From assembly GCA_021324595.1 (NCBI GenBank), contig JAJPIV010000046.1, positions 1 through 41,138 of the forward strand: a stretch of DNA of 41,138 nt, written 5' to 3'. The position numbers and the translations under genes were made by a program. Positions 1 to 41,138 of the stretch are shown here, piece after piece. How positions within the stretch are numbered: the stretch's first letter is position 1; each line of letters opens with the position of its first letter. Under the pieces are notes generated by a model that worked only from the letters and a program-made list of their open reading frames with translations, ran no database searches and was not told where the DNA came from. The stretch is from Actinomycetota bacterium (lineage in GTDB: Bacteria; Actinomycetota; Actinomycetes; Streptosporangiales; Streptosporangiaceae).

Positions 1-560
1 AAGTTCGTGGTGCCGTTGACGATCCCGAGGACCCTCCGGACGGTGTCGCCGGCCAGCGACTCGCGCAGGGCGCGCAGCAGCGGGATCGCCCCTGCGACCG
101 CGGCCTCGTAGTACAGGTCGGCTCCGTGCGCGGCCGCCATCCGGTGCAGTTCCGTGCCGTCGCTGGCGAGCAGCGCCTTGTTCGCGGTCACCACTGACTT
201 GCCCGCCTCGAGCGCGGCGAGCAGCAGCGACCTGGCGGGCTCGATGCCGCCGATCAGCTCGACCACGATGTGCACGTCGGGACGGCGCACCAGGTCCGCG
301 GCGCTGCCGGTGACCAGGGTGGGGTCGAGGCCGCCGCGTCCGATCTCCGGCCGGCGCACCGCGATGCCCGCGATCTCGATCGGGCCGCCGGCCCGGGCCG
401 CCAGGTCGCCGGCCTGCTCGGACAGCAGCCTGGCGACCTGCGAGCCGACGACGCCCGCGCCGAGCAGCGCGACCCGCAGCGGGCCGCCCGCTGCGGGCAC
501 GTCGGCGCCTTCCGGCGGGCCAGCCGGGCCGTGAGGCTCCGCTCCGCTGGTGCTCATCAT
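1..560 (-). CDS. hom: Homoserine dehydrogenase, N-terminal part (runs off window)
   Basis: The translated minus strand gives a Rossmann dinucleotide-binding start (VALLGAGVVGSQVARLL, about residues 30-46). It continues with VVELIGGIEPARSLLLAALE, the segment SVVTANKALLA and the block ending in GIVNGTTN. These are family hallmarks of homoserine dehydrogenase, which reduces aspartate semialdehyde to homoserine on the way to threonine, methionine and isoleucine. About 186 codons are present; the catalytic and ACT domains lie outside the window. Two adjacent ATGs (560 and 557) follow a GAGGGA ribosome site. The second has the better spacing, and an in-frame GTG at 569 is also possible. It lies 126 bases downstream of the acyl-CoA synthetase on the same strand, so they may be co-transcribed. 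Family assignment is sure; the exact start is not. Confidence 0.93.
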   Translation of the reverse strand, partial: MMSTSGAEPHGPAGPPEGADVPAAGGPLRVALLGAGVVGSQVARLLSEQAGDLAARAGGPIEIAGIAVRRPEIGRGGLDPTLVTGSAADLVRRPDVHIVVELIGGIEPARSLLLAALEAGKSVVTANKALLASDGTELHRMAAAHGADLYYEAAVAGAIPLLRALRESLAGDTVRRVLGIVNGTTN

Positions 561-686
561 GTCCCTCACTCACCCGTGGCGGCCGTACCTGATCAGCAGC
601 CTATCGGCCGCGCGGGAGCGGACCGGGCCAGGCAGGCGGCGATCGGCGGCGCGTGGTCGCGCGGCCCCCGGCGCAGGCGGGAGCGG

Positions 687-2240
687 TCAGTGCACCCGGC
701 GCTCGTGCCCCTGCCAGTAGGGCTCGCGGAGCTTGAACTTCTGCAGCTTGCCGGTCGCGGTCCGGGCCAGGGCCTCGCGGAACTCCACCGACGTCGGGCA
801 CTTGAAGTGCGCCAGCCTCGACCGGCAGAACTCGATCAGATCCGCCTCGGTCACCTGCCGCCCGCTCCTGACCACGACGAGGGCCTTGACGGTCTCGCCC
901 CACTTGTCGTCAGGAACGCCGATGACCGCCGCCTCGGCCACGGCCGGGTGCTGGTACAGGCAGTCCTCCACCTCCACCGAGCTGACGTTCTCGCCGCCGG
1001 AGATGATCACGTCCTTCTTCCGGTCGGAGATGACCAGGTACCGGTCCGGGTCGATGCGGCCCTCGTCACCGGTCCTGAACCAGCCGCCGGCGAGCACCTT
1101 CTCCGACTCCTCCGGCTGCTGCCAGTAGCCGGCGAAGACATGGTTCGACCGGGCGAGGACCTCGCCGTCGGCGTCGGCACGCACCCGCACGCCCACCGCC
1201 GGGGCGCCCGCGCGCGACAGCAGCCGGGCGCGCTCCGGGCCGGGCAGCTCGTCCCACCCGGACGGCCGGCGGTTGACCGTGAGCAGCGGCGCGGTCTCGG
1301 TGGGGCCGTAGATCTGGATGAACTCCCAGCCCAGTTCCTCCTCCAGGCGCTCGATCGACCTGCTCGGCGGCGGTGCGCCCGCCACCACCATGCGCACCCG
1401 GCCGCGGCCGGGAACCGGCCGGACGGACGCGGACCGGGCGCTGGCCGCGTCCAGGATCGCGGCGACCACGGCCGGGGCTCCGCAGAGCAGCGTCACGCCG
1501 TGCTCGTCGATGCGCCGCAGCAGCTCCTCGCCATCGATGCGGCGCGCCACCACCTGCGGCACGCCCATCGCGGTCACCGCGTACGGCATGCCCCATCCGT
1601 TGCAATGGAACATCGGCAGCGTGTGCAGGTAGACATCGCGGTCGCAGACGCCGGCGTGCCAGCCGAAGACCGCCGCGTTGAGCCAGCAGTTCCGGTGGGT
1701 GAGCTGAACCCCCTTGGGCCGGGCGGTGGTACCGCTGGTGTAGTTGATGCTGGCGGTCGCGTCCTCGTCGGGCTCCCAGGGCGCGGGCTCGGCGTCGTCG
1801 CTCGCCTCGGCGAAGAACTCGGCGTCATCGGCCGTGCCGTCCAGGACGATCCGGTGCCGGGCCGTGACGTCACGCAGCGCCTCATCGGATTCCGGGTCCA
1901 CCAGCAGGACCGAGGCGCCCGAGTGCCGGACAATGTAGCCGACCTCGTCGGCGTTGAGCCGGTAGTTGATCGGCACGAGCACCCGGCCGAACGCGCTGAC
2001 CCCGAAGAACAAGATCCCGAACCGGGCGGCGTTCGGGCTGACCACCGCGACCCGCTCGCCGTGGCCGACGCCCAGCCTGTCGAGCGCGAGCGCGACGCCG
2101 CGCGCCCGCCGCTCCAGGGAGCGGTAGGTGATCGCGCCGAGGCTGCCCGCCGTGCCCGGCTCGTCGATCAGCGCGGTCCGGTCCGCGTAGACCACTGCGC
2201 CCCGGTGCAGGAAGTCCTCGATCGTCAGCGGCACCTTCAT
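687..2240 (-). CDS. AMP-forming acyl-CoA synthetase (FadD-like)
   Basis: This is a 517-residue member of the adenylate-forming superfamily, predicted to activate a carboxylic acid with ATP and transfer it to CoA. Visible motifs are the phosphate-binding loop YTSGTTARPKG (about 167-177, with Ala where Gly is usual), the adenine motif IYGPTETAPL, the hinge region GWFRTGDEGRID and SDRKKDVIISGGENVSS, and the C-terminal catalytic-lysine motif RTATGKLQKFKLRE. Length and motifs fit medium/long-chain fatty acyl-CoA or methylmercaptopropionyl-CoA ligase relatives; the substrate cannot be read from sequence. ATG 2240 is chosen because GAGGAG lies 5 bases upstream and residues MKVPLTIEDFLHRGA match the family start. 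The open frame continues further upstream but without family similarity. hom follows downstream. Confidence 0.93.
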   Translation of the reverse strand: MKVPLTIEDFLHRGAVVYADRTALIDEPGTAGSLGAITYRSLERRARGVALALDRLGVGHGERVAVVSPNAARFGILFFGVSAFGRVLVPINYRLNADEVGYIVRHSGASVLLVDPESDEALRDVTARHRIVLDGTADDAEFFAEASDDAEPAPWEPDEDATASINYTSGTTARPKGVQLTHRNCWLNAAVFGWHAGVCDRDVYLHTLPMFHCNGWGMPYAVTAMGVPQVVARRIDGEELLRRIDEHGVTLLCGAPAVVAAILDAASARSASVRPVPGRGRVRMVVAGAPPPSRSIERLEEELGWEFIQIYGPTETAPLLTVNRRPSGWDELPGPERARLLSRAGAPAVGVRVRADADGEVLARSNHVFAGYWQQPEESEKVLAGGWFRTGDEGRIDPDRYLVISDRKKDVIISGGENVSSVEVEDCLYQHPAVAEAAVIGVPDDKWGETVKALVVVRSGRQVTEADLIEFCRSRLAHFKCPTSVEFREALARTATGKLQKFKLREPYWQGHERRVH

Positions 2241-2640
2241 GACTGCTCCTCGGCTCAGCGGCCCTCGGTCGCGCGCCCCGGGCGCTCCCGTCGGCGTCGC
2301 CTGGCACCCACACTGCCAGACCACCCCGGGCCGCCGCCAGACCGCGCCGGGCCCCTCCGGCCCTGGCAGCGGCCAGCGCCCCGGCCAGGGGCCGTGCGCC
2401 GCCGGCGGCCCGGATCCGGCGGCCCGGGTAGCGCCCGCGCCGAGCGGGTATGCCGGCAACCGTGGCGCAGGGCGTGCCAGCGACGGGGGTCGATGTTGTG
2501 AGCCGCTCACGGCGGTCGTAGAGTATGGAAATACCTCCTGATTTGCCGTGAGCACGCGCGGCCTTGGCGCGCCCGCCGAAGTCGCAGGCCAATGGCGGGC
2601 CGGGGTGCCGCCGCACGATGATGCTGTGTGAGGGAGGGCC
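2241..2640. other. 400-bp divergent intergenic region
   Basis: This gap separates the minus-strand acyl-CoA synthetase from the plus-strand membrane gene. Reading frames crossing it are low-complexity Pro/Arg/Ala shadows without family similarity. It contains one plausible promoter with an embedded palindrome (2496-2524, listed separately) and the relatively AT-rich stretch around 2519-2545. No RNA gene or DevR-type box was seen. Confidence 0.5.
2496..2524 (+). promoter_or_regulatory. Putative sigma70-type promoter with embedded operator palindrome
   Basis: TTGTGA (2496-2501) and TAGAGT (2519-2524) are separated by exactly 17 bases, a good vegetative promoter for this GC-rich background. The inverted repeat GTGAG-CCG-CTCAC (2498-2510) overlaps the -35 hexamer, as expected for a repressor operator. 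Transcription would start near 2531 and read into the membrane gene at 2641, leaving a leader of about 110 bases. Spacing and symmetry are seen directly; function is inferred. Confidence 0.4.
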
Positions 2641-3468
2641 ATGGGGCTTCTCGGAGGCACAGGAAGCAACCGGAGATCGTGGGCCGATCATGCCGGCGGC
2701 GGCTTCCCGGTTTCCGCGCCAGCTGGCGGGTCGGCCGGGCTCACCGAGCGCGTGGTGATCACCCTGTCGGGTGTCCGCCAGCCGATCGTGGCGATCCTGC
2801 TGCTGATCTCGTTCTTCACGGTGCTCTCTGGCAAGCCGGTCGACGGCCTGCTCCTGTTCACCGTCGCGTGCGCGCTCGCCTGGGATGCCGGGATGAGATC
2901 CCGGCAGGCGGCGCCGGGGACCCGGGCCCGCGCGCCCGGGGAGCGCGCGGGCGGCGGGCGGGCCAGCGCGCCGGGCCAGGACCGCGCCGTGCCGGCGCCG
3001 GAGGGTCACGGCGAGCTCGTGCGCGTCGAGTCGGCCGAGCCTGCCCCGCGGTCGGTGTGGCGGCTGCGGACCGGCCGGCCGCCGGCCCGCTACCTGGTGC
3101 TCGGCGTCGCCGGGGCCGCGGTCTACTCCCTGACCTTCGGCTCGTTCCCCCGCTACACCTGGCCGACCACCTTCGGCGTGGTCGGGCTCGGCGCGAGCGT
3201 GGTGATCATCGGCTGGGGCGGTCCGATCAGGCAGCGGGAGATCCCCGGCAAGTTCGGCAAGTCCGCGGCGCTAACCTGGGGAACCCTGCTGGTGGTCGCC
3301 GGGCTGTGGGAGCTCGGCGCGCTGCTCGGCCAGCCCAACATCGACACCGGGTCCTACGCCCACCCGACGATCAGCACGCTGGCCGACCCGCTCTTCACGA
3401 CCTCGCTCGGCCGGTCCACCGTCATGATGGCCTGGATCGGCCTGGGATACTTCCTGGTCGAACGATGA
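2641..3468 (+). CDS. Polytopic membrane protein of unknown function
   Basis: This 275-residue protein has hydrophobic segments at about 46-62 (QPIVAILLLISFFTVLSG), 68-80, 147-165 (YLVLGVAGAAVYSLTFGS), 175-190 and 210-225, separated by a charged Ala/Gly/Arg-rich loop (about 85-140). I do not recognise a family with known function. The ATG is preceded by GAGGGAGGGCC, a strong ribosome site. The stop overlaps the next gene by four bases (ATGA), so the two are translationally coupled and probably form one membrane module. The preceding promoter-like element with its palindrome could control both. Function not assigned. Confidence 0.75.
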   Translation: MGLLGGTGSNRRSWADHAGGGFPVSAPAGGSAGLTERVVITLSGVRQPIVAILLLISFFTVLSGKPVDGLLLFTVACALAWDAGMRSRQAAPGTRARAPGERAGGGRASAPGQDRAVPAPEGHGELVRVESAEPAPRSVWRLRTGRPPARYLVLGVAGAAVYSLTFGSFPRYTWPTTFGVVGLGASVVIIGWGGPIRQREIPGKFGKSAALTWGTLLVVAGLWELGALLGQPNIDTGSYAHPTISTLADPLFTTSLGRSTVMMAWIGLGYFLVER

Positions 3469-3665
3469 ACTCGCACGACATCACCGTCCTCGGCTTCCTG
3501 CTGATCCTGGCGGCCCTGCTGGTCACCGAGGCCGTGGCCAGGACCGGGCGGACGAGCGTGCCGACGTTCGCCCAGGTCGTCACCCGCATCATGCGGAACA
3601 GGACCGGCCGGGTCGGCATGCTCGTCGCCTGGGCATGGATCGGCCTGCACTTCTTCGCCAAGTAG
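3465..3665 (+). CDS. Small membrane protein (DUF6186-like)
   Basis: This 66-residue protein has an N-terminal hydrophobic helix (ITVLGFLLILAALLVTEAVA, about 5-24), a basic middle part (RIMRNRTGRVG) and a second helix ending WAWIGLHFFAK. It resembles the small conserved actinobacterial membrane proteins grouped as DUF6186; that family name is from memory and unchecked. The ATG overlaps the stop of the upstream membrane gene (ATGA), implying coupled translation and a shared complex or process. A strong hairpin follows within 110 bases. Function unknown. Confidence 0.75.
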   Translation: MNSHDITVLGFLLILAALLVTEAVARTGRTSVPTFAQVVTRIMRNRTGRVGMLVAWAWIGLHFFAK

Positions 3666-3734
3666 GTGATCACGCCGCGCGGGACCGCGCGTCAGCCGCC
3701 CGGCCGCTCGCGCATCATGCCCCCGGGTCCGGCT

Positions 3735-3774
3735 CCGCCGGGCGGGGGACCGCCGCGCTCGCCCCGCCCGGCGG
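3735..3774. terminator. Bidirectional terminator hairpin between convergent genes
   Basis: A perfect 13-bp inverted repeat (CCGCCGGGCGGGG at 3735-3747, complementary arm 3762-3774) with a 14-base loop sits between the end of the small membrane gene (3665) and the convergent usp stop (3797). There is no T-tract, as is common in high-GC actinomycetes. Its position supports a terminator acting on both strands. Confidence 0.6.
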
Positions 3775-3796
3775 CCAGCGAGGGACGAATGTGGCC

Positions 3797-4285
3797 TCAG
3801 CTCGCCGTGCCGCTCGTGGCGGCCGATGCCGCGGACTCGGCCGTCGCGGCCTCGGCGGCGCGGCGAGCCCTCGGCACGATCAGGACCGGCCGGTCGCTGA
3901 GGTGGAGCAGGCGCAGCGAGACGCCCCCGAACGGCAGCCACGGCACGTCGCGCGCGGTCGCCGACCCGAGCACGATCATCCTGGCGTCCGCTTCCTCGGC
4001 GATGTCGAGGATCGTCCGGGGAACGTGGCCCACGTGCGCGGAGCGGATTTCCTCCCGGGCCTCCACTCCGGCGGCCCGGAGCCGCTCGGCGATCTGGCCG
4101 ACCACTCGCTCGCCCTCGCCGTCCGCGCAATCCACCTGGACCCGGCCGAACCGCCCCACCGCGTACTCGTGGACGTGCAGCACCACCACCTGATCACCGG
4201 GACGGCCGGCAAGGTCCGCCGCCATGTCCGCGGCACGCGCGACGTTCGCCTCATGGTCCACCGCCAGCAGAATCGTCCTGCTCAT
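3797..4285 (-). CDS. Universal stress protein (UspA fold), ATP motif not canonical
   Basis: This 162-residue single-domain Usp begins MSRTILLAVDHEANVARAAD and ends its fold with RLLHLSDRPVLIVPRARR. The usual ATP signature G-x2-G-x9-G-S/T is not intact: the corresponding segment reads GSATARDVPWLPFGGVS, with Thr where the second Gly is expected, so nucleotide binding is doubtful. The tail after about residue 140 is Ala/Ser-rich. ATG 4285 is chosen over the in-frame ATG 21 bases upstream because GGAGG precedes it by 6 bases and the fold starts there. A DevR-type palindrome lies about 72-85 bases upstream. usp genes are classic members of the mycobacterial DosR regulon, which fits. Confidence 0.88.
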   Translation of the reverse strand: MSRTILLAVDHEANVARAADMAADLAGRPGDQVVVLHVHEYAVGRFGRVQVDCADGEGERVVGQIAERLRAAGVEAREEIRSAHVGHVPRTILDIAEEADARMIVLGSATARDVPWLPFGGVSLRLLHLSDRPVLIVPRARRAAEAATAESAASAATSGTAS

Positions 4286-4356
4286 CGCCCGCCTCCAATG
4301 CGACAACGGGTACTTGCGTCATCTCGGACGATACGCACGGGCCGCCACGGTCCACA

Positions 4357-4370
4357 GGGTCCAAGGTCCG
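4357..4370 (-). promoter_or_regulatory. DevR/DosR-type box upstream of usp
   Basis: On the minus strand this reads CGGACCTTGGACCC, matching 10 of 12 fixed positions of the palindrome GGGACC-N2-GGTCCC seen elsewhere in the window. It lies 72 bases upstream of the usp start, a usual distance for an activator site. The match is seen; regulation is inferred from the devR gene at 19672-20427. Confidence 0.5.
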
Positions 4371-4433
4371 CGGCGCGGGGGCGTTCGACCCGTTTTGGGC
4401 ACCACTCAGATTGTCTTAACCTGCTCGCCCGGA

Positions 4434-4889
4434 TCAGGCCGCCGTGCCGGCGTCGGCCCGCGCCGCGTCATCGGCCGGCTCGGCCGCGACCATGCGATAG
4501 CCCGTGACCACGTCGGCGCAGATCGTGAGCACCTCATCCGCCGGTCCTGCCAGCCATGGCCGCAGCCTGGCCCGGTACCGGCGCGCGGCGGGCTCATCAC
4601 CCAGCAGCCGCGCGGTTCCCACGACGATCACGCTCCAGCCGAGCTGGGTGGCCGGGTCGATCGAGTCCGCCTCGAAGGCGACTACCACGCCGTCGTGACC
4701 CGCCGCCGCGGCGATCGCCGCGCCCTCGGTGAGGCGAACCACGATCGTCTCGCCCTCGACCAGGTGGTTGACGGGGCGGACGGCAGGCAGAGCCTGGTGG
4801 GTGAAGGCGAGCCGCCCGACCGGCACGCTGCCGAGCAACTCCAGCGCCCCGGTCCTGCTGAGCCGGTCGAGCCGGCGGAGGCTGGTCAT
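4434..4889 (-). CDS. Pyridoxamine 5'-phosphate oxidase-fold protein
   Basis: This 151-residue protein matches the PPOX split-barrel family in architecture: LLGSVPVGRLAFTHQALPAV (about 18-37), PVNHLVEGETIVVRLTEG, VVVAFEADSIDPATQLGWSV and VVGTARLLGD. Such proteins bind FMN or F420, and similar ones occur in the mycobacterial DosR regulon. The electron donor and substrate cannot be read here. The ATG at 4889 lacks a clear ribosome site, so leaderless translation or another start is possible. A DevR-type palindrome lies 58 bases upstream, in the short space shared with the divergent GNAT-ACS gene, suggesting joint control. Confidence 0.85.
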   Translation of the reverse strand: MTSLRRLDRLSRTGALELLGSVPVGRLAFTHQALPAVRPVNHLVEGETIVVRLTEGAAIAAAAGHDGVVVAFEADSIDPATQLGWSVIVVGTARLLGDEPAARRYRARLRPWLAGPADEVLTICADVVTGYRMVAAEPADDAARADAGTAA

Positions 4890-4946
4890 GGCATCCAGGC
4901 TGGCCTGGCCGGGCCGGGCGGGCCAGGGGCGAACGGCCGCCGGCAG

Positions 4947-4960
4947 GTGCCCAAGGTCCC
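4947..4960. promoter_or_regulatory. DevR/DosR-type box between PPOX and GNAT-ACS genes
   Basis: On the minus strand this reads GGGACCTTGGGCAC, matching 10 of 12 fixed positions of GGGACC-N2-GGTCCC. It lies 58 bases upstream of the minus-strand PPOX gene and 52 bases upstream of the plus-strand GNAT-ACS start, so one site could serve both promoters. The sequence match is direct; activity is inferred. Confidence 0.55.
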
Positions 4961-5011
4961 ACGCGGCGGGCCGGGGTGTCGCGTGGGCGCCGCCGGGGGA
5001 ATAGTGGAGGC

Positions 5012-7804
5012 GTGTCCCCCGGTCAGAGCGCCCGGCCCGGGCCGGCCGGCGAGGTGTACGCGCTGCTCACCGACGGCACGACGGTCCTGATCAGGCATGC
5101 CAGGCCGGAGGACGAGCCCGCGGTGCGGCGGATGCACGAGCAGATGTCGCCGGGTAACGCCTACCTGCGCTTCTTCAGCATCAGCCCGCTGGCCGCCGAA
5201 CGGGAGGCGGCCCGGGTCTGCCGGCCGGCGGACGAGGATCACTGCGCGCTGCTCGCCTGGCTCGGAGACCAGCTCGTCGGCGTCGCGAGCTACGAGCCGG
5301 CCGGACGGCCGGGAGTGGCCGAGATCGCGTTCGCCGTCTCCGATCACATGCACGGCCGCGGCGTGGCGACCCTGCTGCTCGATCATCTGATCTCGGCCGC
5401 CCGGCTGCGCGGGCTGCGCGCGTTCCGGGCCGAGACCCTGGCCGACAACGTGGCCATGCTGCGCGTCTTCGCTAACGCCGGGCTGGCCGCCCAGCGCCGG
5501 GTCAGCGACGGGGTCGTGGAGATCACGTTCCCGCTCCCGGCCGACGAGGCGGACCAGCGGCTGCGGGCCTACCTGGAGTCCGTGGCCAGCCGTGAGCAGC
5601 GCGCCGACGTCGCCAGCCTGCGCCCGCTGCTGGCACCCGCCTGCGTGGCCGTCGTGGGCGCCAGCCGCAAGCCCAGCCGGGTCGGCCACGCGATCGTCCG
5701 CAACATCGTCACGGCCGGCTTCGGCGGGCGCGTCTACGGGGTGAACCCGCACGCCCGGTCGGTGCTCGGCGTCCCGTGCGTGCCGTCCGTCGCCGACCTG
5801 CCCGAGCCGCCCGACGTGGCCGTGATCGCGGTACCGGCGCCCAGCGTGACGGAGGTCGCCGGGGAGTGCGGCCGGCGCGGAGCGCGCTCGCTCGTCGTGG
5901 TGACCTCCGGCATCGAGGCCGACGCCGGCTCGCGGCTGCTGGCGATCTGCCGCAGGTACGGCATGCGCCTGGTCGGGCCGAACTGCTTCGGCATCGCGGT
6001 CCCGCCGCTGAGGCTGAACGCCACGTTCGCCGGCGCGCAGCCGCCCCCAGGGGCGGCCGGCCTGGTGGTGCAGTCCGGTGGCATCGGCATCGCCCTGCTG
6101 GAGCACCTGTCCCGGCTCGGGCTCGGGGTCTCGTCGTTCGCCTCGGTCGGCGACAAGTACGACGTGTCGAGCAACGACATGCTCATGTGGTGGGAGCAGG
6201 ATGGCACGACCCGGATCGGCGTGCTCTACGTGGAGTCGTTCGGCAGCCCGCGCCGGTTCGCGCAGACGGCGCGCCGGGTCGCCCGGCGATTCCCGGTGCT
6301 CACCGTGATGGGCGGGCGCTCGCCGGCGGGGCAGCGGGCCGCCGCGTCGCACACCGCGGCGGCGGCCACGCCACTGGTCACCCAGGAGGCGCTGTTCGGC
6401 CAGGCCGGGGTGATCGCCACGACCAGCCTCGGCGAGCTGATCGACGCGGCAGCCCTGCTCGCGTGCCAGCCGCTGCCGCGAGGAAACCGGGTGGGCATCG
6501 TCTCCAACGCAGGAGGGGCGGGCGTGCTCGCCGCGGATGCCTGCGGAGACAACGGCCTTCAGGTGGCGACGCTGTCGCCGGCCACGCAGCAGCGGCTGCG
6601 CCGGATGCTGCCGGGCGGGGCAGCGGTGGCCGGGCCGGTGGACACCACGGCGACGGTGAGCGCCCGGGCGTTCCGCTCCTGCATCGAGGCGGTGGCCAGG
6701 GACGCGGGGGTGGACGCGGTCATGGCGATCACCGTGCCGACCGCGCTCGGCAACCTCGCGCCGGCGGTCCTGGCGGCCCGCCCGGGCATCCCGCTGGTCG
6801 CCGTCCCGCTCGACCAGGACGAGTCGGTGCGCCTGCTGCGCTCGGGCGGGGATGGCGATGCCGGCGGCCCGGCCGGGGCGCCGGGCCCCGCCCGGCCGGG
6901 AACGGCTGCCCCCGGCCAGCCGGCGGCCGGGCCGGGCCAGCCAGTGCCCGCCGTGGCAGCGGTGCCGGCCTACCTGTACCCGGAGGGCGCGGCCCGGGCA
7001 CTCGGCCACGCCGTCCGCTACCAGGCCTGGCGGTCACGACCGCCCGGGCGGGTGCCCGAGCTTCCCGGGATCGACCCGCAGGCCGCACGGCGGATCGTCG
7101 CCCGGTTCCTCAGCCGGAGCCATCTCGGCGGCTGGCTGCCGCCCGCGCCCACGGCCGACCTGCTCGCCTGCTACGGGATCGCGCTGGTGCGGACCGTGCC
7201 GGCCGGCGACGCCGAGGATGCGGTCGCCGCCGCCCGGCGCCTCGGCGGGGGCCCGGTGGTGCTCAAGGCGGACGTCGCCGGGCTGGTGCACAAGAGCGAC
7301 GCCGGGGCGGTCCTGCTCGACCTGCGGACCGAGGCGGACGTCCGGGCCGGCTACGCCGCGCTCGCCGGGCGGTTCGGCGGGGACCTGCGCCGGGTGCTGG
7401 TCCAGCCGATGGTCACCGATGGCGTCGAGGTGCTGGCCGGGGTGGCCCACGAGCCGGTCTTCGGCCCGCTCGTCGTGTTCGGGCTCGGCGGGGTGGCCAC
7501 CGACGTGCTCGGCGACCGCGTGGCGCGGCTCACCCCGCTCACCGACGCCGACGCCGACGAGATGATCCGGGGCATCCGGGCGGCGCCGCTGCTCCACGGC
7601 CACCGGGGCGCGCCTCCCGCCGACGTCCGGGCCCTGGCCGGCCTGCTGCTGCGGATCTCCCGCCTCGCCGATGACATCCCGGAGGTGGCCGAGCTCGACC
7701 TCAACCCGGTGATCGCCCGCCCGGACGGCGCCAGCCCGGTGGACGCGCGGATCCGCCTGGTGCCCGCCGAGCCGCAGGATCCGTTCCTGCGCAGGCTCCG
7801 CTGA
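5012..7804 (+). CDS. GNAT acetyltransferase fused to ADP-forming acyl-CoA synthetase (Pat-like)
   Basis: A 930-residue fusion. Residues about 20-175 are a GNAT domain with acetyl-CoA motif HGRGVATLLLDHLI (114-127). Residues about 205-330 are a CoA-binding Rossmann domain (CVAVVGASRKPSRVGHA), then two succinyl-CoA-ligase-like domains. Residues about 710-925 are an ATP-grasp domain (VVLKADVAGLVHKSDAGAV, QPMVTDGVEV, FGLGGV, ELDLNPV). Relatives acetylate acetyl-CoA synthetase and other enzymes (Pat) or make acetate plus ATP. The position equivalent to the phosphohistidine of ADP-forming synthetases is His447 in AAASHTAA, so ligase chemistry cannot be excluded. GTG 5012 fits a leaderless transcript (AATAGT about 10 bases upstream); GTG 4976 is an alternative. 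A Gly/Pro/Ala-rich linker at about 614-650 separates the halves. A DevR-like box precedes it. Confidence 0.9.
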   Translation: MSPGQSARPGPAGEVYALLTDGTTVLIRHARPEDEPAVRRMHEQMSPGNAYLRFFSISPLAAEREAARVCRPADEDHCALLAWLGDQLVGVASYEPAGRPGVAEIAFAVSDHMHGRGVATLLLDHLISAARLRGLRAFRAETLADNVAMLRVFANAGLAAQRRVSDGVVEITFPLPADEADQRLRAYLESVASREQRADVASLRPLLAPACVAVVGASRKPSRVGHAIVRNIVTAGFGGRVYGVNPHARSVLGVPCVPSVADLPEPPDVAVIAVPAPSVTEVAGECGRRGARSLVVVTSGIEADAGSRLLAICRRYGMRLVGPNCFGIAVPPLRLNATFAGAQPPPGAAGLVVQSGGIGIALLEHLSRLGLGVSSFASVGDKYDVSSNDMLMWWEQDGTTRIGVLYVESFGSPRRFAQTARRVARRFPVLTVMGGRSPAGQRAAASHTAAAATPLVTQEALFGQAGVIATTSLGELIDAAALLACQPLPRGNRVGIVSNAGGAGVLAADACGDNGLQVATLSPATQQRLRRMLPGGAAVAGPVDTTATVSARAFRSCIEAVARDAGVDAVMAITVPTALGNLAPAVLAARPGIPLVAVPLDQDESVRLLRSGGDGDAGGPAGAPGPARPGTAAPGQPAAGPGQPVPAVAAVPAYLYPEGAARALGHAVRYQAWRSRPPGRVPELPGIDPQAARRIVARFLSRSHLGGWLPPAPTADLLACYGIALVRTVPAGDAEDAVAAARRLGGGPVVLKADVAGLVHKSDAGAVLLDLRTEADVRAGYAALAGRFGGDLRRVLVQPMVTDGVEVLAGVAHEPVFGPLVVFGLGGVATDVLGDRVARLTPLTDADADEMIRGIRAAPLLHGHRGAPPADVRALAGLLLRISRLADDIPEVAELDLNPVIARPDGASPVDARIRLVPAEPQDPFLRRLR

Positions 7805-7924
7805 GCATGCCGGCGCGGCGCGCGACGGCCGAAGGTCACCGCGCCCCGGGCGCAACGGCACTGTGCCGCGCCGGAGGCGCGCCGGAAACTGGAGGCGCGT
7901 AGGCACGGAAGGCAGGGAGCAGCC

Positions 7925-8392
7925 ATGTCGGCAGACCGCACAACCCCCCGCATCGTGGTCGGCGTGGACGGCTCGCCGCCGTCGGTGGAGGCGCTGCGCT
8001 GGGCGATCAGGCAGGCCGGGCTGACCGGTGCCGCGATCGACGCGGTCATCGCCTGGCAGTATCCGATCGCCGCAGGCGGCCTCGGCTGGGCGCCGACGGC
8101 CGGGCTGGACGACACCGACTACGGAGAGCTGGCCGCGAAGACCCTGAGCGCCGCCGTCGAGGAGGCCGCGCCGCCGCCGGACGTGACGATCCGCCAGGTC
8201 GTCGTGGACGGCAACCCGGCAGACGCGCTGCTGGACGCCGCGGACGGCGCCGACCTGCTCGTGGTCGGCAACCGGGGGCACGGCACGTTCACCTCGGCAT
8301 TGCTCGGCTCGGTCAGCAGCCGCTGCGTTCACCACGCCACCTGCCCGGTGGTCGTCGTCCGCGTCCCCGCGGGCCGGCCGCGGGGGTCGTGA
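7925..8392 (+). CDS. Universal stress protein with intact ATP-binding signature
   Basis: This 155-residue Usp domain opens with IVVGVDGSPPSVEALRWA and contains GNRGHGTFTSALLGS, a perfect G-x2-G-x9-G-S nucleotide motif, followed by HHATCPVVVVRVP. It should therefore bind ATP, unlike the usp at 3797-4285. The ATG follows GGGAGCAGCC. It lies 120 bases after the GNAT-ACS gene on the same strand and could be read through from it; no convincing DevR box of its own was found (only a weak GAAGGTCACC half-site near 7832). It converges on the CopD-like gene with only 14 bases between stops. Usp proteins act in the cytoplasm in stress survival. Confidence 0.92.
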   Translation: MSADRTTPRIVVGVDGSPPSVEALRWAIRQAGLTGAAIDAVIAWQYPIAAGGLGWAPTAGLDDTDYGELAAKTLSAAVEEAAPPPDVTIRQVVVDGNPADALLDAADGADLLVVGNRGHGTFTSALLGSVSSRCVHHATCPVVVVRVPAGRPRGS

Positions 8393-8406
8393 GGTCCCGG
8401 CTGCAG

Positions 8407-8805
8407 CTAGCCGGCCAGCAGGATGCCGAGGAAGAGGGCGCCGAGCGCGGTCAGCCCGGTGAGCGCGCCGTAGACCGCGAGGCCGGCGGCGGACCTGGAC
8501 CTGGAGTGCAGGACCGCGCTGATGCCCGAGGCGGCCACCACGACGAGCTTGACGATCAGGGTCGTGCGGTAGCTGGCGCTCATCGGCCCGGCCGCGGCGA
8601 TGTTCCAGATCCCGGTGATGATGAGGACCCCGTAGGCGGGCCAGGCAACGACGTTGAACCGGCGCGCCGCCGCCCGCGGGGCGTCCGGGCCGATCCGGCG
8701 CAGCACCGGGACCAGCGCGGCGAGCGTGAGCTGCCCGCCCACCCAGACGGTGGCGGCCAGCACGTGCAGGAAGAGCCGCACGGTGTCCCAGCTCACCGCG
8801 AGCAT
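8407..8805 (-). CDS. CopD-like small integral membrane protein
   Basis: This 132-residue protein has four predicted helices: VRLFLHVLAATVWVGGQLTL (about 9-28), VVAWPAYGVLIITGIWNIAA, LIVKLVVVAASGISAVLHS and GALTGLTALGALFLGILLAG. The HVLAATVWVGGQ start, the Trp-rich second helix and the late His are typical of the CopD/YndK-like superfamily of copper-resistance or b-haem-like membrane proteins. The ligand is not provable here. The ATG is preceded by GGAGG at 6-base spacing. It lies 35 bases downstream of the histidine kinase coding region's start side and shares its strand, so it is probably downstream in the same transcript order (RR, HK, then this gene). Confidence 0.75.
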   Translation of the reverse strand: MLAVSWDTVRLFLHVLAATVWVGGQLTLAALVPVLRRIGPDAPRAAARRFNVVAWPAYGVLIITGIWNIAAAGPMSASYRTTLIVKLVVVAASGISAVLHSRSRSAAGLAVYGALTGLTALGALFLGILLAG

Positions 8806-8840
8806 CGCGTTCCTCCGGGGCCGTCGGGGCCTGATCGCGG

Positions 8841-10223
8841 TCAGATCGTAGCGGCCGGGGGCCGGGCCGCCGCGGGCAGGTCGATGCGGACGGCCGCGCC
8901 CCCGCCGGGCAGGTTCCGGGCGGAGGCGGTGCCGCCATGGGCGACCGCGATCGCCTGCACGATCGCCAGGCCCAGCCCGGCACCGCCCTCGGCCCGGCCC
9001 CGGCCGCTGTCCGGCCGGCGGAACCGCTCGAACGCGTGCGGCAGGAACTCCTGCGGGAACCCCGGCCCGGAATCAGCCACCTCGATGGTCAGGTCGCCGC
9101 CGCGCGCCCGCGCCGACAGGCGGACGGTGCTGCCCGGCGGGGCGGCCCGCAGCGCGTTGTCGACGAGGTTGTCCACGGCCTGCCGGATCTTGTCCGCGTC
9201 GACCAGCGCGACCAGCGCGGCGGGAGCGTCTACCCGGCACTCCACCCCGGCGGCGCGGGCCCGGCCCGCCGCGGCGCGGGCACTGGCCGCGAGCAGGTCC
9301 GCGATGTCGGCCGGCCCGCGCCGCACCGGCAGCCTGCCCTCGTCGGTGCGGGCCAGCAGCAGCAGGTCGTTGGTGATCCTGGTGAGCCTAGCCACCTCGG
9401 CCTCGGCGCTGGCGACCGCCCGGGCGAGCTGCTCCCGCGTGCGGCCAGGCCGGCTGGCGAGCTCGAGCTCGGCGCCCAGCACCGCGAGCGGGGTGCGCAG
9501 CTCGTGGCTGGCGTCGGCGGTGAAGCCGCGCTGCCGGGCCAGCGCGTCGTGCAGGCTGGCGAGCAGGCTGTTCATGGTCCCGGCGAGCGCGGCGAGCTCG
9601 TCCCGGGTCCGCGGCACCCGGACTCCCTCGGCCGCGTCCCGCTCCGACAGCGCCGCCACCTCCCGGCGCATCCGCTCGACCGGGGACAGCGCGGCCGCGG
9701 CCAGCCAGTACGCGCCGGCGCCGGCGAGGAGGACGAACGCGGCGCCCCCGGCCACCAGCGCGGTCGTCTCGGCGCGCACGGTCTCGTTGACCGATTCGAG
9801 TGAGACGCCGGCGACGGCGACCCATCCGGGCCTGGCCTTCAGCGGCGCCGCCACGATCCGCACCGGCTCCTCATCGAGCGTCCTGGTCACCGCGACCGGC
9901 CCGGACCGGGCGGCCGCCAGCTGCCCTGGGGTCACCAGCGGCACCCGCCCGGCCTCCTGGCCGGCGTACCTGACCACGCCCGACGGGTCGATGACCTGGA
10001 CGAGGGTCTCTCCCGACCCCGGGTTGAAGGCCGTGCCGCCCTGCCGCGTCCCGGAGGCCGACGCCAGGTACTGCCCGGCGCCGGCCAGGGTGGCCGTGAG
10101 CGTGGCATCGGTCGTCCGCAGCAGCTGGGCGCGCAGCTGGGACAGGAACAGCCACGCGCCGATCGCGAACGCCACGGCCAGGGCCGCGGTGAACACGGCG
10201 GCGACCCGGAGCTTGATCGACAC
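8841..10223 (-). CDS. Sensor histidine kinase (HAMP-HisKA-HATPase)
   Basis: This 460-residue membrane kinase has TM1 at about 7-29, an extracytoplasmic sensor of about 125 residues, TM2 at about 155-178 and a HAMP segment. The HisKA motif FTADASHELRTPLAVL has phospho-acceptor His240. The ATPase has N box DNLVDNALRAAP, G1 DSGPGF, F box FERFRRP and G2 GGAGLGLAIV. It starts at GTG 10223, three bases after the response-regulator stop, so the pair is translationally linked. The signal is unknown. Because the operator in front of the divergent electron-transfer operon lies next to its partner's promoter, the simplest inference is that it senses a condition demanding that operon. Confidence 0.95.
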   Translation of the reverse strand: MSIKLRVAAVFTAALAVAFAIGAWLFLSQLRAQLLRTTDATLTATLAGAGQYLASASGTRQGGTAFNPGSGETLVQVIDPSGVVRYAGQEAGRVPLVTPGQLAAARSGPVAVTRTLDEEPVRIVAAPLKARPGWVAVAGVSLESVNETVRAETTALVAGGAAFVLLAGAGAYWLAAAALSPVERMRREVAALSERDAAEGVRVPRTRDELAALAGTMNSLLASLHDALARQRGFTADASHELRTPLAVLGAELELASRPGRTREQLARAVASAEAEVARLTRITNDLLLLARTDEGRLPVRRGPADIADLLAASARAAAGRARAAGVECRVDAPAALVALVDADKIRQAVDNLVDNALRAAPPGSTVRLSARARGGDLTIEVADSGPGFPQEFLPHAFERFRRPDSGRGRAEGGAGLGLAIVQAIAVAHGGTASARNLPGGGAAVRIDLPAAARPPAATI

Positions 10224-10226
10224 CCG

Positions 10227-10907
10227 TCACCCCGCCGCCGGGTCCCGCAGCCGGTATCCCATGCCCCGCACGGTCTCGATGTCGTGGCGCCCGAACGGCG
10301 CGTCGATCTTGCGGCGCAGGTAGGTCACGTACTGGTCGACGACGTTCGAGGTGCCCGCGTAGGCGAAGTCCCAGACGGCCTCGAGGATCTGCGACCTGGT
10401 CAGCACGGTGCCCGGATGGCGCAGGAAGAGCTCGAGCAGGCTGAACTCCTTCGGCGACAGCTTCAGCTCAGCCTCGCCCCGCCAGGCACGCTTGGTCGCC
10501 GGGTCCAGGCGGAGGTCACCGACGGTGAGCACGGCCGGGCGGGCCCGGTCGTCGCGCCGGGCAAGCGCCCGCAGCCGGGCGCTGAGCTCCAGCAGGCTGA
10601 ACGGCTTGACCAGGTAGTCGTCGGCGCCGACGTCGAGGCCGCGCACCCGGTCCTCGACCGCGTCCCGCGCGGTGAGCATCAGCACCGGGGTCCAGTCGTC
10701 CGCGGCGCGCAGCCGGCGGCACAGCTCGACGCCGTCAAACCCCGGCAGCATGATGTCGAGGACGATCGCGGCGTACCGGTTCTCGGTGGCCAGCCACAGG
10801 CCCTCGGGGCCGTCGCCGGCGACGTCGACCGCGTGCCCCTCCTCCTGGAGGGCGCGCTTGATCAGCCCGGCCATCTTGGCTTCGTCCTCCACCACGAGCA
10901 CCCGCAT
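10227..10907 (-). CDS. OmpR-family response regulator
   Basis: The 226-residue regulator has a receiver domain (MRVLVVEDEAKMAGLIKRAL, phospho-acceptor Asp51 in IVLDIMLPGFDG, conserved Thr/Lys in MLTARD and YLVKPFS). The C-terminal winged helix (LKLSPKEFSLLELFLRHPG, NVVDQYVTYLRRKID, ETVRGMGYRLRD) is full length for OmpR/PhoB proteins. Such regulators bind tandem direct repeats about 10-11 bp apart as head-to-tail dimers. The divergent intergenic region holds exactly such an array (10956-10983), so autoregulation and control of the operon starting at 11037 are likely. The histidine kinase follows three bases downstream. Confidence 0.96.
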   Translation of the reverse strand: MRVLVVEDEAKMAGLIKRALQEEGHAVDVAGDGPEGLWLATENRYAAIVLDIMLPGFDGVELCRRLRAADDWTPVLMLTARDAVEDRVRGLDVGADDYLVKPFSLLELSARLRALARRDDRARPAVLTVGDLRLDPATKRAWRGEAELKLSPKEFSLLELFLRHPGTVLTRSQILEAVWDFAYAGTSNVVDQYVTYLRRKIDAPFGRHDIETVRGMGYRLRDPAAG

Positions 10908-10955
10908 ACCCGCAGGCTACGCACCACAGGGCCGCCCGCCGAACATGTGAGCGGC

Positions 10956-10983
10956 TCTCATGACCTTCTCATCGCCGTCTCAC
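10956..10983. promoter_or_regulatory. Three direct hexamer repeats with exact 11-bp period (OmpR-type operator)
   Basis: TCTCAT begins at 10956 and 10967, and TCTCAC at 10978, giving two exact 11-bp steps. This is the head-to-tail geometry bound by OmpR/PhoB-family regulators. The array sits 49 bases upstream of the OmpR-type regulator gene (minus) and 53 bases upstream of the electron-transfer operon (plus), so it can serve both. The repeats are seen directly; binding by the adjacent regulator is inferred. Confidence 0.6.
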
Positions 10984-11036
10984 CGGCCGGCCCGCACCCT
11001 GATGATGTCCGGACCGGAAGCGCCAGAGGAGGCAGC

Positions 11037-11435
11037 ATGGCTGATGACATGGCGCGGCGGCCGCTGCGGTCCCGCCTTCCCGGCCACGGCCGGCCCGCTG
11101 CGCCCGCAGCAGGCTCCTGGCCCGGCGGCGAGTTCTCCGGTGACGAGCCCCCCGGCGACTGGGCGCCCGCCCGGCCGGGGGCCGCTCGGCCCGGCGGCTC
11201 CCGGCCGCCGCGGCGGGCGTCCACGTGGGCCGCGGCAGCGCTGGCCGCGGGTACCGCGGCGGCCGCCGGCTACCTGGCGTACGCGCTGGCGGCCCCGCCT
11301 CCGGGCACGGGACAGGCCGGCCCGAGCGCCCGGTCCGCCGGGCAGCCAGCCGTGACGCCGAGCCCCGCCGCGCCGTCCCCCGTGGTCACCTCGGGCGGCT
11401 CGGGTGCGGGCGGCGGGGAGCGGGGGGACGACTGA
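11037..11435 (+). CDS. Single-TM protein heading the electron-transfer operon
   Basis: This 132-residue protein has a Pro/Arg/Gly-rich cytoplasmic N terminus (about 1-60), one helix (TWAAAALAAGTAAAAGYLAYAL, about 63-84) and a Pro/Ser/Gly-rich outer tail. No domain is recognised. Operons of this type often begin with a membrane-anchored FMN-binding protein carrying an S(T)GAT flavinylation site, the substrate of ApbE. Here the tail ends GGSGAGGGERGDD, with no such site or domain in this or the overlapping frames. The protein may be a shortened relic or a scaffold. The ATG follows GAGGAGGCAGC. The stop overlaps the apbE start by one base (TGATG). Confidence 0.65.
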   Translation: MADDMARRPLRSRLPGHGRPAAPAAGSWPGGEFSGDEPPGDWAPARPGAARPGGSRPPRRASTWAAAALAAGTAAAAGYLAYALAAPPPGTGQAGPSARSAGQPAVTPSPAAPSPVVTSGGSGAGGGERGDD

Positions 11436-12664
11436 TGAGCGCCGCCAACGTGACGGTCCGGCCCCGCGCGCGGGACTGGAGCCGCGTGGCGGTCGGATCG
11501 CCCGACCTGGCCGCCGCGGACCGCGATGCCCTCGGCACCACCGCGCGGATCGTGACCTGGCCAGCGGAGAACCTGCCGGGCATGCTGGCCGCCGTCGACG
11601 CCGAGCTGGCGCTGCTCGACTCGCAGGCGAGCCGCTTCCGGGAAGACTCCGAGCTGTCGGCCCTGCACGCGGCCGGGGGCGGAACGCACCGGATCAGCGA
11701 CGGCCTCGCCGAGGCCGTCGGGATCGCGCTGGCGGCGGCGGCCTGGACGGGCGGGCTGGCTGACCCGACCGTGGGCGGCGCGCTCATCGCGCTCGGCTAC
11801 GACCGGGATTTCGCGCTGATCGGCGGGGCCATGCGGGACGGCCAGGCCCTCGCCCGCGCCGGGCTCGGCGGCGCCCCTCACGGCGGCGGCGCCCCTCACG
11901 ACGGCGGCCCGCCCGGCGGCGGCGCGTGCCCCGCGGTCGCCGTCCCCGGATGGCGGTCCGTGAGGCTGGCGGGGAACCTGCTGACGCTGCCGCCAGGCGT
12001 CCGGCTGGACCTCGGGGCGACCGCCAAGGGACTCGGCGCCGACCGGTGCGCCCGGGCCGCGCACCGCGCGGCCCGGCACCGCGGCGGCGTGCTGGTCAGC
12101 CTCGGAGGCGACCTCGCGGTCGCCGGCCAGCCCCCCGCGGGCGGCTGGCCGGTGCTGGTCGCCGACGAGCACCGGCAGGTCCGCGCGGCCAGGAACCTGG
12201 CCGCGCGGATGGCGGCGGGCGCGCCAGACAGGCGCGCGCCCGGGAGCGACGGCCGGGCCGCCGGCCCCGCGGCCACCCAGCTGGTCCGCCTGGCCCGCGG
12301 CGCGCTGGCGACCTCATCGGTGACCTGCCGGAGATGGGAGCGCCATGGCCGGCAGATGCACCACCTCATCGATCCGAGGACCGGATGGCCGGCCGCCGGG
12401 CCATGGCGGACCGTGAGCGTCGCCGCGGCCACCTGCGCGCAGGCGAACGCCGCCTCTACCGCCGCGATCATCGCGGGGGAGGACGCGGTGCCATGGCTCG
12501 CCGCCCGGGGCCTGCCCGCCCGGCTGGTCGGCCACGACGGCACGGTCGCGCTGACGCCGGGCTGGCCGTCCGATGAAGGCGGGCCGGTGGCGATCCCGGC
12601 CGGCGACGGGCCGGCCGGGATCCTCCTGGGCGTCCCCGGCGGTGAAGCCGGTGAGCGGGCATGA
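11435..12664 (+). CDS. apbE: FAD:protein FMN transferase (ApbE family)
   Basis: ApbE enzymes cut FAD and attach FMN through phosphoester bonds to Thr/Ser of membrane redox proteins. This 409-residue copy has SRFREDSELSALH (about 66-78), the core LDLGATAKGLGADRCA (191-206) and the late motif HHLIDPRTGWPA followed by ANAASTAAIIAGEDAVPWL. It is longer than the usual 300-350 residues because of a Gly/His/Pro insert (about 144-165, with a tandem GGGAPH repeat) and an Ala/Arg-rich loop near residues 255-275. No signal peptide or lipobox is evident, so it may act inside the cell. Translation is coupled to both neighbours (TGATG before, ATGA after). No obvious acceptor protein is encoded in the operon. 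Confidence 0.9.
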   Translation: MSAANVTVRPRARDWSRVAVGSPDLAAADRDALGTTARIVTWPAENLPGMLAAVDAELALLDSQASRFREDSELSALHAAGGGTHRISDGLAEAVGIALAAAAWTGGLADPTVGGALIALGYDRDFALIGGAMRDGQALARAGLGGAPHGGGAPHDGGPPGGGACPAVAVPGWRSVRLAGNLLTLPPGVRLDLGATAKGLGADRCARAAHRAARHRGGVLVSLGGDLAVAGQPPAGGWPVLVADEHRQVRAARNLAARMAAGAPDRRAPGSDGRAAGPAATQLVRLARGALATSSVTCRRWERHGRQMHHLIDPRTGWPAAGPWRTVSVAAATCAQANAASTAAIIAGEDAVPWLAARGLPARLVGHDGTVALTPGWPSDEGGPVAIPAGDGPAGILLGVPGGEAGERA

Positions 12665-13350
12665 CGGGCGCGGCGCTCGCCGCGGTGGCGGGCTCGCAGG
12701 GCCTGTGGCTGGTCTCCCGGGCCAGCGGCCTGGTGCTGCTCGCCCTGTTCAGCGTCGTCGTGGTGCTCGGCGTGGCGGTCAGGACCGGCGCCAGGAGCGG
12801 CCGCCTGCCGAGGTTCGCCGTCGCCGAGCTGCACCGGAACCTGTCGCTGTTCGCGGTCGCGCTGCTCGTGCTCCACGTGGCGACCGCGCTGCTGGATCCC
12901 TACGTGTCGATCGGATGGCTCGCCTCCGTGGTGCCGTTCGCCTCGCGTTACGATCGCGCCGCGATCGGCCTCGGCGCGATCGCGGCGGACATCGGCGGCG
13001 CGGTGCTGGTCACCAGCGTGCTGCGGCGCCGGCTCGGCCTGCGCGCCTGGAAGGTGATCCACTACCTTGCCTACCTCGCCTGGCCGGCGGCCTTCCTGCA
13101 CGCGATCACGGCGGCCGGGTACGACCGGCACGTGTGGTGGGTGGCGGGAATCGAGTGGGCCGCGCTGGTCGCCGTCGCGACGGCCGTGATCGCCCGGCTG
13201 CTTGCGCGGCTGCGGCCGGAGCGGGACGGCGCGGCTCCGGCCGGCGCCGCCGGGCGGGCCGGGATGGCCAGCCGCGCCGGGCAGGCACCCGGCCCGCGGC
13301 CCCGGGCCGCCGCGGCTTCCGCGGATCACGGGGAGCGCCATGCGGGCTGA
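12661..13350 (+). CDS. Ferric-reductase-like transmembrane b-haem protein
   Basis: This 229-residue protein has about six hydrophobic helices and the bis-histidine spacing of ferric reductase/MsrQ/NOX membrane domains. His58 and His72 lie in one helix (ELHRNLSLFAVALLVLH, 13 residues between) and His134 and His147 in another (HYLAYLAWPAAFLH, 12 between). Two transmembrane haems are expected. The soluble FAD/NAD(P)H domain of true ferric reductases is absent; the C-terminal about 45 residues are Pro/Ala/Arg-rich. Electrons could instead come from the NuoF-like protein and ferredoxin encoded directly downstream. The start overlaps the apbE stop (ATGA). Family assignment good, electron acceptor unknown. 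Confidence 0.85.
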   Translation: MTGAALAAVAGSQGLWLVSRASGLVLLALFSVVVVLGVAVRTGARSGRLPRFAVAELHRNLSLFAVALLVLHVATALLDPYVSIGWLASVVPFASRYDRAAIGLGAIAADIGGAVLVTSVLRRRLGLRAWKVIHYLAYLAWPAAFLHAITAAGYDRHVWWVAGIEWAALVAVATAVIARLLARLRPERDGAAPAGAAGRAGMASRAGQAPGPRPRAAAASADHGERHAG

Positions 13351-14671
13351 GGCCGCGGCCGGCAACGCCGGCAGCCCGGCCCGCCACCGGGGTCGCCCGC
13401 GGCCGGCCACGGCGCTGCCCCGGCTGCTCCCCCCGGTCCCGGGGACCGGGCCGGTGAGCCTGGGCGATCACCTGGCCGGCTATGGCCCGCTGCCGCGCTG
13501 GCGCGCCGACGGCGCGTGGCGCGCGAGGCTGATCGCTGAGGTGGACCGCGCCCGGCTGGCCGGGCGGGGCGGGGCCGGGTTCCCCGCGGCGATCAAGCTC
13601 GCCGCGCTCGCGCGTGCCAGGGGCGCGGTCGTGGTCGCCAACGGAACCGAGGGCGAGCCAGCCAGCGCCAAGGACAAGGTGCTGATGGCCCGCTCGCCCC
13701 ACCTGGTGCTCGACGGGGTGGTCGCCGCGGCCGAGCTGACCGGAGCCCGCGAGGCCGTGGTCGTGGCTCACCCGGCGGTGACCGAGGTGGTGGCTCAGGC
13801 GGCCGGCGAGCGAAGGCGGGCACGGCTTGACCGGATCAGGATCCAGGTGCTGCCCGCCGCGGGCACGTTCGTCGCCGGCGAGGCCAGCGCGGTCGTCCGC
13901 TGGATCGAGCAGGGCGTGCCCGTGCCCGCGTGGCGCCCGGTGCGACTGGCGGAGCGCGGCCTGCGCGGACGGCCGACGCTGGTGAGCAACGTGGAGACCC
14001 TGGCCCACCTCGCGCTGATTGTCCGGTACGGGGCCGACTGGTTCGCCGGCGTGGGCACGGCCGGCGAGCCCGGCTCCATGCTGGTCACGCTGGCAGGCGC
14101 GGTCCGGCGGCCCGGCGTGTATGAGATCGCCATCGGCACGCCGGTGGCGCAGGTGCTCGCGGCGGGCGGCGGGCCCGCCGCGCCGCTCGGTGCCCTGCTG
14201 ATCGGCGGGTACTTCGGCACCTGGGTGGACGCGCGCCAGGCGGCCGGGCGGCCGTTCTCGCGGGAGGGGCTGGCCGGCCTGGGCGCCGGCGTCGGAGCCG
14301 GGCTGATCGCCGCGCTGCCGGCCGGCGCCTGCGGGCTGGAGCAGACCGCCAGGCTCGCCAGGTACCTGGCGGGCCAGTCCGCCGGCCAGTGCGGGCCGTG
14401 CGTGCTCGGCCTGGACGCGATCGCCGGGGAGCTTGCGGCGCTCGCCGCCGGCACCGGGCCGGACCTGGGCCGGCTCCGCCGCTGGATCGGCCAGGTCGGC
14501 GCCGGCCGCGGCGCCTGCAAGCACCCGGACGGGACGGTGACGATGATCGCGAGCGCGCTGGAGCTGTTCCGCGACGAGGTCGCCGAGCACATGGCCGGCT
14601 GGTGCACCGGCACTGGCGGAGCCGCCGCGCTGCTGCCGGTTCCCGGGGCCGTGCCCGGAGGGGCGGCGTGA
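13340..14671 (+). CDS. NuoF-like flavoprotein (NADH-binding/SLBB-type subunit)
   Basis: This 443-residue protein is homologous to NADH-oxidising NuoF subunits. It shows AGRGGAGFPAAIKL (FMN/NADH-binding glycine loop, about 74-87), NGTEGEPASAKDK, GTFVAGEASAVVRWIE, RGRPTLVSNVETLAHLA and an SLBB-like region (LAGAVRRPGVYEIAIG). The iron-sulfur region reads SAGQCGPC and later GACKHPDG. Only three of the four cysteines of the NuoF N3 cluster are apparent, because Ala stands in the first position. No complex I genes are near, so it is a stand-alone electron-input module, probably oxidising NAD(P)H and passing electrons to the ferredoxin and membrane haem protein. The ATG overlaps the upstream gene by 11 bases with ribosome site GGGAG; the stop overlaps the ferredoxin GTG. 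Confidence 0.87.
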   Translation: MRAEAAAGNAGSPARHRGRPRPATALPRLLPPVPGTGPVSLGDHLAGYGPLPRWRADGAWRARLIAEVDRARLAGRGGAGFPAAIKLAALARARGAVVVANGTEGEPASAKDKVLMARSPHLVLDGVVAAAELTGAREAVVVAHPAVTEVVAQAAGERRRARLDRIRIQVLPAAGTFVAGEASAVVRWIEQGVPVPAWRPVRLAERGLRGRPTLVSNVETLAHLALIVRYGADWFAGVGTAGEPGSMLVTLAGAVRRPGVYEIAIGTPVAQVLAAGGGPAAPLGALLIGGYFGTWVDARQAAGRPFSREGLAGLGAGVGAGLIAALPAGACGLEQTARLARYLAGQSAGQCGPCVLGLDAIAGELAALAAGTGPDLGRLRRWIGQVGAGRGACKHPDGTVTMIASALELFRDEVAEHMAGWCTGTGGAAALLPVPGAVPGGAA

Positions 14672-14898
14672 GGGGCCCGGCCGCCGGCCCCCGGGACCGC
14701 CCGGCCACCCGCCGGCTCCTGGTCGACATGACCGCCTGCCGCGCCCGCGGCCTGTGCGCCGAGGTGCTGCCCGAGCTCGTCGCGCTGGACGACTGGGGCT
14801 ATCCGATCATCGCCGGGCGCGTGCCGCCCGGCCTGGAGGGCCAGGCGCGGGAGGCCGTCCGCCTCTGCCCGCGCCTGGCCCTGCGGCTGTCGCGCTAG
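14668..14898 (+). CDS. Single-cluster ferredoxin
   Basis: The 76-residue protein carries C24-x5-C30 (CRARGLC) and C67-Pro (RLCPRLALRL), the three-cysteine pattern of actinobacterial [3Fe-4S]-type (or site-differentiated [4Fe-4S]) ferredoxins. AEVLPELVALDDWGYPII is also characteristic. It begins at GTG 14668, overlapping the NuoF-like stop (GTGA) behind GGAGGGG, so it is coupled and is the probable soluble electron shuttle of the operon. It ends only seven bases before the convergent cytochrome b stop, leaving no room for a normal terminator. Too short and GTG-started, it is easily missed. Confidence 0.88.
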   Translation: MRGPAAGPRDRPATRRLLVDMTACRARGLCAEVLPELVALDDWGYPIIAGRVPPGLEGQAREAVRLCPRLALRLSR

Positions 14899-14905
14899 CC
14901 GCGCT

Positions 14906-16840
14906 CTAGGACCGGTGGCGCGCCTCCTCCGGCCGCGGCGCGGCAAGCTCGGCCGCCTGGGCCGACCCGGCCGGCGAGCGGTACCAGGAGCGCCAGATGA
15001 GCCGGTAGACCGGGATCGCCCTGGGGATGTCGCGTAGCCCGGGGATGAACGGGACAAGCAGCAGCAGCAGCGTGGCGATGCCGGTCAGGTACACGGCCCA
15101 GACGTCCACGCTGGCCGAGCTGGCGAACGGGCTGACGTGGTACCACATCGTGTACAGCCACAGCCACGGCTGGCCCGGGTAGCTGCCGGTCTCGTTCATC
15201 ACGCCCCACTGGTCGCCGGTGAGGTGCATCTTCGACGCCTGCGAGATGTAGTAGCCGCCGTCGGCGATGAACAGCAGCGGCTTGGTGAAGTCGGTCCCGT
15301 AGAACTGGCGCTGGGCGAGCAGGTCGGCGTCGAGCGACCCGCTGCGGGCCATCGCCAGCTCGTAGGACATCATCACCGGCACCGGGCCCGCGGCCGGCAG
15401 CCGCAGGTCCCCGTTGTTGAACGGGACCTTCTTCGCGCCGGGGGCCGTCGCGTTGGCGTACGCGGTCGCCCAGGCCCGCTGCCGCGCGGGCGGGGCGGCG
15501 TCGAAGGTGCGCAGCGCCGCCGCCAGGGCCGGGGTGGTCCTGGCGAGCGAGGCGAGCGGCCTCAGGACGAAGTCCTGGGCGGCGTTGACCGGCTGGGCGA
15601 TCCCGGCCAGCTTCTGCCAGCTCACCGGGCCCACTTGCTGCAGCGCGCCGGTCCCGTTGTTGTACGGCGGTCCGTAGTTGGCCGCCAGCGCCGTGCCGTT
15701 GAGCTCGGTGGCCGCGGTGTAGACGAAGTCCACTGGCGCGACCCGGCCCCAGGTCTGCAGCGTGAGCGGCGGGACGTCCGGGGAGGACAGCACGCCGGCC
15801 ATGACCAGCACGAGGGCGCCGACGATCACCGTCGCGACCGTGCCCTCCTTGATGATGTCGTAGCGCCGGCTCGGCCCCCGCCACGGCCCCGCGTCGGCGG
15901 CCCTGGCCGCCTGCCGGGCGCGGCGCCCGCGCAGCGGCCGCCGCGGCAGCGGGTGGCTGACGCCGCGGACGCGGACCAGCAGTATGTGCGCGCCGACGAT
16001 CGCGACCAGCACCAGCGGCATCAGCACGATGTGCCACATGAACATCTGGCCGAAGTTCATGGCGTTCCAGATCGAGCCGATGCCGACGGCGTTGAAGGCG
16101 TCCTTGCCGTTGGTGGCGATCCACTGGGAGTCGAAGTTCTGCTGGGACAGGTAGCCGGTGAACGCGGTCACGATCGAGGCCATGAACGCGACCACGCCGG
16201 TGATCCAGGTGAGCGCCCGGCGGCCGCGCCAGGCGGCCATCCAGAACTTGCCCCACAGGTGGATGACCATGAAGGCCATGAACAGCTCCACCGACCACAG
16301 GTGGACGCTGTTGAAGAAGTGGCCGACCGCGTTGGTGTGCCACCAGTCGGAGCCGCCGAGCGCCAGGCCGAAGCCCGAGACGATCGCGATGCCGAGCGCC
16401 ACCAGCGTCGCGACGCCGAAGACGTAGACCCACGAGGCCACATAGGCAGGCTGCCGGTCGGGCACCAGCTTCTTCGGCGGCAGCGTCCGCGCGGCCCAGG
16501 TCCGCACCCGGGCGGTCCACATCCGCTCATCGCCCGCCTCCGGCTCAGCCGCCCGGACCGCGAGCTGGGCGGCGCCGGCCGCCTCGCCGGCGGCGCCCTG
16601 GCCGGGCGGGCCGTCGCCTGCCGGGCCCGGGCCGCCCGGGTCCGGGCCCGCCGGCGGCAGCGCGCCGCCCTTGGCGTGCGGGAAGGGGATGAGCAGCGCT
16701 GCGCCGAAGATGACGATCATCACCGCGATGACGATCAGGTTGGCGACCGAGATGTCGATGAACGACCAGTGCAGGTAGGTGCCCGGCTGGTTCAGGTCGA
16801 TCGCAAGCGGTCCCCGGTGAAGGAGGACGGAGGGGTCCAT
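14906..16840 (-). CDS. Stand-alone cytochrome b (QcrB N-domain-like) with large outer domain
   Basis: A 644-residue protein. An N-terminal TM helix (about 30-52) and a Gly/Pro linker are followed by a cytochrome b core with haem ligands H180/H194 (helix B, 13 residues between) and H270/H285 (helix D, 14 between). Next come another helix (TVATVIVGALVLVMAGV), a soluble domain of about 220 residues and a last helix (YLTGIATLLLLLVPFIPG). The quinol Qo motif PEWY and the rest of the QcrB C-terminal domain were not found, and no Rieske or cytochrome c gene is adjacent. The ATG follows AGGAGAGCAG. A perfect DevR-type palindrome lies about 113 bases upstream, so expression under hypoxia is likely. 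It probably moves electrons between quinone and an unknown partner. Confidence 0.85.
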   Translation of the reverse strand: MDPSVLLHRGPLAIDLNQPGTYLHWSFIDISVANLIVIAVMIVIFGAALLIPFPHAKGGALPPAGPDPGGPGPAGDGPPGQGAAGEAAGAAQLAVRAAEPEAGDERMWTARVRTWAARTLPPKKLVPDRQPAYVASWVYVFGVATLVALGIAIVSGFGLALGGSDWWHTNAVGHFFNSVHLWSVELFMAFMVIHLWGKFWMAAWRGRRALTWITGVVAFMASIVTAFTGYLSQQNFDSQWIATNGKDAFNAVGIGSIWNAMNFGQMFMWHIVLMPLVLVAIVGAHILLVRVRGVSHPLPRRPLRGRRARQAARAADAGPWRGPSRRYDIIKEGTVATVIVGALVLVMAGVLSSPDVPPLTLQTWGRVAPVDFVYTAATELNGTALAANYGPPYNNGTGALQQVGPVSWQKLAGIAQPVNAAQDFVLRPLASLARTTPALAAALRTFDAAPPARQRAWATAYANATAPGAKKVPFNNGDLRLPAAGPVPVMMSYELAMARSGSLDADLLAQRQFYGTDFTKPLLFIADGGYYISQASKMHLTGDQWGVMNETGSYPGQPWLWLYTMWYHVSPFASSASVDVWAVYLTGIATLLLLLVPFIPGLRDIPRAIPVYRLIWRSWYRSPAGSAQAAELAAPRPEEARHRS

Positions 16841-16930
16841 CTGCTCTCCTCAGAAATGGGCCGGGCATCGCCGCCCGGCGAGTTCACCACGTGCGTCCTC
16901 ACTCTCGCCCGGCAGCGTACCCGGCAGGCA

Positions 16931-16966
16931 GGGATGTCGGTCACGCGGGCGCGGGACCTAGGTCCC
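16931..16966 (-). promoter_or_regulatory. Tandem DevR/DosR-type boxes upstream of cytochrome b
   Basis: GGGACCTAGGTCCC at 16953-16966 is a perfect 14-bp palindrome, the best DevR-type site in the window. A weaker relative, GGGATGTCGGTCAC, begins exactly 22 bp away at 16931. Tandem sites two helical turns apart are typical of DosR-controlled promoters. The pair lies about 90-125 bases upstream of the cytochrome b start. Motifs are seen; binding is inferred. Confidence 0.7.
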
Positions 16967-17017
16967 CGGGGCGCCGGGGGGCCGGGGCGATCGGCGCGAG
17001 GCCTTGGAGAGGATGCG

Positions 17018-17051
17018 GGATGCCCGCCCCGGCATTCCGGGGCGGGCATCC
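17018..17051 (-). terminator. Strong hairpin terminator after the 197-residue membrane gene
   Basis: GGATGCCCGCCCCGG (17018-17032) and its exact complement (17037-17051) form a perfect 15-bp stem with loop CATT. It starts 15 bases after the minus-strand stop at 17066 and precedes the cytochrome b promoter region. The two genes therefore probably have separate transcripts. No T-tract. Confidence 0.75.
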
Positions 17052-17065
17052 GCGCGACCCCCGGG

Positions 17066-17659
17066 TCAGGCGACCGGGGCCCGGGCCGGGCCGACCGCCG
17101 CCGGGAACACCTCGGCGTCCGCGGGCACCCGGCGGGAGTGCCACAGGCCGAGGAAGGACAGGATCAGCATCAGGCCGGCGCCGACGAACGAGACGATCGC
17201 GCCGATCCAGATGATCTGCCCCATCTGCCAGAAGCCGTACGCCTCGAGCAGCATGCCGCGCAGCGTGGTGCCGCGGAACACCGTCTGGACCTGGTTCGCC
17301 AGCGCGATGTTCTTGGGCTGCGCCAGCGACTTGGCCGACAGCTGCGCGTAGGTCAGCCCGCCGCCGATCTCCTTGAGGTGGACGGCGATGAAGTGGTCGG
17401 CGTAGGTCTCCGCCTGGGCGCCGTTGGTCATGAGCTGCCCGGCGTACTGCCTCATCGCCGCCGCGTCGGCACGCGGCAGCGCCTTGATCTCGGGGCTGTT
17501 CGCGGCCGGGAACGTGATCTTCTGCTCCTGCAGCTGCGTCGTGACCTGGTTGCTGACGAACACGTGCCCCCAGGTCAGCAGCGCGCCGGCGATCAGCAGG
17601 ACCGCGGCCACGGCGAAGCCCGCCATCACCATCAGCAGGTCAAAGGTCCTCCTGCGCAT
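17066..17659 (-). CDS. Two-TM membrane protein with extracytoplasmic helical domain
   Basis: This 197-residue protein has TM1 at about 8-29 (LLMVMAGFAVAAVLLIAGAL), an outer domain of about 115 residues rich in Gln/Ala (VTTQLQEQKITFP, DAAAMRQYAGQLMTNGAQAE) and TM2 at about 148-173, then a short tail. I recognise no characterised family. Its position beside the cytochrome b, and DevR-type boxes upstream of both, suggest a companion of that redox protein. The outer domain has His32, His89 and His94 but no CxxCH haem motif. ATG 17659 is supported by AGGAGG with 7-base spacing. It is divergent from devS. Confidence 0.7.
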   Translation of the reverse strand: MRRRTFDLLMVMAGFAVAAVLLIAGALLTWGHVFVSNQVTTQLQEQKITFPAANSPEIKALPRADAAAMRQYAGQLMTNGAQAETYADHFIAVHLKEIGGGLTYAQLSAKSLAQPKNIALANQVQTVFRGTTLRGMLLEAYGFWQMGQIIWIGAIVSFVGAGLMLILSFLGLWHSRRVPADAEVFPAAVGPARAPVA

Positions 17660-17676
17660 TTCGATGCCTCCTGTAA

Positions 17677-19614
<1,938 letters not shown>

Positions 19615-19622
19615 CGGGGCCG

Positions 19623-19664
19623 CCCGGCCCGCACGGCCGCGGCCCCGGCGTGCGGCGGGCCGGG
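19623..19664. terminator. Inverted repeat between convergent devS and devR
   Basis: CCCGGCCCGC (19623-19632) and its exact complement (19655-19664) enclose 22 bases containing further GC-rich self-complementary sequence. The element fills the 57-base gap between the devS stop (19614) and the devR stop (19672). It is likely a shared terminator. No T-tract. Confidence 0.5.
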
Positions 19665-19671
19665 CGCGGCC

Positions 19672-20427
19672 TCAGCGTGCGGCCGGCCCGTGGCCGCGCC
19701 CGGCGCCCTGGCCGTGCCCGGCCCCGTGGGCGTGGCCACGCTCATCAGCTCCGGCCGCCGGGCCATGCTCCTCGAAGACCCGCGCCGCGTAGGCGGCCGC
19801 CTGGGTGCGCCGCTCCATGCCCAGCTTGGCGAAGAGCGCGGAGACATAATTCTTGACGGTCTTCTCCGCCAGGAACAGGCGCTCGCCGATCTGCCGGTTG
19901 GTCAGCCCCTCGCCGATCAGCTCCAGGATCTTCCGCTCCTGGCCGGTCAGCGCCGCGAGCGGGTCGGAGCGCCGCGACTGGTCACGCATCCGGGCCATCA
20001 CCCTGCTGGCGGCCTCCGGGTCGAGCAGCGACCGGCCGGAGGCGACGGTGCGGACCGCCCCGACCAGGTCGGTGCCCCGGATCTGCTTGAGCACGTACCC
20101 CGAGGCCCCTGCCATGATCGCGTCGAACAGCGCGTCGTCGTCGCCGAACGAGGTCAGCATCAGGCACGCGACCTCCGGCATCCGCGACCTGATGTCCCGG
20201 CAGACGCTGACCCCGTCGCCGTCGGGCAGCCGCACGTCGAGCACGGCGACGTCGGGCCGCAGCGCCGGGATCCGGGCGAGCGCCGACGCGGCGGTCCCGG
20301 CCTCGCCGACCACGGTGATGTCGGGCTCGGCCTCCAGCAGGTCCCGCACGCCGCGCCGGACGATCTCGTGATCGTCGAGGAGGAACACCTTGATGCTCTT
20401 GTCGGTCCCGCCGGGATTCTCGTCCAT
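19672..20427 (-). CDS. devR: Dormancy-type NarL/LuxR response regulator DevR (DosR)
   Basis: This 251-residue regulator is close to mycobacterial DosR along its length. The receiver domain has [20 protein letters not shown] and phospho-acceptor Asp64 in [13 protein letters not shown]; the switch region has LMLTSF and [11 protein letters not shown]; the HTH has [20 protein letters not shown] and [14 protein letters not shown]. It should bind the GGGACC-N2-GGTCCC palindromes found nearby. Unlike DosR it carries a C-terminal tail of about 30 residues rich in Gly and His ([17 protein letters not shown]), which might bind metal. The ATG at 20427 has only a distant GGAAGGG. The hairpin at 20449-20467 lies in its leader. 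Confidence 0.95.
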
Positions 20428-20448
20428 GTTCCGTAGCGCCCTTCCGTT

Positions 20449-20467
20449 GGCCCGCGAGCCGCGGGCC
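20449..20467. promoter_or_regulatory. Perfect 8-bp inverted repeat in the devR leader
   Basis: GGCCCGCG-AGC-CGCGGGCC (20449-20467) is symmetric, 22 bases upstream of the devR ATG and 81 bases downstream of the preceding nitroreductase stop. It could be the terminator of that gene, an operator, or a leader hairpin limiting devR translation. Which one cannot be told from sequence. Confidence 0.4.
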
Positions 20468-20547
20468 TCAGCCGTTCTCCGCGCGGCCAGCTCTCCTGCG
20501 ACTGTAGCCGCACCTCGCCAGTTCGCGGATCCGGGCGCTGTCCCCGC

Positions 20548-21567
20548 TCAGAGCAGCACCTCGTCGACCGGCCGCCGGACGCTCACCGCCGCCTGCCCTG
20601 TGGTGCCGAACCTCACCACCATCTGCGGGTAGGCGCCCCCGGTCAGGCTCTCCCTGATGAAGGCCCGCAGGGAGGGCACCTCAAGCGGCTGGCTGTGCAG
20701 CGCCGCGCTGACCCCGCTGCTGCTGGCGAGCAGCAGCACCCGCTGCAGCGCCTGGCCAGCGCGGACCCAGTCCGCGGGCTGGTCGGCTCCGGTGGTCAGG
20801 ACCGTCACCGCCCCGGCGGACCGCGGGCGCACGTCGGTGCCGGACGGCGGCAGCCCCCAGCCGTGACCGTGGGCGAAGTCCCGGCTCGGGAACGCCGGCT
20901 CGGTCCGCTCGGGGCGCGCCGGGTACGCGGTCGCCGGCACGCCGTCCCGCCGCTGGCTGCCCGGAGGCGGGGCCCACTTCGCCTGCTCGCGCACCCGGGC
21001 GGGGTCCAGGCGCAGCGCGTGATCGGCCGCCTCCACCACGGCTGACAGCGCGCCGCGCTGGTGATCGTCGCTCATGATCCGCAAGGTGGCGCCCTCGCGG
21101 GCAGCCTCCTCCCTGAGCGTCGCGAGCAGGCCGGCGGGCAGCGGCTCGTCGTCGAAGCCGCCCCGGTGGGTCCGGCGGCGCGGAATCTCCGCGAACAGGC
21201 GCCGCTCGTAGTCGGCGGGCGGCGTCTGCCCCTCCCAGGTGATCCTCGCGATCAGGTTCGGAAGGTCCGGGTCGGGAAGCAGGCGCACGCGGGGAACCAG
21301 GCCGAGGTAGCGGAGCGCGACCCGGGCGGTGAAGACCGCGGCGCCGCAGCTGATGACCATCTCCCGGCCGTCGGGATCCGCGACCGGCATCCGCCGCTCG
21401 GTGTCGGCGTGCACGCCGATCCCGTCACTGTCCTTGCTGAACCACCAGGGCTGGGTGTTGCTGACCGACGGTGCGTGCACGGCCGCCTCCACCACGAAGC
21501 GCGTGATCTCCTCGGGGGTGCTCGCCTGCACCGGGAGCTCACCGGACGGAGCCCAGAACATGTTCAT
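20548..21567 (-). CDS. Acg-like nitroreductase-family protein 1
   Basis: This 339-residue protein of the Acg subgroup (mycobacterial Rv2032, Rv3127 and Rv3131 are DosR-induced relatives) carries the FMN-site start VVEAAVHAPSVSNTQPWWF (about 25-43). It also has GREMVISCGAAVFTARVALRYLG, RRRTHRGGFDDEPLPAGLL and, late, DWVRAGQALQRVLLLASSSGVSAALHSQPLE. These proteins have two fused nitroreductase folds with a lid over FMN and no proven enzyme activity; flavin storage or stress roles have been proposed. The ATG follows GAGAGGG. A DevR-type palindrome lies 116 bases upstream. devR follows downstream on the same strand. Confidence 0.9.
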   Translation of the reverse strand: MNMFWAPSGELPVQASTPEEITRFVVEAAVHAPSVSNTQPWWFSKDSDGIGVHADTERRMPVADPDGREMVISCGAAVFTARVALRYLGLVPRVRLLPDPDLPNLIARITWEGQTPPADYERRLFAEIPRRRTHRGGFDDEPLPAGLLATLREEAAREGATLRIMSDDHQRGALSAVVEAADHALRLDPARVREQAKWAPPPGSQRRDGVPATAYPARPERTEPAFPSRDFAHGHGWGLPPSGTDVRPRSAGAVTVLTTGADQPADWVRAGQALQRVLLLASSSGVSAALHSQPLEVPSLRAFIRESLTGGAYPQMVVRFGTTGQAAVSVRRPVDEVLL

Positions 21568-21682
21568 AGCCCTCTCCCCACGCGCCGCCCGCACGCGGGC
21601 CGCCTGCGGTCGCGGTGACCTGCGGCACCAGTCAACCCCCGAACCCCGCCCAGGTCGAGTACCCGAACGCCGGTTCCGGGGC

Positions 21683-21696
21683 GGGACCTTGGTCGC
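21683..21696 (-). promoter_or_regulatory. DevR/DosR-type box upstream of Acg-like gene 1
   Basis: GGGACCTTGGTCGC matches 11 of 12 fixed positions of GGGACC-N2-GGTCCC. It is embedded in a longer symmetric context (GGGGC before, GCCCC after). It lies 116 bases upstream of the gene starting at 21567 and inside the 216-bp gap behind the second Acg-like gene, so gene 1 has its own promoter. Confidence 0.65.
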
Positions 21697-21783
21697 CCCG
21701 CCGCCCGGCCGCGCCGTCCCGCCGCGCCGTCCCGCCGCGCCGGCACCGGTCGCGTCACGCCGGCGCCTGCCATGCCGCACCGG

Positions 21784-22773
21784 TCACGCGGCACGGCCGG
21801 GCTCGGTGAGCTCGTCGGCCGGGCGGCGGGGCGTGGCCAGCGTGACCCGGGCCACGCCGAGCTGCAGGAGCACCTGCGGCGGCCCGGGCAGGCCGATCCT
21901 GGACTGGATCAGCGCCCTGACCCGCCGGCTGTCCAGTGCCTGTGAGTGCAGGTTCGCGAAGACCCAGCGGGAGGCGGCGTGCAGGAGCAGCCGGTACAGG
22001 GCCTGCCCCGCCCTGATCCAGTCGGCCCTGGTGTCGGCCGGCGTGATCAGCGCGGCCGTCACCACGCCTGGCACGGCGCGGGCCGGCAGCGCGAAGCCAT
22101 CCAGGGCGCGCCGGGACGCCGGCCCGCCGGCTCCCGCCTGAGGCGGCAGGGCCGCGGCCGGGATGCCGTCCCGGGCCGTGCTTCCTGGCAGCCTCACCCA
22201 CTGGCGCAGGTCGGCGCGCACGCGGTGATCGTCCCGGGCGTGCCGCGCGACGTCGGCGACGATCGCGGCCAGCCGGCCGTAACGGGCCGGCCCGTCAATC
22301 AGCGCCAGCGCCGCGTGCTCTGCGATGGCGTCGTGCTGCAGGGCGACGATCAGCCCCGGCGGCAGCGGCTCGGCGGTGAACGCGTCCCGGTGCGTGTGCC
22401 GGTGCGGCAGGGCGCTGAGCATCTGCTGCTCCACCTCGGTGAGCGGGGACGGCGCCCCGAGCGCCACCCGCGCGATCAGGCCGGGCCGCTCCGGGCTGGG
22501 CAGGAGCTGGACCACGGGGGAGTAGCCGAGCGAGCGGATCGCAAGGCGCAGGCCGAACAGGGCGGCACCGCAGCTCATCAGCATGTCCCGGCCGGCCAGG
22601 TCGGCGCGGAGCCTGCGGCTGTAGTCGGCGTGCAGCTCGATCGAGTAGGTGCCGACCCGGAACCGCCATGGCTGGGTGTTGAGCACCGACGGCGCGCGCG
22701 CGGCCATCGCCAGCATCTCGTACACCCGGTCGGCGGGGATCGGCACCCGGTGCCGGACGGCCTGCTCGGTCAT
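21784..22773 (-). CDS. Acg-like nitroreductase-family protein 2
   Basis: The 329-residue paralogue of the neighbouring gene has MAARAPSVLNTQPWRFRV (about 22-39), GRDMLMSCGAALFGLRLAIRS, LPHRHTHRDAFTAEPLPPG and DWIRAGQALYRLLLHAASRW. The same FMN-binding double nitroreductase fold is expected. The two copies align over their whole length but differ widely, indicating an old duplication. The ATG is supported by CGGAGG with 5-base spacing. A DevR-type palindrome lies 80 bases upstream. It is divergent from the secreted protein gene at 23089. Confidence 0.9.
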   Translation of the reverse strand: MTEQAVRHRVPIPADRVYEMLAMAARAPSVLNTQPWRFRVGTYSIELHADYSRRLRADLAGRDMLMSCGAALFGLRLAIRSLGYSPVVQLLPSPERPGLIARVALGAPSPLTEVEQQMLSALPHRHTHRDAFTAEPLPPGLIVALQHDAIAEHAALALIDGPARYGRLAAIVADVARHARDDHRVRADLRQWVRLPGSTARDGIPAAALPPQAGAGGPASRRALDGFALPARAVPGVVTAALITPADTRADWIRAGQALYRLLLHAASRWVFANLHSQALDSRRVRALIQSRIGLPGPPQVLLQLGVARVTLATPRRPADELTEPGRAA

Positions 22774-23088
22774 GGCAGCCTCCGTTCCTCGGTGAGAGCA
22801 GGCTGGCCGGTCCGGGCCGCCCGCTGCCAGGGGCGTTGGGGACGGTGATCCGGGACCTTGGTACCTGGCCGCGCATGCCGCTCGGATCGCCACCGGCCGG
22901 TGAGCGATTCCCCTGGCGCAAGCATCCCGGCGAAATCCCAGGAACCTCACAGGCAATGCCGGTCTCCCGCAAATCGCCCCGCCGTAGCCTTGCCGTGCCC
23001 TCGTTGGCCGGGCGGCGGCGCGCCAGCGGACGTCCCCGCCGGGCTGGCAGCGGGCGCCATCCGCCAACCAAGAACACGAGGTCATCCG
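22774..23088. other. 315-bp divergent intergenic region
   Basis: The gap separates Acg-like gene 2 (minus) from the secreted protein gene (plus). It contains the DevR-type box at 22853-22866, a weaker flanking GGGGACGGTGATCC directly beside it, and no gene-like frame. The plus-strand promoter for the secreted protein must also lie here; I cannot place it. Confidence 0.5.
22853..22866 (-). promoter_or_regulatory. DevR/DosR-type box upstream of Acg-like gene 2
   Basis: GGGACCTTGGTACC matches 11 of 12 fixed positions of GGGACC-N2-GGTCCC, 80 bases upstream of the start at 22773. It shares the core GGGACCTTGGT with the box in front of Acg-like gene 1, supporting common control of the two paralogues. 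Confidence 0.65.
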
Positions 23089-24180
23089 ATGCTGAGACGT
23101 TCCATCCGCGCGCTCGTCACGGCCACCCTGGCCGCGGGCGTGGCCGCCGGGGCCGGAGCCGGCTCTGCCGCCGCGGCCCCGGCCGGGAGCTGGTCCGGGC
23201 CGGGCCATCCGGTCCCGGGCGCGTTCACCGATGAGTCCCCCGCCCTGAGCGCGGTCACCTTCCCGGGCCCGATCGGCCAGGCGGTCCTGGTCGCCTGGCG
23301 GGGCCGGGGCGCGGCCGGGCCGGTCCGGTACCGGTTCCGGTCACCGTCCTTCCGCACAGGCGCGTGGTCGGCGGTCGGCACCGTGCCGGGCGCGTCCACG
23401 AGCTCGGCCCCGGCGGTCGCCTCCTACCGTGACCCGTCCGGGCGCCTTGCGGTGCTTGCCGTCTGGACCGGGCGGGCCGACCACCACATCTGGTACTCCC
23501 AGGGCCGCGCCCTCGTGACCGGCGCGATCGCGTGGGCCAGGCCGGCGGTCCTGCCCGCCTCGGTGCGGTACACGAGCACGATCGACGGGCCCGCCGTGCT
23601 CTTCCCCGCCCACAGCGACGCGGTGATCGTGACCTGGCGCGGCCCGGCCAGCCACGTCAGGTACGTGGTCGGCCGCCCGAGAGGGCGCGGGTTCGTCTGG
23701 TCGGCCTCCCGGGCGATCCCCGGCAGCCCGGCGCCCGGCACGCGCTGCACCCTGTTCCCGTGCACCAGCGCCACCCCCGCCATCACCGAGGAGTCCACGG
23801 GAACGGCGCGGGGCGTGGTCTACGTGTTCTGGAAGCAGCTCGGCGGCACCGGGGTGTACTACGCCGCGGCGCGCGACCCGCTGACGGCCTCCCGCGGGAG
23901 GCTGGCCTGGTCCGCGCCCGCCCGGGTGGCCGGCGCGGCGACCTCGGCCGGCCCGGCGGCGTCGGCGCTCGGGGTCAACGGATTCGGGCCGGTGCTGCTC
24001 GTCTACAAGGCCCCCGCCACGGTGGCGGTCCGGTACCAGACCCTGGCCGGCGGCAGCTGGAGCACCGTGGCACGGGTCCCCGGAGCGCGCACCGGCGTGG
24101 CCCCGGCCCTGCTGCGCGGCCTGCTGGCCACCACCACCCCGACCACGATCGGCAACATCATCCTGCGCGTCTACCGCTGA
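23089..24180 (+). CDS. Secreted, propeller-like repeat protein
   Basis: This 363-residue protein has an Ala-rich signal peptide (MLRRSIRALVTATLAAGVAA, predicted cleavage near residue 30 after AAA). The mature part contains recurring segments of about 45-60 residues with a pattern such as SAPAVASYRDPSGRLAVLAV, TIDGPAVLFPAHSDAVIVTW, ATPAITEESTGTARGVVYVF and VLLVYKAP. This is what a beta-propeller of the sialidase/BNR-like type looks like, but I see no catalytic site. One Cys pair (RCTLFPC) may form a disulfide. The ATG follows GAGGT with 6-base spacing. A 15-bp terminator stem follows the stop by six bases. Function unknown. Confidence 0.8.
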   Translation: MLRRSIRALVTATLAAGVAAGAGAGSAAAAPAGSWSGPGHPVPGAFTDESPALSAVTFPGPIGQAVLVAWRGRGAAGPVRYRFRSPSFRTGAWSAVGTVPGASTSSAPAVASYRDPSGRLAVLAVWTGRADHHIWYSQGRALVTGAIAWARPAVLPASVRYTSTIDGPAVLFPAHSDAVIVTWRGPASHVRYVVGRPRGRGFVWSASRAIPGSPAPGTRCTLFPCTSATPAITEESTGTARGVVYVFWKQLGGTGVYYAAARDPLTASRGRLAWSAPARVAGAATSAGPAASALGVNGFGPVLLVYKAPATVAVRYQTLAGGSWSTVARVPGARTGVAPALLRGLLATTTPTTIGNIILRVYR

Positions 24181-24185
24181 CGCCC

Positions 24186-24223
24186 GCGGCCGCCCGGCCC
24201 GCGCCGCAGGGCCGGGCGGCCGC
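24186..24223 (+). terminator. Strong hairpin terminator after the secreted protein gene
   Basis: GCGGCCGCCCGGCCC (24186-24200) and its exact complement (24209-24223) form a perfect 15-bp stem with an 8-base loop. It begins six bases after the stop at 24180. No T-tract follows, as usual in this genome. Confidence 0.8.
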
Positions 24224-24333
24224 GCGCCGCCCCGTCGCGCAGGCCGTGACGGGCGCGATCCCCTGGCCGGCGGGCGGCCCGGCGGCGTGCCCTGGTGCCG
24301 GGCCGCGCCCGCCCGGGGCCGCGGCCACGAAGG

Positions 24334-24580
24334 CTCGCCGACCTCGCCGGCCAGGTCAGCGCCACGTTCGGCGCGCCCCGCCCGGTCAACCCGGATTCCC
24401 CCGCCCAGGTCCTGCCCGCGCTCGCCGCGGACGGAATCAGGCTGCCATCGTCGGGGCGTGGTGCCGGGGCGCTGGGCGTGGCGCGGCGGAGGCGCGCTGC
24501 AGGTCTCGCGGATCCAACGCCGGGCGGTCGTGGCGGACCCGGCCTGGGTGCTGGTGGTCGCCGCCGCCGCCCCGCGCCCG
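24334..24580 (+). pseudogene. Decayed fragment of a family-A DNA polymerase (bifunctional 3'-5' exonuclease/polymerase type)
   Basis: Two pieces of one family appear in different frames. Frame A (24334-24453) reads RLADLAGQVSATFGAP and VNPDSPAQVLPALAADGIRL, like the region before the fingers domain. Frame B (24467-24580) reads GRWAWRGGGALQVSRIQRRA then VVADPAWVLVV, matching the conserved GRW-GGALQIPR-LRRAVVADPGW block of actinobacterial polymerases. The metal-binding Asp region (normally DA-QLEPR) has become AAAAPRP. About 70 residues normally lying between the two blocks are missing, so there was an internal deletion with frame change. No start or full domain remains. It is within the otherwise gene-free stretch 24181-24661. 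The family comparison is from memory. Confidence 0.6.
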
Positions 24581-24661
24581 TCGCGTTCCCGATGAACACC
24601 ACCGTGGTCAAGTGCCGCGCCGGCGCCAGGTGAGGGCAGCCCCCAGCCCGGCCGGCGGGAC

Positions 24662-27600
24662 TCAGCGCACGCCGGCGGGGGCCGGGCCGGGGCGAAGCGG
24701 CCTTCCGGCCGGCCCGCCCGGGTGACCGCTGAGCTGGCGGTACAGGCGCTCGGTGTCGGGATGTGGCTCCGCTCCCGGCGCGATCTCGCTGATCGCGTCC
24801 AGGCACCCGCGCCACGCCCTCGCCACCGCATCGGCGTTCCCTGCCTCGTGCTCGGACCGCATGAGGGCGCGCCACAGCTGCTCGGCTGCGGGCTCGGCGG
24901 CCAGGCCGGCCCTCGCCGCGCGGGCGGCGGCGCCGGGGTTCCCGGCGTTCAGCTCGACCGCGGCGAGCAGCTCGGCGGTGTCGACGATCTCCGCGCGGAT
25001 CGTCTCGACCAGCCCGACATCGAGCCACCAGTGGTAGCACCCGGCGAACGGCTCGCCCCGGACCAGGGCCATCGCCGCCCGCAGGTCCGCGGGGTCGCGC
25101 CGGGCGCGTCCACGGGCCGCCAGCGCGCTGAACTCCGTCCAGTCGAGCCGCACGTCCTCGTGCAGGACGTAGACCCCGCTTCCCAGGTGGATCACGCACT
25201 CCCGGCCGTCACGCGCCCGGCCGAGGCGGCGCCGGGTCCGGGTGATGAGCTGCCGTACCGCGTCGGCCGGGCGCGGGTGGTCCTCGTCGGGCCCGAGCAG
25301 GGCGCACAGCGCCGAGCCGGACAGGCCCACCGGGGCGTGCAGCGCCAGCGCGAGCACGAGCTCGGCCTGCTTCGGCTGGAGGGGCTCGGCCGGGCCGGTG
25401 ACCTCGACCGGCCCCAGCACCCGGACTGCCAGGTCCCGGGCCTGCCCGCGATCCTCGGGTTCCCGCTCCCCGGCGCCGCCGCCGGGTCCGGGCCCGGCCC
25501 GGCTGGCATCCCGGGCGCGCAGCGCGCCGTGAGCCGGCCCCCCTGGCCGACTGGCGGCCTCGTGCTCATCCGCCGGCTCCTCATCGGCCGGGACGGCCGG
25601 CCATTCCCCGGCCGGGGCGACCGGGGCCGCCGCGAACCTGGCCCACGGTGGCCCGCCGTAGTCCTGGTAGGGCGCCGCCGCCGGGCTCACGTCCTCGGTC
25701 ACGGCCGCCGTGGCAAAGACCCCGGCGAGTGCCTCGTACTCGGCCACCGTCAGGGTCTGCGGCCAGACGGTGATCTGGCGATCCGGGCCGAGGTGGGCCA
25801 TGCTGATCTCCGCCATCATCTCCCCGTCCCGGTCCGGATCCGGGCCGAGCCGCATCAGCGCCGGCGCGAGCTTGCCGCCCTCGGCCTGGGTGTCTCCGGC
25901 CACCAGCGCCGCGATGCCGCCGGGCCCGTCCGCGAGCGCCAGGAGCCGTGCCATCTGGGCGGGGGTCGGTTCGGCCCGGCTCACCAGCAGGGTCAGCCCC
26001 CAGTCCTCATCCTCGGGATCGGACAGCCGCCTGGCCCGCACGTCGGCCGGGCCGCCGTCCCGCAGCCGCTCTCCGACCGTGGCCGCGCGGGACTGCAGCA
26101 GGTCGAGCGCCTCGTCCAGGTCAGGGCAGGTTTCAGCCCGGCCGAGGATCTCCAACTCGTCGCAGCCGACGAGGATCAGGTCGTACCAGCCGCTCCACCG
26201 GCTCGACGCCAGCTCGGTGGCCGCGGTGACGAGCAGCCGGTCGGCGAGGTCGCCCGGCCCGTCGCAGCAGGTCACCCGCAGCGCCTCCAGGTCGAGCAGC
26301 AGGTACCCGCCGCTGTCGGTGGCCCCGGCGGTGAACAGCCCGGGCAGCACGTCGCCGACCTCCCCGGGCGCCGGCGGCCCCGCCGTGCCGGGTCCGGCGC
26401 GGTCATCGCCGAGCCGGACCGTCCAGCACATCGCCTGCCGGCCCGGCGCGATCGTGAACGGCGGGGGCGGCGGTGTGGCCGATGGCGCGGAGAGCAGCAC
26501 CTCGAGCGTGCCGGGGGTCAGGTGCAGGCCGACGATCGGGGGCAGCGGGTCCCCCGCCGCCGCCAGCCCGTCGGCCAGCTCGCGCAGGGCGTCAGGCATC
26601 GTCGCCGGAGCCCGCGCGCCTTGGCCCTCGCCCGTCGGCGCCGGCTCCCGGTGGCGCGGCTGCGGGCCAGGGCGCGCCGCCCCGGCCCGGATGCCGCCCG
26701 CTGCCGCGCCGTCATCCGCCGCATCTAGGTCGTCACCGGCCCCATCCGCGCCGGGCCAGTCCTCGCCGGGCTCCGCGAACGCGCCGCCGGAGGTGGCCGC
26801 GTACCGCGCTGCGGCGGTCCCGCGGCGGCCGGATCCGCCGCCGGCCGCGCCGGGGCCGAGCCCGAATGGCGCCAGCCGCGCGAGCGAGGCGCGCAGCTTG
26901 CGCTCCACGCGGCGGCTGGCCTCGCCGGACGGCAGCGCGATCCGCCGTCCGGTTCGCCGGTGCTGGCGCTGCCGGTGCCTGAGCCGGTCCAGGCTGACCA
27001 GCGCTCCCCCCGCCAGCATGCCGAGGCTGAAGAGCGCGAATTCGGGAACCTGATCGCGCTCCGCCGTGATGAGCACGGCGCCGGCCCCGCCTGGCGGGAC
27101 CGTCCCCGGCACGGGCATGGCGGGGCTCGCGGACGGGCCGGGAGAGGGGGCCGGGGGCGCCGTGCCGGGCGACGGGCCGGCAACCGGCGTTCCGCCTCCC
27201 GGGGGCGGCGAGCCCGCAGCCGCATGCGAATGGCGGAACCTGGGTTCCCTGGAAGGATGGCCGGAATGCCGGCCGTGCCCGCCGGCGGCGCCGGAGGCAT
27301 CGCGGTCATGGTCCCGGCCGCCGTGGCGGTCCTCGTCATGGCGCCCGGGCGGGCCGTGCGGATGCGCCGGAGCCGGGGGGAGCAGCAGCCGCCAGCCGGG
27401 CTGGATCTGGGACGGGTCGCGGAACACCTCGCCGTGGCCCATGTCCCGCCCGAGGTTGAGGCGGACGATCTCCGGGTAGAGGTCGCCGGCGCCGAGGTAG
27501 CGCTCGGCGAGCGTCCACAGGCAGTCTCCCGGGCGCACCACCACCGTCCGATCCGCCGCCCTGCGCGCGTGTCCGGTCTCCACGAATGACACCTCCGTGA

Positions 27601-28096
27601 ACGCGGTGCCAGCGCCCCCCGGTCCCGCCCCGGGCGAGGGCGCCGCCCGTGAAGGCGAAGGCGCAGCCGCGGGCGCGGGCGCCCTGGCCCCCGCGACGAT
27701 GGCGGGTGAGGCGGCCAGCGCCGCTGCCGCCGGAGCGGAGAAGAGCAGCGCCGCCGACGCGACGAGCCGGCTCGCGACCGCCTGGGCGCCCGCCAGGCGC
27801 AGCCGCGGCGCCCGCCGGCCACGTGCCGCCGCCTGCGCCTCGGTCAGCACCGCGAGGGTGAAGATCGCCCAGCCGAGCCACGAGACGTCCCGGACCGCGC
27901 CGAGGAACAGGCCGCCGCTGTCCCGGTGCAGCAAGGCGGCGATGACGCGGTGCCAGGAGGGCAGGCGCGCCGGAACCGGTGCGCCGCCCAGCCGGTAGAG
28001 CAGCACCGGAAGGCCGCCGACCACCGCGCCCAGCACTGCCAGGGCGGCAAGGCCGCGGATCACCACGCCCGCCCGGCCGGCCGCGCCGCCGATCAC
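24662..28096 (-). CDS. Large membrane protein with LysM and SARP-type BTAD domain
   Basis: A 1144-residue protein. Two or three N-terminal helices (about 13-35, 70-88, 108-135) precede a LysM domain (RTVVVRPGDCLWTLAERYLG to QIQPGWRLLLP, about 183-240). Then come a His/Gly/Pro-rich segment, another helix (about 355-372) and a long cytoplasmic-looking region. The end (about 890-1125) has a winged-helix-like part (VRVLGPVEVTGPAEPLQPKQ) and a bacterial transcriptional activator domain (LDWTEFSALAARGRARRD, YHWWLDVGLVETIRAEI). LysM binds peptidoglycan; BTAD occurs in SARP regulators. Such fusions are known at the end of actinobacterial Tad loci, but their role is not established. The GTG start overlaps the previous stop (GTGA). 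Confidence 0.85.
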   Translation of the reverse strand: MIGGAAGRAGVVIRGLAALAVLGAVVGGLPVLLYRLGGAPVPARLPSWHRVIAALLHRDSGGLFLGAVRDVSWLGWAIFTLAVLTEAQAAARGRRAPRLRLAGAQAVASRLVASAALLFSAPAAAALAASPAIVAGARAPAPAAAPSPSRAAPSPGAGPGGAGTAFTEVSFVETGHARRAADRTVVVRPGDCLWTLAERYLGAGDLYPEIVRLNLGRDMGHGEVFRDPSQIQPGWRLLLPPAPAHPHGPPGRHDEDRHGGRDHDRDASGAAGGHGRHSGHPSREPRFRHSHAAAGSPPPGGGTPVAGPSPGTAPPAPSPGPSASPAMPVPGTVPPGGAGAVLITAERDQVPEFALFSLGMLAGGALVSLDRLRHRQRQHRRTGRRIALPSGEASRRVERKLRASLARLAPFGLGPGAAGGGSGRRGTAAARYAATSGGAFAEPGEDWPGADGAGDDLDAADDGAAAGGIRAGAARPGPQPRHREPAPTGEGQGARAPATMPDALRELADGLAAAGDPLPPIVGLHLTPGTLEVLLSAPSATPPPPPFTIAPGRQAMCWTVRLGDDRAGPGTAGPPAPGEVGDVLPGLFTAGATDSGGYLLLDLEALRVTCCDGPGDLADRLLVTAATELASSRWSGWYDLILVGCDELEILGRAETCPDLDEALDLLQSRAATVGERLRDGGPADVRARRLSDPEDEDWGLTLLVSRAEPTPAQMARLLALADGPGGIAALVAGDTQAEGGKLAPALMRLGPDPDRDGEMMAEISMAHLGPDRQITVWPQTLTVAEYEALAGVFATAAVTEDVSPAAAPYQDYGGPPWARFAAAPVAPAGEWPAVPADEEPADEHEAASRPGGPAHGALRARDASRAGPGPGGGAGEREPEDRGQARDLAVRVLGPVEVTGPAEPLQPKQAELVLALALHAPVGLSGSALCALLGPDEDHPRPADAVRQLITRTRRRLGRARDGRECVIHLGSGVYVLHEDVRLDWTEFSALAARGRARRDPADLRAAMALVRGEPFAGCYHWWLDVGLVETIRAEIVDTAELLAAVELNAGNPGAAARAARAGLAAEPAAEQLWRALMRSEHEAGNADAVARAWRGCLDAISEIAPGAEPHPDTERLYRQLSGHPGGPAGRPLRPGPAPAGVR

Positions 28097-28557
28097 CGGC
28101 CCGGTCCCGTCACGCCGGAGACCAGCGACGCCACCGCCGTCCCGGTGGATGTCATCGTGTCGATGCCGATCAGGGACAGCACGGTGGTCCGGCTGGTGAC
28201 GGTCACGCTCACCCGGATCATCCGCGTCCCGTCGGGGCTGACGGTCCCGCGGTACCCGGCCCTGGCCAGGTAGGCCCGGGCCGCGGCGACGGCCTGGGCC
28301 TGGTCCACCTGGAACGTTCCGGATCGGTAGGCGGCCGGCCTGCTCACCAGGCCCGCGCCAGCCCGGGCGGCCTCCTGCGCGATCGCGGCGGCGTTCTCCG
28401 CCTGGGAGAGCTTGCGACCACCGTCGATGACCAGCCCGGCCAGGGCCAGCAGCGCGAGCATCAGCACGGCGAGCATCAGCGTCAGAGAGCCGCGCTCGCG
28501 GCAGGACGGCGGTGAACCGCCCGGGATGAGGCGGACGGCCTTCGCCCGTGGCCCCAT
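28093..28557 (-). CDS. TadG/TadE-like minor pilin or pilus assembly protein
   Basis: This 154-residue protein has a basic leader, a pseudopilin-like start RERGSLTLMLAVLMLALLAL with one long helix (about 20-43) and an Ala-rich helical/beta outer part (QAENAAAIAQEAARAGAG, later VSVTVTSRTTVLSLIGI). This is the Pro/Gly-Ser-x-x-hydrophobic TadE/TadG layout. The ATG is preceded by GGGAGGCACC. A 256-base gap separates it from the upstream tad genes, so it may have its own promoter. It is coupled by GTGA overlap to the LysM-BTAD gene. Confidence 0.8.
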   Translation of the reverse strand: MGPRAKAVRLIPGGSPPSCRERGSLTLMLAVLMLALLALAGLVIDGGRKLSQAENAAAIAQEAARAGAGLVSRPAAYRSGTFQVDQAQAVAAARAYLARAGYRGTVSPDGTRMIRVSVTVTSRTTVLSLIGIDTMTSTGTAVASLVSGVTGPGR

Positions 28558-28711
28558 GGTGCCTCCCTTCAGCCTGAAGCCGGCCCGCCTCCCGGGGCGG
28601 CGTGGCCGGTCCCTCCCCGGGCGCGCCACCGCCCGCGCCCCAGCGGCCGGGCGCGGGCAGGCCCCGGGCCGGGCGGGATCAGCGCGCGCCGGACCATCCT
28701 GGCCGCCGGGG

Positions 28712-28729
28712 TGTGACATCGCTGTGACA
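28712..28729. promoter_or_regulatory. Direct repeat TGTGACA with 11-bp period
   Basis: TGTGACA occurs at 28712-28718 and 28723-28729, an exact 11-bp step, in the 256-base gap inside the tad gene block and about 155 bases upstream of the gene starting at 28557. The geometry resembles direct-repeat sites of OmpR/PhoP-type regulators. It may mark an internal promoter for the TadG-like and LysM-BTAD genes. Inference only. Confidence 0.35.
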
Positions 28730-28813
28730 CCGGTGCCCGGGTCCCGCCGTCCCGGCGCCCGCCGGCCGGGGACATCACGGCCGGGGCGCCGGGCCTGGGG
28801 GCCTGGGCACGGG

Positions 28814-29245
28814 TCATCTCGCCCGGTACGGATCCAGCGGCGAGGTGAACGTGGCGCGCAGCGTCCGCGACCCCGGCACGCCGGGCACGAGCAGGTCGGA
28901 CAGGCGCACCGTGCAGGAGACGGTCGCGCTCACCGCGGCGGGCTGGCCCACCGGAACGGAGAAGCCGGCGACGTCCACCGTGATCTCCGGCCGGCATCGC
29001 AGCCCGTCCGCGCGCAGGGCCGCGCGGGCGCTCGACACGGCGGCCTGCCGGGCCGCGGGCGCGCTGAACGCCAGCGACGCCTGCCGTGCCGCGTCGCGGG
29101 CCGCGGCGTCCACCGAGCCCTGGGCGACCGACGTCCTGCCCGCCGCGATCACCAGGCCGACCAGGAACATGATGACCGGCGCCAGGACGACCAGCTCGAG
29201 GGCGGCGCTGCCGCGGTCGGAGCGCGGGCCGGCGGTGGCCGTCAC
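28814..29245 (-). CDS. TadE-like pilus protein 2
   Basis: This 143-residue protein shows the TadE signature DRGSAALELVVLAPVIMFLV (about 10-29), with Glu17 after the Gly-Ser, a long hydrophobic helix, and an outer domain with Cys83 and Cys109 (GLRCRPEITVDV, SATVSCTVRL) that could form a disulfide. The GTG start overlaps the stop of the preceding TadE-like gene by four bases. These minor pilins are inserted in the membrane and assist Flp pilus assembly. Confidence 0.85.
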   Translation of the reverse strand: MTATAGPRSDRGSAALELVVLAPVIMFLVGLVIAAGRTSVAQGSVDAAARDAARQASLAFSAPAARQAAVSSARAALRADGLRCRPEITVDVAGFSVPVGQPAAVSATVSCTVRLSDLLVPGVPGSRTLRATFTSPLDPYRAR

Positions 29246-29763
29246 GGTTGGCGCTCCCGGCCGGGCAGCGGCCAGGGTCCCGGCCGCCCGGCCGCCTCGA
29301 ACCGCTCCACCGGAGCGGTCACGGTCTCCCGCACCGCGATCACCAGGCCCGGAACCAGGGACGGCGCCCGGCCGGTCACCGTGATGCGCACGGTCGCCGC
29401 GGTGCTTCCGGCGGCCGAGGCAGCCGGGGACAGCAGGAAGCCCGGAGCCGCCGAGCGGGCGAACGCCACCGCCGCCCGGGCGCCCGCTGCAGGCGCCTGA
29501 TGAGCGGTCCGGGCCACGTCGGCGCCCTGGCGGGCCGCCGCGAGCGCGGTCTCCCGGGCCAGGTACCAGACACTTGCCTGGACGATCACCATGAGGCCGA
29601 ACAGGAACGCCGGCATCGCGATCACATAGCCGAGCGTGAGCGCGCCGCGCTCCCCGCGTCCCGCCCGCCCGGCCGCAGCCAGCGCCCGGCGGGGGGCGCT
29701 GCGCAGCCGTTTCGCCTCCGCGGCGGCTTGCCCGCTCGGTGCCAGGGGAGCTTGCCCGCTCAT
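29242..29763 (-). CDS. TadE-like pilus protein 1
   Basis: This 173-residue protein has a longer, basic N terminus (about 1-40) followed by RGALTLGYVIAMPAFLFGLM and one membrane helix (about 44-65), then YLARETALAAARQGADVA and an outer beta-rich part. The architecture is TadE-like. The N terminus contains an 8-residue tandem duplication (SGQAPLAP/SGQAAAEA) that belongs to a 24-bp repeat also covering the end of the Flp gene. It begins two bases after the Flp stop with no good ribosome site, so translation probably depends on coupling. Confidence 0.8.
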   Translation of the reverse strand: MSGQAPLAPSGQAAAEAKRLRSAPRRALAAAGRAGRGERGALTLGYVIAMPAFLFGLMVIVQASVWYLARETALAAARQGADVARTAHQAPAAGARAAVAFARSAAPGFLLSPAASAAGSTAATVRITVTGRAPSLVPGLVIAVRETVTAPVERFEAAGRPGPWPLPGRERQP

Positions 29764-29783
29764 GACTACGGGAGCTTGCCCGC
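29725..29783. repeat. Three 24-bp-period copies spanning the flp/tadE junction
   Basis: The core CTTGCCCGC recurs at 29727, 29751 and 29775 with exact 24-bp steps; copies 2 and 3 share GGAGCTTGCCCGC. The array covers the 3' end of the Flp-type pilin gene and the first codons of the TadE-like gene, suggesting replication slippage copied the pilin's end into the neighbour's N terminus. Confidence 0.7.
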
Positions 29784-29966
29784 CTCGGCCCGGATCGCCT
29801 TGGAGAACAGGGCCGCGGCGACCCCGGCGGCGGCCACGACCGCCACGGCGATCACGATCCACTCCAGGGACAGCGCCCCCGCCTCGGCCCGGTCGCCCAG
29901 CATGGCGCCGATCCGCTGCCGCACCCGCTCCGCGAGGTATTCCGCGGCCAGCCACGTGACGTACAT
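29766..29966 (-). CDS. Flp-type prepilin
   Basis: A 66-residue small pilin. After a basic leader (ERVRQRIGAMLGDRAEAG) comes the prepilin peptidase site G-ALSLE, with Glu at +5 of the mature chain. A continuous hydrophobic helix (WIVIAVAVVAAAGVAAALF) follows. This is the expected layout of Flp/Tad major pilins, although the leader is rather long and the usual Glu-Tyr is Glu-Trp. The ATG follows AAGGAGG with ideal spacing, the strongest ribosome site in the operon, consistent with high expression of a structural subunit. It is flanked by tadC (27-base gap) and a TadE-like gene (2-base gap). Confidence 0.85.
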   Translation of the reverse strand: MYVTWLAAEYLAERVRQRIGAMLGDRAEAGALSLEWIVIAVAVVAAAGVAAALFSKAIRAEAGKLP

Positions 29967-29993
29967 CCGATGCCTCCTTGTCGGCTCTGGCGG

Positions 29994-30857
29994 CTACCCG
30001 AACGTCCGGTAGACGACGGGGAAGATCAGCAGCAGCAGGAAGCCCGCGCCGAGCAGCGCGATGGGGATCACCATCGTCGTGCTGCGGGCACCCGCCCTGG
30101 CCTTCGCGGCGGCGAGCGCCTCGGCGCGCATCGAGTCGGCGCGGGCCGCGAGCGTCTGCACGATCCGCGCGCCCTCCTGGCCGGCGACTTCGGCGAGGTC
30201 GGCGAGGTCGGCCAGCTCGCCGACGCCGGTCCGCCTGGCCAGGTCGGCCAGTCCCGCCCAGGGCGGCCTGCCCGCCTGCCTGACCGAGGCGAGCGCCCCG
30301 GCGATCCTGGCGAACGCCCAGCCCTCGCCGACCTGGGCCGCGGCCTCAAGCGCCTCCGTCGGGCCCGCCCCGGCTCCCCGCTCGAGCGCCACGAGATCCA
30401 GGTAGCTGGTCAGCGCGTGCCGGAAGTCGGCGCGCCTCCGCGCGGCGCTCGCCCGGGTCACCAGGTCCGGGGCGAGGAACAGGGCAAGGCCGAGCGCTGC
30501 CGACGCCACGGCCGGCACCGCCAGCGGCGGCCGGCGGCCGGCCAGCGCGAGCAGCGCGGTGACCACGGGCAGGATGCCCAGCCCTGCCAGGCCGCAGGCG
30601 ACCTTGCCGGCCAGCCACCGCTCCCGGTCCTGGCCCAGCAGGGCAAGGTCGGCCGCGGGCACGGGAAGCCAGGGCAGCGCGGCGCCGAGGCGCGCGGCGG
30701 CCGAGCGGGCCGGCGGGCCGCCCTCGCCGGCGCGGGCGGCTCCGTCAATCCTGGCCAGCGCCGCGTCCAGGCGCGCCGGCGCCGGCATCAGCTCCGAGGC
30801 CAGGGCGAAGGCGCCCAGGCCGGCCATCGCGCCGCTCGCCGCGGCCATGAGGTTCAC
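29994..30857 (-). CDS. tadC: Tad pilus inner-membrane platform protein TadC
   Basis: This 287-residue protein has a type II secretion F domain (about 140-260: ADFRHALTSYLDLVALERGA, GVGELADLADLAEVAGQEGA) and hydrophobic helices near the N terminus, at about 82-128 and at the C terminus (MVIPIALLGAGFLLLLIF). TadC and TadB form the membrane platform on which the TadA motor assembles Flp pilin. The GTG start overlaps the tadB stop (GTGA). Confidence 0.88.
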   Translation of the reverse strand: MNLMAAASGAMAGLGAFALASELMPAPARLDAALARIDGAARAGEGGPPARSAAARLGAALPWLPVPAADLALLGQDRERWLAGKVACGLAGLGILPVVTALLALAGRRPPLAVPAVASAALGLALFLAPDLVTRASAARRRADFRHALTSYLDLVALERGAGAGPTEALEAAAQVGEGWAFARIAGALASVRQAGRPPWAGLADLARRTGVGELADLADLAEVAGQEGARIVQTLAARADSMRAEALAAAKARAGARSTTMVIPIALLGAGFLLLLIFPVVYRTFG

Positions 30858-31774
30858 CGCTGGCCTCCTGGCCCATCCGGCCGCCGCACCACGAGCCTGG
30901 CGGCGCGTCCGCCTGGACCGCCGCCCGTTGCCGGATCCGGCCCCGCGCCGAGGAAACGGCCGGGGACCGGGATGCTGCCGAGCCGGTGCAGCCAGGTCAG
31001 GCCCGCCGCGTACAGCGCCGCGACCGCCCCGAGCACGCCCTCGCCGGCCAGGGTCCCGTACGGGGCGGAGTAGGCGCGGTTGACGACGGCGAACAGGGTG
31101 AAGCCCGCGATGAAGGCGACGATCCAGCGCAGCGTGGCCCGGTGCTGCGCCCGGTCGGCATCGATCTCCCGCCGGGCCGCGACGTCCCTGGCCAGCTGGC
31201 CGGCCAGCGCGCTGAGCACTCCGTGCACCCCGCCGCCGCGCCTGCCGGTGGCGATGATCAGCGCTGCGGCGATCCGGTCCCCGGCCGGGTCATCGACCTC
31301 GTCGGCGAACGCGCGCAGCGCCTCCTGCGTCCCGACCCGCGCGGACAGCCGGCGGGCCAGCGCCGTGACCGGGCCCGCGATCGCGGCCGGCGCGGTCCGC
31401 GCGCTGGCCTCCAGGGCGTCTTCCAGGCCATGGCTCGCCGTCAGCAGGTCGGCGACCCGCCGGGTCCACTGCTCCAGCCCCTCCAGCACCGCGGTGCGCT
31501 GCCGGGCCGCGCGGGACGCCGTCAGCCTCGGCACGAAGATCACCGCCGCGCCGGCCGCGAGCGCGGCGACCGGCCAGCCGGTGACGGCGAGCATCAGCAG
31601 CGCGGCGCCGGCGGCAAGCAGCCCGCGCCGCCGGGCCGCCGGGGTGAGCCTGACCCGGCCGGCGAGCGCGGGCGGCGGCCGGCCCGGAGCCTGCGGCCGT
31701 CCGATGAGCTCGGCCACCAGCACCGCGGCCCCGGTGGCGGCCAGGGCGCCGGCCAGGGCGGCGAGCAGGGTCAC
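30854..31774 (-). CDS. tadB: Tad pilus inner-membrane platform protein TadB
   Basis: This 306-residue protein has an N-terminal helix (LLAALAGALAATGAAVLVAE), a helix pair at about 50-85, a T2SSF domain (VLEGLEQWTRRVADLLTASH to GRRGGGVHGVLSALAGQLAR, about 97-215) and C-terminal helices (WIVAFIAGFTLFAVVNRAY). It is the partner of TadC. The start is taken at GTG 31774, which overlaps the tadA stop by four bases; the frame stays open far upstream but that part is a shadow of tadA. Confidence 0.88.
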   Translation of the reverse strand: MTLLAALAGALAATGAAVLVAELIGRPQAPGRPPPALAGRVRLTPAARRRGLLAAGAALLMLAVTGWPVAALAAGAAVIFVPRLTASRAARQRTAVLEGLEQWTRRVADLLTASHGLEDALEASARTAPAAIAGPVTALARRLSARVGTQEALRAFADEVDDPAGDRIAAALIIATGRRGGGVHGVLSALAGQLARDVAARREIDADRAQHRATLRWIVAFIAGFTLFAVVNRAYSAPYGTLAGEGVLGAVAALYAAGLTWLHRLGSIPVPGRFLGAGPDPATGGGPGGRAARLVVRRPDGPGGQR

Positions 31775-33252
31775 CGGGTCACCGCCAGCCAGCCCTCGGG
31801 CTGGCCGCCGATCCGGTGCCCGTCGAGCAGCTCGGCGGGCAACCCGGCGGCCGCCAGGCGGTCGAGCATCGCCGGGGACGGCGAGTGGGCGACCACGGCC
31901 CGGCCGTCCGGCCCGGATGGCAGGAACAGCCGGTTGACGGCCGGGCGCTCGGTGTCCCCGGGCGGCATCACTTCGAGGATCTCCGACACGTACCGGACCG
32001 TCCGGCTCCCGTCGAAGCCCTTGCGGACGTGGACGATCAGGTCCACCGCCATGCCCACGAGTATGTGGATCGCGCGCTCGGCCAGCGCGAGCCCGCCCCG
32101 CAGCCCGAGGATGAGGATGCGGTCGAACGCTTCGGCGGGCGAGTTCGCGTGCATCGTGCACATCGAGCCGTCCTGGCCCGAGTTCATCGCCTCCAGCATC
32201 GGCATGATCTCGGCGCGCCGTACCTCGCCGACGATGATCCGCTGCGGGTTGTGCCGGAGCGCGTGCGCGATCAGGTCGTGCAGCGAGATCGACCCGGTGC
32301 CCTCGGAGTTCGCCTCGCGCGCCTCGAACGCGATCACGTCCGGGTGCTGTTCCTGCTCGTGCAGGTACAGCTCGTGCTCGGTCTCCAGCGTGGCGATCCG
32401 CTCGCCAGGGGGGATCTCGCTGGCCAGCGCGCGCAGCAGCGTGGTCTTCCCGGCGTTCACCCCCCCGGTCACGATGATGTTGCACCGGCTCCTCACCGCT
32501 GCGGCGAGGAACGCCGCGGTCACCTGGTCGACGGTGCCCAGCCGGATCAGGCTGGCCAGCGTGACGTTCAGCTGGCCGTGGCGGCGCAGCGACAGGCACG
32601 GCCGCGGGGTCACCGACATCGTGCCGGTGAGCCGCGCCCCTCCCGCCAGGGCCACGTTGACCAGCGGCGAGGCGGCGGAGAAGTCGCGTGCGGTCTGGCC
32701 GCCCCGGCTGGCCAGGGTGCGGATCAGGTCGGCGAGGGCCTCGTCGCTCGGCGCGATCGGCGGCGCGGCTACCCGCTCCCCGGTGGAGTAGGTGACCCAA
32801 ACCCGGTCGCAGCCGTTGACGTCCACGTTCTCGACGTCGGGGTCGCGCAGGTACGCGGCGAGCGGCCCGAGGCCGTACCGCTGGTCGTAGACGGCCTGGG
32901 TCAGGGCGTCCAGGTCGGTGCCGGAGGCGGCCTGCCCGCCGAGGCGGGCCCGCTGGCGTGCCCAGCTCATGACCGCGTCCCGGATCAGCGGCATCACGTC
33001 CCGCTCGGCGGCGCCGCCGGGAAGCCGGTCCGCGACCGCGGCCAGGATCTCCGGCACCGCGGCGAGCAGGCTCGGGTCGGCCAGGCCGGGGGGCACCCGC
33101 GTCCGGCCGGCGATGCCAGCGGCCGGCCAGGGACCGCCCGCGCCTGAGTGCCTGGCGGGCGCGACGGGATGTCGCTGCCCGGCGGCTGGATCCGGGAGGC
33201 CGCCCGCGCCTGGGTGCCTGGCGGGCCCGGGGGGCCAGGGCAGGCCGCTCAC
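31771..33252 (-). CDS. tadA: Tad pilus motor ATPase TadA (CpaF family)
   Basis: This 493-residue hexameric-type secretion ATPase shows the N-terminal domain RDPDVENVDVNGCDRVWVTY, Walker A GGVNAGKTTLL, Asp box LETEHELYLHE, Walker B QRIIVGEVRR and His box GSMCTMHANSPAEAFDR. It powers pilin assembly from the cytoplasmic face. The first about 90 residues are Pro/Ala/Gly-rich and include a doubled segment (PARHPGAGG/PARHSGAGG), so the true start could lie further inside. GTG 33252 is chosen because it overlaps the TadZ-like stop (GTGA). Confidence 0.92.
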   Translation of the reverse strand: MSGLPWPPGPARHPGAGGLPDPAAGQRHPVAPARHSGAGGPWPAAGIAGRTRVPPGLADPSLLAAVPEILAAVADRLPGGAAERDVMPLIRDAVMSWARQRARLGGQAASGTDLDALTQAVYDQRYGLGPLAAYLRDPDVENVDVNGCDRVWVTYSTGERVAAPPIAPSDEALADLIRTLASRGGQTARDFSAASPLVNVALAGGARLTGTMSVTPRPCLSLRRHGQLNVTLASLIRLGTVDQVTAAFLAAAVRSRCNIIVTGGVNAGKTTLLRALASEIPPGERIATLETEHELYLHEQEQHPDVIAFEAREANSEGTGSISLHDLIAHALRHNPQRIIVGEVRRAEIMPMLEAMNSGQDGSMCTMHANSPAEAFDRILILGLRGGLALAERAIHILVGMAVDLIVHVRKGFDGSRTVRYVSEILEVMPPGDTERPAVNRLFLPSGPDGRAVVAHSPSPAMLDRLAAAGLPAELLDGHRIGGQPEGWLAVTR

Positions 33253-34016
33253 CGGCCCTCGCCCCCCGGCGCGCCACCGGGCGCGTCCGCCGCGGCACGG
33301 ATCGCCTCGCCGGCCGTGCGCGCGGCCCGCATCAGCGGCCGGCCCGCGAGGCCCGACCGGCGGCCCCGGCCGTCCGAGAGCAGCGCCGCGGTCCTCGGAT
33401 CGGCGGGCAGCACGCCGAGAACCGGGGCGCCGAGGGCGCCCGAGATCTCCGCCGCCGGCCGTCCCCGGTCGCCGACCAGGAGCAGCGCGAGGCGCTCCCT
33501 GCCGCCGAGCATCGCCGCCGCCATCTCCGCCCTGGGCCGCGCGGCGGCGACCTGCCTGAGCGATCTGCCCATCACCAGGACCGCCAGCGCCGAGCCGGAG
33601 ATCACGGCGGCGGGTGACTCGGCCCCGGCGCCGAGCCTGCCGCAGTCGGCGATCACGTCCGCGCCCTGCCCGGCGAGGGCTCCGGCGATCTGCGGCCAGG
33701 CCGGGGCCAGGCTCGGCGCCTCGCGCGGGTCGGCGATGCCCGCCAGGAACCGGCGCTGGCCGCTCTCGTCGAGCGGCAGAAGCTGGCCGGCCAGGCACCG
33801 GGCCGCGGCCGCCGGCCCGGCGGCGGCCTCCAGCGCGACGCCGAGCAGGCCGCGCGGCGCGGCCAGGTGCCCGGCGAACAGGCCGGGCAGCAGCGAGCCG
33901 CCCGCCGGGTCGCACTCGGCCAGGATGACGGGGACGGGCCAGGTCAGCGCGAGCGCGATGGCGGCGGTGGTGGCGCCGGGCGAGCCGCCCGGCGAGATCA
34001 GCGCGTAGCCGGTCAT
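33249..34016 (-). CDS. TadZ/CpaE-like MinD-family protein with degenerate P-loop
   Basis: This 255-residue protein begins MTGYALISPGGSPGATTAAI and continues VILAECDPAGGSLLPGLFAG, DVIADCGRLG and LALLLVGDRGRPAAEISGAL. The order is that of the ParA/MinD ATPases used by Tad systems to localise the pilus machine (TadZ/CpaE). The P-loop GGSPGATT lacks the canonical lysine, as in many actinobacterial relatives, so ATPase activity is uncertain. The start overlaps the upstream stop by one base (TGATG). Confidence 0.82.
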   Translation of the reverse strand: MTGYALISPGGSPGATTAAIALALTWPVPVILAECDPAGGSLLPGLFAGHLAAPRGLLGVALEAAAGPAAAARCLAGQLLPLDESGQRRFLAGIADPREAPSLAPAWPQIAGALAGQGADVIADCGRLGAGAESPAAVISGSALAVLVMGRSLRQVAAARPRAEMAAAMLGGRERLALLLVGDRGRPAAEISGALGAPVLGVLPADPRTAALLSDGRGRRSGLAGRPLMRAARTAGEAIRAAADAPGGAPGGEGR

Positions 34017-34732
34017 CAGGGTGCCCTCCTGGTCACGATCAGGGCGACCTGCCCGGTGGAGGCCTGCTCGGCGAGGGCCGCCCCGTCGGCGGCCGCCACG
34101 ATCACGTCGACCACCACGTAGCCGTCCGCGTCCGGCCCGGCGCTCACCGCCTCCACCACCCCCGCCACGGGCGCGATCAGGGCAGGCGGCGCCGACGAAC
34201 CCGGCTGCCCCTGCGCGCCCGGCGTGGCCACCACGAGCACCCGGTCCCCGGGCCCCAGCCCGCTCGCCGGGAGCAGGGACGGCCGCAGCCCGAGCGGGAC
34301 GAGCACCTGCCCGGGGCCGGGCGGGCGGAGCGCGCCGAGCTCGGCCGCGGTGAGCAGCATGCCCGGGTGCAGCGCCGTCCCGGCCACCTGGCCGATCACC
34401 TGGCGCAGCTGGGCCGCCGGGATGAGCTGAACCCCAGGGCCGGCCGCCACGCTGGCCACCCCGACGTCGCCTGCGGCGATCACGCCTCCGGCGGGCACGT
34501 TCGCGGTGGCGACCAGCACGGCCGCCCGGCGGTCGGCCGCGGTGTAGAGCGCGACGCTGCCCAGGACTCCCGCGCCGATCAGCGCGATGGCGAGCGCGAT
34601 CATCCCCGGGCGCCGCCGCCGTGGCAGCCGCGCGAGCCGGGCCGGCTCCCCGGCCGGCCACCGCGCCCCGTCGCGGGCCGGGCCCGGTCCTGGCTGCGGG
34701 TGGAAGGCGGTTCCTGCCGCCGGGGCGCTCAT
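34016..34732 (-). CDS. SAF-domain protein (CpaB/RcpC-like)
   Basis: This 238-residue protein has a Pro/Arg-rich cytoplasmic start, one TM helix (MIALAIALIGAGVLGSVALY, about 43-62) and an outer SAF domain (AVLVATANVPAGGVIAAGDV, TALHPGMLLTAAELG) followed by PLGLRPSLLPASGLGPGDRV. In didermic bacteria CpaB/RcpC works with the secretin. Here no secretin gene exists, as expected in a monoderm, so it may position the pilus at the wall. ATGA overlap with the previous gene. Confidence 0.85.
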   Translation of the reverse strand: MSAPAAGTAFHPQPGPGPARDGARWPAGEPARLARLPRRRRPGMIALAIALIGAGVLGSVALYTAADRRAAVLVATANVPAGGVIAAGDVGVASVAAGPGVQLIPAAQLRQVIGQVAGTALHPGMLLTAAELGALRPPGPGQVLVPLGLRPSLLPASGLGPGDRVLVVATPGAQGQPGSSAPPALIAPVAGVVEAVSAGPDADGYVVVDVIVAAADGAALAEQASTGQVALIVTRRAP

Positions 34733-35616
34733 GGCGTGGTCACCACCGCCTCGGCCTGGGCGACGCGCAGCGCGAACGCCGTCGCGGTCGTGTACCCGTT
34801 GGTGATCACGCCTCCGGCCCCGCCCGAGCCAGTCCAGCTGATCGTCCAGGTCACTGCCAGCCCGGCCTGATAGGCGTGGCCGGGCTGGCCGGCGGACGGC
34901 TGCTGGTAGGTGTACGAGCACGCGGTGGCCTGCGCGCTCACCGGGATCCTCGGGTTGAACGCGGTGCCCGGGCCCGGGCACGACACCGATCCGAGCCCGC
35001 CGCCAGGGACGAAGGTGATCCGCGTCGGCGCGGCCACGGCCGTCGCCCACACCGGGCCCGCGGCCACCGTGATCGAGACCTTCCGCCACCGCTGGCCGGG
35101 CACCCAGAACCACTCGGGCAGCCCAACCAGGCCCGGGCGGTTCCGGGGCGGAGCCGTCGCCGCCGGGAGCACCGGCACGGACAGCTCCCCGATCGCGATC
35201 TTCAGCAGGTCGACGGGGCTGATCGCCGGCCTGCCGGTGGACAGGCTCACCTGGATGAGCTGGCCTCCGGCCGGCCCCGGGTTGGGTCCCGGGCAGGTCA
35301 TGATGTCCCACTGGTAGCCCGGCGGCGGCGGGCCGACGCCCTCCCGCTGCAGGATGCTCGCGGGCGCCTTGATGAACGTGCAGGTGTACTTCGCCGATCC
35401 GGACGACCCGGGGCTCCCGCCGCTGCTGCTGCTGTAGACGCAGATCCAGGTGGTGCCGACCGGGTAGCACGATCCCTGCCCGGCCTGCCCGGCCCGGGCG
35501 GCGCCGGCCGGGCCGGCCACCGCGGCGGTCACCGCGGCCGCCGCCAGGATCGCCGCGGCGCCGCCGCTCAGCGCCCGCACGGCCGCACCACCGGCACCGC
35601 GCCAGTGACCAGCCAC
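34729..35616 (-). CDS. Secreted protein of the Tad operon
   Basis: This 295-residue protein has a signal peptide (LSGGAAAILAAAAVTAAVAG, cleavage near residue 41) and a mature region with six or seven Cys (SCYPVGTTWICVY, YTCTF, MTCPGPNP, VSCPGPGT, ACSYTY), suggesting disulfides. I know no function; such proteins regularly accompany actinobacterial tad genes. GTG 35616 overlaps the lipoprotein gene by 49 bases; GTG 35579, overlapping by 12, is an equally reasonable start. ATGA overlap at its end with the SAF gene. Confidence 0.72.
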   Translation of the reverse strand: MAGHWRGAGGAAVRALSGGAAAILAAAAVTAAVAGPAGAARAGQAGQGSCYPVGTTWICVYSSSSGGSPGSSGSAKYTCTFIKAPASILQREGVGPPPPGYQWDIMTCPGPNPGPAGGQLIQVSLSTGRPAISPVDLLKIAIGELSVPVLPAATAPPRNRPGLVGLPEWFWVPGQRWRKVSITVAAGPVWATAVAAPTRITFVPGGGLGSVSCPGPGTAFNPRIPVSAQATACSYTYQQPSAGQPGHAYQAGLAVTWTISWTGSGGAGGVITNGYTTATAFALRVAQAEAVVTTP

Positions 35617-36125
35617 CGCCCGTGCACGAGCGCCAGCGTGGTGATCAGGTACTCGTGCGACGGGCCCAGGCCGCCGACGAGCACGCCGGTCCGGCTGTCC
35701 TGGAACCCGGCGTGGCTCAGGTCGATGCAGTCATGCACCGCGGCCGTCCCCGGGCCGGTGAGCCTGACGCTCATGATGTGGAACTGCGGGCTGCCGTAGG
35801 CGATCTCGTCCTTGCGCCACAGCTGGCGCAGGCCCCGGATCAGCCCGGGCACCGCGGCACGCGGCACGTAGCCGGACAGGATCGCCCGTGCGCGGGCCGG
35901 GTCGCGCGAGTCGAGCGCATCGCTGGTCGCTCGCCAGTAGCCCTCGTACGCCGCGATCACCAGCTGGCGGACCGGCAACCTGGCCGCGGGACCGCCGGCG
36001 AGCTGGGCCGGCGACGGCTTCCTCGGCAACCTCACCGGGGCCGCTCCCGCGCCGCATCCGGCGGCCGCGGCGGCCGCTAGGGCGGCCGCCAGCAGGCGCG
36101 CCGCCGCTCGTGCGGAACTGTGCAT
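35568..36125 (-). CDS. Lipoprotein heading the Tad operon
   Basis: A 185-residue protein with signal peptide and lipobox AAAAAAGC (lipidated Cys24). The mature part (VIAAYEGYWRATSDALDSRD, later DCIDLSHAGFQDSRTGVLVG and LALVHGRWLVTGA) resembles the NTF2/SnoaL-like outer-surface domains often seen in actinobacterial lipoproteins. The ATG is preceded by GGGAGCGGGA. It is the first gene of the run of tightly packed minus-strand tad genes and so marks the operon promoter region. Likely anchored outside the membrane next to the pilus base. Confidence 0.8.
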   Translation of the reverse strand: MHSSARAAARLLAAALAAAAAAGCGAGAAPVRLPRKPSPAQLAGGPAARLPVRQLVIAAYEGYWRATSDALDSRDPARARAILSGYVPRAAVPGLIRGLRQLWRKDEIAYGSPQFHIMSVRLTGPGTAAVHDCIDLSHAGFQDSRTGVLVGGLGPSHEYLITTLALVHGRWLVTGAVPVVRPCGR

Positions 36126-36193
36126 TCCCGCTCCCTTGGGGATCGGGCCCCGCGCGCGGCAGGTCCTGGGCCGCGGCCCGGGCGCGGGGGGCC

Positions 36194-36233
36194 ATGTGTG
36201 CCGGGACTACATGCGTGCCGGGACTATAGGCCC
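36194..36233. promoter_or_regulatory. 17-bp tandem repeat containing a mycobacterial-form DevR box
   Basis: ATGTGTGCCGGGACTAC (36194-36210) and ATGCGTGCCGGGACTAT (36211-36227) match at 15 of 17 positions. The second runs into GGGACTATAGGCCC (36220-36233), 13 of 14 positions of the mycobacterial DosR consensus GGGACTWWAGTCCC. On the minus strand TATAGT and TGTAGT could also serve as -10 elements. The element lies 69-108 bases upstream of the Tad operon and about 150-190 upstream of the SARP gene. Confidence 0.5.
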
Positions 36234-36383
36234 GGCACCGTGAGCGGCCGGTGATCCGGGCGTGAACCGGCCCGGGATGCCGGGCGCGCCGGGCGACGCC
36301 CGCCGCGGTCGGGCCACCCCGCCCGCGCCGCGTCACTACGATGGTGCCCGCGTCCCACCCGATCCGAGTGCGGGGAGATGCCG

Positions 36384-38369
36384 ATGCGATTCGCGGTGCT
36401 CGGGCCCTTGGAGATCACCGACGACCACGGGGCGCGCGTGCCGGTCACCCGGAGGCTGCACCGGGCGATGCTGGCGACGCTGCTGCTCCGCGCCGGGCAG
36501 CCGTGCTCGCAGGCCGAGCTCGCCGCCGCGATCTGGGGTGACGATCCCCCGCAGCGACCCGACCTGTCATTACGCACCTGCGTCTACGGCCTGCGCCGGC
36601 TGCTGCCCGATCCGGCCAGGCTCCGCACCCACCCCTGCGGGTACCTCATCGACGTCGCGCCCGGCGAGCTGGACCTGGCGGAGTTCCGCGACCTGGCGAG
36701 CCTGGGCCGGCAGGCTCTCGACGACGGCGACCCGGCCGGCGCGGCCGACGCCCTGGGCCGCGCGCTCTCGCTGTGGCGCGAGCCTGCGCTGGCCGACCTG
36801 CCCGACCACGCCGCCCGGGAGCGCCTGATCGGCCACCGCAGGGACGCGCTCGAGGCACTGATCGACGCCAGGCTGGCGCTCGGGCTCCACCGGCAGGTGC
36901 TGCCCGAGCTGCGCGGCATCGTGGCAGCGGAGCCGCCACGCGAGCACGCCTGGGCCCAGCTGATGCTCGCGCTCTACCGCTGCGGCGCGCGCGCCGAGGC
37001 GCTCGCCGCGTTCGGCAGGTTGCGGATGACGCTGGTCCGGGCCTACGGGATCGAGCCCGGGCCCGAGCTGCAGGACCTGCACCAGCGGGTGCTCGCCGAC
37101 GACCCGGCCCTGCTGATCCCGGCCGCCGGCGGCGGCGAGGCGGGCGCGGGACCGGGCCGGCAGCCACGGCCATGCCAGCTTCCGCCGACGCTCCCCGACT
37201 TCACCGGGCGCACCGCCGAGCTGGCCCTGGTGCGGGCCCGGCTCACCGCCGCCGTGCGGTCTGCGGCGGTCCCGGTCACGGTGCTGACCGGCATGCCGGG
37301 AGCCGGCAAGACCGCGCTGGCGGTCCACGCGGCTCACCAGGCCAGGCCGGACTTCCCCGACGGCCAGCTCTATGCCTGCATGGACGCGGACGGTCAGGCG
37401 CGTGACCCGCACGCGGTGCTCGCCGAGTTCCTGCGCGCCCTCGGCGTGCCGCCGGCCGAGATGCCCCCCGGCCGGCCCGAGCGCGAGGCGCTCTACCGGT
37501 CCGTGCTGGCGGGACGGCGGGTGCTCGTGGTCGCCGACGGCGCGCGGGCGGCCGCGCAGGTCCGCCCGCTGGTTCCCGGCACGCCTGGCTCCGCGGTCCT
37601 GGTCACCAGCCGGGCTCGGCTGGCCGGCCTGGACGGCGCCCGGCTCGTCGATGTCGGCGCCCTGGCGCCGGAGGATTCGGTGAGGCTGCTCACCACGCTC
37701 GGCAGCCGGGCGGCCGGCGAGGAGGCCGGGGAGCCGGCGGAGCCCGCGGGCCCAGCCGCCGCCTCCCCCGGCCATCGGCCCCCCGGCGGGGACTGGGCGG
37801 CGGCTGCGATGGCGGTGGCGCAGGCCTGCGGGCACCTCCCGCTGGCCCTGCGCATAGCCGGCACGCGGCTCGCCGACGAGCCTGGCCTGACGCCGGCCGC
37901 GCTCGCGGCCAGCCTGGCCGACGAGGACCGGTGCCTTGCCGAGCTCGCCTCCGGCGAGGCGTCGGTGGGCGCCAGGATCGCCCAGGCGGCCGGCTCGGCG
38001 GGGGATGCCGCCCGGCGGGCGCTGGCCCTGCTCGCCGTCGCCGGGCCCGGTGACCTGCCCGAGTCCCTCGCCGCCACCATGTTCGACGGGCCGGGAGGGC
38101 GCGCTGCGATCCGGGCGCTGATCGATGCTGGCCTGCTGAGCCGGGTGGCTGGAGAGCCGGCGGGATCCGGGAGGAGCCGCGTCTCCTACCGGATGCACCC
38201 GCTGGTGCGCGCCTATGCCAGGCTGGTGCTCGCCGCCGCGGAGCCCGGCCCGACCGGCTGGGCGACCGGGCGGCTGCTCGCTTCGGGCTGGCTCAGCCTG
38301 GCCCGCGCCCGGGACGGGAGGGCCGTTCGCTGGCCGCCGGATGAGCCGTCCATCGCCCGCCGGCCGTGA
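36384..38369 (+). CDS. AfsR/SARP-type regulator with NB-ARC domain
   Basis: A 661-residue regulator. An OmpR-like DNA-binding domain (MRFAVLGPLEITDDHGARVP, about 1-93, with LRTCVYGLRRLLPD) is followed by BTAD (about 97-240: LDLAEFRDLASLGRQAL, YRCGARAEALAAFGRLR) and an NB-ARC STAND ATPase (Walker A GMPGAGKTALAVHA, 303-316; sensor-like SAVLVTSRARL; ACGHLPLALRIAGTRLADEP). The C-terminal TPR array of AfsR is missing, so it may lack that ligand domain. ATG 36384 is chosen over 36378 because GGGGAG is then six bases away. It is divergent from the Tad operon and may regulate it or a pathway elsewhere. Confidence 0.9.
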   Translation: MRFAVLGPLEITDDHGARVPVTRRLHRAMLATLLLRAGQPCSQAELAAAIWGDDPPQRPDLSLRTCVYGLRRLLPDPARLRTHPCGYLIDVAPGELDLAEFRDLASLGRQALDDGDPAGAADALGRALSLWREPALADLPDHAARERLIGHRRDALEALIDARLALGLHRQVLPELRGIVAAEPPREHAWAQLMLALYRCGARAEALAAFGRLRMTLVRAYGIEPGPELQDLHQRVLADDPALLIPAAGGGEAGAGPGRQPRPCQLPPTLPDFTGRTAELALVRARLTAAVRSAAVPVTVLTGMPGAGKTALAVHAAHQARPDFPDGQLYACMDADGQARDPHAVLAEFLRALGVPPAEMPPGRPEREALYRSVLAGRRVLVVADGARAAAQVRPLVPGTPGSAVLVTSRARLAGLDGARLVDVGALAPEDSVRLLTTLGSRAAGEEAGEPAEPAGPAAASPGHRPPGGDWAAAAMAVAQACGHLPLALRIAGTRLADEPGLTPAALAASLADEDRCLAELASGEASVGARIAQAAGSAGDAARRALALLAVAGPGDLPESLAATMFDGPGGRAAIRALIDAGLLSRVAGEPAGSGRSRVSYRMHPLVRAYARLVLAAAEPGPTGWATGRLLASGWLSLARARDGRAVRWPPDEPSIARRP

Positions 38370-38446
38370 GGCGGCGATCCCGGCCGGCCCGGGGCATCCG
38401 CGGCGTTCGGGGCGCACCCGGCCGCAGGCGGCGGGAGACTGGGACC

Positions 38447-39445
38447 ATGCGGTACCTGAACATCCCCACCGCCAAGAAGATCTCCAAGATCGGGCTCGGG
38501 ACCTGGCAGTTCGGGTCGAGTGCCTGGGGATACGGCGCGGAGTACGCCGGCTCGGAGGCGCGGGCGATCGTCCGCCGTGCGCTTGAGGTCGGCATCACGC
38601 TGTTCGACACCGCCGAGGTCTACGGCCTGGGGCGCAGCGAGCGGATCCTCGGGCAGGCCCTCGGCGACGACATCGGCTCGGTGTTCCTCGCCACGAAGAT
38701 CCTGCCGGTCTGGCCGGTCGCCGCGGTCGTCCAGCAGCGCGCCGTGGCGAGCGCGCATCGCCTCGGCGCCCGGCGGATCGATCTCTATCAGGTCCACCAG
38801 CCCAACCCCGCCGTGCGGGACGGCACGACCATGCGGGGCATGCGGGCGCTGCAGCGGATCGGGCTGGTCGGCGAGGTCGGCGTCAGCAACTACCCGCTGC
38901 GCCGGTGGCAGGCGGCCGAGGCGGCCCTCGGCGGGCGGGTGCTGTCCAACCAGGTGCGCTACAGCCTGGTCGCCCGCGCCCCGGAACGGGAGCTGCTGCC
39001 GTTCGCCGAGGCGAACAACCGGGTCATCATCGCCTACAGCCCGCTCGCCCAGGGCCTGCTCGCCGGCGGCTTCCATCAGGGAAGGCGCCCCGCCAACCGG
39101 GTCAGGATCACCAACCCGCTGTTCCTGCCGGAGAACCTGGACCGCGCCGCCGGCCTGACCGCCGCGCTCCGCGAGGTCGCGGAGGCCCACTCGGCCACCC
39201 CCGCGCAGATCGCACTGGCCTGGGTGCTGCGGCACCCGGCGGTGGTCGCGATCCCGGGGGCATCGAGCGTCGCGCAGCTGGAGAGCAACGCCGCCGCCGC
39301 CGAGATCGACCTGACCGACGCCGAGCACGCGGCGCTGCGGGAGGCTGCCGAGAGATTCGAGCCGGTTCGCGGGCCGGCTGTCGTCCCCGGGCTGATCCGG
39401 TCCCGGATGCGCGGCCGCCAGCCCGGCAGCCGGCAGCCGGCTTAG
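38447..39445 (+). CDS. Aldo/keto reductase
   Basis: This 332-residue protein has the full AKR catalytic tetrad: Asp54 and Tyr59 in LFDTAEVYG, Lys84 in LATKI and His117 in LYQVHQ. The NADPH-binding end reads LRHPAVVAIPGASSVAQLES. KIGLGTWQFGSSAWGYG at the start and VGEVGVSNY are also typical. It should reduce an aldehyde or ketone with NADPH in the cytoplasm; the substrate is not predictable. The ATG follows GGGAG at longer-than-ideal spacing. It lies 77 bases after the SARP gene, perhaps in the same transcript, and converges on the amidase. Confidence 0.93.
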   Translation: MRYLNIPTAKKISKIGLGTWQFGSSAWGYGAEYAGSEARAIVRRALEVGITLFDTAEVYGLGRSERILGQALGDDIGSVFLATKILPVWPVAAVVQQRAVASAHRLGARRIDLYQVHQPNPAVRDGTTMRGMRALQRIGLVGEVGVSNYPLRRWQAAEAALGGRVLSNQVRYSLVARAPERELLPFAEANNRVIIAYSPLAQGLLAGGFHQGRRPANRVRITNPLFLPENLDRAAGLTAALREVAEAHSATPAQIALAWVLRHPAVVAIPGASSVAQLESNAAAAEIDLTDAEHAALREAAERFEPVRGPAVVPGLIRSRMRGRQPGSRQPA

Positions 39446-39516
39446 CCGGGCGGCCAGCCAGCTGGGAGCAGCCGGGCGGGGGGGCCGGCCGCCGGCGCCG
39501 CGGCCCGTTCGCCAGT

Positions 39517-41031
39517 TCAGCCGGCGAGCCCGGGGGGCGTCCGGCCGTGCCCGGTCGCCGCCTCGAACGCGCTGGCCAGCGCCAGCAGGTCCCACTCGCC
39601 GCGGCGGCGGCCCACCAGCTGCAGGCCGACGGGCAGTCCTTCCTCGGTGAATCCGGCCGGGACGCTGACCGCGGGCAGGCCGGTGACCGAGATCAGGTAC
39701 GCGCTGGCCATCCAGTCCAGGTAGGTGCGCTGCGGCACCCCGTCGATCTCGTGCACCCAGTCGAGGCCGGCGTCGAAGGGCGCGACCTGGGTGGCCGGGC
39801 AGGCCAGCACGTCGAACTCGGCGAAGAACGCGCTCACCCGGTCGGCCACGGCTGCCCGGAGCGCGGTCGCCCGGGCCAGGTCCGCGGTGGTCAGCTCAAG
39901 GCCGCGGCGGACGTTCCAGGCGACGTTGGGCCCCACCTGGCCGGGGTGCTCGCGCAGCAGCGGGCCGAACCAGGCCGCGAAGCGGAACGCGCGCCAGGTC
40001 CGGAACGCCTCGTCCGCGCCGGACAGGTCGGGCTCGGCGTCGGCCACCGCGCAGCCGAGGCCGGCGAGCGCCTGCCTGGCCCGCGCGAGCACCGCCCGGA
40101 CCGCCGGCTCGACGGGCAGCCCGAGGTCGGCGCTCCAGGCGACCCGCACCCGGGCGGGGTCGCGGTCGAGCAGCCGCAGCACGTCGGCGGGGCGGGCCAG
40201 CGAGGGCGGCGGGGCATCGAGGGCCAGCGGCACCCTCGGGTCCGGCCCGGACAGGACCGCCAGAAGCAGCGCGGCGTCCGCGACCGTGCGCGCCATCGGC
40301 CCGGACACGCTCATGGTGTCCGCATCGTCGCGGAACGGCCAGTCGGGCACCCGCCCCGGCGCGGGCCGCAGCCCCACGACGTTGCAGAAGCTCGCCGGGT
40401 TCCGCAGCGAGCCGCCGAGGTCGCTGCCGTCGGCCAGGCAGATCATCCGGGCAGCGAGCGCGGCAGCGGCCCCGCCGCTGCTGCCCCCCGCGCTGCGGGA
40501 CAGGTCGTACGGGTTCCTGGTCACGCCGAAGACCGCGTTGACGGTATGGGAGCCCGCGCCGAACTCGGGCGTGTTGGTCTTGCCGACGCTGATCGCCCCG
40601 GCCCGCTTCATCCGCTCGACGACCAGGCAGTCGCGGTCGGGCACGTTCCGCGCGAAGATCGGCGAGCCGTAGGTGGTCCGCACCCCGGCGGTCTCGGCCA
40701 GGTCCTTGTGCGCGACCGGCAGGCCGTGCAGCAGGCCGGGCTCCTGGCCGCGCGCGAGCGCCTCATCCGCGGCCGCGGCGCCGTCCATCGCCAGACCGAA
40801 GCAGCGGGTCACGATCGCGTTGATGGCCGGGTCGACGGCCTCGATCCGCTCGATGTGGGCGGCGATCACCTCTCGCGCGGACACTTCCCGGTCCCGGAGC
40901 AGCTGCGCCAGCACGATCGCGTCCAGCGCGCACAGGCCGGCCGCGGGCTCGCCTCGGGGTCTCACCGTCACATCATCGCCAGCGCGGGCACGCACCGCCA
41001 TCCGGGACGGCCCGTCACCGGGTACGGTCAT
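39517..41031 (-). CDS. Amidase-signature family hydrolase
   Basis: This 504-residue enzyme has the Ser-cisSer-Lys triad of the amidase signature family: Lys109 in GLPVAHKDL, the serines of SAGGSSGGAAAALAA (Ser184/185) and nucleophile Ser208 in DGSDLGGSLRNPA. GKTNTPEFGAGSHTVN is also conserved. It hydrolyses an amide to acid and ammonia; substrate unknown, and no gatB or gatC neighbour points to tRNA amidation. ATG 41031 abuts the 20-bp tandem repeats and has no clear ribosome site; ATG 41001 and GTG 40971 are alternatives, and family similarity starts near residue 34. Confidence 0.92.
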   Translation of the reverse strand: MTVPGDGPSRMAVRARAGDDVTVRPRGEPAAGLCALDAIVLAQLLRDREVSAREVIAAHIERIEAVDPAINAIVTRCFGLAMDGAAAADEALARGQEPGLLHGLPVAHKDLAETAGVRTTYGSPIFARNVPDRDCLVVERMKRAGAISVGKTNTPEFGAGSHTVNAVFGVTRNPYDLSRSAGGSSGGAAAALAARMICLADGSDLGGSLRNPASFCNVVGLRPAPGRVPDWPFRDDADTMSVSGPMARTVADAALLLAVLSGPDPRVPLALDAPPPSLARPADVLRLLDRDPARVRVAWSADLGLPVEPAVRAVLARARQALAGLGCAVADAEPDLSGADEAFRTWRAFRFAAWFGPLLREHPGQVGPNVAWNVRRGLELTTADLARATALRAAVADRVSAFFAEFDVLACPATQVAPFDAGLDWVHEIDGVPQRTYLDWMASAYLISVTGLPAVSVPAGFTEEGLPVGLQLVGRRRGEWDLLALASAFEAATGHGRTPPGLAG

Positions 41032-41138
41032 GCCAGGGCGCGGGACCGCCGGCCAGGGCGCGGGACCGCCGGCCAGGGCGCGGGACCGCCGGCCAGGGCG
41101 CGGGACCGCCGGCCAGGGCGCGGGACCGCCGGCCAGGG
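41032..41138. repeat. 20-bp tandem repeat, at least five copies, reaching window end
   Basis: The unit CGGGACCGCCGGCCAGGGCG is repeated head to tail without visible mismatch from 41041 (preceded by a partial copy GCCAGGGCG) to the last base, about 5.3 units. It lies immediately upstream of the amidase ATG. It has no spacers, so it is not a CRISPR array. The frame of the amidase stays open through it. Total copy number is cut by the window edge. Confidence 0.95.

Follow-up and report, generated by a model that had tools for sequence, protein, structure and literature searches.

Cytochrome b, the textbook core of complex III, is nearly always discussed together with the Rieske protein, whose head docks on the outer surface of cytochrome b in the bc1 complex. 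In the b6f complex, this core is split into cytochrome b6 and subunit IV, and cytochrome b6 carries a cysteine at the haem c position. The window studied here (the whole stretch of 41,138 nucleotides that was analysed, an actinobacterial contig) encodes a member of a family that resembles the complex III core yet apparently functions without its customary protein partners. The reading frames of this cytochrome, P0001, and of a small membrane protein, P0002, were both confirmed at the coordinates given below, each with a good ribosome site. P0001 is organized as follows:

14906–16840, minus strand: P0001, a stand-alone di-haem cytochrome b of 644 amino acids, a three-module fusion
16667–16840, minus strand: module 1, residues 1–58, a single TM segment, encoded by a small ORF of its own in at least 8 other loci
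15947–16522, minus strand: module 2, residues 107–298, a b6-like four-helix di-haem core carrying the ligand pairs H180/H194 and H270/H285 and the glycines G142/G156/G215/G229
14993–15865, minus strand: module 3, residues 326–616, helix E, outer domain and helix F
15110–15787, minus strand: outer domain, residues ~352–577 (~220 amino acids), within the E–F loop
15155–15211, minus strand: residues 544–562, QWGVMNETGSYPGQPWLWL, a nearly invariant motif directly before helix F

The earlier note on this DNA had described four haem-ligand histidines and a missing PEWY motif, and both features extend to the family. The histidine pairs H180/H194 (spacing X13) and H270/H285 (spacing X14) are kept in 94–95 of the 95 alignment rows covering them, as are the glycines G142, G156, G215 and G229; 12 sequences of a divergent subfamily retain ligands and glycines, while K331/E332 are not conserved there. 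The histidine spacing itself was rejected as a diagnostic, the genome's own QcrB type having the same X13/X14 pattern. P[ED][WF]Y is absent from P0001, and the wider pattern P[ED][WF][YF] is matched in just 1 of 122 family rows. P0001 contains no Fe-S or haem-c motif, and CXXCH occurs in none of the 122 rows. As P0001 has no cysteine at all, the one that b6 carries at its haem c position is missing too. Judging from its position, QWGVMNETGSYPGQPWLWL may take the place of PEWY.

The core is b6-like, and the best single-sequence PDB matches of P0001 are cytochromes b6. Since its three modules occur as three separate ORFs in at least 8 other genomes, P0001 is a fusion; the gene splits seen in several genomes are reminiscent of the b6/subunit IV division, but module 3, a separate ORF of ~320 amino acids in the split forms, differs from subunit IV in having a large outer domain along with its two TMs. 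The best-kept histidine of this domain, H539, is present in 81 of 98 rows, and no recognisable cofactor site was found in it, so nothing indicates a particular substrate.

An AF2 model built from 14 rows was poor (pLDDT 50.5), and a model from the 122-row alignment was used instead (pLDDT 85.9, pTM 0.86). P0001 shares the di-haem helices A–D with the cytochromes b of bc1 and bcc complexes (MT-CYB, QcrB), and the model suggests that helices E and F are retained as well, with an N-terminal TM added and the Qo-side loop enlarged to the ~220-residue outer domain. It superimposes on mycobacterial QcrB over 293 residues at 3.7 Å (VIA Z 21.0) and on human cytochrome b over 282 residues at 3.1 Å (VIA Z 19.7); global scores from Foldseek stay low (TM 0.29/0.46 for the best row) because the inserted domain interrupts the alignment. 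An outer domain replacing the C-terminal domain of QcrB had been proposed earlier: the domain stands, a plain replacement does not, as predicted helices E and F fit cytochrome b with the domain in the loop between them. The distance from bc1/bcc cytochromes b lies in the lack of PEWY, the outer domain in the ef loop, the extra N-terminal TM and the absence of a structural match past helix F in most comparison rows.

Profile comparisons give a similar picture. The family aligns with actinobacterial QcrB over residues 136–346 (hhalign 97.4%), and P0001 scores only 30 bits against the actinobacterial QcrB model NF050120 (curated cut-off 500 bits). Similarity to the b-type cytochrome ExtP is weak, its score of 48.5 bits lying far under the NF040969 cut-off of 290 bits. 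With E values of up to 1 allowed, the b561-type Pfam domain PF01292 was not matched by P0001; a divergent relative, in locus L266, has a sub-threshold match (20.6 bits, cut-off 30.1). The family is coherent and apparently undescribed.

That P0001 might be an ordinary QcrB was rejected: the source genome has an ordinary qcrC-qcrA-qcrB set on another contig, C24, its qcrC with two CXXCH, and P0001 is 26% identical to the genome's QcrB over residues 175–289 only. The genome's five Rieske matches all lie on contigs other than that of P0001, and no cytochrome c gene was found among the scanned neighbours, as had been claimed from the sequence. A phylum-wide search with the single protein P0001 found matches in 11 of 396 genomes (G000 included), and the family also occurs in small Saccharibacteria-type MAGs. 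A Rieske match is found in 0 of the 14 such MAGs carrying it, which are incomplete, so that single absences weigh little; carriers lacking any Rieske match are a point of difference from bc1/bcc systems. In 14 of 14 the homologue is the only PF13631 protein, 13 encode a COX1 protein and none a bd oxidase; in three operons inspected by eye the oxidase is Cyo-like and lacks the CuA cysteines.

All six actinobacterial carriers tested have a Rieske gene and a second cytochrome b (qcrB), and may therefore employ P0001 together with QcrA/QcrC. P0001 could then be an additional cytochrome b, joined in hypoxia by the genome's own Rieske protein and cytochrome cc in an alternative bcc complex, and the source genome does hold qcrA, qcrB and the two-CXXCH qcrC. 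In these six, the ordinary cytochrome b has one Rieske gene within ~1 kb, and no Rieske gene comes closer than 20 kb to the P0001 gene. Given the Rieske-free small genomes, the missing PEWY and an outer surface rebuilt by the ~220-residue domain, we regard such a complex as very improbable indeed.

No constant neighbour gene was found across 81 P0001 loci, nor across 23 further loci. An obligatory operon partner was rejected: NuoF/ApbE/ferric-reductase, EgtB-like, hydrogenase and PNPOx-like genes stand near some loci only, several of these names coming from reading the sequence rather than from a domain scan. A recurrent neighbour cluster (family 6) considered as a b-cytochrome partner proved a mixture, the three members scanned being two VTT proteins and one weak Frag1.

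In this soil actinobacterium, the P0001 gene adjoins an oxygen-sensing dormancy switch, a DevS/DevR pair, with Acg-type nitroreductases beside it:

16953–16966, no strand assigned: GGGACCTAGGTCCC, an exact DevR-type palindrome ~113 bp before the P0001 start codon
17787–17800, no strand assigned: GTGACCGAGGTCCC, a weaker DevR-type box that matches the strict pattern except for 2 mismatches, in the interval separating P0002 from the kinase gene
17851–19614, plus strand: DevS/DosT-like GAF-GAF histidine kinase (2vzw, E 1.3e-53)
19672–20427, minus strand: DevR/DosR-like response regulator (3c3w DevR, E 4.6e-86)

The kinase and regulator types, the boxes and the Acg-type nitroreductases are points shared with the DevR/DosR (OsdR) regulon; the word "cytochrome" is absent from the main text of the paper describing the OsdR regulon (PMC5069765). 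A loose box pattern occurs in the window no more often than by chance (5 found, 5.8 expected), whereas the strict pattern with 2 mismatches is found 7 times against 1.14 expected, a count reached in 0 of 100 shuffles. In the window, the gene is preceded by a box and a DevR/DevS pair is encoded as well; the other loci were checked for the box only, which recurs (up to 2 mismatches) before the P0001 gene in 34 of 63 other, non-small-genome loci, compared with 3 of 60 downstream stretches and 2% of shuffles. It is found in 0 of the 14 small-genome loci. These motif counts support DevR/DosR-type control of the P0001 gene. Boxes had been assigned to both genes, and that of P0001 is exact; that of P0002 is the weaker one, which could serve P0002 or the kinase, since it lies between the P0002 gene and the divergent devS-like gene.

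The adjoining redox two-component system and an outer domain without a cofactor could also fit a non-catalytic or sensory cytochrome b, acting in redox sensing or assembly. We consider this very unlikely: actinobacterial and small-genome relatives alike keep both haem sites and the site-like motif, the gene is retained in genomes of ~1 Mb, and of 81 loci only 8 have a DevS-type kinase, and 10 a DevR-type regulator, in the flanks examined.

As to what P0001 might react with outside, two candidates were weighed. A menaquinol-driven ferric reductase would pass electrons outward to soluble Fe(III) where the habitat is acid, rich in iron and poor in oxygen. Such a hypoxic electron sink agrees with DevR control, and record titles name carriers as Acidiferrimicrobium sp. 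IK, Acidimicrobiaceae, and bog and palsa MAGs; many other carrier isolate codes presumably refer to Chinese mine sites. The habitat link, however, comes from record titles and recall, and neither an iron site nor a multihaem partner was found for P0001, making this role possible but unlikely. E. coli CybB is a superoxide oxidase that feeds the quinone pool. A quinone reductase of this kind, drawing electrons from superoxide at the outer face or from a different donor there, would require no cofactor beyond the haems, and the COX1 oxidases of the small genomes, Cyo-like in the three operons, could accept the electrons. Against this, P0001 has no b561 Pfam match and induction through DevR is triggered by low oxygen, the condition in which one would least expect superoxide; we hold such a function to be slightly more doubtful still.

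The second protein is listed as follows:

17066–17659, minus strand: P0002, a two-TM protein of 197 amino acids with hydrophobic segments 4–37 and 146–175

Its positive ends would place the loop of ~110 residues outside the membrane. The claim that it has no known family agrees with searches of Pfam (best E 0.15, under the cut-off), NCBIfam and the PDB (best E 0.12 by profile, 1.2 by sequence). A relationship to the P0001 outer domain was rejected (hhalign 0.4%), as was an ATPase zeta inhibitor, which reaches only E 0.12–0.15 while the loop of P0002 is predicted outside. Had the two genes failed to co-occur, their pairing in the earlier note would have lost its basis; their distribution favours it. 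Among relatives, P0002 is present in 20 of 24 P0001 carriers and 8 of 75 others, and in genomes of another class in 18 of 28 carriers and 21 of 266 others. P0002 occurs without P0001 in 8 of 28 P0002-positive relatives and 21 of 39 P0002-positive genomes of the other class, and the genes are adjacent in a minority of loci, being close again in L265 and L266. P0002 is not an obligate neighbour of P0001, yet co-occurs strongly with it in both lineages.

Taken together, the sequence comparisons and the model suggest that P0001 is probably a self-contained transmembrane b-cytochrome, linked to quinone and free of a Rieske partner, with DevR control in Actinomycetota and P0002 as an accessory. In the dormancy respiratory module envisaged earlier, the Rieske-free family, the DevR/DosR-type control and the co-occurrence hold up; its respiratory nature we infer. 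The likely general mechanism, an exchange between quinone pool and outside through P0001, might proceed in the following manner: two haems b would link a Qi-like quinone site in the inner leaflet (R290, K331/E332) to an outer-face pocket roofed by the outer domain, and electrons would pass between the (mena)quinone pool and an external donor or acceptor. Q-cycle bifurcation would not occur, because it needs a Rieske centre. The outer substrate may be ferric iron, though this is improbable, or, with slightly less likelihood, superoxide, the remainder falling to other compounds. In Actinomycetota, DevR/DosR would turn P0001 on, so that it is expressed in hypoxia or under NO/CO stress as an additional electron outlet (or inlet) alongside the normal bcc-aa3 chain, P0002 being a co-regulated accessory or assembly partner. 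Saccharibacteria-type genomes presumably acquired the gene, most simply by one transfer, and their cells may use the homologue alongside a bo3-type quinol oxidase.

More tentatively, and with somewhat less than an even chance in our estimation, the cytochrome b superfamily may have in this family a third architecture. It would be a Rieske-free transmembrane enzyme complete in itself, built from a small TM, the b core and a unit of helix E, outer domain and helix F, whether fused in one chain or kept as three subunits, and a two-TM protein that co-occurs with it would be its partner. Such an enzyme would exchange quinone-pool electrons with the outside in hypoxic Actinomycetota and in the Saccharibacteria that acquired it. 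A widespread family that keeps the di-haem core, dispenses with the Rieske protein, has a rebuilt quinol-oxidation side and is tied to a dormancy regulator would be a new link from the quinone pool to the outside in hypoxia. Saccharibacteria-type genomes largely lack respiratory chains; if this reading is true, the P0001 type would be their only cytochrome b and form a second respiratory complex beside the bo3 oxidase, and, being the one PF13631 cytochrome b that these genomes have, it would make the role of respiration in such cells directly testable.

The window's cytochrome b (P0001, whose residue numbering is used here) and its two-TM partner (P0002), proposed in the earlier note to form an undescribed hypoxic or dormancy electron-transfer module, lie beside a DevS/DosT- and DevR-like pair, and two Acg-type nitroreductases adjoin the region:

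14906-16840, minus strand: P0001, 644 aa, good ribosome site
17066-17659, minus strand: P0002, 197 aa, upstream of the P0001 gene, good ribosome site
17851-19614: DevS/DosT-like kinase (2vzw match, E 1.3e-53)
19672-20427: DevR-like regulator (3c3w match, E 4.6e-86)
P0001 residues 22-58, 131-165, 175-193, 208-231, 261-295, 328-357 and 575-603: main hydrophobic segments

P0001 matches only the Pfam cytochrome b N-terminal families (PF13631, 50.3 bits; PF00033, 30.7 bits; both above cut-off and inside residues 138-298) and falls below the cut-off of every NCBIfam model (ExtP, 48.5 of 290 bits; QcrB, 30 of 500 bits). For P0002 no family was found in Pfam, NCBIfam or a profile search, as the earlier note had held. 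In the neighbouring stretch 8841-14898, genes for an OmpR-type regulator and a kinase diverge from those for ApbE, a TM protein resembling ferric reductases, a NuoF-like protein (SLBB/Nuo51) and a short ORF that looks like a ferredoxin by eye and has no Pfam match; some members of this set also lie near the cytochrome at L076, L118, L120, L124, L127, L139 and L140.

In the family alignment (122 rows, 95 covering the haem-ligand region), the four proposed haem ligands H180/H194 and H270/H285, together with G142, G156, G215 and G229, are near-invariant (94-95 of 95 rows). Cysteine is absent from P0001. Among relatives, 62/95 rows have a single Cys at position 226, and CXXCH occurs in none of the 122 rows. 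Structure prediction, proposed earlier, gave a good AF2 model from the 122 rows (pLDDT 85.9, pTM 0.86) that fits cytochrome b among PDB chains: VIA aligned it with mycobacterial QcrB (9gy6_B; Z 21.0, 293 residues, 3.7 A; model 115-615, chain 16-376) and human 5xte_J (Z 19.7, 282 residues, 3.1 A; model 114-614, chain 3-317). The best Foldseek E was 9.5e-7, with global TM-scores of 0.29/0.46, which are low because the alignment runs across an inserted domain. By profile comparison, residues 136-346 alone are recognised as cytochrome b (97.4%). We read the model as retaining helices A-F and lacking the later helices, with the E-F loop, site of the Qo lid and PEWY in bc1, apparently swollen to ~220 residues; the outer domain has the size claimed earlier, but in the model it is placed between helices E and F, which fit cytochrome b, rather than simply replacing the C-terminal part of QcrB. 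Directly before helix F stands QWGVMNETGSYPGQPWLWL, which by its position presumably replaces PEWY; its E550 is conserved in 97/97 rows and to at least 90% in each of two subfamilies (26 rows aligned, 12 divergent). Other genomes have the counterpart of P0001 in pieces: a short one-TM ORF that corresponds to residues ~12-58, a b core of ~200 aa and a remainder of ~320 aa. The three stand as separate ORFs at no fewer than eight loci (L027, L169, L170, L171, L174, L178, L180, L182); the window gene is therefore a three-part fusion.

A named-genome scan found 451 P0001 relatives in 84,980 species. The best 80 of these, which were examined, comprise Actinomycetes and Acidimicrobiaceae MAGs, Trebonia kvetii, Acidiferrimicrobium sp. 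IK, L084 ('unidentified bacterium') and 14 loci that were grouped separately because of their titles (6 Ca. Saccharibacteria, 1 Ca. Levyibacteriota, 7 'bacterium') and whose genomes measure 0.5-1.5 Mb. The family occurs in 11/396 genomes of a phylum-wide sample (E 1e-20, window's genome counted) and in 28/294 of the class of another genome, G493 (15 close form, 13 divergent form only). The divergent form, a second subfamily (12 sequences read: L265-L275 and L277, 459-515 aa), has ~27% identity to P0001 and retains the haem ligands, outer domain and E550 motif. In a rapidly built maximum-likelihood tree (85 full-length rows, midpoint-rooted, without bootstrap), the 14 small-genome rows form one clade (SH-aLRT 97) nested inside actinobacterial rows. 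A single transfer is the simplest reading, but not proven, since the odd amino-acid make-up of 6/14 rows can pull rows together. No description of the family was found in the titles and abstracts of the best-matching literature (cytochrome b with DosR or without Rieske, respiration in Saccharibacteria, iron chemistry of acidophiles, DevR beyond mycobacteria; subscription papers and preprints mostly outside scope), weak evidence that it has not been described before.

P0001 is distinct from an ordinary QcrB: the bcc genes of its genome lie on another contig, C24 (a two-CXXCH ORF (QcrC), Rieske, and QcrB with PDFY). Gene content was tested in 20 of the 80 carrier genomes. A Rieske match and a second, ordinary cytochrome b were each found in 0/14 small genomes versus 6/6 actinobacterial carriers; COX1 was found in 13/14 and 6/6, and bd oxidase in 0/14 and 3/6. 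At L105, a small genome, the cytochrome gene sits on a 504-kb contig, which excludes a binning slip there. Three oxidase operons were inspected by eye; their gene order and absent CuA cysteines indicate a Cyo-type quinol oxidase, and the L233 operon also has an NDH-2-like gene. Soil Saccharibacteria have a bo3 oxidase and an NADH dehydrogenase according to passages of Starr et al. (PMC6031116) and Nicolas et al. (PMC8407418), the former suggesting a scavenged quinone; these passages do not mention a P0001-like cytochrome b. The proposed neighbourhood survey revealed no constant neighbour in 81 loci (commonest clustered family, 16/81) and no widely shared one in 23 more. By eye, NiFe hydrogenase large subunit-like genes lie near the cytochrome at L069, L071, L088 and L121 (directly 3' at L121), and peptidase A4-like (acid protease) genes, grouped by similarity with a Pfam scan on L130 only, in small genomes L079, L105, L130 and L134.

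P0001 and P0002 do co-occur elsewhere. Among 99 relatives excluding the window's genome (E 1e-45 and 1e-33 or better; seven weaker P0002 matches, E 6e-15 to 7e-4, scored absent), P0001 family members occur in 24, P0002 in 28 and both in 20 (Fisher 5e-11). In the class of G493, P0002 occurs in 18/28 genomes with the cytochrome versus 21/266 without (Fisher 1.5e-11), or, once the five genomes chosen for the cytochrome are left out, 13/23 versus 21/266 (4e-8); both Fisher tests ignore kinship, and an aerobic lifestyle could link the two. Of the carriers tested, 6/6 actinobacterial and 8/14 small-genome ones have P0002. Within the flanks scanned, the window and 10/80 named loci have it close to the cytochrome, directly 5' on the same strand at L068, L069, L071, L074, L075 and L082, and with a ~0.8-kb gap at L086; L265 and L266 also have it nearby. 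Co-occurrence and closeness at some loci make a functional link likely, though not proven and not obligate. At L265:7021-10714, P0002, a PH-PNPOx-domain gene and cytochrome b stand in a row, with a Crp/FNR-type regulator divergent from P0002, possibly an FNR-controlled version of the module.

DevR-type boxes, claimed earlier for both genes, are enriched in the strict form: at up to 2 mismatches the window has 7 matches to GGGACYWWRGTCCC versus 1.14 expected, whereas a looser pattern is not enriched there (5 versus 5.8). Between -300 and +30 bp of the start at 78 loci including the window, boxes occur at 18 (up to 1 mismatch) or 35 loci (up to 2), versus 0.9% and 2.9% of random stretches from the same loci. 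Excluding the window, 34/63 loci outside the small genomes (all Actinomycetota except L084) carry a box versus 0/14 in them (up to 2 mismatches), and downstream stretches have 3/60; roughly half of the actinobacterial loci therefore lack such a box. P0002 homologues have boxes at 17/35 versus 9% background (up to 2 mismatches). The related OsdR motif and regulon of S. coelicolor are described in PMC5069765. Elsewhere in the window, DevR-like boxes at 21683-21696 and 22852-22865 would precede shorter, likelier starts of the two tandem Acg-type FMN nitroreductase genes (20548-23208), and box GGGACTATAGGCCC (36220-36233) lies 5' of a BTAD/AAA regulator gene (36378-38369).

R290 (95/95 rows), E332 (96/96) and K331 (14/14, a smaller set) are conserved, K331/E332 not in the divergent subfamily; they presumably occupy the positions of b6 and bc1 inner quinone-site residues. 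Without a Rieske protein a Q cycle would be impossible, and in the simplest role the two haems would pass electrons across the membrane between the inner quinone site and something outside. DevR control argues for a hypoxic role of the cytochrome. Many carriers come from what appear, by their titles, to be acid, iron-rich sources, which suggests Fe(III) as a candidate outer substrate.
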